Shown piece by piece: positions 1 to 64,000 of a DNA stretch of 64,000 nucleotides. The stretch comes from Ideonella benzenivorans (lineage in GTDB: Bacteria; Pseudomonadota; Gammaproteobacteria; Burkholderiales; Burkholderiaceae_C), in NCBI RefSeq assembly GCF_020387415.1, contig NZ_JAGWCB010000007.1, positions 496,001 through 560,000 on the forward strand, given 5' to 3'. The notes under the pieces are model-generated. The model had not been told where the DNA came from and did not search any database. It saw nothing but the letters and a program-made list of their open reading frames with translations. Made by a program: the position numbers and the translations under genes. Position 1 is the stretch's first letter. Each line of letters starts with the position of its first letter.

Positions 1-33
1 CGCCAGGGCCAGGGGATGGGGACGCAGGGTCAT
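1..33 (-). CDS. 5' end of an unidentified gene downstream of mbnH (cut by window edge)
   Basis: Only the first 11 codons are visible, reading MTLRPHPLALA before the window ends. Its ATG at 33 overlaps the TGA of the MbnH-like gene (30-32) in the ATGA arrangement, so it is very probably the next, translationally coupled gene of the same operon. No function can be read from 11 residues. Confidence 0.6.
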   Translation of the reverse strand, partial: MTLRPHPLALA

Positions 34-1256
34 GACTTCTTGGGCGCGGCGGGGAAGGGGTCGCTGTAGCGGGGGTCGCGGATGAACTGGGGGTCCGTCA
101 GCGTCTTCAGGAAGGCGATCAGGTCGGCGCGGTCCTGGGCGCTGAAGTGACGCGGGCGCAGCAGCGGGCTCTTGAGCGGGTTGTCCTTGCCGGCGCCCCG
201 GCCGCCAGCGGCGTACAGGTCGATCACCTCGCCCAGCGTGGCCACCGAGCCGTCGTGCATGTAGGGCGCGGTCAGTTCGATGTTGCGCAAGGTGGGTGCC
301 CGGTACATGCCCATGTCGCTGGCCTTGCCGGTGATCTCGATCACGCCGGGGCTGGCGGCGGGGTAGGCGCCCTGGCCGTCCAGGTTGTAGAGCCCCTTGT
401 TGTGGAAGGAGACATCGGGTTTGACCGTGGCCACGCTCAGGAACTGCCCGCCGAAGTTGGGCTCCTGGTGGCACTGGATGCAGTCGGCCGACTTGAACAG
501 GGCGTAGCCTCGGGCCTCCGCGGCCGTGTAGCGGGCCCGGCCCTGGCGCACCTGGTCGTACTTGCTGTTCGTCGTGATCAGCGCGCGCTCGAAAGAAGAC
601 ACTGCCTTGACGATGTGGTCCCAGGTCGGCCGGCCGGTCGGGTCCTGCGGGAAGGCGGCGGCAAAGCGTGGTGCATAGGCCGGGTCGTCGGCCAGGCGCT
701 GCAGCACCTGCTGGACGTTGCTGTCGTTGACACCCATCTCCACCGGCGTCTCGCCGAAGATGGGGTTGGTCATCTGTCGCTCCAGCGTGATCAGCGCCGG
801 GTTGGCCCAGGTGTAGGTGGCGTTCCAGCTCACATTGCCCAGGGCCATGGGGCTGCGCGGGTGGGCCTGGCCGGTGGAGCCCAGGCCGTGGGCGCGGCCA
901 TCGGTGAAGGCCAGCTTCTGCAGATGGCAGGTGGCGCAGGCCTGGGTGCCGTTGCCCGACAGGCGCTTGTCGTAGAACAGGTAGCGGCCCAAGGCCACCT
1001 TGGCCTGGGTCATCGGGTTGTCGGCCGGCACGCGCGGCGGCGGCAGGTAGTCGGGCAGGTCCCAGGTCCAATCGCTGGCGGCCTGCACGGCCGAGGAGGG
1101 CAAAGAAGGCGAGGCGGGGGCGGCGGTGGGGGCTGTGGAGGTGGCGGGTGCCACCTCCGACGTGGCAGCGGGCTGCCGCTGGCAGCCCGTCACCACGATC
1201 GCCGCGACCGCCAGGACCAGCAGCCACACAGGCTGCAGACGGGGCAGAGCGGTCAT
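30..1256 (-). CDS. mbnH: MbnH-like dihaem cytochrome c peroxidase (MauG/CcpA superfamily) lipoprotein
   Basis: 408 residues. The N-terminus is a lipoprotein signal (hydrophobic stretch 11-22, lipobox VTGC with Cys25), followed by a low-complexity Ala/Pro/Thr linker to about residue 60. Two haem c motifs are visible: CATCH (C107, C110, H111) and CIQCH (C259, C262, H263), with the spacing of bacterial dihaem peroxidases. It lies 7 nt downstream of an MbnP-like gene. Family knowledge: MbnH is a MauG-like enzyme that oxidises a tryptophan of its partner MbnP to kynurenine, creating a copper site; pairs are found in methanobactin operons and, more often, outside them. The partnership here is inferred from adjacency. 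A plain cytochrome c peroxidase acting on H2O2 is the alternative. The start is preceded by a GTGAGG sequence at suitable distance. Confidence 0.85.
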   Translation of the reverse strand: MTALPRLQPVWLLVLAVAAIVVTGCQRQPAATSEVAPATSTAPTAAPASPSLPSSAVQAASDWTWDLPDYLPPPRVPADNPMTQAKVALGRYLFYDKRLSGNGTQACATCHLQKLAFTDGRAHGLGSTGQAHPRSPMALGNVSWNATYTWANPALITLERQMTNPIFGETPVEMGVNDSNVQQVLQRLADDPAYAPRFAAAFPQDPTGRPTWDHIVKAVSSFERALITTNSKYDQVRQGRARYTAAEARGYALFKSADCIQCHQEPNFGGQFLSVATVKPDVSFHNKGLYNLDGQGAYPAASPGVIEITGKASDMGMYRAPTLRNIELTAPYMHDGSVATLGEVIDLYAAGGRGAGKDNPLKSPLLRPRHFSAQDRADLIAFLKTLTDPQFIRDPRYSDPFPAAPKKS

Positions 1257-1263
1257 GTCGGCC

Positions 1264-2178
1264 TCACCGGCTCATGGCCTTGAAGACCGTCTGGGTCTGG
1301 CCCGCGATGGCGGTGCCCGTGCCGGTGCCGTCCGGGTTGAAGTTCAGGGCCAGTGCGGCGAAGTCGCTGACGCAGCCAGCGTCCGTCGGGCTGGACATGC
1401 AGCTGTTGGTCACGCTGAAGTTCTGCTGGGCGAACAGGCTTTGCACGTCCAGGGCGATCTGCTGCTTGGCCGGGTCGAAGTTGGCGAAGGTCAGCGTCAG
1501 GCGGTTGGGGGCGGTGCAACCGGTGATGGCCACGCCGTTGGCGGGGTCGCCCACGCAGCCGGTCGAGCCCAGGTGCAGCAGCGTGACCGGGTTGCCGGTC
1601 TCGGTGCTCTGCAGCTCGATCTTGGTGAACTTGCGGCCGCCGCGCCAGTTCCAGGACATGCTGGGATTGACGTCCGAGCGCAGCACGGCGGGCGTGGCGG
1701 CATCGGTGGAGCTCAGGTGGTTCAGGCTCATCGGCACCCCCAGCGTCATCGTCACGCCCACATAGCGGCCCGCGGGCGCGGTGCCCTGGATGGTGCTGTT
1801 GAGCGTGCCGGTGGTGCAGGCGCCGGTGCCGGCCTGGGACAGGGTGATCAGGCTGACGTTGTGGGTGCCGTCCGTGTAGTTGTTGTTGTCGTTGGTCGCG
1901 AGCGTCAGCGGGGTCGTGCTGCCGTCTTCCTTGAGCAGCTGCACATCGGAGATGTAGAAGCGCAGGTCCTGCACCTGGGCGCTCTGGCTGCCGGTGCCGA
2001 GGCTGGTGATGGTGGTGCCGCAGGACACGGGCGTGGTGCCGGCCACGGCGGCGAACTGCAGGCTGACGCTGCTGTCGGTGGTCCAGCCGGTGCTGTCGTC
2101 ACTGCTGCCGCCGCAGGCGCTGAGCAGGCTGGCGACGGTCAGAAGGGCGCAGGGATAGAAAAGAGACTTGGCGATCAT
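1264..2178 (-). CDS. mbnP: MbnP-like periplasmic copper-binding lipoprotein (four-Cys 'metallo-mystery pair' family)
   Basis: 304 residues when started at the ATG whose product begins MIAKSLFYPC. This start gives a lipoprotein signal with lipobox LSAC (Cys22); in-frame codons further upstream encode Arg/Pro-rich nonsense typical of a non-coding frame. After the lipid Cys come C53 and C121, then two close pairs C208/C221 and C260/C269, matching the Cys-rich core of the family. A W-N-W patch (W176, W178) followed by RGG is the only Trp cluster in the central fold and is a candidate site for conversion to kynurenine. That modification by the adjacent MbnH-like enzyme is known for this family and inferred here. 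Cys pairs are likely disulfides in the periplasm. Confidence 0.85.
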   Translation of the reverse strand: MIAKSLFYPCALLTVASLLSACGGSSDDSTGWTTDSSVSLQFAAVAGTTPVSCGTTITSLGTGSQSAQVQDLRFYISDVQLLKEDGSTTPLTLATNDNNNYTDGTHNVSLITLSQAGTGACTTGTLNSTIQGTAPAGRYVGVTMTLGVPMSLNHLSSTDAATPAVLRSDVNPSMSWNWRGGRKFTKIELQSTETGNPVTLLHLGSTGCVGDPANGVAITGCTAPNRLTLTFANFDPAKQQIALDVQSLFAQQNFSVTNSCMSSPTDAGCVSDFAALALNFNPDGTGTGTAIAGQTQTVFKAMSR

Positions 2179-2324
2179 GGGAGGTCTTCCTCGGGCGCAA
2201 GGGCGCCGGGGTGGGATGGGTACAGGCGTGCCGCGGCCGGCTCTGCGGTCAGACGCCGGCAGGGTCAAAAGAGGACACGCGCTGAGAGACGAGGCCACGG
2301 GGTGGCGGCCGGGGCTGGCCAGGG

Positions 2325-2693
2325 TCAGCCGAGGACGGCGGCAGGCGGCCCGCGGGCGGGCAGGTGCTCCGGCACGGTGCTGACCCAGACCGGGTCGCGG
2401 GCGGGCCGTGGCGCCGCGGCTGGCGGCAGCGCCCCGGGCAGGGCGGACCAGCGGGCCAGGGGCGGGGCCAGCAGCGGCAGGCACAGCGGGCAGTTGACCG
2501 CGTGGTGATGGCCGGCCGGTGCCGGGGTGTCGCCAGCCTCGCCGGCGTCGGCGCCAGGCGTGCTCGCCGCGCTGCAGATGGCTTGCAGGTCCATCGGCTG
2601 GAAGACCGGCGAGAGCACCGCCACCCCCAGGAACGCCGCGTACCACACCAGCAGGTAGCGGGTGATGCGGTGCAGGGTCGTCCGGTGAGCCAT
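2325..2693 (-). CDS. DUF2946-like small membrane/periplasmic protein, first gene of the mbnPH operon
   Basis: 122 residues starting MAHRTTLHRITRYLL. One N-terminal hydrophobic segment (about 10-28) acts as signal or anchor. The body carries His-rich and Cys motifs, GHHHAVNCPLC, resembling the conserved His/CPxC patch of DUF2946 proteins, which often sit beside copper or TonB-linked genes; a metal ligand role is inferred. The C-terminal third is Pro/Ala/Arg-rich. The gene is 146 nt upstream of mbnP on the same strand, so it probably leads the operon. A possible promoter on the minus strand (-35-like TTGCAG, 16 nt spacer, -10 CATAAT at 2703-2708) sits so close to the ATG that the mRNA could be almost leaderless; this is weak. 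Confidence 0.7.
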   Translation of the reverse strand: MAHRTTLHRITRYLLVWYAAFLGVAVLSPVFQPMDLQAICSAASTPGADAGEAGDTPAPAGHHHAVNCPLCLPLLAPPLARWSALPGALPPAAAPRPARDPVWVSTVPEHLPARGPPAAVLG

Positions 2694-2916
2694 GGGGGCT
2701 GGATTATGAAGAAATACCCCTTGGCTGCAAGGGAATTTGAAGCAGGGTGAGGGGGCTGCTTGCGAACGATCAAGCGGGCGGTTCCGGGCCGCTGCGGCGA
2801 CCCGACGGGCGGGCATGACATCGATCATGCGGCCTGCGGCGCGCACGCCACAGCGCGGGGCGCATCTCCCGGGTCCAGAATGTGCTTCGAGGATCGGGTC
2901 TCACTCACTGAACACC

Positions 2917-3639
2917 ATGACACTGCCACTGGATTTCGATGCCCCCGAGGTGATGACCCTGCGGGAAGACCTGGCCCTGGCGTTGCGCGCCGCGGCCCAC
3001 CACGGCCTGGCCGAGGGCGTGTGCAACCACTTCAGCACCGAGCTGCCGGATGGCTCCGGGCGCTTTTTGCTGAACCCGCGAGGCTTGCTCTGGCGCGAGG
3101 TGCAGGCCGCCGACATCGTGCTGGTCGACGGCCAGGGGCGCCGGCTGGCCGGCCGCCATGAGGTGGAGCCCACGGCGATGTTCATCCACGCCGCGGTGCA
3201 CCGGCGCTGCGCCAAGGCCTGCGTGCTGCACACCCACATGCCCTATGCCACCGCGCTCACGCTGACGCAGTCGCGCGGGCTGGACACCACGCTGTCCCAG
3301 AACGCGATGCGCTTTCATGGCCGCACGGCGGTGGATGCGGCCTACAACGGCCTGGCCCTGGACGACTCCGAGGGAGAACGCCTGGCCGGCGTGATCGGCC
3401 GCGCGGACGTGGTGTTCCTGGGCAACCACGGCGTGGTCGTCTGTGGCGAGCGCATGGCCGACGCCTACGACGACCTGTACTACCTGGAGCGGGCCTGCCA
3501 GGCCCAGGTGCTGGCCGCCTCCACCGGCTTGCCGCTGGCGCCGGTCGATGCGGCGCTGGCGGCCCGGGTGGCGGCCCAGACCCTGGGCGAACGGCTGCAG
3601 TCCGCGTTGTTTTTCGAGGCGCTGCGACGCACCGTCTGA
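2917..3639 (+). CDS. Class II aldolase/adducin family protein
   Basis: 240 residues starting MTLPLDFDAPEVM. Conserved features of the zinc-dependent class II aldolase/epimerase fold are visible: an N-terminal helix with the NHFS motif, the HTHMPYA metal motif (two His, about residues 109-111), and a C-terminal His in FLGNHGVVV (about residue 171). Members cleave or decarboxylate hydroxy-acids and sugar phosphates; the substrate cannot be told. In-frame codons reach back to 2737 but look non-coding, and this ATG starts the conserved fold. The gene stands alone between a divergent DUF2946-mbnPH operon and a diguanylate cyclase gene on the same strand. Confidence 0.85.
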   Translation: MTLPLDFDAPEVMTLREDLALALRAAAHHGLAEGVCNHFSTELPDGSGRFLLNPRGLLWREVQAADIVLVDGQGRRLAGRHEVEPTAMFIHAAVHRRCAKACVLHTHMPYATALTLTQSRGLDTTLSQNAMRFHGRTAVDAAYNGLALDDSEGERLAGVIGRADVVFLGNHGVVVCGERMADAYDDLYYLERACQAQVLAASTGLPLAPVDAALAARVAAQTLGERLQSALFFEALRRTV

Positions 3640-3730
3640 GCCGGGCTGGAGTACGCTCTCCGGTATCGACAAGACATCCACCGCCAGAGTGGATGCCGAC
3701 AGGGAGTTGGCTGTCGCGGAGGGCGTGGTC

Positions 3731-4750
3731 ATGCCGACCACCGAGGAGTTGCTGGCCATCATCGATCTGCAGGTCGAGGTGGCCGAGCTGGGGTTGGACC
3801 TGTCCGGCGTGATGGACCTGGTGGTGCGCCGCGTGCTGGACTTGGCGCATGCCGAGGGCGCCGCCATCGAGCTGGCCGAAGAGGCGGTGATGGTCTACCG
3901 GGCGGTTGCCGGCCGGGCCCTCACGCAGCTGGGTCTGCGGGTGGATGTGGCGCGCAGCCTGTCGGGCCTGTGCATCGCGACGGGCACCAGCCTGGTGTGC
4001 GAGGACTCGGAGACGGACACCCGCGTCGACCAGGCCGCCTGCCGCAGGGTGGGCCTGCGCTCGATGATCGTCGTGCCGCTGATGCACCACGGCCGTTGCG
4101 TTGGCGTGCTGAAGGCCTTGTCCAGCCGGCCCCAGGCCTTCACGCAGGAGCAGCTGACCTTGCTGTCGCTGCTGTCCCGCGTGGTGGGCACCGCGATGTA
4201 CTGGGCCACCCGCTATGGCGAGAGCGACCTGTTTCACCGCGCCACCCACGACGCCCTGACCGGGCTGGCCAACCGCGCCCTGTTCATGGACCGCCTGCGC
4301 GCCGCGCTGGCCGCCCGGCAGCGCCAGGGCGGGGCGGTGGTGCTGGTGCTGCTGGACATGGACGGGCTCAAGCAGATCAACGACCGGCACGGCCATGCCG
4401 CGGGCGATGCGGCGCTGATGGAGCTGGGTGCCCGCCTGCGGCAGATCACCCGCGCCAGCGACACCGTGGCCCGCCTGGGCGGCGACGAGTTCGCCATCGT
4501 GCTGCCCCAGGCGCGCGGGGAGGACGACGGGGCGTCCTGGTCGCAGCGGCTGGCGCAGGCCCTGGCGCCGCCGCTGCACCTGGCAGGGCTGTCGCTGCCG
4601 CTGTCGGCCAGTTGGGGCTGTGCGGTGTGTCCGCCCGAGGGCGGGTCTATCGAGGCGCTGATGGCGCTGGCGGATCAGCGCATGTATGCCGCCAAGCGGG
4701 CCCGCAAGTCGCCGGGGATGGATGCGGCCGAGGGCGGCTTGTACATCTGA
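3731..4750 (+). CDS. GAF-GGDEF diguanylate cyclase
   Basis: 339 residues. A GAF sensor domain covers about 20-160 and a GGDEF domain about 165-335. The active-site motif GGDEF (250-254) is intact, preceded five residues upstream by RASD (R241, D244), the RxxD inhibitory I-site, so the enzyme should make c-di-GMP from GTP and be feedback inhibited. No transmembrane segment is present, so it is cytosolic with an unknown GAF ligand. The ATG was chosen because GGAGGG lies about 7 nt before it; the frame is open further upstream, but that stretch overlaps the aldolase gene in another frame. Confidence 0.9.
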   Translation: MPTTEELLAIIDLQVEVAELGLDLSGVMDLVVRRVLDLAHAEGAAIELAEEAVMVYRAVAGRALTQLGLRVDVARSLSGLCIATGTSLVCEDSETDTRVDQAACRRVGLRSMIVVPLMHHGRCVGVLKALSSRPQAFTQEQLTLLSLLSRVVGTAMYWATRYGESDLFHRATHDALTGLANRALFMDRLRAALAARQRQGGAVVLVLLDMDGLKQINDRHGHAAGDAALMELGARLRQITRASDTVARLGGDEFAIVLPQARGEDDGASWSQRLAQALAPPLHLAGLSLPLSASWGCAVCPPEGGSIEALMALADQRMYAAKRARKSPGMDAAEGGLYI

Positions 4751-4757
4751 GTTGCGT

Positions 4758-5087
4758 TCAGAGCGGCAGCAGGTTGCGCATCAGCACATAGGCCGTGGTG
4801 CCCAGCGCGATGCTCAGCAGGGCCTGGCTGCGCCACCATTGCAGACCGACCACCAGGCCGATCGCCACCGCCTCCGGCCAGGGCAGGCTGGTGTGGGTGC
4901 CGGCCGCGCCCACCACCGCATGCAGCAGCAGCAACGTCATGATGGCCAGCGGCAGGAACTGGCCCAGGCGCTGAACAAAGCGGTGCCGTTGCAGCCACTG
5001 CGCGGCGACGAAGGGCAGGGCCCGGATGCCGAAGGTCACCGCGCCCATCGCGACGATGACGCTGACGACGTAGAGCGTGTCCTTCAT
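4758..5087 (-). CDS. azlD: AzlD family branched-chain amino acid exporter subunit
   Basis: 109 residues with three to four hydrophobic segments and a GIRALPF motif near the N-terminus, typical of the small AzlD subunit. Its ATG overlaps the azlC stop codon (ATGA), showing translational coupling. Family knowledge: AzlC and AzlD together form an efflux system for branched-chain amino acids and some analogues in the inner membrane. It ends convergent with, and 7 nt from, the diguanylate cyclase gene. Confidence 0.85.
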   Translation of the reverse strand: MKDTLYVVSVIVAMGAVTFGIRALPFVAAQWLQRHRFVQRLGQFLPLAIMTLLLLHAVVGAAGTHTSLPWPEAVAIGLVVGLQWWRSQALLSIALGTTAYVLMRNLLPL

Positions 5088-5785
5088 GCCTGGCCTTCGC
5101 GGTTGTTGGAGGGGGTGGGCCACAGCAGCCCGGCCACCACGCTCAGGGCGATGCCGATCAGCAGGGCCTGGCTGGACACCCACCAATGGCCCAGCGCATA
5201 GCCGCCCAGCGCGACCCACAGCGGCGCGGCACTGCTGCGGCGGCGCCATTGCTCCACCAGCAGCACGGCGAACAGCGCGGCCAGCACGAAGTCCAGCCCG
5301 GCCAGCTGGAGCTGGGCCTGCGCGCCAATGGCCGCTCCCACCGCGGTGCCCAGCACCCACCAGCCCTGGTTGAGCAGGGCCAGCAGCGCCATCTGGCGCG
5401 GCGGGGTGTGCGGTGGCAGCGCGGTCAGCACCGAATAGGTCTCGTCGGTCAGACAGAACACCAGCGTCCAGCGCAGCCACGGCTGGGTGGGCACGCGCTC
5501 CAGCAGCGACAGGCCATAGAACGCATGGCGCAGGTTCAGGATCAGCGTGGCCAGCGCGATGGCGCCCACGGGCAGGCCGGCGGCCACCATCGGCACCATC
5601 ATGTACTGCGCCGCGCCGGCGTAGACCACGATGCTGGCCAGCACCGCCAACCAGCCGGCCCCACCGGCCTGGACGAACAGAAAGCCGAACACCGCGCCCA
5701 GCGGGATGTAGCCCATGGCCACCGGGGTGGTCAGGCTCAGCAGCGACAGGGAAGCGGGGCGCGGGGCGGTGGCGGCGGGCGGCAT
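5084..5785 (-). CDS. azlC: AzlC family branched-chain amino acid exporter
   Basis: 233 residues, multi-pass inner-membrane protein. Family signatures seen are GYIPLGAVFGF near residue 25, the A-Q-Y motif around 58-63, and a conserved N-L-R-H-A-F-Y-G segment around 85-92. It is the large partner of AzlD in branched-chain amino acid efflux. The start MPPAATAPR is the first Met giving a full-length family member; no strong Shine-Dalgarno is visible, so an in-frame downstream start is possible. Confidence 0.87.
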   Translation of the reverse strand: MPPAATAPRPASLSLLSLTTPVAMGYIPLGAVFGFLFVQAGGAGWLAVLASIVVYAGAAQYMMVPMVAAGLPVGAIALATLILNLRHAFYGLSLLERVPTQPWLRWTLVFCLTDETYSVLTALPPHTPPRQMALLALLNQGWWVLGTAVGAAIGAQAQLQLAGLDFVLAALFAVLLVEQWRRRSSAAPLWVALGGYALGHWWVSSQALLIGIALSVVAGLLWPTPSNNREGQA

Positions 5786-5823
5786 GCAGCAAGCGGGGCG
5801 GGCGACGGGGCGTGAATTGTCCC

Positions 5824-6708
5824 TCAGCGGCCCGTGGCGGCCTGGCTGAGCCGCTGCACCAGCACCACGCTGCCCAGGGCCAGCGCAAAGCCGCTCCAGC
5901 CCACCGGCCCCAGCGATTGACCCAGCACACCCCAGCCCAGCATGGCGGCGGTCAGCGGGCTCAACAGGCCCAGCGAGGCCACCGTCACCGCCGGCAGGCG
6001 CAGGCTGCCGCGAAACCACAGCACATAGGCCAGCAGGGCGCCGACCAGGCTCAGGTAGGCCGAGGCCGCCGCCTGCGACAGGGTGGGCGCCTGCCAGGGG
6101 CCTTCCAGCCACAGGCTGGCTGGCAGCAGCATCAGGCCCCCCAGCAGCAGCTGCCAGCCGGTCAGCGCCAGGGGGCTCAGGCCCATGTCCTGGCGGCGGG
6201 CCAGGAAGGTGCCGCAGGCCATGGAGCCGGCGCTGAGGGCTGCGGCCAGCACGCCCCACAGGTCCCAGCGGCTGGTCGGGGCCAGCAGCATCATCGCCAT
6301 GCCCAGCACCCCCAGGCCGGCCGCCAGCAGGCGGGGCCCGCCCGGCCGCGTGCCGTCCACCCACCGGGCCAGCAGCAGCACGACCAGCGGCTGCATGGCG
6401 CCGAAGATGGCCGCCAGCCCGCCGGGCAGGCGCACCGCGGCCACAAACAGAAAGCCCTGGAACACGCCGATGTTGAGCGCCGCCAGCACCAGCAGGCGGC
6501 CGAGCACCGCCGTGGCTGGCCGCTGGAAGCGCCACAGGAGCAGCAGCAGCCCCGCCGGCAGCACCCGCCAGCAGGCCTGGGTGAAGGGGCGGTCCAGCGG
6601 CAGCCACTGGGTTGTCACCAGGTAGGTGCTGCCCCAGACCATGGGCGCCAGGGCCGTGAGCAGGACGTCGCGCAGCGGCCCGTGGCCCGGGCGGTAAGAT
6701 GCGGTCAT
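5824..6708 (-). CDS. EamA/DMT-family exporter
   Basis: 294 residues with about ten hydrophobic segments in two EamA repeats. The first begins PMVWGSTYLVTTQWLPLDRP, and the second repeats the pattern after a WGVLAAALSAGSMACGTF segment. Family members export amino acids, metabolites or drugs across the inner membrane; substrate unknown. It is divergent from a MarR gene 72 nt away, and the gap carries two near-identical palindromes, so control by that MarR protein is likely. Confidence 0.88.
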   Translation of the reverse strand: MTASYRPGHGPLRDVLLTALAPMVWGSTYLVTTQWLPLDRPFTQACWRVLPAGLLLLLWRFQRPATAVLGRLLVLAALNIGVFQGFLFVAAVRLPGGLAAIFGAMQPLVVLLLARWVDGTRPGGPRLLAAGLGVLGMAMMLLAPTSRWDLWGVLAAALSAGSMACGTFLARRQDMGLSPLALTGWQLLLGGLMLLPASLWLEGPWQAPTLSQAAASAYLSLVGALLAYVLWFRGSLRLPAVTVASLGLLSPLTAAMLGWGVLGQSLGPVGWSGFALALGSVVLVQRLSQAATGR

Positions 6709-6714
6709 GATTTG

Positions 6715-6765
6715 TCTTGATGTCGAGATAAATGCATTGTCGAGCTATTTGTCTTGACGTCAAGA
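6715..6765. promoter_or_regulatory. Two palindromic operators between EamA and MarR genes
   Basis: A perfect 14-bp palindrome TCTTGACGTCAAGA at 6752-6765 and a degenerate copy TCTTGATGTCGAGA at 6715-6728, centre-to-centre 37 bp. Flanking TT/AA bases extend the better copy to about 20 bp with one mismatch. They fill the gap between divergent genes and are the expected form of MarR binding sites. Site function is inferred. Confidence 0.75.
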
Positions 6766-6780
6766 TAACTGGAGATACCC

Positions 6781-7317
6781 ATGCCCCGAGCACGTGATGC
6801 GGCGACCGATGCCGTGGACCTGATCCTGGACCAATGGCGGCGGGAGCGGCCGGACCTGGACACCCGCAGCATGGGCCCGCTGGGGCGGCTGGGGCGCTGT
6901 TACCAGCACCTGGGCCAACGGATGGAGGCGGCCTTCGCGCAGTTCGGTCTGAGCCGCTGGGAGTTCGATGTGCTGGCCACCCTGCGCCGGGCCGGGGCGC
7001 CGTACTGCCTGGCGCCAACGGCCCTGTTCCAGTCGATGATGATCAGCTCCGGCACCCTGACCCACCGCTTGAAGGGGCTGGAGGCCCGCGGGTGGGTGGA
7101 GCGGCTTCCCCATCCGGACGACGCCCGCAGCCTGCTGGTGCAGCTCAGCCCGGCCGGGCTGGCCTTGATCGACCGCGCGGTGGAGGCCCATGTGCAGACC
7201 CAGCAGGCAGCGCTGGCACTGCTGTCGCCGGCCCAGCAGGCGGCCCTGGACGCCACCTTGACGGCTTGGCTGGCCGCGCTGGATCAGCCCTCAGCCGTGT
7301 CGCCCAGCAGTGCCTGA
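6781..7317 (+). CDS. MarR family transcriptional regulator
   Basis: 178 residues. The winged-helix core runs from about residue 55 to 130, with the hallmark SSGTLTHRLKGLEARGWVER recognition-helix region and the DDARSLLVQL wing. It is divergent from a DMT exporter gene with two palindromic sites between, the standard layout of an autoregulated repressor controlling an efflux pump in response to a small ligand. A GGAG sequence lies about 7 nt before the ATG. Its last 34 nt overlap the convergent tetR gene. Confidence 0.9.
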   Translation: MPRARDAATDAVDLILDQWRRERPDLDTRSMGPLGRLGRCYQHLGQRMEAAFAQFGLSRWEFDVLATLRRAGAPYCLAPTALFQSMMISSGTLTHRLKGLEARGWVERLPHPDDARSLLVQLSPAGLALIDRAVEAHVQTQQAALALLSPAQQAALDATLTAWLAALDQPSAVSPSSA

Positions 7318-7883
7318 GCCAGCAGCTGCAGGGCGGCCAGGCTGGCCGCGATGTCCTGCGGCGCCCCGGCCTGGATCTGGGCCTGCACGATGGCGCCATC
7401 CACGGCCAGGGCCAGCGCCCGGGCCAACGTGTCGCGCCGGGGTCCTTCGGGCAGGTGCGCGGCGATGGCCGCGGCCATCGCCTGCGTGTGGGCTGCGGCG
7501 TGCTGTAACACGGCGGGGTCACTGCCCCCCCACTCGACCGCGGCATTGATGAACGCACAGCCGCGAAAGCCCGCGCTGCTCAGCCATTCGCGCAGCGTGG
7601 CCACCAGGGCCTGCGGCAGGGGCTGGCGGCGGGCGTGGCGTTGCAGGGCCTGGGTGAACCACGCCATCCAGCGGTCATGGCGCAAGGTCAGCACCGCGTT
7701 GACCAGCTCCGACTTGCTGGGGAAGTGCCGGTAGAAGGTGACCTTGGTCACCCCGGCGGCGGCGATCACCGCGTCCACCCCGGTGGCCCGGATGCCCTCC
7801 CGGTAGAACAGCCGGTGCGCCGTTTCCAGGATGCGCTCGCGGGGGGGCAGGGCGGCCACGTCGTCGTGTTCAAGCGGGAGCAT
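7284..7883 (-). CDS. TetR family transcriptional regulator
   Basis: 199 residues from MLPLEHDDVAAL. The N-terminal helix-turn-helix is clear: RERILETAHRLF, then GVDAVIAAAGVTKVTFYRHF, ending in SKSELV. The C-terminal domain holds GCAFINAAVEW, as in TetR regulators of small redox/NTF2-like genes. The start was placed here because in-frame codons further upstream would run through the operator palindromes. It is divergent from a DUF1348 gene; two operators lie in the 92-nt gap. The 3' end overlaps the MarR gene by 34 nt. Confidence 0.9.
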   Translation of the reverse strand: MLPLEHDDVAALPPRERILETAHRLFYREGIRATGVDAVIAAAGVTKVTFYRHFPSKSELVNAVLTLRHDRWMAWFTQALQRHARRQPLPQALVATLREWLSSAGFRGCAFINAAVEWGGSDPAVLQHAAAHTQAMAAAIAAHLPEGPRRDTLARALALAVDGAIVQAQIQAGAPQDIAASLAALQLLAQALLGDTAEG

Positions 7884-7896
7884 GGTGGGGGCAATG

Positions 7897-7950
7897 TAGA
7901 CAGGTCTGTCTATTTTGCCTAGACTGAGCATGTAGACAGATCTGTCTACA
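7897..7950. promoter_or_regulatory. Twin TetR operators
   Basis: TAGACAGGTCTGTCTA at 7897-7912 is palindromic except for its centre, and TGTAGACAGATCTGTCTACA at 7931-7950 is a perfect 20-bp palindrome. Both share TAGACAGRTCTGTCTA. They fill the gap between a divergent tetR gene and the DUF1348 gene, so autoregulation plus repression of that gene is the likely role. Confidence 0.85.
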
Positions 7951-7975
7951 TCACGACCCACTGACAGGAGCCCTC

Positions 7976-8443
7976 ATGAGCGCACGTCCGCCGCTGCCAC
8001 CGTTCACCCGCGACACCGCGGTCCAGAAGATCCGTCTGGCCGAAGATGCCTGGAACACCCGCGACCCGGCCCGCGTGGTGCTGGCCTACAGCCCCGACAC
8101 CCGGTGGCGCAACCGGGTGGAATTCCTGAGCGGACGGGATGAGGCACAGGCCCTGCTGACCCGCAAGTGGGCGCGCGAACTGGACTACCGGCTGATCAAA
8201 GAGCTGTGGGCCTTCGACAGCCACCGCATCGCGGTGCGCTTCGTCTACGAGTGGCATGACGATGCCGGCCAGTGGTACCGCAGCCATGGCAACGAGAACT
8301 GGGCCTTCGACGACCAGGGGCTGATGGTGCGCCGCCACGCCAGCATCAACGACCAGCCCATCGCCGCCTCGGAGCGCCGCTTCCATTGGCCCCTGGGCCG
8401 CCGGCCCGACGATCACCCCGGTCTGAGTGAGCTGGGGCTGTGA
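7976..8443 (+). CDS. DUF1348 family NTF2-like (SnoaL-fold) protein
   Basis: 155 residues, full length for DUF1348. Family landmarks are [20 protein letters not shown], followed by [11 protein letters not shown] and the YEWHDD...[10 protein letters not shown] core; the FD..GLM.RR.ASIND motif is near the C-terminus. The fold is a cone-shaped NTF2-like barrel that can bind small hydrophobic ligands; no enzymatic reaction is established for the family. Twin TetR operators upstream suggest ligand-inducible expression. A CAGGAG Shine-Dalgarno precedes the ATG. Confidence 0.88.
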
Positions 8444-8468
8444 CCCCAGCCACGCCACAATCATCCGC

Positions 8469-9377
8469 ATGGAACTGCGCCACATCCGCTACTTTCTGGC
8501 CGTGGCCCGGGAGGGCAACTTCACCCGCGCGGCCGAGGGCCTGGGCATCGGCCAGCCACCACTGAGCCAGCAGATCCGCGACCTGGAGCGGGAGGTGGGC
8601 GCCCCGCTGTTCCACCGGGTGCCGCAAGGCGCGGTGCTGACCGAGGCCGGTCAGGCCTTTCTGGAGAAGGTGGCCGAGCTGCCCGAGCAGGCCGCCACCG
8701 CGGTGCGCCATGCGCGCCAGGCGGCCCGGGGCGAGACCGGCTCGCTGCGGCTGGGGTTCACCGCCTCGGCCATCCTGACCCCGCGGGTGACGCAGGCCAT
8801 CCGCGCCTTCCGCCGGGCCTACCCGCAGGTGGAACTGGTGCTGGAGGAGAACAACAGCGCGCTGCTGGCCCAGCGCCTGCGCGATGGGCGGCTGGACCTG
8901 GCCTTTCTGCGGCCCGACGGCGCCGAGGCGCGAGACCTGACGCTGCACGCGCTGCCTGACGAGGCGATGGTGGCGGCCCTGCCGGCCGGCCATTCGCTGG
9001 CCGGCGAGCGCCGGTCCACCTTGCGCCTGACCGACCTGCGCGAGGCCTGGTTCATCCTGACCCCGCGCCCGATCGGCGCCACGCTGCACGATGCGGTGGT
9101 GGAGGCCTGCCGCCGCGCCGGTTTTGAGCCCCGGCTGGGACCGCACGCGCCGCAGCTGGCCTCGGCGCTGGCCCTGGTGGCCGGTGAGATGGGGGTGACG
9201 GTGGTGCCGGTCTCGATGCGGCAGTTCGCCCTGCCGGGGGTGGTCTACAAGGCGCTGCGCGGCATCCAGCCCATTGCGCGGCTGGCCCTGGCCCACCGGC
9301 GCAAGCTGGCGCTGCCGCAGTTGCAGAACTTCCTGGCGCTGACGCAGGCGGGCGAGTCGTCCACCGCCGCCGGGTGA
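8469..9377 (+). CDS. LysR family transcriptional regulator
   Basis: 302 residues with the classic LysR N-terminus MELRHIRYFLAVAREGNF, then a helix-turn-helix ending QPPLSQQIRDLEREVG, and a periplasmic-binding-protein-like effector domain from about residue 90. The start 42 nt upstream would overlap the DUF1348 gene, so this ATG is preferred. It follows the DUF1348 gene by 25 nt on the same strand and may be cotranscribed; its target is not evident because the downstream gene is convergent. Confidence 0.9.
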   Translation: MELRHIRYFLAVAREGNFTRAAEGLGIGQPPLSQQIRDLEREVGAPLFHRVPQGAVLTEAGQAFLEKVAELPEQAATAVRHARQAARGETGSLRLGFTASAILTPRVTQAIRAFRRAYPQVELVLEENNSALLAQRLRDGRLDLAFLRPDGAEARDLTLHALPDEAMVAALPAGHSLAGERRSTLRLTDLREAWFILTPRPIGATLHDAVVEACRRAGFEPRLGPHAPQLASALALVAGEMGVTVVPVSMRQFALPGVVYKALRGIQPIARLALAHRRKLALPQLQNFLALTQAGESSTAAG

Positions 9378-9392
9378 GGGGTCAGGCCGCGC

Positions 9393-10253
9393 TCAGTCCA
9401 GGGGCTGGGTCACGGCCTCCCAGGTGGCCCGCAGTCCGGCCCGGCACACCGGCTCGATCTGCTCGGGCCCCCGCACCCCCACCCAGCCGCCGAAGTTCAG
9501 CGCATTGACCGAGATGCTGTGCGTGCCGTCGCTCCAGTGCTCGCGCCGGCGCGGCACCAGCAGCACGCCGTCGCGCCGGCCCAGCAGGTTGTACGGCGGC
9601 ATCTCGCCCATGTGCGGCTCCAGTCCGCAGTGGGTGCTGGCGGCCTGCACCGCGGCGGCCAGTTGCGCTGCCCAGGCCGGGCCGGGCAGGCTCGGGTCCA
9701 GTGCGACATGGGCGTGCAGGAAGCCGAAGAACGGCAGCGACCGCACCTGGCCGACAGGCTGGTCCGCAGGCAGGCGGGCCAGCAGCGGCAGCTGGTGCGT
9801 GGGCAGAATGTGCAGATGCCGGTGCGGCTGGCTGGCGCCGGCCGTCTTGCCGCCGTTGAACATGAAGACCGCGTCGGGGATGCCCTCCATCAGCACCGCC
9901 AGGGCGGCGAAGTCGGCCTCTTCCAGCGGGCCGGTCTGGGGCTGGAACTGCCGCGTCACCACCATCGCATGGTCGGGAAAGATCGGGAACTTGTTGAGCA
10001 GCAGCACATGCGTGTCCGACAGGTTGGCCACGAACATCGCCGCCTCGTAGGGCAGGAAAGGGTTCGCGCCCGAGTTCTGCTGCAGGATCTTGGCCAGGTC
10101 CTTCAGGCTCAGCGAGGACAGGTGGGCGACCAGGAAATCCAGTCCCTCCTGCTGCACGGCACGGGTTTCGCTGACCAGCGGCACCATCGCCCCCTGGGCC
10201 TGCGCACGCTGGGCGGCGGCCCGGATCTCTGTGGTCCAGTCGGTGTTTTTCAT
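9393..10253 (-). CDS. Ap4A phosphorylase / ATP adenylyltransferase (HIT superfamily)
   Basis: 286 residues. The active-site HIT-like motif QPHRHLHILP is seen with H144, H146 and H148. Upstream NPFLPYE and the HAMVVTRQFQPQ segment, and downstream MPPYNLL, are typical of the Apa2/ATP adenylyltransferase family, which phosphorolyses diadenosine tetraphosphate to ADP and ATP. A GGGAGA sequence precedes the ATG. Cytosolic nucleotide-stress metabolism; the neighbours give no further clue. Confidence 0.88.
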   Translation of the reverse strand: MKNTDWTTEIRAAAQRAQAQGAMVPLVSETRAVQQEGLDFLVAHLSSLSLKDLAKILQQNSGANPFLPYEAAMFVANLSDTHVLLLNKFPIFPDHAMVVTRQFQPQTGPLEEADFAALAVLMEGIPDAVFMFNGGKTAGASQPHRHLHILPTHQLPLLARLPADQPVGQVRSLPFFGFLHAHVALDPSLPGPAWAAQLAAAVQAASTHCGLEPHMGEMPPYNLLGRRDGVLLVPRRREHWSDGTHSISVNALNFGGWVGVRGPEQIEPVCRAGLRATWEAVTQPLD

Positions 10254-10455
10254 GTCTGTCTCCCTGGTGTTAGATGTCCAGGGCGGCAGTGTCGCTCAGC
10301 AGGCCGGGGGTACCTTCGACCCAGTCGATGGTGCAGGCCGACGGCAAGGTGATTCCGCCCACCGGCAAGGCCTACCGCTTTCCGATGGCCACGAAACTGG
10401 CCGTGCTTTGGGCCAACCGATCTGAAGGGCATTCGAGTCGACCGACAATCCGCCC

Positions 10456-10785
10456 ATGCCTTTCATCGTCACCGAGCCCTGCGTCCAGTGCAAGTACACC
10501 GACTGTGTCGAAGTCTGTCCCATGGACTGCTTCGTCGAGGGCCCCAACTTCCTGGCCATCGACCCGGCCGGTTGCATCGACTGTTCCGTCTGCGTGCCGC
10601 AATGCCCGGTGGATGCCATCGTCAATGCCAGCGAGGCCACCGCAGCCCAGCAGCCCTACATCGCGATCAACGCCCAGGCGGCGGGGGTGTGGCCGTCCAT
10701 CACCCGCCGCAAGGAGCCATTGCCCGAGCACGCCCAGTGGGCGGGCGTGTCGGACAAGTCACACCTGCTGGTCAGCCCGTCCTGA
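10456..10785 (+). CDS. fdxA: Ferredoxin FdxA, 7Fe type
   Basis: 109 residues. The N-terminal cluster motif places Cys at 9, 12, 17 and 21, the second CxxCxxCxxxC motif at 40, 43, 46 and 50. The C-terminal extension after about residue 60 is Pro/Trp-containing as in bacterial FdxA proteins with one [3Fe-4S] and one [4Fe-4S] cluster. It is a soluble electron carrier. No partner gene is adjacent; it converges with the small secreted protein gene 24 nt away. Confidence 0.92.
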   Translation: MPFIVTEPCVQCKYTDCVEVCPMDCFVEGPNFLAIDPAGCIDCSVCVPQCPVDAIVNASEATAAQQPYIAINAQAAGVWPSITRRKEPLPEHAQWAGVSDKSHLLVSPS

Positions 10786-10809
10786 AGACGGACGGACCCG
10801 CTTCCCGGG

Positions 10810-11226
10810 TCAGGGTTTCAGATTGGCGCAGGGATCACGCCGGGGCTGCGCCAGCGGCTGCCCGCCTTGCTGCTTCATCCGCTCGGCCATCTGCGCGTGG
10901 TGCTCCGTCACATAGGCCTGGCAATCGGCCTTGTGCGTGAAGGACTGCATTCGCGTCCGGTGTTCGGCACGTTCGGCGTCCGTCATCATGGACCAGCCCG
11001 GGGTGTACTTCGAGCCATACATGCCACCACGTCGGGCACCGGGGCCCATGCCAGTACCCTTGCCCGGCCCCATGCCGGCCCCTTTGCCAGGGCCCATGCC
11101 CAGCCCCGCACCCGGAACAGAAGCTGCCGGTGCCGATGCCATCGGCGCAGGCTGTGCCCAGGTGGTGAGCGAAGCACCCAGCCCCATCAGAGCCAGCGTC
11201 ACCGCAGCCATCGTGTGCAATTTCAT
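10810..11226 (-). CDS. Secreted Gly/Met-rich repeat protein, unknown function
   Basis: 138 residues. A cleavable signal peptide ends near TTWAQP (about residue 24). The mature part has three tandem copies of a GMGPGKG-type repeat (about residues 42-66), then a charged helical region containing SMMTDAERAEHRTRMQSF and later two Cys. The C-terminal half resembles the helical layout of small periplasmic metal-stress proteins, but no family can be assigned with confidence. The start is preceded by a GGAGGA-containing sequence. Alone, convergent with fdxA. Confidence 0.75.
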   Translation of the reverse strand: MKLHTMAAVTLALMGLGASLTTWAQPAPMASAPAASVPGAGLGMGPGKGAGMGPGKGTGMGPGARRGGMYGSKYTPGWSMMTDAERAEHRTRMQSFTHKADCQAYVTEHHAQMAERMKQQGGQPLAQPRRDPCANLKP

Positions 11227-11393
11227 CTTCGATCCTCCTGTGGTTGGGATGTGTGCATCGCACAGAAAAGATACGCCGGCCTGTCTCTGCGCCTGTGCGC
11301 TGGATCAATCGGTTTCTCGGTGATTTCCCCAGGGCACTGCCCGTTTGCCGGACGGCGGGATACTGGGGCTCCGCCCGTTTCGGAGCCCCCGCC

Positions 11394-12689
11394 ATGAGCC
11401 TGCCCGCCCGCGATGATCCCCGCCGTTTGGTCCTGCTGGAAACCATCGAGGCCCGCGAGGACGAGCTGGTGGACCTGGCCCGCGCCCTGGTGCGCATCCC
11501 CACCGTCAACCCGCCGGGGGAGGATTACCGCCGCTGCGCCGAGCTGATCGGCGACCGCCTCGCGCGGCGCGGCTTTGAGGTGACATACGTGCGCGGCGAG
11601 GGCACACCCGGCGACACCGACCGCCACCCACGCTGGAACGTCATTGCCCGCAAGACCTTCGGCCCCGGCCCCTGCGTGCACTTTAACGGCCACATCGACG
11701 TGGTGCTGCCCGGCGACGGTTGGACGGTGGACCCGTTTGAGGGCGTGGTGAAGGACGGTCGCCTCTACGGCCGCGGCAGCAGCGACATGAAGGGGGGCAT
11801 CGCTGCGGCCATCATCGCGGCCGAGGCCCTGATCGACGCCGGCCTGGGCCTGCCCGGGGCGATCGAGATCAGCGGCACGGTGGACGAGGAATCGGGCGGC
11901 TATGGCGGCGTGGCCTATCTGGCCGAGCGCGGGTGGTTCAGCAAGCCCAGGGTGGACCATGTCATCATCCCCGAGCCGCTGGAAGTGGACCAGGTCTGCA
12001 TCGGCCACCGCGGCGTCTGGTGGGCGGAGATCGAGACCCGTGGCCGCATCGCCCACGGCTCCATGCCCTTCCTGGGCGATTGCGCGGTGCGTCACATGGG
12101 CGCGGTGCTGGAGCGCTTCGAGCGCGACCTCATCCCCGCGCTGGCGGCGCGCCACACCACCATGCCGGTGGTGCCCGAGATGGCGCGCCAGTCCACGCTC
12201 AATCTCAACTCCATCCACGGCGGCCAGGCCGAGCCCGAAGGCGACCAACTGCCCGCGCCCTGCGTGCCCGACAGCTGCCGGCTGGTGATCGACCGCCGCT
12301 TCCTGGCCGAGGAGAGCCTGGAGAGCGTGCGCGGGGAGGTGGTGGATCTGCTCGACGGCCTGAAGGCCGAGCGGTCGAACTTCGACTACGGCCTGCGTGA
12401 ACTCTTCTCGGTGGCACCGGTGCTGACCGAGCGCGAACGCCCGGTGGCGCGCGACACCGCCCGCGCGGTGCAGGAGGTGCTGGGCCGCGAGGCCCGCTTC
12501 GTCTGCTCGCCCGGCACCTACGACCAGAAGCACATCGACCGCATCGGCCGCCTGCGCGACTGCATCGCCTACGGCCCCGGCCTGCTGGCGCTGGCGCACC
12601 AGCCCGACGAGTACATCGGCATCGGGGACATGGTGCTCTCAGCGCAGGTCATGGCGCTGGCGGCGTGGGGGTTGTTGGCGGGGGCGTGA
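11394..12689 (+). CDS. M20 family deacylase (ArgE/DapE-like metallohydrolase)
   Basis: 431 residues. Metal ligands of the M20 fold are visible: H100 and D102 in FNGHIDVV, D131 in GRGSSDMKGG, and E165/E166 in VDEESGG. These proteins remove acyl groups from amino acids or short peptides using one or two zinc ions. The sequence resembles broad ArgE/DapE deacylases, so the exact substrate is open. The chosen ATG begins the conserved domain; the upstream open frame looks non-coding. No operon partners. Confidence 0.88.
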   Translation: MSLPARDDPRRLVLLETIEAREDELVDLARALVRIPTVNPPGEDYRRCAELIGDRLARRGFEVTYVRGEGTPGDTDRHPRWNVIARKTFGPGPCVHFNGHIDVVLPGDGWTVDPFEGVVKDGRLYGRGSSDMKGGIAAAIIAAEALIDAGLGLPGAIEISGTVDEESGGYGGVAYLAERGWFSKPRVDHVIIPEPLEVDQVCIGHRGVWWAEIETRGRIAHGSMPFLGDCAVRHMGAVLERFERDLIPALAARHTTMPVVPEMARQSTLNLNSIHGGQAEPEGDQLPAPCVPDSCRLVIDRRFLAEESLESVRGEVVDLLDGLKAERSNFDYGLRELFSVAPVLTERERPVARDTARAVQEVLGREARFVCSPGTYDQKHIDRIGRLRDCIAYGPGLLALAHQPDEYIGIGDMVLSAQVMALAAWGLLAGA

Positions 12690-12998
12690 GGGCGCCTCGC
12701 CACCCGGGGGGGCGATGTCTCCCGCTCGCCCGGCCTTCCTTGGCAACACCTCGCGGGCCCCGACGGAATGAACCGGCCAAGCGCCGCTCTGGCGGTCCAT
12801 GGGGGTTGGACGAAAGCCAGTCCATCCGGGAGAAGACCCGCCAGAACAAGGACTTGGCGCGATCGTGGACCGGCTTGTGAAGCGGTATGGTCCGGGGCTG
12901 TCGGTCATGGCGCGATGTCTACAGCGCGCCAAGCCTACAAAAGGTGAACGTGCCTGCTCTGATGGTAAGGTGACCCCAAACCCTTCAGAAAGCAAGTC
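12690..12998. other. Non-coding stretch, nothing recognised
   Basis: About 310 bases between the M20 gene and a small basic-protein gene. Several short open frames exist on both strands, but they are Arg/Pro-rich and resemble nothing I know. No clear terminator, RNA gene or repeat is seen. It should contain the promoter for the next small gene. Confidence 0.5.
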
Positions 12999-13148
12999 AT
13001 GGCAAAGCCCAATTACCAGTTCGAGAAGCGTCAGCGCGAGCAGCAGAAAAAGCAGAAGAAGCTTGAGAAGGCTCAGCGCAAGACCCAGCCAGCACAGACG
13101 GAGCAATCAAGCGCTTCGTCTCCAATTCAGTCCCCCTCCACCGACTGA
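12999..13148 (+). CDS. Small basic Lys/Gln-rich protein (49 aa)
   Basis: Product starts MAKPNYQFEKRQREQQKK, then a run of alternating Lys, Gln and Glu followed by a Ser/Thr/Pro-rich tail. The MAKPNYxFEKRQRE opening is familiar from small conserved proteins of Burkholderiales and relatives; function unknown. The charged N-terminal half is probably a helix that could contact nucleic acid or ribosomes (inference). The base composition is less GC-rich than the surroundings. Confidence 0.7.
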   Translation: MAKPNYQFEKRQREQQKKQKKLEKAQRKTQPAQTEQSSASSPIQSPSTD

Positions 13149-13202
13149 GTCCTGACCAAGAACGCGTTTTCAAAACGCCGGACGTTTGACAAGGAGTGCG
13201 TC

Positions 13203-13349
13203 ATGCCCAAAGGTGAACAGCGCGGCAACAAGATGGTGAAGAAACCTAAAAAGGACACCAGTCCTCCAAAGGAATCCCCCTCCAGCTCTACCCGTCCCAT
13301 TCCGCCAACCACTTCGGTCTTGCCCAAAGGCAAGTTGAAGAACAAATAG
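13203..13349 (+). CDS. Small basic protein (48 aa)
   Basis: Product starts MPKGEQRGNKMVKKPKKD, then Ser/Pro/Thr-rich sequence and a basic end LPKGKLKNK. A good Shine-Dalgarno (AAGGAG, 7 nt before the ATG) supports translation. It follows another tiny basic gene by 54 nt on the same strand. It resembles the class of short Lys-rich bacterial proteins starting MPKG or MGKKG; no function known. Confidence 0.68.
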   Translation: MPKGEQRGNKMVKKPKKDTSPPKESPSSSTRPIPPTTSVLPKGKLKNK

Positions 13350-13437
13350 CGTTCAGCGCAATCTGCAATCGCATCAATGCGCCTCCACGCCGCCCCATGG
13401 GTCTGCAGGGATTGACCTGCTCCCCCTTTGTCGTTTC

Positions 13438-14322
13438 TCACCGTCCCGGCGCCAGCAGCGCATCCAGCAACTCCGGCCTGAGCCGGTGCGGCGGCGTCAC
13501 CGCATAGAAGTTCTCCCGCAGCCGGTCGCTCTGGCCGACCACGCACAGCACGCCGCCGCGCAACTCGTCCTGCACCACCACCTCGGGCAGCAGGGCCAGC
13601 CAGCCGCTGTCGCGGGCCAGCAGACGCAGCATGGCCATGTCGTCCACCTCGGCGCGCACCCGCGGGCGCACCGTGGCCGTGTCGCACAGCGCGTCGAACT
13701 GGGCACGCAGTGCATGGCGCGGGCCGGGCAGCACCATGTCCAGACCGTCCAGGTCTTCGGGCAGGCGCAGGGTGCGGCCGGCCCAGGCGGCCGCGGGCCC
13801 CACCAGCGAGACGGACTGGCTGCCCACCAGCCGGCAGTGCAGCGGGTGGTCAGGGTCGGCCGGCACGGCCTCGTTGGCCAGCACCACGTCCAGGTGGTGG
13901 CCTTTCAGGCGTTGCACCAGGCCGTCCAGCGTGCCGGATTCCAGCGAGAGCATCACCTTCGGGTTGGCCAGGGCGGGCCGCAGCCAGTTCTCCTGGAAGT
14001 TGCGCGACAGCGTGGCCACGCTGCCGATGCGCAGGCGCTGAACGCCCTCGCCATCGCCCTGCAAGCGCCCCAGCATCTCCTGCCCCAGGCCGAAGATGTT
14101 GTCGGCATAGGCCTGTACCAGCTGGCCGGAGCTGGTCAGCGTCAGCCGCCGGCCCTGGCGGTCGAACAGGCGCTCGCCCAGGCGTTCCTCCAGTTGCCGG
14201 ATCTGTGCCGACAAGGCCGATTGCGAGGTGTGCAGCGCCTCGGCCGCCCGGGTCAGGTGGCCCAGGCGCGCCACCTGCCAGAAGTAGAACAGGTGGCGGA
14301 AGTTGAGCTGTTCCAGGTTCAT
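13438..14322 (-). CDS. LysR family regulator, divergent from dabBA
   Basis: 294 residues starting MNLEQLNFRHLFYFWQVA, followed by the LysR helix-turn-helix (SQSALSAQIRQLEERLG). The NhaR-like opening is common in LysR proteins beside DabAB-type carbon-uptake genes. The gene is divergent from dabB with a 98-nt gap containing nested inverted repeats that reach to its own start codon, so autoregulation and control of dabBA are likely. In-frame codons upstream of this ATG are antisense to dabB and look non-coding. Confidence 0.9.
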   Translation of the reverse strand: MNLEQLNFRHLFYFWQVARLGHLTRAAEALHTSQSALSAQIRQLEERLGERLFDRQGRRLTLTSSGQLVQAYADNIFGLGQEMLGRLQGDGEGVQRLRIGSVATLSRNFQENWLRPALANPKVMLSLESGTLDGLVQRLKGHHLDVVLANEAVPADPDHPLHCRLVGSQSVSLVGPAAAWAGRTLRLPEDLDGLDMVLPGPRHALRAQFDALCDTATVRPRVRAEVDDMAMLRLLARDSGWLALLPEVVVQDELRGGVLCVVGQSDRLRENFYAVTPPHRLRPELLDALLAPGR

Positions 14323-14324
14323 TT

Positions 14325-14372
14325 GTTCTGTAAAAAAGAACAAAACGTTCTTTAGCTTGTATTTTACAGAAC
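14325..14372. promoter_or_regulatory. Nested inverted repeats, LysR operator of dabBA
   Basis: An 11-bp inverted repeat GTTCTGTAAAA (14325-14335) / TTTTACAGAAC (14362-14372) encloses a second pair, AAAGAAC and GTTCTTT, around an AT-rich centre. The region is strikingly AT-rich for this genome and spans the gap between divergent genes, as expected for overlapping LysR sites and promoters. Confidence 0.7.
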
Positions 14373-14420
14373 GATGGCTTGTCCGCATGATGACGGCTGT
14401 TCTGGCTGACCTGCTGCGCG

Positions 14421-15989
14421 ATGTCCTTGCTGTCTCTTGTGTTGACCCTGTGCACCCTGCTGCCTGCACTGTGGATGGCGGCTGCGGCCGGGGCGGCGGA
14501 TGGGTTGGACAGGCAAGGGCGGGCCTCGGTGGCCTGGTCGGTGTTCCGCTGGGGCACGGTGTTTGGCGTGGCGGCGGCGCTGGCCGCGCTGGTCTTGCAG
14601 GCCCTGGGCGTGCCGGCCCGGCTGCTGCCGGGCCTGGCGACGAGTCTGCCGGTGGCCTGGCTGGCACTGCTGGTGCAGTTCCTGGGCATGGTCATCGGCG
14701 CGTTCGCCCAGCGTTACCTGCAGGGGGAAGCGGGCCAGGGCCGCGCGGTGCGCGGCTTCGCCGGCGTGCTGGGCGCGGTGCAGCTGCTGCTGCTGGCCGA
14801 CCACTGGTTGATTCTGCTGCCGGCCTGGGCGCTGGTGGGGCGGGCCTTGCACGGCCTGTTGTGCTTCTACCCCGAGCGGCCCTTCGCCCAGCTGGCGGCC
14901 CACAAGAAGCGCGTCAGCGACCGGCTGGCCGATGGGCTGCTGCTGCTGGCGGCCGGCGCCGCGTGGACCACGGTGGACAGCGGCTCCATTTCGGCGGCGC
15001 TGGCCCATGCGCCCACCCCGGGCTTGAGCCTGGCGGCGGTGGCGCTGGCGCTGGCGGTCATCGTGCGCATGGCGCTGGTGCCGCTGCACGGCTGGCTGCT
15101 GCAGGTGATGGAGGCCCCCACGCCGGTGTCGGCGCTCTTGCATGCCGGCGTGGTGAACCTCGGGGGCTTTGTGCTGATCCGTTTCGCGCCCTGGCTGGAG
15201 GCCTCGCCGCTGGCCCGCGGCCTGCTGGTCGTGGCCGGCCTGGGCAGTGCCTTGCTGGCGGCCTTCGGCATGCTGACCCGTATCAGCATCAAGGTGCGGC
15301 TGGCCTGGTCCACCGTGGCGCAGATGGGCTTTCTGGTGCTGGAGTGCGGGCTGGGTCTGTACCACATGGCCGCGCTGCACCTGATCGGCCATTCGCTCTA
15401 CAAGGCCCACCATTTCCTGGCCGCGGCCGACGTGGTGCGTGAAACGCGCGAGCAGATGCTGGGCACGCCCGCGCCGGTGGCGCGCTGGAGCCTGTGGCTG
15501 GCGCCTTGGGTGGCCGGCGCCGCGGTGCTGCTGGTGCTGCAGCTGCCGGGGGCCGGCTGGCCGGGGTGGTGGACGGTGGCGCTGGCCCTGGCCTGGGCGC
15601 CGCTGCTGTGGCAGCCGGCTGCCGCTGGCGAGCCGACCCGGGCGCGTGTGGCGGCCTGGGGCACCGGGCTGGGCTGGGTGCTGGGCCTGACGCTGGCTGC
15701 CTGGGTCGGCCACCAGGTGCCGCTGGGGGTGACGGACCAAGCGCACCCCTGGCTGGGCCTGCTGGCCGTGCTGGGGCTGGGGGGCTTGTACCTGGGCCTG
15801 GCCGCGCTGCAGTGGCAGCGCGGGGTGTGGTCGGCCGCGCGGCGCTGGACCTATGCCGGCTATTACGTGGACGACGGGGTCACCCGCCTGGCCTGCCGGC
15901 TGTGGCCCAGCCGCTGGGCGGCGGGGGCCTGGCGCGGCCGGGCGCCGGTGGGGGCGGTGTCGGCCCTGCGGCCCGTGCCGCTGAAGTGA
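14421..15989 (+). CDS. dabB: DabB: NuoL/MrpA-like membrane subunit of the inorganic carbon transporter
   Basis: 522 residues, multi-pass membrane protein of the proton-translocating NADH dehydrogenase/antiporter family. Signatures include VPLHGWLLQVMEAPTPVSALLHAG (proton-antiporter core, with the Lys/His of the following helices) and IGHSLYKAHHFL. It is followed directly by dabA. Known role: DabB couples the proton motive force to DabA, driving vectorial conversion of CO2 to bicarbonate in the cytoplasm. Some tail residues are shared with other NuoL-like proteins, but the dabA partner settles the assignment. Confidence 0.9.
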   Translation: MSLLSLVLTLCTLLPALWMAAAAGAADGLDRQGRASVAWSVFRWGTVFGVAAALAALVLQALGVPARLLPGLATSLPVAWLALLVQFLGMVIGAFAQRYLQGEAGQGRAVRGFAGVLGAVQLLLLADHWLILLPAWALVGRALHGLLCFYPERPFAQLAAHKKRVSDRLADGLLLLAAGAAWTTVDSGSISAALAHAPTPGLSLAAVALALAVIVRMALVPLHGWLLQVMEAPTPVSALLHAGVVNLGGFVLIRFAPWLEASPLARGLLVVAGLGSALLAAFGMLTRISIKVRLAWSTVAQMGFLVLECGLGLYHMAALHLIGHSLYKAHHFLAAADVVRETREQMLGTPAPVARWSLWLAPWVAGAAVLLVLQLPGAGWPGWWTVALALAWAPLLWQPAAAGEPTRARVAAWGTGLGWVLGLTLAAWVGHQVPLGVTDQAHPWLGLLAVLGLGGLYLGLAALQWQRGVWSAARRWTYAGYYVDDGVTRLACRLWPSRWAAGAWRGRAPVGAVSALRPVPLK

Positions 15990-16007
15990 ATGAAGGGGAG
16001 TGGGATC

Positions 16008-18527
16008 ATGCGTGAGCTGTCTTGGGCGGAGCCCCCGGTGCGTGAGGACATCGCCCCCCGCGTGGAGGCCGCCTGCGCGCAGGCCTGTCGCGTGTTCGCG
16101 CCCACCTGGCCGCTGGACCAATCGATCGCCGTCAACCCGCACTGGCAGCGCGTTGGCCAGCCGGTGCGCCAGGTGGCGGCCCGTCTGGCCGTGCTGGCCG
16201 GGGTGCAGGTGCTGCCTTCCCGGGCTTGGGTGGCCCAGGCGTGGAACGAAGGACGCATCCAGCCGGCCGACCTGCGGGCCGCCCTGGCGCAACTGGGCCA
16301 TCCGGCCGAGCTGGAAGCCGATTGCCTGCAAGCGCTGGCGCAGCCGGCCGACATCGCGCCGCTGCCGCTGCTGATCGACACGCTGGACGACGACCCGCGC
16401 CGGCAGGAGCGCCTGAGCTGGCGCCAAGCCATCACCCACCAGGTGAGCCAGACCTGCGCGGCCTACTTCGACCGCCACCAGGCCGACTGGCAGCCCGCGC
16501 GCGGCAGTGGCCTGTTTGCCTTCTGGCGCGACAGCCTGGTGAACGACCACGGCATCGGCTGGCTGATGGGCCTGCCGGCGCTGCACGAGGGCCTGCATGC
16601 GCTGCCCGAAACCCGCCAGCAGGCCGAGCGCTGGGCCCTGGAGCGCCAGGGCCTGGACCCGGTCGTGTGGGCCGATTACCTGGAAGCGGTGCTGTGGACG
16701 GTGCAGGGTTGGGCCGGCTGGTGTGCCTACCTGGGCTGGCAGGCCCAGCAGCAGGGCGGCCACGACGACCACCTGCGTGACCTGCTGGCCATCCGCCTGG
16801 CCTGGGGCGCGCTGCTGGTTGAGTGCAAGACCGACCGCGCGGCCCATCAGGCCCTGGCCGCGCTGCAACAGGCCTGGCAGCACGCCCCGCAGCGCCTGGC
16901 CCGGGCCGAGGCGACGCTGTGGATCGACGAGGTCTGGCAGGTGGCGCTGGAGCAGGGTTACCAGCGTGGCCTGGCGCAGGCGCTGCGGCAGGCGCCGCAG
17001 GCCGGGCAACCCGCTCCGTCGCCCGCCGAGGTGCAGGCCGTGTTCTGCATCGACGTGCGCAGCGAACGCCTGCGCCGCGCGGTGGAGGCCACCTGGCCGG
17101 CGGTGCAGACCGTGGGCTTTGCCGGCTTCTTCGGCGTGCCGGCGGCCTATGCGCCGCTGGGCACGCCGCTGCACCGGCCGCAGCTGCCGGGCCTGCTGGT
17201 CCCGTCGATGACGATCACCGACACCCTGGTCGGCGCCGATGGCCAGGCACTGCCGGCGGCGGAGACGGCCCAGGTGGCCGCGGCCCGCCGGCAGGCGCTG
17301 GCGCGGGCCCACCAGCAGGGCGCCACCAGCCGCTGGCCGGGCACGGCGTTCTCCTATGTCGAGGCGGCCGGGTTGGGCTACCTGGGTGGCCTGTTCGGCT
17401 GGCTGCGTCCCTCCACCGCGCCGCGCGCCCGAGCCGATCTGACGGGCGTGTCGGCGCGCTACCGGCCGCTGTGTCGGCCCACGCTCACCGGCTTGTCCGT
17501 CGACGAACAGGTGGCCTTGGCGGCGCGGGTGTTGCGGTCCATGAGCCTGGTGGGCACGCCACAGGGCTTGGCGCCGCTGGTGCTGCTGGTGGGCCACGGC
17601 AGCCAGACCGCCAACAACGCGCACAGCGCCGGCCTGGACTGCGGCGCCTGCGGCGGGCAGACGGGCGAGGCCAATGTGCGGGCGCTGGCGCAGCTGCTGA
17701 ACCGCCCGGCGGTGCGGGCCGGGCTGGCCGCCCAGGGGGTGACGGTGCCGGCGCAGACCGTGTTCGCCGCCGCCCTGCACAACACCACCACCGACGAGCT
17801 GGAGTGGTTCGACACCGATCTTCTGCCGGCCGAGGCCGCACCGCGCCTGGCGCAGGCCCAGGCGGCCTTTGCCCGGGCGGGCGAGCAGGTGCGGCGCGAG
17901 CGTGCGCCCAGCCTGGGCCTGGACCCGGCCCTGCCGTCAGCGGCCTTGTTCACCGCGCTGCGTCGGCGCGCCAACGACGGGGCGCAGACCCGCCCGGAAT
18001 GGGGCCTGAGCGGCAACGCAGCGATGGTCATCGCGCCGCGCGCCCGCACCCGCGGGCTGGCGTTGGACGGCCGGGTCTTTCTGCACGACTACGACCCCGC
18101 GCTGGACCCCGCGGGCCGGCTGCTGGCGCAGCTGATGACCGCGCCGATGCTGGTCGCGCACTGGATCAACTGGCAGTACCACGCGGCGGTCTGTGACCCC
18201 GAGCGGCTGGGCAGCGGCAACAAGCTGCTGCACAACGTGGTGGGCGGCCACATCGGCGTGTTCGAGGGCAATGGCGGCGACCTGCGGGTCGGCCTGGCCC
18301 GCCAGTCGGTGCACGACGGCCGGCGCTGGGTGCACGAACCGCTGCGGCTGACCGTGGTCATCGACGCGCCGGCAGCGGCGATCGAACAGGTGATCGCCGA
18401 GCACGCGGTGGTGCGCCAGCTGGTGGAGAACGGCTGGCTGCACCTGTGGCGCTTTGACGGGCCGGGCCTGGTGCGGCGCCATGCAGGGCAGTGGCGCGCC
18501 CTGGCGGAAGAGGCCCGCCGGGCCTGA
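16008..18527 (+). CDS. dabA: DabA (DUF2309/UPF0753) zinc protein of the inorganic carbon transporter
   Basis: 839 residues. The beta-carbonic-anhydrase-like zinc site is intact: C347 and D349 in FCIDVRSE, H530 in VGHGSQT, and C545 in GLDCGACGG; the CxD and 15-residue H-to-C spacing match characterised DabA proteins. With DabB it forms an energy-coupled CO2-hydrating pump at the inner membrane. The ATG at 16008 has an AAGGGGAG Shine-Dalgarno; an in-frame ATG at 15990, directly after the dabB stop, would add six residues without a good ribosome site. Confidence 0.92.
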   Translation: MRELSWAEPPVREDIAPRVEAACAQACRVFAPTWPLDQSIAVNPHWQRVGQPVRQVAARLAVLAGVQVLPSRAWVAQAWNEGRIQPADLRAALAQLGHPAELEADCLQALAQPADIAPLPLLIDTLDDDPRRQERLSWRQAITHQVSQTCAAYFDRHQADWQPARGSGLFAFWRDSLVNDHGIGWLMGLPALHEGLHALPETRQQAERWALERQGLDPVVWADYLEAVLWTVQGWAGWCAYLGWQAQQQGGHDDHLRDLLAIRLAWGALLVECKTDRAAHQALAALQQAWQHAPQRLARAEATLWIDEVWQVALEQGYQRGLAQALRQAPQAGQPAPSPAEVQAVFCIDVRSERLRRAVEATWPAVQTVGFAGFFGVPAAYAPLGTPLHRPQLPGLLVPSMTITDTLVGADGQALPAAETAQVAAARRQALARAHQQGATSRWPGTAFSYVEAAGLGYLGGLFGWLRPSTAPRARADLTGVSARYRPLCRPTLTGLSVDEQVALAARVLRSMSLVGTPQGLAPLVLLVGHGSQTANNAHSAGLDCGACGGQTGEANVRALAQLLNRPAVRAGLAAQGVTVPAQTVFAAALHNTTTDELEWFDTDLLPAEAAPRLAQAQAAFARAGEQVRRERAPSLGLDPALPSAALFTALRRRANDGAQTRPEWGLSGNAAMVIAPRARTRGLALDGRVFLHDYDPALDPAGRLLAQLMTAPMLVAHWINWQYHAAVCDPERLGSGNKLLHNVVGGHIGVFEGNGGDLRVGLARQSVHDGRRWVHEPLRLTVVIDAPAAAIEQVIAEHAVVRQLVENGWLHLWRFDGPGLVRRHAGQWRALAEEARRA

Positions 18528-18708
18528 GGGATGGACCTCTGGAACCCTCTGTCGCCGCAGTCCGGCTGGACTGGGAACGCTCCGATGGATGGATATCCAG
18601 CACAGGCTGTCGTGGCAATATACAGAACGTTACGCGTACGGGGGGATCCCTGACGCCAGGGGAGGGCCATCGAATGCCCTGAGTCGAACGAGATCGAAAG
18701 GGCGACGG

Positions 18709-21700
18709 ATGTCCGACGAGAAAGAGCTCCTGCGGGGACTGCAGGCCGCGGATGGTGTGCTTCCGCAAAACGCTTCTGTGCCTGCTGAAGGCAAGGAGAC
18801 TGCCGCTCCTCCCCAGCCGGCGCTTGCCATTGAAGTCACGGTGGCGCCGAAGCTGAGTCTGGCCGATTTTCAGAACGCCGTTCCCTTGATCAGAGAGCTG
18901 GCGCTGGAAAGCACGCTTGCCGAAGACACAGGACCGCTTGAGCTCTCGTTGAGCTCCATTCCCCCATTTTTCCGACCGAAGACCTGGCGTCTCGAGGCCG
19001 TCCAGGCGAGCGAGCGGTATCGCATTCGCGACCTCGATGTGCAGCTCGACGGTCAGCTGCTGACCCGACTCACGGAAGCTGAAGCGGCGACGCTCACCCT
19101 CTCTGTCCACGCAGCAGGTGGTGACGGCGAGCCGCTCGCGGAAACGTCCCGAGCTGTCGAGTTGCTCCCCCGCAATCAGTGGGGTGGCCTAGCGCATCTG
19201 CCGGACATGGTGGCGGCATTTGTTCAGCCGAACGACCCTGCGGTGGATCGCTTGCTGAAGAAGACGGCCGAATTGCTGCGCGAGCATGGGAAGGACCCGG
19301 CGTTGGATGGGTACAAGCAGGGCAAAGCCAAGCGCGCCTGGGAGTTCGCCAGTGCCGTCTGGAGTGCAGTGGCTTCCATGAAGCTGGATTACGCCCTGCC
19401 GCCTGCCAGTTTCGAGCACCGTGGGCAGAAGATCCGTGGCGCCACCCAGATCGCTGATTCGGGGCTGGGAACGTGCATGGATCTGGCGCTGCTGTTTTGT
19501 TCAACGCTGGAGCAGATCGGGTTGAATCCGATTGTGGTGTTCACGCGGGGACACGCGTTTGCCGGGTTGTGGCTCAAGCCGGAGGAATTCTCGACGACGG
19601 TGGTCGATGACGTCACAGCGCTGCGGAAGCGGCTGAAGCTCAACGAGCTGGTCTTGTTCGAGACCACCTTGGCAACTCAGCGGCCGTCCGTGCCTTTCAG
19701 CCGGGCCGCCGAAGTCGGGGCAGCACACATTGCCGAGGAGAAGGAGGACACCTTCGAGTTGGCCGTCGACATCCGACGTGCCCGATTGCAGCGCATCAAG
19801 CCCTTGTCGAGCCCAGAGTCGCTTCAGACTCAAGTGCTGGCCGACATGGGCGTCGACGACAAGGTGACTTGGGAGGAGGCGCCCGACCTTCCCGAGGACG
19901 ATGTTCTGGACGGTAGCGAGACGACGCTCGACCCCAAGGACAGACTCGCGCGGTGGCAGCGCAAGCTCCTGGACCTGTCGTTGCGCAACAACCTGCTGAA
20001 CTTTCGCGCTTCGAAGAGGGCCGTCAAACTGGATGCGCCCGATCCCGGATTGCTCGAAGACCTGATGTCCGACGGCAAGGAGATCAAACTCCTTCCGAAA
20101 CCAGAGCTGATGGATGGGCGTGACCCGCGCAGCCAGGACATCCACGAAGGTCGGAGCAGGGAAGACCTGCGCCGGCAGTTCGCACTCGATGCACTGAATC
20201 GCAGAGAGGCGTTCATCGACCTCGCCCCGGAAGAGCTCGAGGCGCGGATGGTCGAGCTGTACCGGTCTGCCCGTTCGACGCTGCAGGAGGGTGGGGCCAA
20301 CACCTTGTTCCTGGCCCTTGGTTTCCTGAGTTGGAATCGGGCGGACAAGGAGGATACGAAGTACAAGGCGCCGCTGGTCTTGATCCCTGTGGCGTTGAAT
20401 CGGCGCAGTGTCAGGTCAGGCTTCTCGATGACCCTGCACGACGATGAGCCGCGGTTCAACCCGACGCTCATCGAGATGCTCCGGCAGGATTTTCAGCTGA
20501 ACATCGGCATCGCAGACGGCGAGCTGCCCCGGGACGACGCCGGGCTGGACATCGCGAGGATCTGGAAGACCGTGTCGCTCGCTGTCAAGGACATCAAGGG
20601 TTGGGAGGTTTCTGAGGAAGTCGTCCTGTCGTCGTTCTCCTTTGCCAAATACCTGATGTGGGTGGACTTGGTCCAGCGCACCGATCAGCTTCGCTTGAAC
20701 CCCGTGGTCAAGCACCTGATCGACACCCCGCGCGATCCCTATCCTCAAGCGGCGGGCTTTCCCAACCCGCGGGCCCTGGACCGGGACTTCGAGCCAGGAC
20801 AGACCTTCTGTCCGTTGCCGGCCGATTCGTCCCAGTTGGCGGCCGTGATGGCCGCCGCCAGAGGCAAGGACTTCGTGCTGATCGGGCCGCCTGGAACAGG
20901 CAAGAGTCAGACGATCTCGAACCTCATTGCGCAATGCCTGGCAGAAGGTAAGCGTGTGCTGTTCGTCTCGGAGAAGATCGCGGCCCTGGATGTGGTCTAC
21001 CGGCGCCTGCGAGAGGTGGGACTGGGTGAGTTCTGCCTGGAGCTGCATTCCAGCAAGGCACGCAAGACGGATGTTCTTGCTCAGCTCAAGAGCGCCTGGG
21101 ATGCCCGAGGTGAGGTGGATACAGCGGTCTGGCACGAGGAAGCCACGCGATTGAAGAAGACGCGTGATGCGCTCAACACCTATGTCGATCGCCTTCATCA
21201 CCGGCACGCGAATGGCTACTCCATCTACGACGCCATTGGCGTGGTGGTCGATGGGGCGGATGTCCCGGTATTGCCTTTCTCGTGGGCTTCGCATTCCGCC
21301 CATTCGGTGAAAGACATGGAGCTGCTCAGGGAGGTCGTGGCCAAGCTGGAGGTGAATGCGTCCACCGTCGGAGCTCCCGCCTTGGCGAACGGGCCTTTGT
21401 CCGACGTGGGACAAACCGATTGGTCTCCCTCTTGGCAGCGAAGTCTCATGGAGGCTGCCCGGAAACTGTTGGTCGAGTGTGATGTCGTGTGGGTGGCCTG
21501 CGACCGCTTCCGATCGACGATTCGGCTTTCAGAGGTGCCCCTGACGCGCCGTGTGCGGGTGGCCCTCGGCTCCTTGGCCAGGTGCTTGCCTCTTGCTGCA
21601 GGGCGTGACTGGCGATTTGCGTTCGCACCCGAGGCGCGGATGTTGGCGGAACGCCTGCTGGCGGGGAAGGACCTTCTGACCACTCACGCTGCACTGTGCC

Positions 21701-24700
21701 AGCAGCTGTCGAGTGGTTGGGAGCCTTCCGTGAGGGAGCAGGCCTCGAGAGCGGCGGCTCTGTTGCAGGCACGCCGTGACCTGCTTGCAAGCTTGGCAGC
21801 GCCATGGCCACCGTTCGTTCTTGAGATCCTGAGCAAAGGCCTCGGGCTGCTGGAAGGCATTCAGGCACTCCAACGATCGCTCTCGGTTCGATATTCCGAT
21901 GCCGTCGAGGAATTGAACGTCTATCAGCTCAGCCGCGACCAGGCCAAGGCCAGCAAGGCCGTTTGGCCGCTGTCTTGGCTGGGCAGTCGCAAGGTACGGC
22001 AAGCGCTGGAGGCGGTGGTTGCCGGGCAGGGCGAACCCAAGGTCGCAGAGGACCTGAAGGTCCTGGTGGCTATTCGGGACCGGCGGTCGGAGGTGGCGAA
22101 GCTTGAGGTCGCCGACGAACTGAAGGGCATCTGGCATGGCCTGAAGTCCCGTGTGGATGTGTTGAAGGCCGCAGTCGCCCTGCAGAGCGCCTTGACGGCT
22201 GCTCGGGCGGAAGGGCGCTGGACGATGGATGGCTTGGAGCCACTGGTGGCGGGACGGGGGGGAGAAGCCCTCTCGGCCGAAGTCCGCAAGCTCGAGCAGC
22301 TCCGGCAACTGGACATCCAGCTGGGTGACTGGGTGGCTCTCGAAGGGAGTACGGATCACCTCTGGGCGGGATTGGAAACGGACCTGCCGGCACTGGAGGC
22401 GGCCATCGCATTCACTGGTGCGCTCTCTCAGCTGCGTGCGTCGGGCGCGTTGGCCCCCAACTTCAGCCTGGTGGCCCAGGGTGTATGTGGAGAGCGTTTG
22501 GCGAGAGATCACGCCGTGCTCAAGGAGCGCGAGGGCATTGAAGGGAAGCTGTCCGGTCTGGCGGACTTGCAGGTCTCATGTCCTGGACTCTGGAAGGGGC
22601 TGGAGACCGATCTGGAGGCGCTTCAGAAAGCCATATCCTTCCAGCGCTCCATCGCGGCGGCGGTGGCCAATCTGGCAGCCAGCCCGGAGGAAGTCACGGA
22701 GGTGTGTCATCGCCTCGAGGCACTGGTGACCGATGGCAATGCACTTCTCGATGCCGCAGGGCCGGTTGCCGAGACGGGGCGAGGCTATCTGGCGGCACTG
22801 GAACGTCTACAGCCCTTCGTCGATCGCATCGGCAGTCTTGGGGCCTTCACGACGGAGGGCCTGGCCTTCTATCACGATGCGGATCTGCATGAGATCCAAC
22901 GCCGCTGCAAAGAGATCATCGCTTCGGAACACAAGCTCAATGCGTGGTGTGCGTGGCGCAAGGCCAGCCAGCAGGCGATGGCCGTCGGATTGAGTCCGCT
23001 CGTGGGCGGGCTTGTCAGCGGTGCGGTGTCGCCTGCGGATGTGCGTCGGGTCTTTGAGACCAACTACTGCCGATGGTGGCTGAATGCCGTGGTGGACAGC
23101 GAACCGGTGATCCGGTCGTTTGTCTCTGCGGAACACGAGCGACGCATTCTCGATTTCAAGATGCTGGATGGTCGTTTCACGGATCTGACCAAGGCCTGGT
23201 TGAGGGCTAATCTCTGCAAGGCCTTGCCAGCGCAGGATGACGTGACCCGAAGCTCTGAGTGGGGCTTCCTCCGGCACGAGATCACCAAGAAACGGGCGCA
23301 CAAGCCGCTGCGCGAGTTGATGAGCAACATCCCGAACGCTTTGACGCAGCTCACCCCATGTCTGCTGATGAGTCCTCTGTCCATTGCGCAGTATCTGGCT
23401 GCAGATGCTGCACCCTTTGATGTGGTCGTGTTCGATGAAGCATCTCAGATCCCGGTATGGGATGCGATTGGTGCCATCGCTCGTGGCAAGCAGGTGGTGA
23501 TGGTGGGGGACCCGAAGCAGTTGCCGCCGACGAACTTCTTTGATCGAGCGGAATCCTCGGTGGACGACGAGGACGTCGAAGGCGACATGGAGAGCATTCT
23601 GGACGAGTGCATGGGGGCCAGCCTGCCCACACTCGATCTTTCCTGGCACTACCGCAGCCGCAACGAGAGTCTGATTGCGTTCTCGAATCACCGCTATTAC
23701 GGCGGCAGACTGGTGACCTTCCCATCACCCGTGACAGAGGATGGTGCAGTCAGCTTTCACCATGTGCAGGGCCTCTACGAGAAGGGCGGTGCGCGGGTCA
23801 ACAAGCCTGAGGCAAGGGCACTGGTCGCCGACATCGTCAGTCGCCTGAGCGCACCAGGCTTCAGGGACTCGAAGCTGACGATTGGCGTGGTCACTTTCAA
23901 TACTGAGCAGCAGAAGCTCATTGAAGACCTGCTCGATGAGGAGCGCCGTCGAGACCCCCGCTTGGAGTCGTATTTCTCCGAGTCTGAGCTCGAGCCTGTG
24001 TTTGTCAAGAATCTGGAGAGTGTCCAGGGTGATGAGCGCGACATCATGTATTTCTCCATCACCTATGGGCCCGACGACGCAGGCCATGTGTCCATGAACT
24101 TCGGTCCGATGAACCGAACCGGCGGCGAGCGTCGTCTCAATGTCGCCATCACGCGTGCGCGGCGGGAGTTGAGGGTCTTCTCGACGCTCAAGGGAGAGCA
24201 GATCGATCTGTCGAGGACGCAGGCCTTGGGTGTCCGCGATTTGAAGCACTTCTTGGAGTTCGCCGAGCGTGGCACTCGCGCGCTCTTCGAGGTGACGGCT
24301 GGCAGTCTTGGCGGATTCGAGAGTCCGTTTGAGGAGGCTGTCGCGGGCGCTCTGGCTCAGAAGGGGTGGACGTTGCACACCCAAGTCGGTGCCTCTGCGT
24401 TTCGTGTGGACCTCGCTGTCGTACACCCCGATGCCCCTGGCCGCTATCTGGCCGGGATCGAGTGCGATGGGGCCACCTACCACCGGTCAGCGACGGCGCG
24501 TGACCGGGACCTGCTCCGGGAGCAGGTGTTACGTGGACTGGGTTGGGAGATCTTGCGCATCTGGTCGACCGATTGGTGGGTGGACCCGAGCGGCACACTG
24601 GATCGTGTCTGTCGGCAGTTGGATGACCTTCTGGCCATCAGCCGCACGCGGCGTGCAGTGGAAGCCGAACGGGCTGCGGCAGAGACTGTGGCGCGAGAGA

Positions 24701-25392
24701 TGATCGAAAAGGCCAGGGCGCAGATCCCGAATGGGCTTGCACCAACACCTGCTCATCTTCCTCCCGTGGACGCTGGCCATGATCCGTTGTCGGTGAAGCC
24801 GGAGGCTGGTGCTGAGGTTCCGGAGGTCTATGCTCGGCGGGTGTCTGCCGGTGAGTCGGTTGAAGCCATTGGGAGACCGGTTTACGTCGAGTGCAACCCG
24901 GCCGAGGCTGTCGAGGATGTCGACCCCAATGCCTTCTTTGACAAGGATTACGACCAACGGCTGATGGCGATGATCGCGTATGTCGTGGGGAAGGAGGGGC
25001 CTGTGCTTGATCTGGTGCTGGCCCGACGCATCTCGCGTGCCCACGGTTGGCAGCGCACCGGCAGCCGGATTCAGGAACGGGTGGAGGACGTCGCTCGGCG
25101 GATCTGCCAGAGCACCCGAGAAGGGGTGGGGACGTTCTATTGGCCAGAGACCATGGCGATGGGCAGTCAGGTGGCCTTTAGATTCCCCGAGTCAGATGCT
25201 CAGCGCTTGATGGATGAAGTGTGCATGGAGGAGCTCGTGGCCCTGGCCGCATGCGTCGTCGATCCGCTGGTCAGCGATGACGAGAATCTGGTGGCGATGG
25301 CCCGGGAAATGGGCATCTTGCGGCTGAGGGCCGCGAGCCGAGGCCGGCTGGAGGAGGCACTGCGGCGATTCCGCGAATCGCCGCCCTCCTGA
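18709..25392 (+). CDS. Giant DUF4011 / SF1 helicase / Vsr-like nuclease / DUF3320 protein, candidate stand-alone phage defence
   Basis: 2,227 residues. Order of modules: beta-rich N-terminus (about 40-200); a transglutaminase-like patch with GTCMDLALL (C256) and GHAFAGLWL (H282); DUF4011 from about 405 (DRLARWQRKLLDLSLRN); SF1 helicase with Walker A GPPGTGKS (about 726-733), a long coiled insertion (about 820-1450), Walker B DEASQ (1576-1580), GDPKQLPP, SWHYRSRNESL, ESVQGDERD and NVAITRARREL; a Vsr/MTES-type nuclease with D1901 in FRVDLAVV, E1918 in GIECDG and YHRS; then DUF3320 (about 2080-2190). Proteins of this design recur in defence islands; antiphage action here is inferred. Codon choice and GC content look lower than in both neighbours, suggesting transfer. 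Start chosen at MSDEKELLRG; upstream in-frame codons overlap dabA. Confidence 0.88.
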   Translation: MSDEKELLRGLQAADGVLPQNASVPAEGKETAAPPQPALAIEVTVAPKLSLADFQNAVPLIRELALESTLAEDTGPLELSLSSIPPFFRPKTWRLEAVQASERYRIRDLDVQLDGQLLTRLTEAEAATLTLSVHAAGGDGEPLAETSRAVELLPRNQWGGLAHLPDMVAAFVQPNDPAVDRLLKKTAELLREHGKDPALDGYKQGKAKRAWEFASAVWSAVASMKLDYALPPASFEHRGQKIRGATQIADSGLGTCMDLALLFCSTLEQIGLNPIVVFTRGHAFAGLWLKPEEFSTTVVDDVTALRKRLKLNELVLFETTLATQRPSVPFSRAAEVGAAHIAEEKEDTFELAVDIRRARLQRIKPLSSPESLQTQVLADMGVDDKVTWEEAPDLPEDDVLDGSETTLDPKDRLARWQRKLLDLSLRNNLLNFRASKRAVKLDAPDPGLLEDLMSDGKEIKLLPKPELMDGRDPRSQDIHEGRSREDLRRQFALDALNRREAFIDLAPEELEARMVELYRSARSTLQEGGANTLFLALGFLSWNRADKEDTKYKAPLVLIPVALNRRSVRSGFSMTLHDDEPRFNPTLIEMLRQDFQLNIGIADGELPRDDAGLDIARIWKTVSLAVKDIKGWEVSEEVVLSSFSFAKYLMWVDLVQRTDQLRLNPVVKHLIDTPRDPYPQAAGFPNPRALDRDFEPGQTFCPLPADSSQLAAVMAAARGKDFVLIGPPGTGKSQTISNLIAQCLAEGKRVLFVSEKIAALDVVYRRLREVGLGEFCLELHSSKARKTDVLAQLKSAWDARGEVDTAVWHEEATRLKKTRDALNTYVDRLHHRHANGYSIYDAIGVVVDGADVPVLPFSWASHSAHSVKDMELLREVVAKLEVNASTVGAPALANGPLSDVGQTDWSPSWQRSLMEAARKLLVECDVVWVACDRFRSTIRLSEVPLTRRVRVALGSLARCLPLAAGRDWRFAFAPEARMLAERLLAGKDLLTTHAALCQQLSSGWEPSVREQASRAAALLQARRDLLASLAAPWPPFVLEILSKGLGLLEGIQALQRSLSVRYSDAVEELNVYQLSRDQAKASKAVWPLSWLGSRKVRQALEAVVAGQGEPKVAEDLKVLVAIRDRRSEVAKLEVADELKGIWHGLKSRVDVLKAAVALQSALTAARAEGRWTMDGLEPLVAGRGGEALSAEVRKLEQLRQLDIQLGDWVALEGSTDHLWAGLETDLPALEAAIAFTGALSQLRASGALAPNFSLVAQGVCGERLARDHAVLKEREGIEGKLSGLADLQVSCPGLWKGLETDLEALQKAISFQRSIAAAVANLAASPEEVTEVCHRLEALVTDGNALLDAAGPVAETGRGYLAALERLQPFVDRIGSLGAFTTEGLAFYHDADLHEIQRRCKEIIASEHKLNAWCAWRKASQQAMAVGLSPLVGGLVSGAVSPADVRRVFETNYCRWWLNAVVDSEPVIRSFVSAEHERRILDFKMLDGRFTDLTKAWLRANLCKALPAQDDVTRSSEWGFLRHEITKKRAHKPLRELMSNIPNALTQLTPCLLMSPLSIAQYLAADAAPFDVVVFDEASQIPVWDAIGAIARGKQVVMVGDPKQLPPTNFFDRAESSVDDEDVEGDMESILDECMGASLPTLDLSWHYRSRNESLIAFSNHRYYGGRLVTFPSPVTEDGAVSFHHVQGLYEKGGARVNKPEARALVADIVSRLSAPGFRDSKLTIGVVTFNTEQQKLIEDLLDEERRRDPRLESYFSESELEPVFVKNLESVQGDERDIMYFSITYGPDDAGHVSMNFGPMNRTGGERRLNVAITRARRELRVFSTLKGEQIDLSRTQALGVRDLKHFLEFAERGTRALFEVTAGSLGGFESPFEEAVAGALAQKGWTLHTQVGASAFRVDLAVVHPDAPGRYLAGIECDGATYHRSATARDRDLLREQVLRGLGWEILRIWSTDWWVDPSGTLDRVCRQLDDLLAISRTRRAVEAERAAAETVAREMIEKARAQIPNGLAPTPAHLPPVDAGHDPLSVKPEAGAEVPEVYARRVSAGESVEAIGRPVYVECNPAEAVEDVDPNAFFDKDYDQRLMAMIAYVVGKEGPVLDLVLARRISRAHGWQRTGSRIQERVEDVARRICQSTREGVGTFYWPETMAMGSQVAFRFPESDAQRLMDEVCMEELVALAACVVDPLVSDDENLVAMAREMGILRLRAASRGRLEEALRRFRESPPS

Positions 25393-25413
25393 TGGCGGTT
25401 GGACTCGGGCCGC

Positions 25414-26712
25414 TCAGGCGCCCATCACCTCACCCACCCGCTTGGCCACGGCCAGCAGGTCGCGTTCGCGTTGCGGGTGGCCCACCAGTTGCAGGCCAAT
25501 GGGCATGCGGTGCGGGCTGAACAGGCCGGGCACGTTGACGCAGGGGTTGCCCAGCAGGTTCCAGACGCGGCTGAAGGCCGGGTCGCCGGTGGCCGCCAGG
25601 CCCAGCGGGGCTTCGCCCGGGGCGGCCGGCACCAGCAGCGCGTCCACCCCCTGCAGTCGGGTGGCCAGCCAGCTGCGGCCCTGGCGGGCCAGGGCCTGGG
25701 CGTCGTCATAGGCGGCCTGGGTCACGGTCTGGCCGTGGTCCAGCAGCTGCACCAGCGCGGCGCCCATGCGGTCGCGGTGGGCCGCCAGCTCAGCGGCCAG
25801 GCTGCGGCTGGCCTCCCAGGCCATGATGGTCTTCTGCGCTTCGAACAGCGTGGTCAGCAGCGGCGGCAGCGCGGCATCCTCCAGCGGGATGCCGGCCTGG
25901 CCCAGGCGCTGCAGGCCTTCGGCCCAGGCGGCGGCGCCCCCGGCGTCCAGCATCGGCGCCAGGTGGGTGGGGCTGAACAGCAGGCGCGGGCGGGCCACGG
26001 CGGGCAGCGGGGCGAAGTCTTCCTGGTCCAGCGCGGCGCGCAGCAGCTCCAGGTCGTCGGCGCTGCGCGCCATCCAGCCCAGCGTGTCCAGCGAGGGCGA
26101 CAGGCCCTTGATGCCGTCGAGCGGATAGCGGTCGTGCGTGGCCTTCAGAGCCCAGACGCCGCAGTAGGAGGCTGGCCGGATCAGCGAGCCGGCGGTCTGG
26201 GTGCCGAAGGCCAGCGGCACCATGCCGGCGGCCACCGCCGCGGCCGAGCCGCTGGAGGAGCCGCCGGGCGTGCGCGCGGTGTCCCAGGGGTTGGCGGTGG
26301 GGCCGGGCTGGAAGTAGCCGAACTCGGTCGTGACCAGCTTGCCCATCGGCACGCCGCCCTGGGCCTGCACGGCGCGCACCACCCAGGCATCGCGGTCGGG
26401 CTGGTGGCCCTCGTAAATGGGTGAACCGTAGCCGGTGGGCCAGGCGCGGGTGTCGATCAGGTCCTTCAGGCCGATGGCGATGCCCTGCAGCAGGCCGTTG
26501 GCCGGGCGCTCCGCCTGGGCCAGGGGCACCGCGGGGTCGAACGACTGCCAGGCCCGGACGGCCGGTTCCTGCTGCTGAACGCGGTGGATGCAGTCCTGCA
26601 CCGCCTGGCGGGCGCTGAGCTGGCCGGCGCGGATCTGCTGGCGGGTGTCGCAGGCGCTGCGGCAGTGGGCGTCGGCCACGTGGGGTGGCAGAGGGGCGGT
26701 GTCCTGGGGCAT
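25414..26712 (-). CDS. Amidase-signature hydrolase at the 3' end of the iac operon
   Basis: 432 residues with the amidase-signature triad: Lys in GIAIGLKDLID (about 83), a Ser in the GGSSSGSA loop (about 151-158), and the nucleophile Ser in TQTAGSLIRPA (about 174). Hydrolyses amides to acid plus ammonia. It lies 24 nt after a class II aldolase gene in the same operon as iacHABICDEFG. Because indole-acetamide hydrolases (IaaH) belong to this family, release of IAA from its amide is a plausible role, but that is inference. The first genes upstream on the other strand belong to the helicase-nuclease; the gap is 21 nt. Confidence 0.85.
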   Translation of the reverse strand: MPQDTAPLPPHVADAHCRSACDTRQQIRAGQLSARQAVQDCIHRVQQQEPAVRAWQSFDPAVPLAQAERPANGLLQGIAIGLKDLIDTRAWPTGYGSPIYEGHQPDRDAWVVRAVQAQGGVPMGKLVTTEFGYFQPGPTANPWDTARTPGGSSSGSAAAVAAGMVPLAFGTQTAGSLIRPASYCGVWALKATHDRYPLDGIKGLSPSLDTLGWMARSADDLELLRAALDQEDFAPLPAVARPRLLFSPTHLAPMLDAGGAAAWAEGLQRLGQAGIPLEDAALPPLLTTLFEAQKTIMAWEASRSLAAELAAHRDRMGAALVQLLDHGQTVTQAAYDDAQALARQGRSWLATRLQGVDALLVPAAPGEAPLGLAATGDPAFSRVWNLLGNPCVNVPGLFSPHRMPIGLQLVGHPQRERDLLAVAKRVGEVMGA

Positions 26713-26736
26713 GGCAATTGCTTTCGTGGCGGTGGC

Positions 26737-27501
26737 TCAGTGGGCGCGCTTGGCGTGCATCTGGCGCACCATCGCGTTGAAGAACTTCTCCGCGAAGCCA
26801 CTGTCGCGGATCAGCTCGGCCGTCAGGTGGGCGCAGCGCTCGCCAATGCTGTCCGGCAGGGCCACGTTGTCGCCCGGGATGCTGCCGGCGGCCACCTGGA
26901 TCTCGGCGGCGCGCTGCACCGTCCAGAGCAGGAAGAAGGCGCGCGGGATGTCCATCTCGCCGACGGCGATGCCGTGGTTGCGCAGCACCAGGATGTGCTT
27001 CTCACCCAGGCTGGCCAGCATGCGCGGCTTCTCGTCGGCGAACAGCGTGATGCCTTCGAAGGTGTGGTAGCCCACGCGGCCGTAGAGCTGGGCGCCGTAG
27101 AAGTCGTCGTGGCTGAAGCCGGCCCGCTTCAACGCGATGGCCGAGATCGGCGTGGTGTGGGTGTGGATCAGGCAGTGGATGTCCTCGCGCGCGCCGTGGA
27201 TGGCGCCGTGCAGCGCGAAGCCGGCCGGGTTGGCGTCGTAGGGCGAGGGCTCGATCTTGTGGCCGTCGATGTCCACCTTGAGCAGGTTGGCCGGCGTGAC
27301 CTCGTCGTAGTTCAGACCGAAGGGGTTGACCAGGTAATGGTCGGTGCCGGGCAGGCGGGCCGAGATGTGGTTGAAGATGGTCTCGGTCCAGCCGAAGAAG
27401 TCGACCAGGTGGTAGCAGTGGGCCAGTTGCACGCGCAGGGCCCATTCGGCATCGCTGATGTGGGCGGGCTTGAGTTCGGCGGCGTTGGGGGTGAGGTCCA
27501 T
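26737..27501 (-). CDS. Class II aldolase/adducin family protein in the extended iac operon
   Basis: 254 residues. The zinc-binding motif HTHTTP (about 113-115) and a C-terminal His in LVLRNHGIAV (about 176) are present, as is the TIFNHISARLPG N-terminal motif. Fold members act as aldolases or as aromatic-acid decarboxylases (for example PhtC-type). Located 37 nt after a PanE-like gene and 24 nt before an amidase gene, so it is cotranscribed with them. A retro-aldol or decarboxylation step on an oxidised side chain is a possible role; unproven. Confidence 0.85.
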   Translation of the reverse strand: MDLTPNAAELKPAHISDAEWALRVQLAHCYHLVDFFGWTETIFNHISARLPGTDHYLVNPFGLNYDEVTPANLLKVDIDGHKIEPSPYDANPAGFALHGAIHGAREDIHCLIHTHTTPISAIALKRAGFSHDDFYGAQLYGRVGYHTFEGITLFADEKPRMLASLGEKHILVLRNHGIAVGEMDIPRAFFLLWTVQRAAEIQVAAGSIPGDNVALPDSIGERCAHLTAELIRDSGFAEKFFNAMVRQMHAKRAH

Positions 27502-27538
27502 GGGGCGTTCCGGGGTGGGGTGAAGCAGGAGGGCGGCC

Positions 27539-28582
27539 TCAGGCCGCGACGGGGGGAGCGGCCTGAGGCTGGGGCGCCTCGGCCTGGAGACGGGGTTGGC
27601 GCCAGCGCGCCAGGTCGATCAGTGCCCGGGTGGCGGGCATGGGCAGGCCGTAGTGCGCGCCCAGCTCCACCATCGCGTCGCCGATGGCGGCCAGCTCCAG
27701 CGGGCGGCCGCGCTCCAGGTCCTGCAGCATGGAGGTGCGCACCGGGCCCATCGCCGCACCCAGCTGGATGAATTCGATGGGGTCGATCTCCAGCCGCGCG
27801 CCATAGGCGCTGGCGGCCAGCATCACCTCGTGCATCACCGCGCGCACGGTGGGCAGCAGCGAGTCGCGGGTGTAGATCTCTTCGAGCGTGGCGCCGGTGA
27901 CGACCGACAGCGGGTTGGAGGTGAGGTTGGCGATCAGCTTGGTCCAGAGCTTGTCGCGGATGCGCTCCAGCGGCCGGCCTTCGATGCCGGCGCTGCTCAG
28001 CAGCTGGCACACCGCCTGCAGCCGCGGCGCCAGACCGCCGCCCAGTTCACCCAGCATGATCAGGTGCGGGGTGCGTGAGACACACCAGCCCGGTTCGGGC
28101 GACTCGGCGGTGACGAAGACCACCGCGCCCAGCACCCGGTCCATCGGCAGCTGCCGCAGCAGCTGGCCGTCCGGGTCCACGGCCTGCACGGCCTGGCCCT
28201 CGAAGCGCTGGCCGCAGCGGTGGAAGTACCAGAAGGGCACGCCGTTGACCAGCGGCACGACCAGGGCGCCGGGCGCCAGGACCGGCAGCACCTGCGCGCT
28301 CAGCGCGGGCAGGTCCTGGGCCTTGCTGCACAGAAAGACCAGGTCCTGCGGGCCGAGGTCCGCGGCCCGGCTGGCGACGGGCACGCGCACCTCGGTGCGG
28401 CCGTTCAGGTCATCGAGCCGCAGGCCCTGTTCGCGCACGGTCTGCAAGGTGTGACCGCGGGCCAGCAGGCTCACGGTGTGGCCGGCGGCCGCCAGGCGGG
28501 TGGCCAGCGTGCAGCCAATGGCCCCGGCGCCGGCCACCAGGATGCGGGGCCGCTCGGGCAAGTCGGGAGAGAGCGAAGGCAT
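27539..28582 (-). CDS. 2-dehydropantoate 2-reductase-like NAD(P) oxidoreductase in the extended iac operon
   Basis: 347 residues. The Rossmann motif GAGAIGCTLATRLAAAGH is at the N-terminus and the ApbA/PanE C-terminal domain contains DKLWTKLIANLTSNPLSV with a likely catalytic Lys. Family members reduce 2-keto acids with an adjacent hydroxymethyl or similar group. Because it sits 15 nt after iacG, a role with IAA-derived acids seems more likely than pantothenate synthesis, but a true ketopantoate reductase is not ruled out. Confidence 0.83.
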   Translation of the reverse strand: MPSLSPDLPERPRILVAGAGAIGCTLATRLAAAGHTVSLLARGHTLQTVREQGLRLDDLNGRTEVRVPVASRAADLGPQDLVFLCSKAQDLPALSAQVLPVLAPGALVVPLVNGVPFWYFHRCGQRFEGQAVQAVDPDGQLLRQLPMDRVLGAVVFVTAESPEPGWCVSRTPHLIMLGELGGGLAPRLQAVCQLLSSAGIEGRPLERIRDKLWTKLIANLTSNPLSVVTGATLEEIYTRDSLLPTVRAVMHEVMLAASAYGARLEIDPIEFIQLGAAMGPVRTSMLQDLERGRPLELAAIGDAMVELGAHYGLPMPATRALIDLARWRQPRLQAEAPQPQAAPPVAA

Positions 28583-28597
28583 GGGCGGGCGCGGTGT

Positions 28598-29128
28598 TCA
28601 GGCGGCAGCCTGGCCGAGGGCGTGGTAGCCGCGGTTGAAATAGGCCAGTCCTGGCAGGGCCGTTGCCCCGTCGGGCACCTGGATACGCTGCAGTTCGACG
28701 ATGAAGACGCTGTGCGTGCCCACCTCGTGGGTGGCGACGATGCGGCCATCGAGGTTGACCAGGGCGCCGGCCAGCGCCGGGGCGCCGGTGGCCAGGGTCT
28801 GGGTGGGGCAGCGCGCAAAGCGCTCGGCCATCGCCACCTCGCGGTTGGCGAACAGGCCGGAGACATCCTGCTGCGCGGCGCTCAGCACGTTCACGCACAG
28901 CACGCCATTGGCGGCGAAGAAGCGGTGCGCAAAGGACGAGCGGTTCATGCACACCAGCACGGTGGGCGGGCTGTCGGTGACGCTGCAGACGGCCGAGGCG
29001 GTGAAGCCCGCCGGACCCTCGGGGCCATCGGTGGTGATGACGGTGACGGCACCGGGCAGCAGGGCCATGCCGTTGCGGAACTCGCCGACCGAAACCGGCG
29101 AAGAGACAGAGGGGGCGCTCGCGTCCAT
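28598..29128 (-). CDS. iacG: IacG: NAD(P)H-flavin reductase component
   Basis: 176 residues of the flavin-reductase-like FMN-binding fold. Motifs seen are FRNGMALLPGAVTVITT, GFTASAVCSVTDSPPTVLVC and the GTHSVFIVEL region. Such proteins supply reduced flavin to a separate monooxygenase. In the iac pathway IacG is paired with IacA. It is the ninth gene of the HABICDEFG order here. The ATG at 29128 begins the conserved fold; the open frame upstream overlaps iacF and is Arg/Pro-rich. Confidence 0.85.
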   Translation of the reverse strand: MDASAPSVSSPVSVGEFRNGMALLPGAVTVITTDGPEGPAGFTASAVCSVTDSPPTVLVCMNRSSFAHRFFAANGVLCVNVLSAAQQDVSGLFANREVAMAERFARCPTQTLATGAPALAGALVNLDGRIVATHEVGTHSVFIVELQRIQVPDGATALPGLAYFNRGYHALGQAAA

Positions 29129-29148
29129 GGAAGCTCCGGGCGTAGGGT

Positions 29149-30150
29149 TCAGAGGTCCAGCACCAGGCGGGCCGAGCGCGAGCGCGAGCAGCACACCATG
29201 ATCTGGTCGTTGGCGGCGCGCTCCTCGTCGGTGAGGTAGGCGTCGCGGTGGTCGGGCTCGCCTTCGAGCACCGTGCAGGCGCAGGTGCCGCACACGCCCT
29301 GCTCGCAGGAGACGGGCACTTCGATGCCGATGCGCTGGAGTGCGCTCAGCAGGCTCTCGGTGGGGGCCACGTGCACGGTCTTGCCGCTGCGTTGGGCCAC
29401 CACGTCGAAGGCCTGGTTGGGGTTGTCGGCGGCGACCACCGGGGCGCTGAAGTACTCGCGGTGGATCTGCGGCGCGGCCAGGCCAGCGCTGGCGGCCTCG
29501 GCCATCACCCAGTCCATGAAGCCCGCCGGGCCGCAGACGTACAAGTGGCTGCCGGCGGGGGCGGCCTTGACCACCGCGGCGGGCAGCAGCTTGTCGGCCC
29601 CACCGGGCTCCTCGGCCTCGTCGAAGTGCAGCGTGACGCGATCGGCCCAGGGGACCTGGGCCAGCTCGTCGAGGAAGGCGGCCTGGGCCCGGCTGCGAGC
29701 GCAGTAGTGCAGCTCGAAGGAGGCGCCCAGCGCGTGCAGGCGGTGGGCCATCGCCAGCATGGGCGTGATGCCGATGCCGCCACCCACCAGCACGCTGTGC
29801 GGCGCGCGTTCATCGAGCGGGAAGTGGTTGCGCGGGGCGCTGATGGTCAGGCGGGTGCCGGCCTGCAGGGCGGCGTGCACCGCCACCGAGCCGCCGCGCG
29901 AGGCGGGGTCCTTGAGCACGCCCAGGCGGTAGGTCTGAGTGTCGGCCGGGTCGCTGCACAGCGAGTAGGGGCGCACCAGCCCGCCGGGCAGGTGCAGGTC
30001 CACATGGGCGCCGGCGGTGAAGGCGGGCAGGGCGCTGCCGTCGGCGGCGGCCAGGGCCAGCACGGCCACGGCCTGACCTTGCAGGCTGCGGTCGCGCACC
30101 ACCACGTCCAGCGTGGCGGCGGTGGGGGAGGAGAGGGTGGCGGTGCTCAT
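29149..30150 (-). CDS. iacF: IacF: ferredoxin reductase of the Rieske oxygenase (PDR/VanB type)
   Basis: 333 residues. An N-terminal flavin domain (RPYSLCSD), an NAD domain (GGGIGITPMLAMAH) and a C-terminal plant-type 2Fe-2S domain with CEQGVCGTCAC are in the order of phthalate dioxygenase reductase and VanB. It passes electrons from NAD(P)H to the IacCD oxygenase. It lies between iacE (56 nt) and iacG (20 nt) in one operon. Confidence 0.88.
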   Translation of the reverse strand: MSTATLSSPTAATLDVVVRDRSLQGQAVAVLALAAADGSALPAFTAGAHVDLHLPGGLVRPYSLCSDPADTQTYRLGVLKDPASRGGSVAVHAALQAGTRLTISAPRNHFPLDERAPHSVLVGGGIGITPMLAMAHRLHALGASFELHYCARSRAQAAFLDELAQVPWADRVTLHFDEAEEPGGADKLLPAAVVKAAPAGSHLYVCGPAGFMDWVMAEAASAGLAAPQIHREYFSAPVVAADNPNQAFDVVAQRSGKTVHVAPTESLLSALQRIGIEVPVSCEQGVCGTCACTVLEGEPDHRDAYLTDEERAANDQIMVCCSRSRSARLVLDL

Positions 30151-30206
30151 CGGCAGGTTCCTGGGCAGGGCTTGTGGGGCAAGGGTGAGAAGGCGGCGCG
30201 GGGCGG

Positions 30207-30974
30207 TCAGCGCATGAAGATGCCGCCGTTGAAGTCCCAGGCGGCGCCGGTGGCGAAGTCGGCCTCGGCCGAGGCCAGCAGCACCACCATGCGGGCGACG
30301 AAGTGCGGGTTGCCCAGGCGCTGCACGGGGATGGTCTTGACGATCTGGGCCAGGCGCTCGGCCGGCACCGCGGCATGCACCGAGGGCAGGTCCATCGGCC
30401 CCGGGGCCACCGCATTGACGGTGACGCCCTTGGCGCCCAGCTCGCGGGCAAAGATCTTGGTCAGCGTCAGGATGCCGGCCTTGGACGAGGCGTAATGCGC
30501 GCCCGAGGCCGTGCCACCGTTCTGCCCGGCCAGCGAGGCCAGGTTGACGATGCGGCCGTAGCCGGCCTCGCCCATCGCCGCGCCAAACACCTGGCAGCCC
30601 AGGAAGCAGCCGCGCAGGTTGATGTCCAGCACGCGGGAGAACTCCTCCGGGCTGATCTGCATCACCGGGGTGGTCAGCGTCAGCGCGGCGTTGTTCACCA
30701 GCACCTGCGGCAGGCCCCAGCCGGCCTTCAGGTGGGCCAGGGCGGCCTCGAAGTCGGCCTTGTTCAGCACGTTCAGGGCCAGGCCCTGCGCGGTGGTGCC
30801 GCTGGCGTCCAGGGCCTGGGCGGCGGCCTGGGCCCCCGCCGCATCCACGTCGGTCAGCAGCACGCGGTAGCCAGCGCCATGCAGTTCGCTGGCGATCACC
30901 TGGCCCAGGCCGGCGGCCGCGCCAGTGACGACCGCAATGGGCTGGCCAGCCGTCTCGGAAGGCATGTTCGTCAT
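30207..30974 (-). CDS. iacE: IacE: short-chain dehydrogenase/reductase
   Basis: 255 residues. The SDR fold is clear: TGAAAGLGQVI cofactor motif near residue 18, NNAALTL around 92, and the catalytic Y-x-x-x-K in HYASSKAG (Tyr about 162, Lys about 166). In the IAA pathway IacE acts with IacA to form dioxindole-3-acetate. It follows iacD by 13 nt. Confidence 0.88.
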   Translation of the reverse strand: MTNMPSETAGQPIAVVTGAAAGLGQVIASELHGAGYRVLLTDVDAAGAQAAAQALDASGTTAQGLALNVLNKADFEAALAHLKAGWGLPQVLVNNAALTLTTPVMQISPEEFSRVLDINLRGCFLGCQVFGAAMGEAGYGRIVNLASLAGQNGGTASGAHYASSKAGILTLTKIFARELGAKGVTVNAVAPGPMDLPSVHAAVPAERLAQIVKTIPVQRLGNPHFVARMVVLLASAEADFATGAAWDFNGGIFMR

Positions 30975-30987
30975 AGCGGGGCGGCCT

Positions 30988-31464
30988 TCAGAAGATGTAG
31001 CCGACGGCGCTGAGCGTGTCGACGGAGTTGATCATGCGCACGACCTTGCGCTGGATGCGCCAGCTGTCGCCGTGGGCGACCAGGGTCCAGGTGACGTCGG
31101 CGGTGTGCTGGTGGAACCGGTCCTTGCGGAAGTCCCGCAGGTCCTGGGCGCCGCGCAGGGTGACGGTGTCGCCGTCCTGGCTGATGACGCGCAGGCGCGA
31201 GACGCTGCGCACGGTGCGCGCGGGCGGCTGGGTGGAGACCGATTCGCCGCTGGTCAGGCGCTCCACGCGCAGACGGCGCATGGTGGCGTTGTCGTTGGCG
31301 TAGTTGAGGGTGTTGTCGAAGTCGGTGGTGTCCGGGTCGATCGGCACGATGTACTGGCCGGCGGGGACCCACAGGTCCAGCCAGGCGGCGAATTCGCCGT
31401 GGTCGAGCATGTCGGCCTCGGCCCAGACAAAGGCGGTGACGCTGTTCAGCAGGGGCAGGTTCAT
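30988..31464 (-). CDS. iacD: IacD: aromatic-ring-hydroxylating dioxygenase beta subunit
   Basis: 158 residues of the NTF2-like fold of Rieske oxygenase small subunits. Seen are the N-terminal helix VTAFVWAEADMLDHGEF, then a WLDLWVPAGQYIVPID strand region and VTWTLVAHGDSWRI near the C-terminus. It assembles with IacC into the oxygenase. Gap to iacC is 52 nt. Confidence 0.88.
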   Translation of the reverse strand: MNLPLLNSVTAFVWAEADMLDHGEFAAWLDLWVPAGQYIVPIDPDTTDFDNTLNYANDNATMRRLRVERLTSGESVSTQPPARTVRSVSRLRVISQDGDTVTLRGAQDLRDFRKDRFHQHTADVTWTLVAHGDSWRIQRKVVRMINSVDTLSAVGYIF

Positions 31465-31516
31465 GGTGTGAGGGGATGTGTTGCGATGTGAAGAGGACGG
31501 TCAGCGGGCGCGGGCC

Positions 31517-32803
31517 TCACTCGGCGGTCATCAGCTTCTTCCACTGGCGGTAGGCGGCGCGCATGCCGGTCTCGGCGCTGACATCGCTGGCGCGGCCGTC
31601 CTCGGTCACGCGCTCGCCAGGCAGGCCGCGGTTGACCATGACCCAGAGGTTCTTGCCGGCCTGTGCGCCCTTCTGCACCCGCTCCCAGGCTTCCGAGTCA
31701 TCGGGCGTGCCGAAGCCCATCGGGCCCTGGAAGTGCTCGTGCAGGCGCAGCCGGGCCTGGTTGCACACCGCCGGTCCGCCGTCCATCACGATGGCCGCGT
31801 GGTGGATCTCGGTCTCGGTCACCGAGACCGGCTGCAGCACGCGGAAGAAGGCCATCGAGCAGGCGATGTTGGGGAACAGGTTCAGGTTGAAGCCGGTGCC
31901 ACCGACGGCACGCACCAGGCGGCGCACCTTGGCCTCGTCATGCCCTTCGTCACGCAGCGCCTGGGCGAGCTCTTCGAAGCGTTCGGGGATGGGGGCGTCC
32001 AGGTTGGCCTCCAGGTCCACCAGCGAGGGGATCATCACCATCACGCTGTGGCCGTTGCCCAGGTCCTCCACATAGCCCGGGCCCTTGACGAAGTCGAAGA
32101 CCTGCTTGGTCTCTTCGTCGATCGAGCTCAGGAAACTCTTGTGCACCAGCGGGAAGTGGTAGGCATCGGTGGTGTTCTCCAGCTGGATCTTCCAGTTGCC
32201 GGGGAAGCGGAAGCGGTGCTCGCCGGCCACCTTGACCGGGTAGCCGCCGGCCTGCTTCATGAACAGGTCGATCCACTTCTTGGCCGGGCCCAGCCAGTCC
32301 ACCAGCGGGGCGATGTCGTCGCGGAAGGTGGCGAAGACCATGCCGTTGTAGGTCTCCACGCGCAGGCTCACCAGCGGGAACTCGCCCTTGTCCAGGCAGT
32401 CACCGTAGCTCTCGGGGAAGGGCACGCCGCGCAGCGAGCCGTCCAGGGCGTAGGCCCAGCCGTGGTAAGGGCAGACGAAGCTGGCGGTCTTGCCCTTCTT
32501 GTGCTCGCAGACGGTGGCGGCGCGGTGGCGGCAGCGGTTGAGCAGCACATGGATGGCGTTCTTGCGGTCGCGCACCACGATCACCGGCTCCATGCCGACC
32601 CAGTGGGTCTTGAAGCTGCCGGGCTCGGGCAGCTCGCTCTCGTGGGCGACCCAGACCCAGCAGTTGCGGAAGATCTTGTCCATCTCCTGGTCGAAGATGG
32701 CCGGGTCGTTGTAGAGCGAGGTGTGGACGCGGTCCTCGCGGACCAGCTCGCCCAACTCGCGGGCGGAGCGCTGAATCTGGATCGGGGCAGTGGGGGCGTT
32801 CAT
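31517..32803 (-). CDS. iacC: IacC: Rieske non-haem iron dioxygenase alpha subunit
   Basis: 428 residues. The Rieske 2Fe-2S motif is complete (C91, H93, C111, H114, in CRH and CPYHGW). The mononuclear iron site shows the NTTDAYHFPLVH segment with D213, H216 and H221. With IacD and reductase IacF it oxygenates the opened or modified indole ring on the way to catechol. The start MNAPTAPIQI is the one matching the family; 19 upstream in-frame codons overlap the iacI end. Confidence 0.92.
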   Translation of the reverse strand: MNAPTAPIQIQRSARELGELVREDRVHTSLYNDPAIFDQEMDKIFRNCWVWVAHESELPEPGSFKTHWVGMEPVIVVRDRKNAIHVLLNRCRHRAATVCEHKKGKTASFVCPYHGWAYALDGSLRGVPFPESYGDCLDKGEFPLVSLRVETYNGMVFATFRDDIAPLVDWLGPAKKWIDLFMKQAGGYPVKVAGEHRFRFPGNWKIQLENTTDAYHFPLVHKSFLSSIDEETKQVFDFVKGPGYVEDLGNGHSVMVMIPSLVDLEANLDAPIPERFEELAQALRDEGHDEAKVRRLVRAVGGTGFNLNLFPNIACSMAFFRVLQPVSVTETEIHHAAIVMDGGPAVCNQARLRLHEHFQGPMGFGTPDDSEAWERVQKGAQAGKNLWVMVNRGLPGERVTEDGRASDVSAETGMRAAYRQWKKLMTAE

Positions 32804-32831
32804 GGTGTGCGTGGGCAAAGAGGAAAAGGGA

Positions 32832-33416
32832 TCAGCGGGCGGGCACCGGCAGCGGCGCATCGCTGCGCCAGTGCGTCACCGGGCGGCTGAGCAGGTTCTC
32901 GGTCTCGAAGTGGGCGATGCGCCACTGGCCGTCGGTGTCGCGGCGCATCTGCAGCGTGAGCTGCGCGGCGTTCAGGTGCGAGGCGCCGCTGGCGAAGGTG
33001 GAGGTCTGCAGCATCGTCCACTCGGCGCGGGCGGTGTCCGGCCCGGTGGGGGTGATGAGCTCCGAGCAGAGGAAGTGGGCGTTGAAGGCGAAGTGGGGCG
33101 GGCGTTGCGGGCCCTCCTCGCCGGGCAGGGTGCCGCGGTAGGCGCCGAGCATGGCGCCGATGGCGGCGCGGCCGCGGTGACCCCCGAAGCTCTGGCCGTA
33201 GCGGGCGCCCTTGCCGGCCCAGATGGCGTCCTCGGTGAAGCAGTCCCGCAGAGCGTCCATCGGGGTCGAGGCATCAAGCCGGTCGCACAAGGCCATGTAG
33301 CGGTGCACGCAGGCGCGGATGGCGGCGGCGTCCTCGAAGCGCTCCAGACGGTCTTCCAGTTCAACCAGCCGCTGGGCCAGGCCGGCCAGCTCGACAGGGA
33401 GGGGAGCAGGGGTCAC
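32832..33416 (-). CDS. iacI: IacI: SnoaL/NTF2-like protein (probable GTG start)
   Basis: 194 residues when read from a GTG. An N-terminal helical segment (ELAGLAQRLVELEDRLERFE) precedes an NTF2-like fold holding RYMALCDRLD and later MDALRDCFTEDAIW. GTG is chosen because GGAG lies 6 nt upstream and it starts 15 nt after the iacB stop; an ATG at 33506 would overlap iacB by 76 nt. A role in IAA degradation is known genetically for the family; the precise step is not established. Confidence 0.78.
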   Translation of the reverse strand: MTPAPLPVELAGLAQRLVELEDRLERFEDAAAIRACVHRYMALCDRLDASTPMDALRDCFTEDAIWAGKGARYGQSFGGHRGRAAIGAMLGAYRGTLPGEEGPQRPPHFAFNAHFLCSELITPTGPDTARAEWTMLQTSTFASGASHLNAAQLTLQMRRDTDGQWRIAHFETENLLSRPVTHWRSDAPLPVPAR

Positions 33417-33430
33417 AGCGGGCTCCGTGC

Positions 33431-33811
33431 TCAGGCCGGCTTCTTCAGGCTGGGCGGCACCACCAGCTCGCGGCCGACGCGGGCCTCGATCTTGGCGTAC
33501 TTCCACAGCTTGTACGGGCCCTCGCCGACCACGACGGTGCGCAGCAGGTTGCAGGCCGCGTGCACAGTTTGGATGTCGGGCACATCGGCCAGGATGTAGC
33601 AGGTCCAGGGCCAGCTGGTCGAGGGGCCGACCATGGACAGATCGTCGTCGATGTTGCCCAGCACGGTCACGCCGGGCAGCTCGGCGATGCCATTGAAGAG
33701 TTCGCCGCAGGCCAGCCAGACGGCCTTGGCCTCATCCGGGGCTGCATCGAAGAAGTTCTGGTTGATGCCAATGCAGAACAGCGCGCGCATCTGGGGGGTG
33801 GGGGTGCTCAT
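33431..33811 (-). CDS. iacB: IacB: small protein of the IAA pathway
   Basis: 126 residues, a compact alpha/beta protein with MRALFCIGINQNF at the N-terminus and a GPYKLWKYAKIEARV tail. It looks like a dimeric alpha/beta-barrel (EthD/YciI-like) protein, by size and pattern only. Its place between iacA and iacI matches known iac operons. In the pathway IacB acts after the IacA/IacE steps; its chemistry is less well settled. Confidence 0.8.
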   Translation of the reverse strand: MSTPTPQMRALFCIGINQNFFDAAPDEAKAVWLACGELFNGIAELPGVTVLGNIDDDLSMVGPSTSWPWTCYILADVPDIQTVHAACNLLRTVVVGEGPYKLWKYAKIEARVGRELVVPPSLKKPA

Positions 33812-33849
33812 GGAAGTCCTTTCAGGTCAGCAAAAGAGGGGGCGCGGGC

Positions 33850-35025
33850 TCACAGGTAGCCGGGCAGCGGCGGCAGGCCGAACAGCATCGCGCCCGCGTT
33901 CTGGTAGGTGATGTCGCCCATGAAGGCGTGCTGGGTCAGCACCTGTGCGTCGCGCACCTGCTGCGACAGCGGGCTGCTGTGGTAGACGCCGGTCATGCCG
34001 GCCTGCATCTGGATGGCACGGGTCACTTCGGCGCTGGTGCGGGCGGCGTGGGTGGAGGACAGGCGCAGCAGGCTGGTCTGTTCCGGCGTCACCTCGTCGC
34101 CCTTCTCCAGCGTGGCCCAGGCGTCGTCGATGGCCTCGTAGAAGAAGGCGCGGGCGGCCCGCAGCTGGGCCTCGGCGCGGGCGATCTCGATCTGCACCTG
34201 CGGCCGGTCGGCCAGGCGCGGCGCACCGGTGACCGAGATGCGGCCGGTGGCCAGGCCGCGCAGTTCCTCGATGGCGGCGCGGGCGATGCCCAGCCCCACC
34301 ACCGTCAGCACCTGGGTGGCGAAGGACAGCGAGGGGTAGCGGAACATCGGCTCCTCGCGCTGTGACTTGCTGCCGCGCACGAAGGTCCATTCCTCCGGCA
34401 CGATCACCTTGTCGACCACCAGGTCATGGCTGCCGGTGCCGGCCAGGCCGCTGACGTCCCAGGCCATCTCGATGCGGGCCTGGCTGCGCGGCATCACCGC
34501 CATGCGCGGCAGGCCGCCCTTGTCGCCTTCGAACGGCGCGATGCCCACGCCGATCACGTCGGCGCCCATGCAGCCGCTGGAAAAGCTCCAGCGCCCCGAC
34601 ACCTCGTAGCCGCCGGCCACCTTGGGCGCGCGCTGCGGGGGGAAGATGCCACCGGCAAAGGTCACGTCGGGGCCGCCGGCATAGACCTGGGCCAGGGTGG
34701 CGGGCGGCAGCGCGGCCAGGTAGGTCACACCCATGCCGAAGCTGGCCACCCAGCCGGCCGAGCCGTCGGCCTGGGAAATCGTCTCGATCAGCTCGCAGAA
34801 TTCGTGCGCCGACTTCTGCTCACCGCCCAGCGCGGTCGGCACCAGCGCGCGGTAGACGCCGACCTCCTTGAAGCGCTGGATGATGTCCGGCGAGATGAAG
34901 CGTTGTTGCTCGAACTCCTGCCGGCGGCGGCGGATGTCGCTCAACAGCAGGTCCAGCGTGGTGCCGGAATCAGGCCCCGTGGGGGCGGTGGACGCACCGG
35001 GGTGCGTGGCGGTGAGGGAGGTCAT
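33850..35025 (-). CDS. iacA: IacA: flavin-dependent indole-3-acetate monooxygenase (acyl-CoA dehydrogenase fold)
   Basis: 391 residues from MTSLTATHPG. The acyl-CoA dehydrogenase-like fold is seen in RFKEVGVYRALVPTALGG and in GYEVSGRWSFSSGCMGAD, followed by a helical C-terminus. Related group D flavoprotein monooxygenases (HsaA-like) use reduced flavin from a partner. IacA with IacG oxidises IAA at C2 as the first step. Its ATG overlaps the iacH stop (ATGA). Confidence 0.88.
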   Translation of the reverse strand: MTSLTATHPGASTAPTGPDSGTTLDLLLSDIRRRRQEFEQQRFISPDIIQRFKEVGVYRALVPTALGGEQKSAHEFCELIETISQADGSAGWVASFGMGVTYLAALPPATLAQVYAGGPDVTFAGGIFPPQRAPKVAGGYEVSGRWSFSSGCMGADVIGVGIAPFEGDKGGLPRMAVMPRSQARIEMAWDVSGLAGTGSHDLVVDKVIVPEEWTFVRGSKSQREEPMFRYPSLSFATQVLTVVGLGIARAAIEELRGLATGRISVTGAPRLADRPQVQIEIARAEAQLRAARAFFYEAIDDAWATLEKGDEVTPEQTSLLRLSSTHAARTSAEVTRAIQMQAGMTGVYHSSPLSQQVRDAQVLTQHAFMGDITYQNAGAMLFGLPPLPGYL

Positions 35026-36170
35026 GCGGGTTCTCCAAGGGAGGCGTGCAGGTCGAGCTGCTGGCTCAGCGAACGAGCCACGGAACACAGCCATTCGTCG
35101 GCGCCGTGGCGGGCCACCAGCTGCAGGCCCACGGGCAGGCCGTCGGCGTTGTCCAGCGGCAGCGTGATGGCCGGGTGGCCGGAAAGATTGAAGGGCCGCA
35201 CCAGCGCCGTCATCGACACGGCGGCACTGGTGTCGGCAGCGTCCTCCAGCCGCGGCGGGGGCGAGGCCAGCGTGGGCAGGGCCAGCACGTCGCACTGCGA
35301 CAGGGCGGCATCCACCTCGGCGCGGAAGGCGCGTCGCACGGCTTCGGCCTCGGCCAGCTGGGCATCGGTGGTCTGGCCGGCCCGCTGCAGCCGGGTGGCC
35401 ACGTCCTGGCCCATGCGGCCATCGGCCAGCAGCGGGGACAGGGCGATCCAGTTCTCGCGGTTGATCACCGCCAGGCCGGCGCGGTAGGCGTCCTCGAACA
35501 GCGGCAGCGTGACCGGGTGCAGGCGGTGGCGGGCCCGGGCCAGGGCTTCGTGCACCGCGTTGCGGGCCTGGGCGTCGCAGGCCACGTCCACCAGGCCGAT
35601 GTGCAGCGAGGGCGGCACCACCGGCAAGGCGTGGAAGTTCGGCACCATGGCCTGCATGGCCGCGATCAGGCTGTCCATGTCACGGGCGATCGGGCCCACG
35701 CAGTCCAGCGAGCTGCGTTCGGGCATCACGCCGCGCCGGCTCACCCGGCCGAAGCTGGGCTTGAGCCCGAACACGCCGCAGCAGGCGGCTGGCGTGCGCA
35801 CCGAGCCCCCGGTGTCGGTGCCCAGGGCCATCGGCACCAGGCCCTGGGCGACGGCCACCGCCGAGCCGCAGGAAGAGCCCCCGGGCACCCGGTCGGGCCA
35901 GCGCGGGTTGCGTGGGGTGCCGGTCCAGTGGTTGATGCCCGTGGTGCCGTAGGCCAGCTCATGCAGGTTGGTCTTGCCGGTCAGCCGCCAGCCGGCGGCC
36001 AGCAGGCGGGCCACCACCTCGGCATGGGCTGTTGCGGGTGCGGCCTCGGTCAGGGTGCGGCTGCCGGCCCGGGTGGGGGCGCCCGCCACGTCCAGCGTGT
36101 CTTTGACCATGAAGCACGGGCCCTCGGCGGGGCCGAGTTGGAGCGGGAGGACGACGATGTCGGTGGACAT
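35022..36170 (-). CDS. iacH: IacH: amidase-signature enzyme, first gene of the iac operon
   Basis: 382 residues. Amidase signature intact: Lys in FMVKDTLDVAG (about 36), VPGGSSCGSAVA loop, and DTGGSVRTPAA with the nucleophile Ser. It leads the operon, about 60 nt from the predicted transcription start, and couples to iacA by a 4-nt overlap. In iac clusters IacH is thought to act on a lactam/amide intermediate. No strong Shine-Dalgarno precedes this ATG, so an in-frame GTG 39 nt upstream is an alternative. Confidence 0.85.
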   Translation of the reverse strand: MSTDIVVLPLQLGPAEGPCFMVKDTLDVAGAPTRAGSRTLTEAAPATAHAEVVARLLAAGWRLTGKTNLHELAYGTTGINHWTGTPRNPRWPDRVPGGSSCGSAVAVAQGLVPMALGTDTGGSVRTPAACCGVFGLKPSFGRVSRRGVMPERSSLDCVGPIARDMDSLIAAMQAMVPNFHALPVVPPSLHIGLVDVACDAQARNAVHEALARARHRLHPVTLPLFEDAYRAGLAVINRENWIALSPLLADGRMGQDVATRLQRAGQTTDAQLAEAEAVRRAFRAEVDAALSQCDVLALPTLASPPPRLEDAADTSAAVSMTALVRPFNLSGHPAITLPLDNADGLPVGLQLVARHGADEWLCSVARSLSQQLDLHASLGEPA

Positions 36171-36241
36171 GGGCAGGAGGGGGCGGGTGCCGGGCTGGCG
36201 TGCCGTCACCCGTGGGTGGCAAGCGGTTGGAATGGCTGCAG

Positions 36242-36270
36242 ACGATAGGAGTGAATACGTGAATCGTCAA
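36242..36270 (-). promoter_or_regulatory. Sigma-70-type promoter of the iac operon, with TTCACGT repeat in the spacer
   Basis: On the minus strand -35 TTGACG (36265-36270) and -10 TATCGT (36242-36247) are separated by exactly 17 nt. The spacer contains ATTCAC twice (ATTCACGTATTCAC), a direct repeat well placed for a repressor such as IacR. The match to consensus is good at -35 and moderate at -10. Confidence 0.7.
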
Positions 36271-36611
36271 CTAAATAACCCATGTTTGAGCCCGAGCAAA
36301 TGCGGTGCGACAAGGCGGTGATAACGCCACGCATTGGGGCGCGATGCCCTGATTTGGTGGATTTTTCAAGCAATGGTCGGCGCGGCCTCCGGCGCCGGCA
36401 GGACGCTCGGTTTCCCTCGTGCGGCGCGGTGATCCGGGGCGGCGGATGCTGTGCGCTCAGCGGGATTTCATGTGTCGCGCGCGTGAGGGGGCCGGCGGTC
36501 GGGGCCCGTCTGCCAGGCGGGTGGCCCCGACGCAAGTGGCCCGCATCAGAAAAACATGAAAAGTGGCATGAAAGATGCTGATGCAGGTCAAGCTCGCTGC
36601 AGCGGTGGCGG

Positions 36612-36643
36612 GCCGGCTCCCCAGAATTTTTTTGGGGGCCGGC
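36612..36643 (+). promoter_or_regulatory. Strong hairpin in the leader of the ABC importer operon
   Basis: GCCGGCTCCCCA (36612-36623) pairs with TGGGGGCCGGC (36633-36643), one bulged T, with a U-rich loop. The stem ends 70 nt before the start codon. The U tract is in the loop, not after the stem, so this is not a standard terminator; attenuation or mRNA stabilisation is possible. Confidence 0.55.
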
Positions 36644-36713
36644 AGTGCCTCCCGCGGTGTGCGGCCTACCGTGTCCTTCCACCCCTTGGCGCCCAGAGCG
36701 CACGGAGTTCCCG

Positions 36714-37868
36714 ATGTCCCTTCCCCGTTTCGTCCGTCCCCTGCTGCAGGGCTGTCTGCTGGCCTCGTTCGCCCTGGCCGCGCAAGCCCAGATCAAGGTG
36801 GGGGTGGTGACCTCGTCCACCGGCCCGGTGGCCCTGGTCGGCCTGCCGCAGAAGAAGACCGTGCCGCTGCTGCCGACCAAGGTGGCGGGCCAGACGGTCC
36901 AGTACATCTCGTTGGACGATGGGAGCGACCCGACCGCCTCGGTGTCGGCCTTCAAGAAGCTGATCAACGAAGACAAGGTCGACGCCATCATCGGCCCGAG
37001 CGGCTCGCCGGCCGCGATGGGCGTGATCCAGTTCGCCGCGGAAGCCGGTGTGCCCATGCTGGCCCCGGTGGGCACGGCCGCCGTGGTGGTGCCGATGAGC
37101 GAGCAGAAGAAGTGGGTCTTCAAGACCACGCAGAACGACGAGATCATCGCCCGCGCCCTGGTTCAGCACATGAGCGCCACCAAGATCAAGACGGTGGGCT
37201 TCATCGGCACGGCCGATCCCTACGGCGACAACTGGATGCGGGTCTTCTCCGCGCTGGCCGGCAAGGCGGGCATCAAGGTGGTGGGCTCCGAGCGCTTCCA
37301 GCGCCAGGACACCTCGCTGACCGCCCAGGCGCTCAAGCTGATGGGCGCCTCGCCCGATGCGATCCTGGTGGCGGCCCCGGGCAGCTCGTCCGTCCTGCCC
37401 AGCACCACGCTGCACGACGTGGGCTACAAGGGCAAGGTCTACCAGACCCACGGCGCGGCGCTGGACGACTTCCTGCGCCTGGGGGGCAAGAAGGTGGAAG
37501 GCACGATCCTGGCCGCCAGCGCGATGCTGGTGCTCGACCAGGTGCCGGCCAGCAACCCGACCAAGAAGGTGGCCACCGAGTATGTGAAGGCCTACGAGAA
37601 GCTCAACGGCAGCAAGCCGGCGACCTTTGGTGCCAATGTGTATGACGCGGGCCTGCTGCTGCAGGCGGCCATTCCGGTGGCGCTGAAGTCCGGCAAGCCG
37701 GGCACCGCCGCCTTCCGCACTGCGCTGCGCGATGCGCTGGAGCAGATCAAGGAGCTGCCGGCCACCCAGGGCGTCTACACGATGACGCCGGCCGACCACA
37801 GTGGCTTCGACGACCGCGGCCGCGAGATGATCGTGGTGAAGAACGGTCGCTGGACGCTGCTGAAGTGA
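36714..37868 (+). CDS. LIV-type ABC importer substrate-binding protein
   Basis: 384 residues. Signal peptide to about AQAQ (residue 26), then a type I periplasmic binding fold with QIKVGVVTSSTGPVAL, GSDPTASVSAFKKLI and IIGPSGSPA. First gene of a transporter operon divergent from iacH, so an aromatic acid such as IAA is a likely ligand; branched-chain amino acids or other aromatics remain possible. GGAG sits 8 nt before the ATG. Confidence 0.88.
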   Translation: MSLPRFVRPLLQGCLLASFALAAQAQIKVGVVTSSTGPVALVGLPQKKTVPLLPTKVAGQTVQYISLDDGSDPTASVSAFKKLINEDKVDAIIGPSGSPAAMGVIQFAAEAGVPMLAPVGTAAVVVPMSEQKKWVFKTTQNDEIIARALVQHMSATKIKTVGFIGTADPYGDNWMRVFSALAGKAGIKVVGSERFQRQDTSLTAQALKLMGASPDAILVAAPGSSSVLPSTTLHDVGYKGKVYQTHGAALDDFLRLGGKKVEGTILAASAMLVLDQVPASNPTKKVATEYVKAYEKLNGSKPATFGANVYDAGLLLQAAIPVALKSGKPGTAAFRTALRDALEQIKELPATQGVYTMTPADHSGFDDRGREMIVVKNGRWTLLK

Positions 37869-37885
37869 GCGGGATGGACTGAGGC

Positions 37886-38935
37886 ATGAACGCGCAGATC
37901 GCATTGCTGCTGGGACAAGATGGCGTGACCAACGGCGCGATCTACGCGCTGCTGGCCCTGTCCATCGTCCTGGTCTTCACCGTCACCCGGGTGCTGCTGG
38001 TGCCGCAGGGGGAGTTCGTCACCTTCGGCGCCATGACCATGGCCGGCCTGCAGGCCGGCCAGCCGGTGCGCCTGGCCTGGCTGCTGCTGGCCCTGGCCGT
38101 GCTGCGCCTGGTCTGGCGGCTGTGGGCGCTGCGCCCGGGCCTGCGCGCCGATCCTCAGCCCCCGCTGTCGGTCTGGGATGCCGCGGGCCCGGTCTATGCC
38201 CTGGTCCTCTGGGGCATCGCCGACCGGGTGCCCGGCCAGAACTGGCCGATGGCGCTGCAGGTGCTGTTCACGCTGGCGCTGGTGGTGCCACTGGGGCCCT
38301 GGCTGTATGACCTGTGCTTCCGGCCCATCGCCGCCGCGCATGGCCTGGTGCTGCTGATCGTCTCGATCGCGCTGCATGTGGTGCTGGTCGGGCTGGCGCT
38401 CTGGATGTTCGGCGCCGAAGGCGCGCGCACCCTGCCGTTTTCCGAGGAGGGCCTGGACCTGGGGCTGCTCAACGTCAACGCCCAGTCGCTGTGGGTGCTG
38501 GCCGCCACGCTGGCGCTGATGGTCGGGCTGTTCGTGTTCTTCGAGCGCACGCTGCGGGGCAAGGCCTTGCGGGCCACCGCGGTGAGCCGCCTGGGGGCGC
38601 AGCTGATGGGCATCTCGCCCACCGCCGCCGGCCGCACCTGCTTTGCCCTGGCGGCCTTCATCGGCGGCCTGTCGGGCACGCTGATCGCGCCGCTCACCAC
38701 GCTGTACTACGACTCCGGCTTCCTGATCAGCCTGAAGGGCTTCGTCGGGGCCGTGGTTGGCGGTCTGGTCAGCTTCCCCGTGGGCGCGCTGGGCGCGCTG
38801 TCGGTGGGGCTGGTCGAGGCCTATTCGACCTTCTGGGCCAGTTCCTACAAAGAGGTCATCGTGTTCACCTTGATCCTGCCCTTCCTGCTGTGGCGCTCGC
38901 TGACCAGCAAGCACCATGAGGAGGACCGCGCATGA
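37886..38935 (+). CDS. LivH-like ABC permease
   Basis: 349 residues, polytopic. Family landmarks are GVTNGAIYALLALSIVLVFTV at the start, QGEFVTFGA, and the later FFERTLRGKALRATAVS permease loop and GLSGTLIAPLTT. It starts 17 nt after the binding protein and overlaps the next gene by 4 nt. It forms half of the membrane channel of the importer. Confidence 0.88.
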   Translation: MNAQIALLLGQDGVTNGAIYALLALSIVLVFTVTRVLLVPQGEFVTFGAMTMAGLQAGQPVRLAWLLLALAVLRLVWRLWALRPGLRADPQPPLSVWDAAGPVYALVLWGIADRVPGQNWPMALQVLFTLALVVPLGPWLYDLCFRPIAAAHGLVLLIVSIALHVVLVGLALWMFGAEGARTLPFSEEGLDLGLLNVNAQSLWVLAATLALMVGLFVFFERTLRGKALRATAVSRLGAQLMGISPTAAGRTCFALAAFIGGLSGTLIAPLTTLYYDSGFLISLKGFVGAVVGGLVSFPVGALGALSVGLVEAYSTFWASSYKEVIVFTLILPFLLWRSLTSKHHEEDRA

Positions 38936-40803
38936 GCACCGCCCTGCCCATGAATTCCTCTGCTGAGACCTCCAAGACCGCGCGCCGCCCGCTGGGCCTC
39001 ACGGCCCGGCGCACGGTCGGCCCGGTGTTGCTGCTGGCCTTGTTGCTGGCCGTGCCCTGGCTGCCCACCTTCTGGGTCAACCTGCTCAACAACATCGGTC
39101 TGGCGGCCATGGCCACCCTGGGCCTGGTGCTGCTGACCGGCGTGGCCGGCATGACCAGCTTCGGCCAGGCCGCCTTCATCGGCCTGGGGGCCTACACCTG
39201 TGCCTGGCTGACTGTCGGGGCCGACGTGCCGGGCTGGCTGGCACCCATCGCCGGCTCGCCCTGGCTGGCCCTGCCCGCCGGCCTGCTGGTGACCCTGGCG
39301 GTGGCGGCCGGCCTGGGCGCGGTGACGCTGCGCCTGTCGGGCCACTACCTGCCGCTGGGCACCATCTGCTGGGCCCTGGCGCTGTTCTACCTGTTCGGCA
39401 CGCTGGAGTCGCTGGGGGCCCACTCCGGTCTGACCAACCTGCCGGCCCTGCAGATCGGCACCTGGAGCCTGGACCAGCCGGCCGACATGGCCTGGCCGAT
39501 CTGGCTGCTGCTGGGGCTGGCGCTGGTGCTCTCGCGTCACCTGCTGGATTCGCGCAGCGGCCGCGCGCTGCGTGCCCTCAACGGCGGCCAGGCGATGGCC
39601 GAGTCGATGGGCGTGCCGGTGTTCCGCACCAAGATGGCGGCCTTCATCCTCTCGGCGCTGCTGGCCGGCGTCTCGGGCTGGCTGTATGCCTGCAACCAGC
39701 GCTTCGTCAGCCCGGCGCCGTTCAGTGTGACCGCGGGCATCGACGTGATGTTCATGGCCCTCATCGGCGGCGTGGGCCACCTGTGGGGCGCGGTGGCCGG
39801 CGCGGTGGTGGTCACGCTGGGCCGCAATGGGCTGCAGGACTGGCTGCCCAGCCTGCTGGGCCAGAGCGGCAACTACGAGTCCGTCGTCTTCGGCCTGCTG
39901 ATCATCGCCTTGATGCACCGCGCCCCCAACGGCCTGTGGGGCGCCATCCACCGCCGCTGGAGCCGGCGCGTCGATCCGCGGCGGGCCCAGCCTGCGGCCT
40001 TGCCGGCCGCCGCCCCCTTGCCGCGCCGGGTTCAGCCCACCCGCGGCCAGCCGGTGCTGGAGGTGCGCGGCCTGACCCGGCGCTTTGGCGGCCTGGTGGC
40101 CAACAAGGAGATCGACCTGACGCTGCACGCCGGCGAGATCCTGGCCGTCATCGGCCCGAACGGTGCGGGCAAGAGCACGCTGTTCAACCAGCTCTCCTGC
40201 GTGGACCATCCCACCTCGGGCGAGGTGAAGTTCCTGGGGCAGAGCGTGCTGGGCTGGCAGCCCCGGCGCATGGCCGCTGCTGGCCTGTCGCGCACCTTCC
40301 AGCACGTCAAGCTGCTGCCCAGCATGAGCGTGCTGGACAACGTGGCCATCGGTGCCCACCTGCGCGGCCGCGCCGGCCTGTTGCGCAGTGCGCTGCGGCT
40401 GGACCGGGCGGAGGAGGCCCGCCTGCTGGGCGAAGCCCAGCGCCAGCTGGAGCGCGTGGGCCTGGGCGCGCTCTCGCATGTGGAAGCCGGCAGCCTGGCC
40501 CTGGGTCAGCAGCGCCTGGTGGAGATCGCCCGCGCGCTGTGCGCCGACCCCTCGGTGCTGCTGCTTGACGAGCCGGCCGCCGGCCTGCGCCTGCAGGAGA
40601 AGCAGGCCCTGGCCGAGCTGCTGCGCAAGCTGCGCACCGAGGGCATGGCCGTGCTGCTGGTGGAGCACGACATGGACTTCGTGATGAACCTGGTGGACCG
40701 CGTGGCGGTGATGGTGTTCGGCGAGAAGATCACCGAGGGCCTGCCCGCCGAGGTGCAAAGCCATCCCAAGGTGCTGGAAGCCTACCTGGGAGTTGACCTG
40801 TGA
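38932..40803 (+). CDS. LivM-LivG fusion: permease joined to ATPase of the ABC importer
   Basis: 623 residues. Residues 1-340 are a LivM-like permease ([17 protein letters not shown] and later [19 protein letters not shown]). After a Pro/Ala linker the ATPase has Walker A GPNGAGKS (408-415), a signature LALGQQR in place of LSGGQ, and Walker [11 protein letters not shown]. Fusion of these subunits is known in beta- and alphaproteobacteria. The reading frame is continuous, so it is not a sequencing break. Confidence 0.9.
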
Positions 40804-41585
40804 GCGCCGAGATGACCGCTGAAACCGCTGCCGAGCACCCGCTGCTGCTGGAGGTCGAGAACCTCTCGGTGGCCTACGGCAAGATCGAGGCCCTGTCCGG
40901 CGTGAGCCTGCGGGTGCGCCAGGGCGAGATCGTCACCGTGATCGGCCCCAACGGTGCCGGCAAGAGCACGTTGCTGGGCGCCCTGATGGGGGCGCTGCCG
41001 GCGCGCGACGGCCGCATCACGCTGGCCGGCCGGGTGCAGGGCGCACTGCAGGTGGAAGCCCGGGCTGAGCAAGGCCTGGCCCTGGTGCCCGAAACCCGTG
41101 CGCTGTTCGCCAGCATGACGGTGGAGGACAACCTGCGCCTGGGGGCCTACCGCTTCCGCGGCGAGGGTGCGGCCCGCCACGCGCAGGCCTTGGACGAGGT
41201 CTATGCGCTGTTCCCGCGCCTGCAGGAACGCCGCCGCCAGGAGGCCGCGACGCTGTCGGGTGGCGAGCGCCAGATGCTGGCGCTGGGCCGTGCCCTGATG
41301 GGCCGGCCGCAGTTGCTGATGCTCGACGAGCCCAGCCTGGGCCTGGCACCGCTGATCGTGCGTGACATCTTCCGCATCATCGTGCAGTTGCGCGCGCAGG
41401 GCGTGTCCATTCTGCTGGTCGAGCAGAACGCCCGCGCGGCCCTGCATGTGGCCGACCACGCCTATGTGCTGGAGCTGGGCCGCGTGGCCATGGAAGGGCC
41501 GGCCGCCGCGCTGGCCCACGACCCGCGCGTGATCGAGGCCTATCTGGGGGCCCAGGCCAAGCACCAGGAACTGCTGACCACCTGA
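40800..41585 (+). CDS. LivF-like ABC ATPase (GTG start)
   Basis: 261 residues. Walker [10 protein letters not shown], signature [10 protein letters not shown], Walker [13 protein letters not shown], and the H-loop region are intact. The GTG overlaps the previous stop as GTGA; an in-frame ATG at 40812 would shorten it by four residues. It is the second ATPase of the importer. Confidence 0.9.
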
Positions 41586-41644
41586 GGCCGTTCGAGGGGC
41601 CGATCGGCCCTCCCTCCGTTTCCCCACCGTTGGAGAGTTTGAGC

Positions 41645-42634
41645 ATGAGCGTGATCCTGAAAGAGAAGATTGCCAGCCGCGTGGCCTGGAAGGGCAGCGA
41701 GCTGGCCCGGCACGAGGACTGGATCTACCGGTTGTCCGAAGCTTCGGTGAACGCGCTGGACCAGGCCCTGAAGGCGGTCCAGCAGCGCGGCCTGGCCTTC
41801 CCGGGCTTCACCCAGGCCGATTTCCCGATCCCCGACTTCCTGGCCGAGGAGATCCGCGGCTTTGCCGAAGAGCTGGAGAACGGCCGGGGCTTCATCGTGA
41901 TCCGCGGCCTGCCGGCCGAGCGTTACACCGAGGACGAGCTGTCCATCCTCTACTACGGCCTGGGCCTGCACATGGGCACGCCGGTGACGCAAAACGAGCG
42001 CGGCGACCTGCTGGGCCGGGTCACCAACGTGGGGGACCTCAACAAGAAGACCACCCGGGTCTACGAGACCAATGCCTACCTGCCGTACCACACCGACCTG
42101 TCGGACGTGGTGGGCCTGCTGAGCATCCGCAAGGCCAAGAGCGGGGGCCTGAGCAGCCTGGTCAGCGCCGCCGCCATCTACAACGAGATCCTGGAGAAGT
42201 ACCCCGAGTACATGGGCCTGTTCTACCGGCCGATCTACTTCGCCCACCTGGGCGAGGCCCTGCCCAGCCTGTCACCCATCTTCAGCCAGTACGAGGGCAA
42301 GCTGGCCTGCCGCTACCTGCGCAAGTACATCGAGCTGGGCCAGGAACTGCGCGGCCTGCAGCTCTCGCGCGTGGAGGTCGAGGCCCTGAACCTGTTCGAC
42401 ACCCTGATCCACGACCAGGAGTTCCGCCTGGACATGATGATGGAGCCGGGCGACATGCAGTTCTGCAACAACTACGTGGTGATGCATTCGCGCACGCATT
42501 TCGAGGACCATGAAGACTTGGCTCAGCGCCGCAAGCTGCTGCGTCTGTGGCTGAAGATGCCCAACGCGCGCACCCTGGCGCCCGAATTCCCGGGCCGCAA
42601 CGGCATCCCGGCGCGCGACATGGCGGGCGCCTGA
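41645..42634 (+). CDS. TfdA/TauD family 2-oxoglutarate/Fe(II) oxygenase of the iac island
   Basis: 329 residues. Iron ligands are H149 and D151 in YHTDLSD, and H281 in VVMHSRT; R300 in LLRLWL is a candidate 2-oxoglutarate contact. GGAGAG lies 8 nt before the ATG. It sits between the importer and the iacR-like regulator. TfdA relatives oxidise aryloxy- or arylalkyl-acids and quaternary amines; this one could act on an IAA-like acid, but substrate is unknown. Not part of the core iac set. Confidence 0.85.
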   Translation: MSVILKEKIASRVAWKGSELARHEDWIYRLSEASVNALDQALKAVQQRGLAFPGFTQADFPIPDFLAEEIRGFAEELENGRGFIVIRGLPAERYTEDELSILYYGLGLHMGTPVTQNERGDLLGRVTNVGDLNKKTTRVYETNAYLPYHTDLSDVVGLLSIRKAKSGGLSSLVSAAAIYNEILEKYPEYMGLFYRPIYFAHLGEALPSLSPIFSQYEGKLACRYLRKYIELGQELRGLQLSRVEVEALNLFDTLIHDQEFRLDMMMEPGDMQFCNNYVVMHSRTHFEDHEDLAQRRKLLRLWLKMPNARTLAPEFPGRNGIPARDMAGA

Positions 42635-42715
42635 GGCCCCGGCCTGGGCAGGGGCCGCGCACCGCTCTGGGCGCATGCCCCCGCTGCATGCCTGCGATGC
42701 GGGTCTGGCGCTAAG

Positions 42716-43270
42716 ATGCCGGATTCCTTCTGCGCGACCATCCCGCATCGCATCGTGAGCCTCTACGACCCCGCCAGTCCCGACTTCGTCAAGGAAGAGT
42801 TTCCGTTCTACTGGTTGGCCCGGGTCCACGGTGTCTACCAGATGGACATGGAGCGGGCCTTGAAGACGGTGGGCCTGGACATCCCCACCTGGCGCACGCT
42901 CTACATCCTCAACGAGAACGGCAGCAGCAGCATGTCGGAGATCTCGTTGCATGCCATCGCCAAGCTCTCCACGGTCACCAAGATCGTCTACCGCATGAAG
43001 GGCGAGGGCCTGGTCGAGACCCACACCTCGCCACTGGACGCACGGGTCACCATCGTCACCCTGACCGAGTCCGGGCGTGAGGCGATTGCCCGCAGCAAGC
43101 TGGCCATCCAGCACATCTTCGGCCGGGCCTTCGAGGGCCTGACCCCGTCCCAGATCCGCAAGCTCAACGAAGTGTTGCACCTGATCCTGGACAACCTGTC
43201 GCCCCGCCACGCCGAGCTGGCCGCGGCCGGTCGCTCCAGCCACGCGGCCCCCAACGCAGACGCCGCCTGA
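42716..43270 (+). CDS. iacR: MarR family regulator, probable IacR
   Basis: 184 residues with a MarR winged helix: IPTWRTLYILNENGSSSMSEI, then STVTKIVYRMKGEGLVE and a DARVTIVTLTESG wing. MarR-type IacR represses iac genes until IAA binds, in characterised clusters; this gene lies in the same island, one operon away from the importer. The name is inferred from family and place. No Shine-Dalgarno is obvious. Confidence 0.8.
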   Translation: MPDSFCATIPHRIVSLYDPASPDFVKEEFPFYWLARVHGVYQMDMERALKTVGLDIPTWRTLYILNENGSSSMSEISLHAIAKLSTVTKIVYRMKGEGLVETHTSPLDARVTIVTLTESGREAIARSKLAIQHIFGRAFEGLTPSQIRKLNEVLHLILDNLSPRHAELAAAGRSSHAAPNADAA

Positions 43271-43308
43271 ACCAGGTGGGTCCTGGCGCAGGCGGCGCGG
43301 GATCTGTG

Positions 43309-43333
43309 CCGGCCCGCAGAAGCGGCGGGCCGG
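43309..43333. terminator. Bidirectional hairpin between iacR and the porin gene
   Basis: Perfect 9-bp GC stem, CCGGCCCGC (43309-43317) and GCGGGCCGG (43325-43333), loop AGAAGCG, in the 72-nt gap between two converging genes. There is no U tract, so its efficiency as an intrinsic terminator is uncertain. Confidence 0.6.
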
Positions 43334-43342
43334 GGATGTCAC

Positions 43343-44401
43343 TCAGAACTTGTGGCGCATGCCGACGGCCAGGCCCGTCTGGGCGGTGGACGAGGACTTG
43401 CCACCCAGCGCGCCTTCGATCTGCGCACCGTATTCACGGTCGCGCCCGTTGGACAGCACCAGGTAGGCATCGGTGCGCTTGGAGAACAGGTAGTCGGCGG
43501 TCAGCGTGATCTGGTCGGCGCTGGCCAGGTCACGCCGCTTCTGGGCCTGCAGACCGGCGCCCAGCACCACCGTCGGCAGCACCTTGTAGGTCAGGCCGAT
43601 TTCCCCGGTGGTCACGCGGTCCTTGGCGCCGCTGCTGTAGCCCACCTGCGAGACCATGCCGAACAGGCGCATCTTCTCCATCTGGTAGGCCGCGCCCAGC
43701 GCGTATTCCTTCAGGTTGCCTTCGGTGGGGCTGGCGTCGTGCTTGAAGTAGGTGGCGGCCGAGGTCGAGAAGGCGCCAACGGCATAGCTGGCGACCAGGC
43801 TGTAGGCGCTCTGGTAGGCGGTCGGCTTGCCAGACACCTCGCCCAGCGAATAGGTGCCGCCGAACGAGAAGCCTGCCCACTTGGGCGAGTAGTACTTGAC
43901 GCTGTTGTTGACGGCCATGCCCGAGACCCGGTTCGTCAGGCCCAGGCCCCCGGCCGAGTTCATCGGCAGCGACCAGGCCATCAGGCCGGCGGGTGTGTTG
44001 GTGGCCACGGCATAGGCGGGGAAGACATCGCCCGTCACATCGAAGGTGCGGCCCAAGGAGAGGCTGCCGTAGCGGTCGCTGGACAGGCCGACCGTGGCAT
44101 TGCGGCCCCACATCACGCCGCCCTGGGCGGTGGTGCCGGCATCGGTGTTGAAACCGTGCTCGATCCGGAAGTCGGCCTTGAGGCCACCGCCGAGGTCTTC
44201 GGTGCCCTTGAAGCCGAGGCGGTTGCCTTGCGAGACGCCAGAGTCTTCGTTGAGGGTGCGCTTGCCGGCGACGTCATTGGTCCAGACGAGACTGGCATCG
44301 ATCAGGCCATAGACGGTGACCGAGGACTGCGCATGGGCGGCACCGACGGACAGGAGGGCGGCCAGGGCGACCGGCAGCATGGGGCGGAAAGCTTGCTTCA
44401 T
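43343..44401 (-). CDS. Burkholderiales-type Gram-negative porin
   Basis: 352 residues starting MKQAFRPMLPVALAALL, signal peptide to AHA, then SSVTVYGLIDASL, the classic start of the trimeric 16-strand porins, and a terminal Phe. It should let small anionic compounds cross the outer membrane. Next to iacR and convergent, so linked use for auxin uptake is a fair inference. An in-frame ATG at 44413 adds four residues. Confidence 0.9.
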   Translation of the reverse strand: MKQAFRPMLPVALAALLSVGAAHAQSSVTVYGLIDASLVWTNDVAGKRTLNEDSGVSQGNRLGFKGTEDLGGGLKADFRIEHGFNTDAGTTAQGGVMWGRNATVGLSSDRYGSLSLGRTFDVTGDVFPAYAVATNTPAGLMAWSLPMNSAGGLGLTNRVSGMAVNNSVKYYSPKWAGFSFGGTYSLGEVSGKPTAYQSAYSLVASYAVGAFSTSAATYFKHDASPTEGNLKEYALGAAYQMEKMRLFGMVSQVGYSSGAKDRVTTGEIGLTYKVLPTVVLGAGLQAQKRRDLASADQITLTADYLFSKRTDAYLVLSNGRDREYGAQIEGALGGKSSSTAQTGLAVGMRHKF

Positions 44402-44731
44402 GGAGGGTGTCATGCAATGAACTTGGGAAACCCGCGGGGCCGCGGGCAGTTCGCCCCTGGTGCGCTGAGTCAGCACGCCAGGGCTTGATCCTCGTCAGCA
44501 AAACTGGTGCCTATTTCACGTAAATGTGCGGCGACCCTCAACTCTGGGAAAAGCTTTCGGGAAATCGGGTTTGGACCGAATGATTGACGGTCAATAGCGC
44601 ATTGATCCTGGATAAATCTGGTGGGGCCATCGGAGTTCCCGCAATGGGTCCCCGAGGTGGTGGCGATTTATTGGTGCGATTTCACGTGAAAAAGGTAGTA
44701 AATGCACAGTCGCGGTGCCCACCTGGCCCAC
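44402..44731. other. Intergenic region upstream of the porin with palindromes
   Basis: About 330 bases, no gene seen. It holds ATTGACGGTCAAT (44583-44595), a perfect odd-length palindrome, and two related TTTCACGT sites: TTTCACGTAAA at 44514-44524 and the perfect palindrome TTTCACGTGAAA at 44680-44691. The last two share TTCACGT with the iac promoter spacer. Porin promoter presumably lies here but no clear -35/-10 pair was found. Confidence 0.6.
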
Positions 44732-45190
44732 TCAGTCTTTCGCGCTGTCTTCGGGGGTGAGGTTGGTCTGCATCTGCAGCAGGCCCCGGCGCAGTTGCTG
44801 TTGGGCCTCCCGGCCCAGCCCGGTCACGGCGCGCTGCTCCAGGGCCTGGGCCTGTTGCTGCAGCGCCTGCTGTGCGCGCTCGCCGGCGGCGGTCAGGCCC
44901 AGGCGGACCTGTCGCCGGTCGCGGCAGGTTTCCTGGGCCTGCAGCAGTTCCCGTTCGCGCAGCGATTTGATCAGGCGGGCCAGTTGGGCCTTGTCGCGCC
45001 CACTGTGTTGCACCAGGTCGCGCAGGGTGGCCCCGGGATGCCGGGCGAAGAAGCCCAGCACCCGGCCTTCCATCGGGGTCAGCCCCTGCAGCGCCGGTTC
45101 GTCCGGCCCCTGCGACTGCAGGCTGCGCACGCTGTGCATCACCGCATGGATCAGGTCGAGCAGGGAGGTCTCGGCGTCGGTGCGGGGCAT
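44732..45190 (-). CDS. MarR family regulator of the siderophore-interacting protein gene
   Basis: 152 residues from MPRTDAETSLLDLIH. Winged-helix core LTPMEGRVLGFFARHPG, then GRDKAQLARLIKSLRE and the DRRQVRLGL wing. Two palindromes lie upstream; starts at 45229 would place a complete operator inside the coding region, so 45190 is preferred. Divergent from the SIP gene, likely autoregulated. Confidence 0.85.
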   Translation of the reverse strand: MPRTDAETSLLDLIHAVMHSVRSLQSQGPDEPALQGLTPMEGRVLGFFARHPGATLRDLVQHSGRDKAQLARLIKSLRERELLQAQETCRDRRQVRLGLTAAGERAQQALQQQAQALEQRAVTGLGREAQQQLRRGLLQMQTNLTPEDSAKD

Positions 45191-45199
45191 GCCCTTGAT

Positions 45200-45245
45200 G
45201 TTGACAGTGTCAACCTTTTTGGGAATCATGGTTGACATTATCAAC
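45200..45245. promoter_or_regulatory. Twin operators between marR and the SIP gene
   Basis: GTTGACAGTGTCAAC (45200-45214) is a perfect palindrome around one central base; GTTGACATTATCAAC (45231-45245) matches it imperfectly. Centres are 31 bp apart, about three helical turns, as for cooperative dimers of one regulator. Confidence 0.78.
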
Positions 45246-45257
45246 AAAACAGCACGC

Positions 45258-45989
45258 ATGACCATGAACGACACCGCCTTGCCGCGTGTGCAGCGGGTGC
45301 GGCACGAACTGAAGAAACGCGCGCTGCAGGTGCTGCGGGTGGAGCGGGTGAGCCCGCTGTTCCAGCGCATCACGCTGACGGACGAATCGCTGGGCGATTT
45401 CGTCTCAGCCGCCTTCGACGACCATGTGAAGATCCTCCTGCCCGATGGGGTGGGCGAGACGCTGATGCGCGAGTACACCCCGCGCGCCTTCGACACCACG
45501 GCGCACACGCTGGTGCTGGATTTCGCGCTGCATGGGGAAGGGCCGGCGGCGGCCTGGGCCGCCCAGGCCCAGCCCGGCCAGACGCTGACGGTGGCCGGGC
45601 CGCGGGGCTCGTTCGTCGTTGCCGAGGATTTCGACTGGCACCTGTTGATCGGTGACGAGACGGCCTTGCCGGCCATCGCCCGGCGGCTGGAGGAACTGCC
45701 GGCGGGCCGGCGCGCCATCGTGCGCCTGGCCCTGGCCGATCCGGCCGACCGGGCCCTGTTGCCGCCCACCGCCGCCACGCTGGACCTGGCCTGGGTGGAC
45801 CGGCCGGAGACGCTGGTGGACGCGGCCCGCGCGCTGCGTCTGCCCGCCGGCGAAGGCTACGCCTGGTGCGCCACCGAGGCGTCGGTGGCCGCCGCGCTGC
45901 GCGACGTGCTGGTGGACGAGAAGGGCCACGACCCCAAGCTCATCCGCTCTGCCGCCTACTGGAAGCGCGGCGCAGCGGCCCACGGCTGA
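45258..45989 (+). CDS. Siderophore-interacting protein (ViuB-like ferric reductase)
   Basis: 243 residues. FAD motif EYTPRAFD near the N-terminus (Arg/Tyr for flavin) and NAD-binding GDETALPAIARRLEE are typical of SIP reductases, which reduce ferric siderophores in the cytosol. Paired with a MarR regulator rather than Fur box; no siderophore genes nearby, so another flavin-dependent role is possible. ATG at 45264 is an alternative start. Confidence 0.85.
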   Translation: MTMNDTALPRVQRVRHELKKRALQVLRVERVSPLFQRITLTDESLGDFVSAAFDDHVKILLPDGVGETLMREYTPRAFDTTAHTLVLDFALHGEGPAAAWAAQAQPGQTLTVAGPRGSFVVAEDFDWHLLIGDETALPAIARRLEELPAGRRAIVRLALADPADRALLPPTAATLDLAWVDRPETLVDAARALRLPAGEGYAWCATEASVAAALRDVLVDEKGHDPKLIRSAAYWKRGAAAHG

Positions 45990-46014
45990 GGCCGCGGGCT
46001 GCTGCCGGTGGGGC

Positions 46015-47148
<1,134 letters not shown>

Positions 47149-47433
47149 TCAGCGGAGGAAGGAGCGCAGCATGCGGACCATGTGGTCCACCTCGGCGTCC
47201 TGGGTGGGGGCGTCGGTGGGCTGGGCCACGGCGGAGCCGAAGGTCTCCCGCATGTGGCTTTCCAGCACATCGGCCATCAGGCCGTAGGTGGCGCCGCGCA
47301 GCGCGGCCAGCTGCTGGAGCAGGTCGCCGCACTCGGTGCCCGCCTCGACCGCGCGTTCCAGCGCCTCGGCCTGGCCCTTGATGCGGCGCAGCCGGGTGAC
47401 GACGCGTTTGCGCTCGGCGGGCGAGTGGGGCAC
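47149..47433 (-). CDS. frmR: FrmR family formaldehyde-sensing repressor (GTG start)
   Basis: 94 residues of the CsoR/RcnR helical family. Read from GTG it gives Pro2 and Cys35 (PHSPAERK then EAGTEC), the two residues that in E. coli FrmR are cross-linked by formaldehyde, which supports both the start and the function. A TACT-G5-TC-AGTA operator lies 14 nt upstream. First gene of the frmRA operon. Confidence 0.9.
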   Translation of the reverse strand: MPHSPAERKRVVTRLRRIKGQAEALERAVEAGTECGDLLQQLAALRGATYGLMADVLESHMRETFGSAVAQPTDAPTQDAEVDHMVRMLRSFLR

Positions 47434-47446
47434 GGCGGACTCCTGG

Positions 47447-47463
47447 ATACTGGGGGTCAGTAT
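47447..47463. promoter_or_regulatory. FrmR/RcnR-type operator
   Basis: ATACTGGGGGTCAGTAT: inverted ATACT/AGTAT around a G-tract, the form bound by RcnR/FrmR tetramers. It sits just before the frmR start. Confidence 0.85.
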
Positions 47464-47870
47464 ACAGAGGCCCTCCCTGCGGCGGGGCGCTCCAATACTT
47501 CTTCCTGCCCCGCAAAAATCTGGTACACTCACCGAGTTAGCTGCAGTTTCGCTTACCTCCGCAGCTTTGAGCCCGCCGTACGCCATGTGTTTCGCACACC
47601 GCGTGCAAGGCGGCTCCCCCAGGTTGGATCCATCTCACGCGGTCACTTGGCAACCCAGGCAAGCTTCGTCTGGTTCAAAGGTCCTGACGCCCCGCACTTG
47701 GCGGTTCATCCAGGCTTCAGGATCCTGATCTTCTTTCTCTTTCGGCGCTGGCGCGATCCCCGATCCCTGCCAGGCCTTTCGCGCCGCGCCTCGCTGGCCG
47801 GTGCCATGAAAACCCATTGATCTCTGCTTCTCCCCACATCCGCACCGTGGGCAGGTATGTCCTGTCCTCG
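47464..47870 (+). promoter_or_regulatory. Long leader upstream of small gene, IF-1 paralogue and RRM gene
   Basis: About 400 bases with no convincing protein gene. A possible -10 (TACACT, 47524-47529) could start an mRNA with a leader of more than 300 nt before the first good gene. Several short frames occur and a minimal MKTH peptide ends at 47819, none supported. Long leaders of this kind precede cold-responsive translation and RNA-binding genes; that reading is inference. Confidence 0.4.
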
Positions 47871-48053
47871 ATGACCCAACGGACCGACACCGGTCACTTT
47901 GCGGCGTCCCTGTCGATCCGCAGCGGCACAGGCTCTGCCTCCCATGACCGGGTCTTCCGGTTCATTCCCCTGTTTTCCACGCCCCGTGCAGCCTCGCGTT
48001 ACGCGATGGCGCAGGGTCTGGAATACCTGCGTCAACCCGCGTTGCCGGCCTGA
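47871..48053 (+). CDS. Small conserved hypothetical protein (60 aa)
   Basis: Product MTQRTDTGHFAASLSIRSG followed by GSASHDRVFRF, a FSTPRAASRYAMAQGLEYL helix and end. The SIRSGxGSASxDRVxRF pattern with an aromatic helix is one I associate with short unnamed betaproteobacterial proteins. An in-frame TTG at 47817 would add 18 residues. It precedes the IF-1 gene by 36 nt. Confidence 0.6.
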   Translation: MTQRTDTGHFAASLSIRSGTGSASHDRVFRFIPLFSTPRAASRYAMAQGLEYLRQPALPA

Positions 48054-48089
48054 GCGGCAGCCCGGCACGTTCTTGCACAAGGATCACTG

Positions 48090-48356
48090 ATGACCAAAGA
48101 AGAACTCATCGAAATGCGTGGCCAGGTGGACGAAGTCCTGCCGGACTCGCGCTTTCGCGTGACGCTGGAAAACGGCCACAGCCTGGTGGCCTACACCGGC
48201 GGCAAGATGCGCAAGCACCACATCCGCATCCTGGCCGGCGACAAGGTCTCGCTGGAACTCTCTCCTTATGACCTCAACAAGGGTCGTATCACCTTCCGTC
48301 ACCTCGAACCTCGCAGCGGTGGGGCGCCTTCGGCGCCGCGACGCAGGAAGTTCTGA
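48090..48356 (+). CDS. infA: Translation initiation factor IF-1 paralogue
   Basis: 88 residues; S1/OB-fold of IF-1 with [21 protein letters not shown] and [16 protein letters not shown]. The extra 15-residue C-terminal tail is Ser/Pro/Arg-rich, longer than the usual 72-residue protein, as in second infA copies of betaproteobacteria. AAGGATCAC precedes the ATG. It may serve at low temperature with the RRM protein next door. Confidence 0.9.
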
Positions 48357-48446
48357 TGACATCGGCCCATCCCGGGCCACAACTGATTGCCATGTGCTGC
48401 CGCAGCCGGTGATCCAGAGAACGCGGCATTTCTGAAAGGGTCCATC

Positions 48447-48737
48447 ATGGACAACAAGCTCTACGTCGGCAATCTGCCTTATTCCATGGGCGACGACGAT
48501 CTTCAACGCCACTTCGCGGCTTATGGCCAGGTCGGTTCGGCCAAGGTCATGATGGACCGTGACAGCGGCCGCTCCAAGGGCTTCGGCTTCGTGGAGATGG
48601 GTTCTTCTGAAGAAGCCCAGGCGGCCATCCGTGGTCTGAACGGCCAGTCCTTCGACGGTCGTGACATGGTCGTTAACGTGGCCCGCCCGCGCGAAGAGCG
48701 CCCGTCGGGCTTCGGCGGCGGTCGTCGCAGCTACTGA
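48447..48737 (+). CDS. RRM-domain RNA-binding protein
   Basis: 96 residues: RNP2 KLYVGNLPY and RNP1 SKGFGFVEM in one RRM, then a short basic Gly-rich tail (FGGGRRSY). Such glycine-tailed RRM proteins in proteobacteria and cyanobacteria are often cold-induced. It follows infA by 90 nt and is followed by two hairpins that could end the transcript. Confidence 0.93.
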   Translation: MDNKLYVGNLPYSMGDDDLQRHFAAYGQVGSAKVMMDRDSGRSKGFGFVEMGSSEEAQAAIRGLNGQSFDGRDMVVNVARPREERPSGFGGGRRSY

Positions 48738-48750
48738 TCGTGGCTGATCC

Positions 48751-48770
48751 ATCCGGCCTCCTGGCCGGAT
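48751..48770 (+). terminator. Hairpin after the RRM gene (first)
   Basis: Perfect 8-bp stem ATCCGGCC / GGCCGGAT with loop TCCT, 14 nt past the stop codon. No T run follows directly. Confidence 0.55.
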
Positions 48771-48774
48771 GAAG

Positions 48775-48809
48775 GGTTCACGCACGCACGGTTGCTGCGT
48801 GCGTGAACC
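48775..48809. terminator. Hairpin after the RRM gene (second, 14-bp stem)
   Basis: GGTTCACGCACGCA (48775-48788) pairs perfectly with TGCGTGCGTGAACC (48796-48809), loop CGGTTGC. Very stable; together with the preceding hairpin it probably terminates the infA-RRM transcript and insulates ssuE. Confidence 0.65.
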
Positions 48810-48897
48810 GGATATCCAAGACGGATTTCCTTCGTTGTTCCTGGCCAGCCCGCTGGCTAAGGTGAAGCCCTGTTGATCTCAACACACGGACTTCACC

Positions 48898-49437
48898 ATG
48901 AACATCGTCGGCATTGCGGGCAGTCCCACCCGCCCCTCCCGTTCCACGGCGCTGCTGCGCCAGGCCCTGACCCAGTTGGAAGCGGCCGGCGGACACACCC
49001 GGTTGATTGAAATCTCGGAACTGCCCCCGCAGGCGATCCTGCGCGCCGAGTTCCGTGATCCTTCGGTCGTCGCTGCCGTTGAGCAGGTCCAGGCGGCCGA
49101 TCTCGTGGTCGTCGCCACCCCCATCTACAAGGCCGCTTACAGCGGCGTGCTCAAAGCCTTCCTGGATCTGCTGCCGCAAGACGGCCTGCAGGGCAAGCAG
49201 GTGCTGGTGCTGGGCACCGGCGGCAGCATCGCCCATCTGCTGGCGCTGGACTACGCCCTCAAGCCCGTGCTGTCGGCGCTGGGGGCGCGGCACATCCTGG
49301 ACGTGGTCTACGCCGAGGACACCCAGTTCGTGCGCAATGAACAGGGCCATCAACCGGTCGACGCGGTGCTGCACCGGCTGGAACGGGCCCTGGCCCCCTG
49401 GACCGCGGACCACGTGGCGCTGGCCCTGGCGGCCTGA
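48898..49437 (+). CDS. ssuE: NADPH-dependent FMN reductase SsuE
   Basis: 179 residues, flavodoxin-like fold with GIAGSPTRPSRS and VVVATPIYKAAYSGVLKAFLD. Supplies FMNH2 to sulfonate monooxygenases. First gene of ssuEACB; the usual ssuD is missing. Confidence 0.9.
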   Translation: MNIVGIAGSPTRPSRSTALLRQALTQLEAAGGHTRLIEISELPPQAILRAEFRDPSVVAAVEQVQAADLVVVATPIYKAAYSGVLKAFLDLLPQDGLQGKQVLVLGTGGSIAHLLALDYALKPVLSALGARHILDVVYAEDTQFVRNEQGHQPVDAVLHRLERALAPWTADHVALALAA

Positions 49438-49488
49438 CGGCCCCCTCCGCGCTTTCATCTCCTGTCTCTCGTCTGCGTTCGGGGTGCC

Positions 49489-50469
49489 ATGTTTTCCGCA
49501 GTCCATGTTTCTTTCTCTTCCCCCCGTCGGGCCTGGCTGCAGGCGCTGGCCGTCGGTGCCGGTGTCCTGGCTGGCGGGGCCGCCTGGGCGCAGGCCGCCG
49601 ACAAGCGGTTGCGCATCGGCTTTCAGAAGTCCGCCAGCCTGCTGACCCTGCAGAAGTCGCTGGGCTCGCTGGAAAAGCGCCTGGCGCCGCAAGGCATCAC
49701 GGTGCAGTGGGTGGAGTTTCCGGCCGGTCCCCAGTTGCTGGAGGGCCTGAACGTGGGCGCCATCGACATCGGCTTCGTCGGTGAGGCGCCGCCGATCTTC
49801 GCGCAGGCGGCCGGGGCACAGTTCGTCTACGTGGGCTTCGATCCCGCGGCGCCGGAGGCCGAGGCCCTGATCGTGCCGAAGAACTCCCCGCTGAAGCGCG
49901 TGGCCGAGCTCAAGGGCAGGAAGGTGGCCCTCAACCGCGGCTCGAACGTCCACTACCTGCTGGTCAAGCTGCTGGAGAAGGCGGGCCTGGCCTACACCGA
50001 CATTCAGCCCATCTTCCTGCCGCCGGCTGACGCCCGCGCCGCCTTCGAGCGCGGCGCGGTGGATGCCTGGGTCATCTGGGACCCCTTCCTGGCGGCGGCC
50101 GAGCAACAGATCGGCGCCCGGCAGCTGGCGGATGGCCGTGGCGTGGTCAACGACTACAACTTCTATCTGGCCGAGCGGCGCTATGCGGCGCGCAACCCCC
50201 AGGTCATCCAGGCCCTGTTCGAGGACACGGTGCAGCAGGGGCGTTGGATCAAGACCCACCTGGACGAGGCCGCCAAGCTGATCGCGCCGCTGCAGGGGCT
50301 GGACGCGGCCATCGTGCGGGCCAGCCTGCACCGCTACCAGTTCAACGTCCAGCCGGTCACCGCCGCCGTGGCAGCGGATCAGCAGCGCGTGGCCGACACC
50401 TTTGCGGCGCTGAAACTCATCCCCAAACCCATCCGCGTGGCGGACGCGCTGCCGCGCGGCACCCGCTGA
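49489..50469 (+). CDS. ssuA: Aliphatic sulfonate-binding protein SsuA
   Basis: 326 residues. A twin-arginine-like signal SPRRAWLQALAVGAG (about 11-25) precedes the mature protein with LRIGFQKSASLL, then VEFPAGPQLLEGLNVGAIDIG and WVIWDPFLAAAE. Periplasmic sulfonate binding protein for SsuBC. Tat versus Sec export cannot be decided from sequence alone. Confidence 0.9.
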   Translation: MFSAVHVSFSSPRRAWLQALAVGAGVLAGGAAWAQAADKRLRIGFQKSASLLTLQKSLGSLEKRLAPQGITVQWVEFPAGPQLLEGLNVGAIDIGFVGEAPPIFAQAAGAQFVYVGFDPAAPEAEALIVPKNSPLKRVAELKGRKVALNRGSNVHYLLVKLLEKAGLAYTDIQPIFLPPADARAAFERGAVDAWVIWDPFLAAAEQQIGARQLADGRGVVNDYNFYLAERRYAARNPQVIQALFEDTVQQGRWIKTHLDEAAKLIAPLQGLDAAIVRASLHRYQFNVQPVTAAVAADQQRVADTFAALKLIPKPIRVADALPRGTR

Positions 50470-50487
50470 CCGGCCGGAGATCCTGAC

Positions 50488-51282
50488 ATGGCCCAGACCC
50501 CTGTGTCCTTCTGGCGCCGCTGGGGGGGCCGCGGGCTGCCCTGGCTGCTGCCGGCCCTGTTGATGCTGGTTTGGGAACTGGCCTCCCGCGAGGGTTGGCT
50601 GGCCAGCCGGGTGCTGCCGGCGCCGGATGCCGTGGTGACGGCCTTCTGGGGCCTGCTGAGCTCCGGCGAGCTGGGCCACCATGTGGCGGTCAGCACCGGA
50701 CGGGCGCTGGGCGGGCTGGCGCTGGGCGGCGGCGCCGGCCTCCTGCTGGGGCTGCTGACCGGCACCCTGCGGCCGGCCGAGACGCTGCTCGACACCAGCC
50801 TGCAGATGCTGCGCAACATCCCGGCCCTGGCGCTGATCCCGCTGGTCATCCTCTGGTTCGGCATCGACGAGAGCGCCAAGTTGTTCCTGGTGGCCGTGGG
50901 GGTCTTCTTTCCCATCTACCTCAACACCTTTCACGGCATCCGGGCCGTCGACCCTGGCCTGATCGAGATGGCCCGCAGCTATGGCCTGTCGGGCGGAGCC
51001 CTGTACCGGCAGGTCATCCTGCCCGGGGCGCTGCCCTCCATCCTGGTGGGCCTGCGCTTTTCGCTGGGGCTGACCTGGGTGCTGCTGATCGTGGCCGAGA
51101 CCATCTCGGCCCAGGCCGGCATCGGCTACATGACGATGAATGCCCGCGAGTTCCTGCAGACCGACGTGGTGCTGGTGGGCATCCTGCTCTATGCGCTGCT
51201 GGGCAAGGGGGCGGACCTGCTGGCCCGCGGCCTGGAAGCCTGGTGGCTGCCCTGGCACCCCTCGCGTCGTCCGCAGGCCTGA
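50488..51282 (+). CDS. ssuC: Sulfonate ABC permease SsuC
   Basis: 264 residues, about six membrane spans, with the permease-ATPase contact loop (GLIEMARSYGLSGGALYRQV) near residue 155. 18 nt after ssuA. Inner-membrane channel for sulfonates. Confidence 0.9.
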   Translation: MAQTPVSFWRRWGGRGLPWLLPALLMLVWELASREGWLASRVLPAPDAVVTAFWGLLSSGELGHHVAVSTGRALGGLALGGGAGLLLGLLTGTLRPAETLLDTSLQMLRNIPALALIPLVILWFGIDESAKLFLVAVGVFFPIYLNTFHGIRAVDPGLIEMARSYGLSGGALYRQVILPGALPSILVGLRFSLGLTWVLLIVAETISAQAGIGYMTMNAREFLQTDVVLVGILLYALLGKGADLLARGLEAWWLPWHPSRRPQA

Positions 51283-51317
51283 GCCCGGCCGCCTGAAACT
51301 TTCACAAGGAGCCCCCG

Positions 51318-52169
51318 ATGGCCTACTTCGAATCCAGTCTGGCGGCGGCCAGCCTGGGCCAGACCTGGAACGACTGGCTCGGCGCCGAGGCCCATGTGAA
51401 CGTGCCGGTGCCCGTGGAGCGGCAGGTCGCCCCCGGCCTGTCCGTCAGCCTGCGGGGGCTCGGCAAGCGCTATGGCGAGCGGGTGGTGCTGTCGGAACTG
51501 GACCTGGACATCGTCCCCGGCGAATTCGTCGCCATCGTGGGGCGCAGTGGCTGTGGCAAGAGCACCTTGCTGCGCCAGGTGGCCGGGCTGGAATCGGTGG
51601 ACCAAGGCAGTCTGACCTTGGATGGCCAAGCCCACCATGGGCAGACCCATGCGGCGGTCCGCCTGATGTACCAGGATGCGCGCCTGCTGCCCTGGAAGCG
51701 AGTGCTGGACAACGTGGCGCTGGGCCTGTCCGGGGCCGACGCCAGGGCCCGCGCGCAGGCCGCCCTGGCGGCGGTGGGCCTGGCCGATCGGGCGCAGGAA
51801 TGGCCCGCCGTGCTGTCGGGCGGGCAACGCCAACGGGTGGCCCTGGCACGGGCCCTGGTGCACCGGCCTCGGCTGCTGTTGCTGGATGAGCCGCTGGGTG
51901 CGCTGGATGCGTTGACCCGCATCGAGATGCACCAGCTGATCGAACGGCTCTGGCGCAGCCAGGGCTTCACCGCCATCCTGGTGACCCATGACGTGGGCGA
52001 GGCCGTGGCGCTGGCCGACCGCGTGGTGCTGATCGAAGGGCAGCGGGTGGCCGCGGACACGGCGGTGGACCTGGCGCGACCGCGCGCGCGGGGCACGGCG
52101 GCCTTTGCCGCGCTGGAAGACCAGGTGCTCGCCCGGGTCCTGAACACGGACTCCCGTCAGAGCGCCTGA
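51318..52169 (+). CDS. ssuB: Sulfonate ABC ATPase SsuB
   Basis: 283 residues. Walker [10 protein letters not shown], signature [11 protein letters not shown], Walker [13 protein letters not shown]. The N-terminus is about 35 residues longer than the fold needs, with an acidic start. The 3' end overlaps the convergent tetR by 13 nt. Confidence 0.9.
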
Positions 52170-52801
52170 CTGGGCGGCGGCCCCAGGGGCGGGAGCTCGC
52201 AGCGGGCCAGCTGTCTGGCTTCGGCGCGGTCCACGCCCAGTCCCACGAGCAGCAGCTCGGCGACGTCCGTACCGGCTTCCCGCCAGGTGACATGCCCCTC
52301 GAGCACCGGCAGCATCGCCGCCAAGGTGCTGCCGCTGAGCATGGCAACGGCCGTCACCAGCTGATCGAGGCCAATGGCATAGCGCCCGGCCTCAATGCCC
52401 GCTTGAAGATCGCGTTGCGGCTGGCTGCCCATGACGTCCTCGATCACCAAGGGGCTGAAGCCAAACCGGCTCACGAACCGTCCCCACAAGGGGTCCTCGT
52501 GCGCGCGGCGAATGTACTGGCGCACCCCGATCGACAGCCGCTGTGCCGGGTCGCTGACGCCCGTGAACCCGGCGATGACCCGTGCGGTCATCTCGCGCGA
52601 CAGCGCGGCCGCGACATCTCCGAACAGGTTCTCCACATCGGGGACGTGACTGTAGATGGTGCCTCGGGCCATCCCTGCGGCATTCGCCAAGTCGCTGACG
52701 CTGACCTTGGTGATGCCGCGTTCCGTGAAGAGCTTCAGCGCCGCGGCGTGGATCCGTTGTCGAGCCTGGTTCGGCGGGAGGAGGGCTGCTTTGACAGTCA
52801 T
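52157..52801 (-). CDS. TetR family regulator of the meta-cleavage operon
   Basis: 214 residues: helix-turn-helix with [16 protein letters not shown] and [18 protein letters not shown]. Divergent from the hydrolase gene with a palindrome between. An ATG start at 52801 is preferred to an in-frame TTG six nt upstream. Effector probably a phenolic acid or its CoA/ring-fission product. Confidence 0.88.
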
Positions 52802-52874
52802 GTCCAAAAATTTCCAAGTTGCGCGATTTTAGACATCGATAGGGAAAACGAGGATGCGCATACACGTCTCGTAT

Positions 52875-52890
52875 TGAACACTTATGTTCA
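52875..52890. promoter_or_regulatory. Candidate TetR operator of the meta-cleavage operon
   Basis: TGAACACTTATGTTCA, 6-bp perfect arms around CTTA, in an AT-rich 140-nt gap between divergent tetR and the hydrolase gene. Confidence 0.6.
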
Positions 52891-52941
52891 GTTAAGAACG
52901 GTTATGTAGTTGTTCCATCCCCTTCCCATCCCGAGAGCCTC

Positions 52942-53817
52942 ATGCCAGACCTTCACACCCCCTCCACCTCCCGCATCGTCACCGTGGGCACGCGACAGCT
53001 GTGGTTGACGGAACTGGGTTCAGGTCCGCCCGTGCTGATGCTGCACGGCGGAGGTCCTGGCGCCTCGGGTCTGTCCAACTACGCGCGCAATGTCGAGGCC
53101 CTGGCGCAGCACTTCCGGGTGCTTGTGCCGGACATGCCCGGCTATGGCCGCTCGAGCAAGGACATTCAGGCAGCGGACCCTTTCGGGGACATCGCCTCGA
53201 GCATGAGCGCCCTGTTGGATGTTCTGGACATTCCACGCGCCCATGTGGTGGGCAACTCGCTCGGCGGCGCGGTGGCCCTGCGACTCGCGCTGGAGCAACC
53301 GGAGCGGGTGGACCGGCTGGTCCTGATGGGGCCCGGTGGCATCGGCATGGCCGAGGGCAATCCCACGCCCGGGCTGCTGCGGCTGCTGACCTACTACGCC
53401 GGCGAGGGACCCACCTACGAGAAGCTCAGCAGCTTCATCCAGCAAGACCTGGTCTACGACGCCAGCAGCATCAGCGAGGACATGCTGCGCGAGCGTTTCG
53501 CGTCGAGTGTCGATCCAGCGGTGGTGGCCAACCCGCCGCTGCGCCTGCCGAAGGACCCCGAGGCCTTCAAGCGCATGGATTTCCTGCTGAATCCCCATTT
53601 GTCGAGCTTCGACCACCCGACGCTCATCCTGTGGGGCCTGGAGGACCGCGTCAACCCGAGCTCCGCCGGTCCCGCGCTGCAAGCCAGGCTGCCGGCGGCC
53701 GACCTGTTCCTCTTCAGTCGCACCGGCCATTGGGTGCAATGGGAGCGTGCGGACGAGTTCAACGCGTCGGTCTCGGCCTTCCTGAGGGCGGGTCACCTGG
53801 CACGGAGCGGCACATGA
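52942..53817 (+). CDS. MhpC/BphD-type C-C bond hydrolase of ring-fission products
   Basis: 291 residues of the alpha/beta-hydrolase fold with triad S106 (GNSLGG), D235 (GLEDRVNP), H263 (TGHWVQWE) and the HGGGPGASG oxyanion loop. Cleaves the meta-fission product to 2-hydroxypentadienoate and an acid. First gene of the operon. Confidence 0.9.
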   Translation: MPDLHTPSTSRIVTVGTRQLWLTELGSGPPVLMLHGGGPGASGLSNYARNVEALAQHFRVLVPDMPGYGRSSKDIQAADPFGDIASSMSALLDVLDIPRAHVVGNSLGGAVALRLALEQPERVDRLVLMGPGGIGMAEGNPTPGLLRLLTYYAGEGPTYEKLSSFIQQDLVYDASSISEDMLRERFASSVDPAVVANPPLRLPKDPEAFKRMDFLLNPHLSSFDHPTLILWGLEDRVNPSSAGPALQARLPAADLFLFSRTGHWVQWERADEFNASVSAFLRAGHLARSGT

Positions 53818-54824
53818 GGGCCGCCGCCACGCCCTCGGTCGGAAGCCTGTTCGGACGCATCAGCCTCGGGTACCTGGTGGTCGAGTCGCGCAAGCTCGCC
53901 GAATGGCAGCGCTTTGCGGGGGAGGGGCTCGGCGTCCACTCCGACATGACCTCGGATGGCGTGCTCGCGCTGCGCATCGACTCGCATCAGCGCCGCATCG
54001 TGCTTCGCGACGGTGCGGCCGAAGATGTTGTGGCGATGGGCTGGCAGCTGCACGATGAAGCGGCGCTGCAGCTCATGCTCCGCCGGCTGCGCGAGGCGCG
54101 GATCGCGGTGCACGAGGTCCATGGGGAGGAAGCGAGCCAGCGGGGGGTCGAACGCTTCTGGGCCTTTGTGGGCCCCAAGCGTGTGGGCTACGAGCTCTTC
54201 ACCACTCCGCTGCTCGCCAGCGACCCGTTGAACATGAAGGCCCGTGGCTTTGTCACGGGGGACATGGGGCTGGGCCACGTCGCCATGACCACGCGGGAGC
54301 CCGAGGCCACGCTGCGCTTCTTTCAAACGCTGTTCGATGCGCGTGTGTCGGACACGATCGAGGATCGGCTCAATGGCGTGACGCTGGAGCTGACGTTCCT
54401 GCGCATCAACGGCCGCCACCACTCCATGGCCCTGGCGGCAACGCGGGGTCGGCGCATGAACCCGTTGCGCACGGCCATTCACCACATGAACCTGCAGGCC
54501 ATGAGCCTGGACGACGTGACCGAGGCGTACCGACGCCTGCGCGCCATGGGGGCTCCGATTGCCAATGCGATCGGACAACACCCCAACGACAAGGAGCTGT
54601 CCTTCTACGTGCAGACACCCTCCGGCTTCGAGATCGAGTTCGGTTGGAACCCGGTCATCGTCGATGCCGCCGCTGAGGCTGGCTGGCAACCCGCTCACTA
54701 CCACGGCATCAGCCTCTGGGGCCATTTCCCGGAAAGCCTGACCTTGGGCGCCAAGGTCGGGCAGATGGGGCGCGGCCTGGCCTCGCTGACCCACCCCGAA
54801 TTCACCGTGAGACTTCCCGCATGA
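53814..54824 (+). CDS. Type I extradiol ring-cleavage dioxygenase (two VOC domains)
   Basis: 336 residues. Iron ligands H155 (LGHVAMTT), His223 or 224 (IHHMNLQ) and E275 (FEIEFGW), as in BphC-like extradiol enzymes. Opens a catechol next to the hydroxyls. Overlaps the hydrolase stop and the next start (ATGA both), showing tight coupling. Differs from E. coli MhpB, which is the unrelated LigB type. Confidence 0.88.
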   Translation: MRAAATPSVGSLFGRISLGYLVVESRKLAEWQRFAGEGLGVHSDMTSDGVLALRIDSHQRRIVLRDGAAEDVVAMGWQLHDEAALQLMLRRLREARIAVHEVHGEEASQRGVERFWAFVGPKRVGYELFTTPLLASDPLNMKARGFVTGDMGLGHVAMTTREPEATLRFFQTLFDARVSDTIEDRLNGVTLELTFLRINGRHHSMALAATRGRRMNPLRTAIHHMNLQAMSLDDVTEAYRRLRAMGAPIANAIGQHPNDKELSFYVQTPSGFEIEFGWNPVIVDAAAEAGWQPAHYHGISLWGHFPESLTLGAKVGQMGRGLASLTHPEFTVRLPA

Positions 54825-56575
54825 GCTCTACTCCTTGCGACTACGACGTCGTCATCGCCGGTCTCGGCCCCACAGGACTGACCCTGGCGCATGCGCTGGG
54901 CATGCGCGGCCACCAGGTGCTGGTGCTTGAGCGCGAACCCCAGTTCTACGGCAACGCGCGTGCCGTCTTCACGGATGCCGAGTGCATGCGCATCTTCCAG
55001 TCACTGGGCATGGCGGATCGCCTGGCGGCCGACATGCTGCAGGACGCACCGGTTCAGATGATGCTGCCCAACGGATCGGTTCTGTTCCAGCTCAAGAACA
55101 CCCGCCGGGAACACGACTGGTCATGGAGCAACTTCTTCTACCAGCCCTTTCTTGAGACCGCGCTGGCCGAGGGGCTGGATCGGTACCCGAACGTGACCGT
55201 GCGGCGGGGGCGGGAAGTCACCCGCCTGGCGCAGGACGCCGATGGCGTGGCGGTGTTCCACGCGCCCAGCGACGGCACCCACTATGGCGGGACGACGGCC
55301 CCAGCCCGTGCGACACCCGGTGGCGACGAGGCGTGCGTGCGCGCCCGGTGGCTGGTCGGCGCCGATGGGGGGCGGAGCACGATCCGGACCCAGCTGGGCA
55401 TCGGCATGACCGGGCAGAACTTCCCGAATCCGTGGCTGGTGGTGGACATCCAGGTGAAGGACCCGAACGACGGCCTGCGGCACCTTCCCTACTTCAACTT
55501 CATCTGTGACCCGGATTGCCCGACCGTCTGCTGCGTGCAGCCGAATGGCCATCATCGCTTCGAGTTCATGCTGATGCCCGGGCAGACCCGCGAACAGATG
55601 ACGGCCCCGGACAATGTTCAGCGCTACCTGTCGAAGTACATCGACGTCAGCAAGTTCGAGATCCTGCGCACCCTGGTCTACACCTTCAACGCGCTGATGG
55701 CCGAGAAGTGGCGGGACGGACGTGTGCTGCTGGCCGGCGATGCCGCGCACATGACGCCCCAGTTCATCGGGCAGGGCATGAACGCCGGGGTCCGTGACGC
55801 CTTCAACCTCGCATGGAAGCTCGACGCCGTGCTGCGCGGTCAGGCGGGTCCGGGGTTCCTCGACAGCTACGCTGCGGAGCGGGCACCGCATGCCAGCGCC
55901 ATGATCCGCGAAGCCATTCGCATGAAGAGCTTCGTGTCCATGACCCATCCGGTGGGCACTGCTCTGCGCAATGTGCTGACCCGGCTGGTCGTCCGTCTGC
56001 CCAAGATCGGGCCCTTTGTCCGCCAAGGGGATTTCATTCCCAAGCCGATCTATCGGGCCGGGAGCTACTTCGGCCTGCCGCGCCGGGGCTGGCGGGGGGC
56101 GGAAGGTCGGTTGATGCCGCAGCCGATCCTGCGCGGTCCTGATGGCAGGCGCCAGCGGCTGGACGATCTGCTGGGCCCGGGCTTCGCGCTGATCGGCGCC
56201 GGTGTCGACCCGCGCAGCACCCTGGATGAACCGTCGCGCAGGCTGTGGCAGACGCTGGGGGCGCGCTACATCACCGTGTATCCCTTGGGCGGCCGCCCCA
56301 ACGGGGCCGGTGTCGAACGGGCCGTGCCCCCTGAACTGGTGGAGTGCGAAGACCTTGGCGGCGACTTCTTCCGCTGGTGGCAAACCGCCGGCGGGCGCCA
56401 CGGGGCGGTGGCGATCGTGCGCCCTGACAAGTTCGTGTTCGCCCTGAGGCCGGGTCAGGAACTGAGCGTGGCGACGCGCGAGTTTGCCCGGCAGATGCAC
56501 CGAGACACAGCCTTGGACGAGCGCGTTTCCGCGCCCATCGCAATGGATGGCGAGCGCTGGCGTGAGGCCGCATGA
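54821..56575 (+). CDS. MhpA-like FAD-dependent aromatic hydroxylase
   Basis: 584 residues, group A flavoprotein monooxygenase: GLGPTGLTLAHALG near residue 14, VGADGGRSTIR middle motif, and LLAGDAAHMTPQFIGQGMN with D307. Hydroxylates a phenolic acid to the catechol used by the extradiol enzyme. Substrate could be a hydroxyphenylpropionate-like acid; not determinable. Confidence 0.88.
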   Translation: MSSTPCDYDVVIAGLGPTGLTLAHALGMRGHQVLVLEREPQFYGNARAVFTDAECMRIFQSLGMADRLAADMLQDAPVQMMLPNGSVLFQLKNTRREHDWSWSNFFYQPFLETALAEGLDRYPNVTVRRGREVTRLAQDADGVAVFHAPSDGTHYGGTTAPARATPGGDEACVRARWLVGADGGRSTIRTQLGIGMTGQNFPNPWLVVDIQVKDPNDGLRHLPYFNFICDPDCPTVCCVQPNGHHRFEFMLMPGQTREQMTAPDNVQRYLSKYIDVSKFEILRTLVYTFNALMAEKWRDGRVLLAGDAAHMTPQFIGQGMNAGVRDAFNLAWKLDAVLRGQAGPGFLDSYAAERAPHASAMIREAIRMKSFVSMTHPVGTALRNVLTRLVVRLPKIGPFVRQGDFIPKPIYRAGSYFGLPRRGWRGAEGRLMPQPILRGPDGRRQRLDDLLGPGFALIGAGVDPRSTLDEPSRRLWQTLGARYITVYPLGGRPNGAGVERAVPPELVECEDLGGDFFRWWQTAGGRHGAVAIVRPDKFVFALRPGQELSVATREFARQMHRDTALDERVSAPIAMDGERWREAA

Positions 56576-56625
56576 GCGCCCCATCGAACGCGATGCCCTG
56601 TTGTCCCCCTGTCACGGAAAGACCC

Positions 56626-57411
56626 ATGCAAGCAGAACACCAAGCGGCGCAGGCCATCTTGCGTGCGCGCGCCGCCCGTCGCCCGATCCCGCGGATCTCG
56701 GAGACCCACGGCATCGCCGGCCTGGACCAGGCCTATGCGGTGGCCGAGATCAACACGAAGGTCCGTCTGGCCGAGCCGGGGCGCCGCGTCGTCGGCCTCA
56801 AGGTGGGCCTGACCTCGCCGGCCGTGCAGCAGCAACTGGGCGTGGACCAGCCCGACTTCGGGGTGCTGTTCGACGACATGGAGTACCTGGACGGTGACGC
56901 CATTCCCATGAGCCGCCTGATCCAGCCCAAGGTCGAGGCCGAGGTGGCGTTCGTCGTCGGGCGGGATCTGGGCGGTTCCCACCCGCCCACCTGGGGTGAG
57001 TTCCTGAACGCGCTGGCCTGTGCACTGCCCGCGCTGGAGATCGTCGACAGCGTGATGCAGGACTGGCGGCTCACGCTGGTCGACACCGTGTCCGACAACG
57101 CGTCCTCGGGGCTTTACGTGCTGGGGCTGCAGCCGGTGACGCTGGGGGTATTGGACCTGGGCCGCATGGGCATGCAGATGTCGGTCAACGGCACGGTGCG
57201 CAGTGAGGGCACCGGGGCCGCCTGCCTCGGGCATCCGCTGCGCGCAGCCCACTGGTTGGCCTGCACCATGGCCGCGCGCGGGCAGCCGTTGCGCGCCGGG
57301 CAGGTGATCCTCTCGGGCGCGCTGGGCCCCATGGTGCCCTTGGCGGCGGGCGACGAGGTCACGGCCACGCTGGGCGCATTGGGCCGCGTGGGCTGCCGCA
57401 TGACCGCATGA
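56626..57411 (+). CDS. mhpD: 2-hydroxypenta-2,4-dienoate hydratase (MhpD-like)
   Basis: 261 residues from [37 protein letters not shown] and [12 protein letters not shown] are family motifs. GGAAAG before this ATG and length match to MhpD support it over an in-frame ATG at 56572 that overlaps the hydroxylase stop. Adds water to give 4-hydroxy-2-oxovalerate. Confidence 0.9.
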
Positions 57412-57422
57412 CAGGACGAGCC

Positions 57423-58358
57423 ATGCAACACAAGCTCAAAGCTGCCATCCTTGGCAGCGGCAACATCGGCACGGATCTGATGATCAAGATCCTGCGCCAC
57501 GGCCAGCACATCGACCTGGGGGCGATGGTGGGCATCGACGCGGCTTCCGATGGCCTGGCCCGCGCCCGGCGCCTGGGTGTGGGCACCACGCACGAGGGCG
57601 TGGAAGGCCTGACGCGCCTGCCCGAGTTCGCCGACATCGAGGTGGTGTTCGACGCCACCAGCGCCGGCGCGCACGTTGTCAACGACCAGTTCCTGCGTTC
57701 GATCAAGCCCGGCATCCGCATGATCGACCTGACCCCGGCGGCCATCGGTCCCTACTGCGTCCCGGTCGTCAATGGAGAGGCTCACCTGGGCGCCATGAAT
57801 GTGAACATGGTCACCTGCGGAGGCCAGGCCACCATTCCCATGGTGGCGGCGGTCTCGCGCGTGGCCAAGGTGCACTACGGGGAGATCGTCGCCTCCATCT
57901 CCAGCAAGAGCGCCGGTCCCGGCACCCGGGCCAACATTGACGAGTTCACCGAAACGACCTCCAAGGCGATCGAGGTGGTCGGTGGTGCGGCCAAGGGCAA
58001 GGCCATCATCGTGCTGAACCCGGCCGAGCCGCCGCTGATCATGCGCGACACGGTCTACACCCTGAGCGACCTGGCGGATGAAGACGCCATCGCCGACTCG
58101 ATCGCGCGCATGGCCGCCGATGTCCAGGCCTATGTGCCGGGCTATCGCCTCAAGCAAAAGGTGCAGTTCGACCGGCTCGACGGTTTGAACATCCCGGGGA
58201 TCGGCCGGAACCTGAGCGGGCTCAAGACCTCGGTGTTCCTGGAGGTCGAAGGCGCCGCCCACTACCTGCCCGCCTACGCTGGCAACCTCGACATCATGAC
58301 CAGCGCCGCGCTGCGCACCGCCGAGCAGGTGGCCGCCCGCCTGCTGGCGGCCAGCTGA
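57423..58358 (+). CDS. mhpF: Acetaldehyde dehydrogenase, acylating (MhpF-like)
   Basis: 311 residues. NAD motif [10 protein letters not shown] and catalytic C132 (MVTCGGQAT). Channels acetaldehyde from MhpE to acetyl-CoA. An ATG at 57408 coupled to the previous stop is possible; 57423 has a better ribosome-site-like AGGACGAG. Confidence 0.92.
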
Positions 58359-58368
58359 AGGAGACCGC

Positions 58369-59427
58369 ATGACCCGCAAGAAGATCTACCTCTCCGACGT
58401 GACCCTGCGCGACGGCAGCCACGCCATCCGCCACCAGTACAGCCTGGCCCAGGCCATGCAGATCGCCAAGGCGCTGGACGACGCCAAGGTCGACTCCATC
58501 GAGGTCGCGCACGGTGACGGCCTGCAGGGCGGCAGCTTCAACTACGGCTTCGGCGCGCACACCGACATCGAGTGGATCGAGGCCGTGTCCAGCGTGGTGA
58601 AGCACGCCAAGATCGCCACGCTGCTGCTGCCGGGCATCGGGACCGTGCACGACCTCAAGGCGGCCTATGACGCAGGCGCCCGCATCGTGCGCGTGGCCAC
58701 CCACTGCACCGAGGCGGACATTTCGCGCCAACACCTCGAATACGCCCGCCACCTTGGCATGGAGGCCGTGGGCTTCCTGATGATGAGCCACATGCAGTCG
58801 CCCGAGGGCCTGGCCCAGCAGGCCAAGCGGATGGAGAGCTACGGCGCCACCGTCTGCTACGTGGTCGACTCCGGCGGCGCGCTGGGCATGAACGACGTGC
58901 GTGACCGCGTGCGGGCCTTCAAGGCGGTGCTCAAGCCCGAGACGATGATCGGCATTCACGCCCACCACAACCTGAGTCTGGGCGTGGCCAACAGCATCGT
59001 CGCAGTGGAAGAAGGTGCCGACCGTGTCGACGCCAGCCTGGCGGGCATGGGCGCGGGAGCGGGCAACGCGCCGCTGGAAGTGTTCGTCGCGGCGGCCTCG
59101 CGGCTGGGGTGGCACCACGGCTGCGACCTGTACACGCTGATGGATGCCGCGGACGACATCGTGCGGCCGCTGCAGGACCGGCCGGTGCGGGTGGACCGAG
59201 AGACGCTGGCGCTGGGCTATGCCGGGGTCTACAGCAGCTTCCTGCGTCACGCGGAGCTTGCGGCGCAGAAGTACGGGCTCAAGACGGTGGACATCCTCGT
59301 CGAGCTGGGCCGGCGCCGCATGGTGGGAGGGCAGGAGGACATGATCGTGGACGTCGCCCTGGACCTGCTCAAGGCACAAGAGCACGAGCGCCTCCACGCA
59401 CCGCCGGTGATGAGCGAAGCCGCCTGA
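58369..59427 (+). CDS. mhpE: 4-hydroxy-2-oxovalerate aldolase (MhpE-like)
   Basis: 352 residues. [15 protein letters not shown] (metal Asp) and [15 protein letters not shown] (metal His) identify the TIM-barrel aldolase that makes pyruvate and acetaldehyde. It is 10 nt after mhpF; the two enzymes form a channelling complex. Confidence 0.93.
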
Positions 59428-59497
59428 CATCGCGCTGCGCGGCACCCGTCGCCACGCCTGTGGCCACCCATCCCACGACAACCCCACGGTTCATCGC

Positions 59498-60682
59498 ATG
59501 ATCACGAAACGCCCACGCGGGGGCTTCCGCTCCCTTTGCCTCTCGGCCCTGCTCGTCAGCGCGCCCGCCTTCGCCGTCAACGGCATCCAGATGGGCGGCT
59601 ATGGGGTCAAGAGCTCGGCCATGGGAGGCGCTTCCATGGCGCTGCCACAGGATGCGCAAGCCGCTGCCAACAACCCGGCCGGACTGGCGCTGCTGCCGGC
59701 CTCCTACAGCCTGGATCTGTTCGTCTTCAACGGCGAGTCGACCACCGACTTCCTGGTCCCGGGCAACCGCCTGCAGAACAAGACCACGATCGTCATCCCC
59801 AGCGGGGGCATCGTCTGGAAACACGGTGAGCAGCTGAGCTTGGGGCTGTCCGTCGCCGCCCAGGGCACCGGGGCCGACTATGGGCAGGCGCTGTTGCCGG
59901 TGCCGGGCGCTTCCCAGGGCCGGTCCTCGCTCAAGGTGGCGGAGATCCTCCCGACCTTGGCCTGGCAGCCCACCCCTGACTGGTCGCTGGGCGCGTCCTT
60001 GAACCTGGCCTACTCGATGCTGGATGTGAGCGGCGTCATCGTGTCCGCCCCGGTGCCGGGGGGCCTGGCGCCCTTGCCGAGCCACGGGTCTCAGTCTGCC
60101 CTGGGCGCCGGGATACGTCTGGGCGCCCTGTGGCAGGCGACGCCGGGCCTGGACCTGGGGGTGAGCTACAAGTCGCGCACCCGGATGGGGGCGTTCTCGG
60201 GCTACAAGGACGATCTCCTGGCCTACAGCGCGGGCCGGCTGGACCTGCCCGAGCAATACGGCGTCGGCCTGGCGTGGCATGTCGGCCAGAAGGTCACCGT
60301 TGCAGCCGACTGGCTGCGCATCCGCTACGGCGAACTCAAGGTCATGCAGGATCCTCAAGGCTTCGGTTGGCGGGACCAGACGGTGCTCCGGCTCGGTGCG
60401 TCCTGGGCGGTGGATCCGGAGTGGACCGTGCGTGTCGGTGCCAGCAAGAGCCACAGTCCGATCCGCAGCGCCCGGGTCGCCCAGAACGTCCTGACCCCGT
60501 CCTTGTTCGACCGAGCGTTCACCCTGGGGGGATCCTGGCGCGCAGACAAGAGCTCGGAGATCAATGCGGCCCTGGAGGTCAACCCGCGCAGGTCTGAAGC
60601 GGGCACGGGCGCCAGCACCGGCGCCAACCTGAGGGCCCAGGCCTACATCCTCATGCTGGGCTACCAGCACAGCTTCGATTGA
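59498..60682 (+). CDS. FadL/TodX-like outer-membrane channel
   Basis: 394 residues. Signal to AFA, then VNGIQMGGYGVKSSAMGGASMALPQDAQAAANNPAGLAL, broken here only for length: the NPAG motif is typical of the hatch of FadL transporters. Probably carries the hydrophobic aromatic substrate of the preceding operon. Its end overlaps the convergent LLM gene by 32 nt. Confidence 0.87.
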   Translation: MITKRPRGGFRSLCLSALLVSAPAFAVNGIQMGGYGVKSSAMGGASMALPQDAQAAANNPAGLALLPASYSLDLFVFNGESTTDFLVPGNRLQNKTTIVIPSGGIVWKHGEQLSLGLSVAAQGTGADYGQALLPVPGASQGRSSLKVAEILPTLAWQPTPDWSLGASLNLAYSMLDVSGVIVSAPVPGGLAPLPSHGSQSALGAGIRLGALWQATPGLDLGVSYKSRTRMGAFSGYKDDLLAYSAGRLDLPEQYGVGLAWHVGQKVTVAADWLRIRYGELKVMQDPQGFGWRDQTVLRLGASWAVDPEWTVRVGASKSHSPIRSARVAQNVLTPSLFDRAFTLGGSWRADKSSEINAALEVNPRRSEAGTGASTGANLRAQAYILMLGYQHSFD

Positions 60683-62063
60683 TGGGCGGGGCGCTGGCCG
60701 CCGTGGGCCAGCGGGCCTGCTGGGCCGGATGCCGTGCGGGCAGGTGGTCGCCGGCGCCGAACAGCTTCTGGCGCAGCGTGCCCTCGTCATAGGCGGTGCG
60801 GTAGCGGCCGCGGGCCTGCAGCTCGGGCACCACGTGGTCGATGAAGTCGGCCCAGGTTTCGGGCACGACGATGCGGCTGAGGTTGATGCCGTCGATGTCG
60901 CCTTCGTCCAGCCAGCGCACCAGCTCGTCGGCGATCTGGCTGCCACTGCCCACCAGCGTGGGGTAACGGCTCCCCAGGGTGAACTGCCGCAGCAGTTGGC
61001 GGCGGGTGGTCCAGCCGCGCTGCTGGGCGGTCTGGCCGGCCGACTGGATCGCGTTGGAGCCGCTGTAGTCGATGGGGTCGTCCAGGCCGTAGCGAGCGAA
61101 GTCCACGCCGGTGCTGGCGGCGAAGTGGGCCAGGCCGGCCTCCGGGTTCGCATACCGCTGGTACTCGGCATGGCGGTCCCGGGCTTCGGCCTCGGTGGCG
61201 CCGGCCACCACGGACAGGGCGACGAAGATCTTCACGTCCTCGGGCCGGCGGCCGGCGGCCACCAGGCTCTGGCGCAACCGGCCGGCGGTGGCGCGGGCCG
61301 CGGCCGGGTCGTTGGCCGCGATGAACACGCACTCGGCATGCTCGCCGGCAAAGCGCTGGCCGCGCCCCGAGGTGCCGGCCTGGTAAAGCACCGGCGTGCG
61401 CTGCGGCGAGGGCTCGCACATGTGCACGCCCTGCGAGCGGTAGAAGGGGCCGTCGTGGGCGATGGCATGCACCTGGGCCGGGTCGGCATAGATGCGGCGC
61501 GCGCGGTCCTTGCGCACGGCGCCGTCCTCCCAGCTGCCTTCCCACAGCCGGTAGCACAGGGCCAGGAAGTCGTCGGCCTGGTCGTAGCGCAGGTCGTGCG
61601 CCACCAGGCGCTCATGGCCCAGGGCGCGGGCGCCGCTGTCGATGTAGCCGGTGACGATGTTCCAGCCCAGGCGCCCGCCGGTCAGTTGGTCCAGGGTGCT
61701 GGCCTTGCGGGCGAAGGTGAAGGGCGTCTCCGCGCTGGTGCTGGCCGTCAGGCCGAAGCCCAGGTGCCGGGTGACGGCGGCCATGGCCGACACCAGCATC
61801 CACGGGTCGTTGGCCGGCAGCTGGATGGCCTCCTGCAGGGTCAGGTCCAGGCCGCCCTGGTAGACGTCGTAGCTGCCCACGATGTCGGCGATGAACAGCC
61901 CGTCGAACAGGCCGCGCTCCAGCAGCTGCGCGATGTCGGTCCAGTAGCCGATCGTGTTGTAGTCGGTCGAGCGGTCGCGCGGGTGCGTCCACAGGCCGTG
62001 GTGGATGTGGCCGACGCAGTTCATGGTGAAGGCGTTGACCCGCAGGGGTTTGAGAGCGGTCAT
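60651..62063 (-). CDS. LLM-class flavin monooxygenase (NtaA/SnaA/DszA group)
   Basis: 470 residues. VNAFTMNCVGHIHHGLW and LTGGRLGWNIVTGYIDSG plus YQAGTSGRGQRFAGEHAE are group motifs. These FMNH2-dependent enzymes oxidise sulfones, sulfonates or amines. Four nt after an SfnB gene, so cotranscribed. Could fill the missing SsuD role, though it is not of the SsuD group. Confidence 0.88.
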   Translation of the reverse strand: MTALKPLRVNAFTMNCVGHIHHGLWTHPRDRSTDYNTIGYWTDIAQLLERGLFDGLFIADIVGSYDVYQGGLDLTLQEAIQLPANDPWMLVSAMAAVTRHLGFGLTASTSAETPFTFARKASTLDQLTGGRLGWNIVTGYIDSGARALGHERLVAHDLRYDQADDFLALCYRLWEGSWEDGAVRKDRARRIYADPAQVHAIAHDGPFYRSQGVHMCEPSPQRTPVLYQAGTSGRGQRFAGEHAECVFIAANDPAAARATAGRLRQSLVAAGRRPEDVKIFVALSVVAGATEAEARDRHAEYQRYANPEAGLAHFAASTGVDFARYGLDDPIDYSGSNAIQSAGQTAQQRGWTTRRQLLRQFTLGSRYPTLVGSGSQIADELVRWLDEGDIDGINLSRIVVPETWADFIDHVVPELQARGRYRTAYDEGTLRQKLFGAGDHLPARHPAQQARWPTAASAPPINRSCAGSPA

Positions 62064-62066
62064 GGG

Positions 62067-63317
62067 TCAGAGTGCGCCGTGACGCGGCGGAATGCGGTCG
62101 TTGAGGAAGAAGTTGCCGATGGCGTGGTACTTCCAGCGCACCGGGTCGTGCAGGGTGTGGGTGCGGCCGTTGCGCCAGAAGCGGTCCAGGCCGCGGTGGT
62201 CCAGCGTGGCGGCGGTGCCGCCCAGCTCGAACAGGCGGGTGGACGCATCCAGCGCGGCGGTGGTGGTGAGGGCCCGGGCCTCGGCCACCGCGATGGAGGC
62301 CTCGGCCACGCTGCGCTCGCCGGGCGCGGCCTGGGCCGCATCGACGAAACGCGCGGCCCGGCGCACCAGGGCCTCGGCCGCACGCAGCTTCACGGTGGTC
62401 TCGCCGACCTGCTGGATCAAGAGCGGGTCCTCGGCCGCCCGGCTGACCTTGGCGTCGATCCAGGGCCGGGCATGCTCCCGCACGAAGGGCAGGGTGGCGG
62501 CCAGCGCCCCGCGGGCCACGCCCATGTCGATGGCTGCATGCAGCAGCTGAGCCACCGGGCCGATGGTGGTGGGCCGTTCGAAGGAGGTCTGGAAGGGCAC
62601 CACCCAGTCGGCCTCGACCCGCACCTGGTCGAAGGTCACCGAGCCGCTGCCCGTCACCCGCTGGCCGAAGCCGTCCCAGTCGTCGGTGATGTCCACGCCC
62701 GCGGCGTCACGGGGCACGAAGGCCAGGTACTGCACCGGCTGCCCTTGTTCCTCGGCCACCACCAGGGTCGGGATCCAGTGCGCGTAGACCGCGCCGGTGC
62801 AGTAGAACTTGCGGCCCTGGATGCGCCAGCCGTCGCCATCGGGGATCAGGCGGGTGCGGCGCTGGAAGTCCTTGTGGCCGATTTCGGCCAGGGCGTTGCC
62901 CAGGCGCCGGCCGGCCAGCACCTCGCCGTAGAAGAAGCGCTGCTGGGCTTCGCTGCCGCCCACGCGCAGCACCTCCAGCGCGTAGAAGTGGTTCTGCGGG
63001 ATCTGGGCCAGCGAGCTGTCCCCCTCGGCCACGCGGGCGACCACTTCGGCCAGCGTGCCGGCGGAAACCCCCGGCCCGCCAAACGCCTTGGGCACGGTGA
63101 TGGCCCAGAGGCCGCTGGCGACGAAGGTGTCCAACTCGGTCCAGGGCAGCAGGCGTTCGCGATCGCGCCGGGCCGCGTCGGGCGCGAATTCGGCAGCGAG
63201 GCGCCGCGCGGTCTCCAGCGCCTCGGCGTCGTTGCGGATGCGGTGGGGAACCTGCCGGGGCGCGGCGGCAGGGGTGGGGTGGCTGTCCACCGGGACAGGG
63301 GCGTAAAGCAGGGTCAT
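62067..63317 (-). CDS. SfnB-family sulfur acquisition flavoprotein
   Basis: 416 residues of the acyl-CoA dehydrogenase/DszC fold from MTLLYAPVPV. RNDAEALETARRLA, AITVPKAFGGPGVSAGTLAEVVAR and GRKFYCTGAVYAHW are typical of SfnB-like proteins used in dimethylsulfone and related organosulfur assimilation. It is 10 nt after a paralogue. Confidence 0.87.
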   Translation of the reverse strand: MTLLYAPVPVDSHPTPAAAPRQVPHRIRNDAEALETARRLAAEFAPDAARRDRERLLPWTELDTFVASGLWAITVPKAFGGPGVSAGTLAEVVARVAEGDSSLAQIPQNHFYALEVLRVGGSEAQQRFFYGEVLAGRRLGNALAEIGHKDFQRRTRLIPDGDGWRIQGRKFYCTGAVYAHWIPTLVVAEEQGQPVQYLAFVPRDAAGVDITDDWDGFGQRVTGSGSVTFDQVRVEADWVVPFQTSFERPTTIGPVAQLLHAAIDMGVARGALAATLPFVREHARPWIDAKVSRAAEDPLLIQQVGETTVKLRAAEALVRRAARFVDAAQAAPGERSVAEASIAVAEARALTTTAALDASTRLFELGGTAATLDHRGLDRFWRNGRTHTLHDPVRWKYHAIGNFFLNDRIPPRHGAL

Positions 63318-63327
63318 GGCAAGGGTC

Positions 63328-64000
63328 TCAGTTCCAGGAATGGCGGGCCGGCAGCACGCCATTGAGCCGGTGGTTGCCGATCAGGTGCAGCTTCCAGCGC
63401 ACCGGGTCGTGCAGGGTGTGCACGCGGGCATTGCGCCAGTGGCGGTCCAGGTTGTGGGTCGCGCGGGTGGCGGCCGAGCCGGCCAGCTCAAACAGCTTTT
63501 CACTGGCTTCCAGGGCGATGCGGGTGGTCAGCACCTTGGCTTCGGCCAGCGCCACCGAGGCGCGGGCACTGGACTCGGCCGTGACCGGCGCGGCCGCCAC
63601 CTCGTCGAGCGTGCGGGCCGCTTCCAGCAGCACTTCGCGGGCCGCGTGCAGGTCGATCTGCAGCCGGCCCACGTCGGCGATCAGGTAGGGGTCGTCGGTG
63701 GCGTGCTGCAGACCCGAGTCGACCCAGGGCCGGGCGCGTTCGCGCACGAAGGTGATGGCGTCGGCCACCGCCGCTTCGGCAATGCCCTGGTCGATGGCGG
63801 CCTGGATCAGCTGCGAGCTGGGGCCGGCCAGGCCCGGCCGGTCGGCCAGCGGCCACAGCGGCAGCACGTCTTCCGCCGGGATGGGCACGTTGTCGAACAC
63901 CACGCTGCCGCTGGCGGTGGTGCGCTGCCCGAAGGCGGACCAGTCGTCGATGATCTGCACGCCCGGGGCCTGCCGCGGCACCCACACATGCACCGGACGG
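63328..64000 (-). CDS. Second SfnB-family flavoprotein, 5' part beyond the window
   Basis: About 224 C-terminal residues are visible and the frame runs open to the window edge. DDWSAFGQRTTASGSVVF and HWRNARVHTLHDPVRWK match the neighbour closely, so a tandem paralogue. Same role expected with perhaps a different substrate. Confidence 0.85.
   Translation of the reverse strand, partial: RPVHVWVPRQAPGVQIIDDWSAFGQRTTASGSVVFDNVPIPAEDVLPLWPLADRPGLAGPSSQLIQAAIDQGIAEAAVADAITFVRERARPWVDSGLQHATDDPYLIADVGRLQIDLHAAREVLLEAARTLDEVAAAPVTAESSARASVALAEAKVLTTRIALEASEKLFELAGSAATRATHNLDRHWRNARVHTLHDPVRWKLHLIGNHRLNGVLPARHSWN

Follow-up and report, generated by a model that had tools for sequence, protein, structure and literature searches.

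Gene clusters of the iac family convert IAA to catechol. Their marker genes are iacA, iacB and iacI, and those of the iad clusters are iorB/iotA (PMC9613470). Three reports leave open, in their available text, how dioxindole-3-acetate becomes catechol and what IacH does (PMC7225977, PMC9613470, PMC11373566). The iac clusters of Enterobacter soli LF7 and Pseudomonas putida 1290 have all nine core genes in common with the window (the whole stretch of 64,000 nucleotides analysed here), where these are followed by genes for a PanE-type reductase (PanE), a class-II-aldolase-fold protein (Ald2) and a second amidase (Ami2). The LF7 cluster is given as iacHABICDEFG-mfs-pcaIJD-catBCA, with no PanE or Ald2 in that listing (PMC8383072), and for P. 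putida 1290 a class II aldolase and a 2-dehydropantoate 2-reductase are both entered as "n.f." (PMC11373566). Marinomonas clusters are like the window in having a class II aldolase, a 2-dehydropantoate 2-reductase, a Liv-type transporter and a MarR regulator beside iacABICDEFG, but they carry a single amidase and have the aldolase and reductase on the transporter side; in some strains the cluster includes an alpha-hydroxy-acid enzyme (PMC11373566). The Marinomonas amidase, called IacH at 28.6% identity to that of P. putida (PMC11373566), is probably the Ami2-like gene of M. transparens (L093). The pair and a divergent amidase taken as IacH are already in print, with no function stated in the available text (PMC11373566), and the open-access literature that we searched gave none for the pair. 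An earlier note on this DNA had spoken of an undescribed extension, which stands for the function but not for the presence of aldolase and reductase. The iad clusters (Variovorax, Achromobacter, Bradyrhizobium) share with the window Rieske-type IAA degradation, MarR control and ABC transport, but their product is anthranilate instead of catechol and their markers are iorB/iotA (PMC9613470), whereas the window has iac markers.

A Putative Twelve-Gene Operon

The genes iacHABICDEFG run on the minus strand from 36170 to 28598, followed by those of PanE, Ald2 and Ami2, all three intact. All twelve are intact ORFs on the minus strand and end in TGA. The amidase gene iacH (35022..36170; Pfam Amidase; IacH clade with support 99/97) has its ATG at 36170, the longest ORF beginning with GTG at 36209, and its stop is overlapped by the ATG of iacA (33850..35025; acyl-CoA-dehydrogenase-type monooxygenase; Pfam Acyl-CoA_dh, tblastn), whose product has matches of 45–80% identity in other iac loci. 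The next two, iacB (33431..33811) and the SnoaL-like iacI (32832..33434, start position approximate), were recognised by their tblastn matches in other iac loci, Pfam being used for the other core genes; a SnoaL fold has been reported for IacI (PMC7225977). They are followed by the Rieske dioxygenase alpha subunit iacC (31517..32803; Pfam Rieske and Ring_hydroxyl_A), the beta subunit iacD (30988..31464; Ring_hydroxyl_B), the short-chain dehydrogenase iacE (30207..30974; SDR), the ferredoxin-type reductase iacF (29149..30150; Fer2/NAD_binding) and the flavin reductase iacG (28598..29128; Flavin_Reduct). The order is the one reported for E. soli LF7 (PMC8383072), in agreement with the earlier note, and the gaps downstream of iacG are exactly the 15, 37 and 24 nt that it gave (iacG-PanE, PanE-Ald2 and Ald2-Ami2). 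The markers iacA, iacB and iacI lie beside the adjacent iacC-iacD, and Pfam revealed no iorB/iotA among the twelve genes or in the divergent operon (iacB and iacI were not among the genes sent). With an IacC that shares 92% identity with its counterpart in Sphaerotilus hippei, the cluster goes far beyond what chance would give. The genome also has a catechol 2,3-dioxygenase (441.5 bits, cut-off 320.2) and gave no match for an intradiol dioxygenase.

The only promoter-like site in a sigma-70 scan was upstream of iacH (36270-36242). Two terminator-like sites were found (shuffle mean 3.0), one within iacA and the other at the very end of iacI, its tail lying between iacI and iacC, and the scan detected none in the three gaps after iacG. 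A single transcript covering the twelve genes is plausible. On the plus strand lie a divergent ABC transporter (36645..41585; substrate-binding protein, LivH, LivM-LivG fusion and LivF; Pfam and synteny) and a MarR-type regulator, probably IacR (42716..43270; Pfam MarR), 71% identical to the MarR of the Sphaerotilus iac locus.

Occurrence of the PanE-Ald2 Pair

PanE and Ald2 go together as a pair that is tied to iac and optional there. Ald2 orthologs (at least 56% identity, the next matches being at most 48%) were present in 31/60 iac genomes searched whole, which cannot be read as a frequency because this hand-picked set omitted 31 named loci, some two thirds of which are from Acinetobacter, Pseudomonas and enterobacteria. 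The set was made up of 48 of the 79 named loci (two in one genome), 12 further genomes, some of which may be of the same species as named loci, and that of the window itself. In a phylum sample of 398 genomes, iacC was found in 11 and an Ald2 ortholog in three, all among these 11, with none in the 387 iac-negative genomes. Leaving out the window's own genome, this amounts to 2/10 against 0/387 (p = 5.7e-4). For 25 of the 32 distinct Ald2 genes, PanE adjoins on the same strand. The pair comes directly after iacG in Azohydromonas australica (L047) and after iacG and one TctC-type gene in S. hippei (L046), and in many other iac clusters it is found elsewhere within the cluster. The claim that the extra genes belong with iac is borne out by these loci, which do not show what the earlier note had named as the refuting observation, namely that all relatives would lack the genes beside iacG. 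Conservation of the three extras as one trio was rejected: the pair recurs as such, but Ami2 travels separately, being found in 10 loci that are largely different from those with PanE-Ald2. Neither is Ald2 a clade-specific trait, its presence requiring 22 changes on the IacC tree, no fewer than with shuffled labels (mean 19.6).

The genes beside the pair bear on the class of its substrate. Aromatic amino acid transaminase genes scoring over the family cut-off (model PRK09257, which presumably may also cover aspartate aminotransferases) adjoin PanE-Ald2 in L091, L129 and the paralogous pair L182, and one is close by in L087 and L130. In L091 the order is transaminase-PanE-Ald2-iacH, and successive frames as far as Ald2 overlap by 4 nt. 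FMN alpha-hydroxy-acid dehydrogenase genes are found in eight iac loci, and all eight genomes have Ald2 (8/8 versus 30/59 overall, p = 0.0026); in G058 the order is LivF-FMN dehydrogenase-PanE-Ald2. Both links were noticed after the fact and the statistics ignore kinship. Neither enzyme was found among the 30 window genes searched with Pfam.

The PanE and Ald2 Proteins

PanE (27539..28582, minus strand, 15 nt after iacG) has the ApbA and ApbA_C domains and the Lys/Glu of the ketopantoate reductase family, which we take to be catalytic, and scores 292.8 bits against NF005089 (cut-off 223). Its Lys215, Asn113, Ser284 and Glu296 are kept in 31/31 rows (a few genes counted twice). Ald2 (26737..27501, minus strand; Pfam Aldolase_II) belongs to the class-II-aldolase/adducin fold, with 270.3 bits against NF005451 (cut-off 207) and an intact three-His metal site, His113, His115 and His176 being kept in 33/33 rows (one gene counted twice). 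The bacterial aldolase FucA combines three metal-binding His with the catalytic Glu73 (PMC5216522, PMC11841055). In the same 33/33 rows Gly94 stands at the place of Glu73 (hand motif alignment), unlike in a true, FucA-like class II aldolase.

The predicted structure of Ald2 (pLDDT 85.3) matches pyruvic oxime dioxygenase (POD), TqaM and NovR (TM 0.75–0.83 on the query, at 19–25% identity), Fe(II) enzymes of the class II aldolase fold, ahead of bacterial fuculose aldolases, and one of the matched TqaM entries contains D-3-phenyllactate. POD, like Ald2, keeps the three His and lacks the FucA Glu73, and it requires Fe(II) (PMC5216522); CloR/NovR oxidatively decarboxylate an arylpyruvate and then the alpha-hydroxy acid (PMC13111500). 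Ald2, known here from sequence and model, probably uses Fe(II). The nearest solved structure is 3ocr, without stated function, and adducin is also nearer than the Fe(II) oxygenases. The missing Glu and the fold ranking are not diagnostic, because the yeast protein 4xxf, labelled a fuculose aldolase, has the same AGF motif as Ald2 and ranks by fold between POD/TqaM and NovR; by sequence it scores 64.2 bits versus 59.8 for POD.

Two Kinds of Amidase in iac Loci

Ami2 (25414..26712, minus strand; Pfam Amidase) has malonamidase E2 (1ock) as its best PDB match and nearest solved enzyme by sequence (256.8 bits over 404 residues). Among 91 other iac loci, 78 have only IacH, 10 only an Ami2-like amidase, three neither and none both, so the window alone carries the two together. 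Presence was scored over some 10 kb on each side of iacC, with some stretches ended by contig ends. Whole-genome searches of 10 Ami2-like genomes (the nine behind the 10 Ami2-only loci and G584, where the Ami2-like gene lies 217 kb from iac) gave no IacH ortholog, the best match being at most 40%. The Ami2-like amidases look like stand-ins for IacH.

In the amidase tree a single clade (99/97) holds the 22 IacH rows, with Ami2 outside it, grouped with those of Azohydromonas and Curvibacter (100/100). A single clade of Ami2-like rows, i.e., one iac-dedicated family, was rejected (p-AU 3.4e-5; group named after a first tree was seen). Amidase type changes five times on the IacC tree (without the L094, L105 and L111 rows), and Ami2-like amidases arose at least twice and probably three times. 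All 11 share the malonamidase-type motif QTxxSxxRP, which is also found in most background amidases of that group. The repeated replacement is a concrete clue to the IacH step, and a genome with both amidases permits a direct comparison by complementation. That both are intact in the window could also mean that they have two different substrates.

Possible Roles of the Added Genes

Our best explanation, put forward tentatively, is that a Sphaerotilaceae-like bacterium carries an iac operon of twelve genes, two add-ons included, one of them funnelling indole-pyruvate or indole-lactate through IAA into iac. The core genes would take IAA to catechol, as is the role of the family. Ami2 would be a second enzyme for the amide hydrolysis step usually performed by IacH, its malonamidase-like group having apparently replaced IacH in several other lineages while both are kept here. 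PanE and Ald2 would handle an aromatic alpha-keto/alpha-hydroxy acid: we infer that PanE works in the direction from indole-3-pyruvate to indole-3-lactate; the metal enzyme Ald2, which lacks the aldolase Glu and probably has Fe(II), would turn the alpha-hydroxy acid into IAA by oxidative decarboxylation, to be consumed by iac. The earlier suggestion that reductase and aldolase process keto- or hydroxy-acids fits the gene families and the neighbour genes seen, as a putative role. The more specific version, in which PanE-Ald2 is an auxin-making front end via (R)-indole-3-lactate and an Fe(II) oxygenase, with IacH swapped in several lineages and both amidases present here, is doubtful, and we know of no bacterial route from indole-3-pyruvate through (R)-indole-3-lactate to IAA by such an oxygenase. 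If the funnel is real, tryptophan and indole-lactate would, with the transaminases and FMN hydroxy-acid dehydrogenases, be mineralised through IAA, and should Ald2 produce IAA from indole-lactate or from indole-pyruvate, a larger share of the plant's indole pool than IAA alone would be open to auxin degraders. The pair is in any case an unexplained part of a plant-microbe trait.

The main rival, which we consider unlikely, is that PanE, Ald2 and Ami2 all process the four-carbon fragment left once the ring leaves as catechol. Angular attack of IacCDF on dioxindole-3-acetate would free the ring nitrogen in the form of a carboxamide; catechol and oxaloacetate mono-amide would come from a retro-aldol reaction (by Ald2 or spontaneous), and Ami2/IacH would hydrolyse the mono-amide, with PanE reducing the keto acid. 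A small carboxylated amide fits the QTxxSxxRP motif and the recruitment of Ami2-like amidases more than once, and the tie of the pair to iac fits equally well; moreover, angular dioxygenation has been suggested for a related step in Pseudomonas LY1 (PMC8383072), ammonia release has been suggested for IacH (PMC11373566) and tetralin breakdown involves a class II aldolase, ThnF (PMC6563040). However, the catechol step must run in the 29/60 iac genomes without Ald2, plain oxaloacetate would require no special enzymes, and the FMN alpha-hydroxy-acid dehydrogenases are left unexplained, as is the transporter-linked pair that L128 has away from iac. For Ami2 alone, the earlier note had proposed an IaaH-like hydrolase freeing IAA from indole-3-acetamide or IAA-amino-acid conjugates, which we now find highly improbable. 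The best NCBIfam model by score is the indoleacetamide hydrolase PRK07488, and the Lys and nucleophile Ser that we take to be catalytic in amidases are in place, but the score is 196.6 bits against a cut-off of 532, malonamidase E2 is nearer, and across loci this kind of amidase replaces IacH rather than adding to it, so Ami2 is probably not a conjugate hydrolase.

It is also quite improbable that PanE-Ald2 is a carboxylate-catabolism module for some organic acid other than an indole, brought in with transporter genes. The pair often comes right after a transporter gene (LivF in at least 12 loci, TctC in L046, DctM in L128), a Liv-type transporter like that of the window precedes it in a number of iac loci, and Ald2 is commoner where such a transporter is at the locus (16/22 iac genomes versus 15/38, p = 0.017). 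However, no ortholog was found among the 387 iac-negative genomes, and in the window, L047, L091 and L108 the pair lies inside or adjoining the iac genes, apart from the transporter. A tie of Ald2 to one transported substrate was rejected: six iac genomes have the same binding protein and no Ald2, and since these proteins are as similar to that of the window (68–75%) as those of genomes with Ald2 (65–81%), nothing points to a new substrate being imported. Some paralogous pairs (Ald2 at 42–46%) are found beside TRAP or TctC genes, and the 17 stretches with a paralogous Ald2 (38–47% identity) have mixed gene contexts.

Organization of the cluster

The iac core is already known. In the window it is represented by iacH, A, B, I, C, D, E, F and G, running on the minus strand from 36170, and is followed down to 25414 by genes for a PanE-type reductase (PanE, 28582–27539, directly after iacG), a protein with the class-II-aldolase fold (Ald2, 27501–26737) and a second amidase (Ami2, 26712–25414, the last of the twelve), also on the minus strand. 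All twelve are intact and the gaps 3' of iacG measure 15, 37 and 24 nt, bearing out the nine core genes plus three extras described in the earlier note, and we consider it practically certain that they make up a single twelve-gene cluster. The sole promoter-like site of the scanned stretch was upstream of iacH. The same scan gave two terminator-like sites (mean of 3.0 in shuffles), one inside iacA and the other where iacI ends, its tail falling in the iacI–iacC gap, and none 3' of iacG. Among the matches listed, the closest IacC was that of Sphaerotilus hippei (92%).

Probable exchange of the amidase

We mapped the window proteins onto 91 comparison loci, i.e., 79 named iac loci from the best 80 matches of one IacC-alignment scan plus 12 further loci. 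Among the matches listed, 78 loci had only IacH, 10 only an Ami2-like amidase, three neither and none both. Of the loci with neither, L052 and L097 are truncated where their contigs stop, and in the genome of L097 IacH does occur on a different contig; the third genome, G584, has no IacH and carries an Ami2-like gene 217 kb away. In the 10 Ami2-like genomes (nine behind the 10 loci, plus G584) no IacH ortholog was found, the best match reaching at most 40% identity, compared with 61 and 67% in the two IacH genomes of other species covered by that search. The reverse search gave no Ami2 match at 1e-60 in 12 of 13 IacH-type genomes, the window's excluded; the exception (G707) had a 42% match on another contig.

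The 22 IacH proteins in the tree formed one clade (99/97). The window Ami2 grouped with those of Azohydromonas and Curvibacter (100/100), while the Ami2-like proteins of Marinomonas/Marinobacterium and of acetic acid bacteria stood apart from this group. A single clade of Ami2-like amidases was rejected (p-AU 3.4e-5). Amidase type changes five times on the IacC tree, or six with G584. A QTxxSxxRP motif is common to all 11 Ami2-like rows, malonamidase E2 and most background amidases of that group. The economical reading of these sequence comparisons is that malonamidase-like enzymes have replaced IacH more than once and that the window's genome has kept both kinds, and Ami2 probably carries out the IacH step. 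This reading speaks against the earlier proposal that Ami2 could free IAA from amide conjugates, since Ami2-like enzymes would take the place of IacH and none of the 91 other loci has both. In the window's genome, Ami2 and IacH could also act on two different substrates. In a Roseobacter locus (L104:6790–7942) the iacH match runs over two overlapping frames, likely a frameshift or pseudogene.

The PanE–Ald2 pair in iac loci

Several kinds of arrangement of the pair recur, differing between loci. The comparison with other iac loci suggested in the earlier note did find it 3' of the iac genes, in Azohydromonas australica (L047) and, after one TctC gene, in S. hippei (L046). It comes after LivF in G178, G483, L064, L078 and L093 (Marinomonas transparens), in G058 with an FMN dehydrogenase gene between and, once flanking DNA was added, also in L107, L050, L086, L079, L077 and L063. 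In L091 it precedes iacH, and in three acetic acid bacteria (L108, L109 and L111) it is embedded in the cluster. Of 32 distinct Ald2 genes, 25 have PanE as their immediate same-strand neighbor, and in four cases (L095, L125, L131, L139) no PanE was found within the examined stretch around Ald2. The G590 region (L033–L034) has two iacC–iacD pairs ca. 4 kb apart; in one copy the iacA, C and G matches are split or partial, which suggests a decaying duplicate.

Ald2 was found at ≥56% identity in 31 of a hand-picked set of 60 iac genomes searched whole, the next matches being at most 48%. By a tally of contigs and positions, 26 of these genomes have it in or beside an iac cluster, whereas in five (those of L067, L088, L097, L098, L121) it is on another contig or distant. 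In a phylum sample of 398 genomes (cut-offs E ≤1e-100 for iacC, ≤1e-75 for Ald2), iacC was present in 11 and Ald2 in three, all among those 11, with Ald2 in none of the 387 iac-negative genomes; with the window's genome excluded, the probability of this co-occurrence by chance is 5.7e-4. On the IacC tree, however, Ald2 presence changes 22 times, no fewer than with shuffled labels (mean 19.6), and such frequent gain or loss weakens a simple story. We still regard a tie of the pair to iac as very probable.

An aldolase and a reductase at iac are in print, so that the extension is not wholly undescribed, as the earlier note had it: for Marinomonas a class II aldolase, a 2-dehydropantoate 2-reductase and a divergent IacH are reported, the first two with no function assigned (PMC11373566). 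The open-access literature searched yielded no amidase swap across lineages, double-amidase state, tight pair–iac link or Fe(II)-oxygenase reading of Ald2.

Possible role of the pair

In PanE, Lys215, Asn113, Ser284 and Glu296, which we take to be the catalytic residues of ketopantoate reductases, are kept in 31/31 rows, so the protein is expected to function as a 2-keto-acid reductase. In Ald2 the three metal-binding His are conserved in 33/33 rows, and Gly94 stands at the place of the catalytic Glu73 of Escherichia coli FucA (aligned by motif, by hand). Its predicted model (mean pLDDT 85.3) matched, in order, 3ocr (an entry that states no function) and adducin, pyruvic oxime dioxygenase (POD) and TqaM, 4xxf, NovR and, lower down, bacterial fuculose aldolases. 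POD is an Fe(II) dioxygenase in which, as in Ald2, Glu73 is missing and the three His are present (PMC5216522). The yeast fuculose aldolase 4xxf also has the AGF motif of Ald2 and by sequence scores slightly higher against it (64.2 bits) than POD (59.8 bits), so neither motif nor ranking by itself decides between oxygenase and lyase.

The neighbors of the pair point to aromatic keto acids as the substrate class. An aromatic amino acid transaminase gene (above the NCBIfam cut-off) adjoins it in L091, L129 and the paralogous pair L182; in L091 there are 4-nt overlaps from transaminase through PanE to Ald2, with the iac genes next. Such a gene is also near the pair in L087 and L130; L047 has a 42% match. 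FMN alpha-hydroxy-acid dehydrogenase genes occur in eight iac loci, and the genome has Ald2 in 8/8 of these vs. 30/59 overall (p = 0.0026, ignoring kinship, for an association noticed after the fact). The substrates that CloR/NovR decarboxylate are first an arylpyruvate and next the alpha-hydroxy acid formed from it (PMC13111500). Transaminase, dehydrogenase and PanE would naturally share indole-3-pyruvate and indole-3-lactate as substrates, and IAA would result if Ald2 acted on indole-3-lactate in the manner of NovR; hence we tentatively favor a funnel into IAA, at somewhat less than even chances. Against it, a Pfam search of 30 window genes found neither transaminase nor FMN dehydrogenase, and the transaminase model may also cover aspartate aminotransferases. 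The main rival, in which pair and amidase would process the four-carbon fragment set free together with catechol, appears rather unlikely.

Transport, catechol and surrounding genes

Divergent from iacH are a Liv-type ABC transporter with a LivM–LivG fusion, a TauD/TfdA-type gene and a MarR gene. Ald2 is somewhat commoner in iac genomes with a Liv-type transporter at the locus (16/22 vs. 15/38, p = 0.017); six such genomes are without Ald2 (L051, L055, L058, L060, L069, L099), their binding proteins being equally similar. The TauD/TfdA-family 2-oxoglutarate dioxygenase gene (41630–42634, plus strand) lies within the transporter operon, and a 66% relative sits in that of iac locus L107; the enzyme possibly acts on auxin-like compounds.

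In the window's genome no match to an intradiol dioxygenase was found, but the contig of the window carries one clear catechol 2,3-dioxygenase, so that catechol could be used via meta cleavage. A catechol 2,3-dioxygenase-like gene within the iac cluster of Marinobacterium ramblicola (L100:16518–17441) is a possible meta-cleavage link.

Facing the iac operon, a convergent plus-strand gene (18454–25392) ends 21 nt from Ami2 and codes for a DUF4011/AAA/REase_MTES_1575/DUF3320 protein of 2312 aa when read as its longest ORF; it lies in DNA of reduced GC content (0.62 at 20–24 kb). Before this gene is one for a DabA-type inorganic carbon transporter subunit (15990–18527, plus strand). A second aromatic pathway, mhp-like in look (48898–60682, plus strand), comprises genes for an FMN reductase, ABC transporter, alpha/beta hydrolase, FAD monooxygenase, FAA hydrolase, acetaldehyde dehydrogenase, HOA aldolase and FadL/TodX, with a weak extradiol-type match at ca. 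53979–54641.
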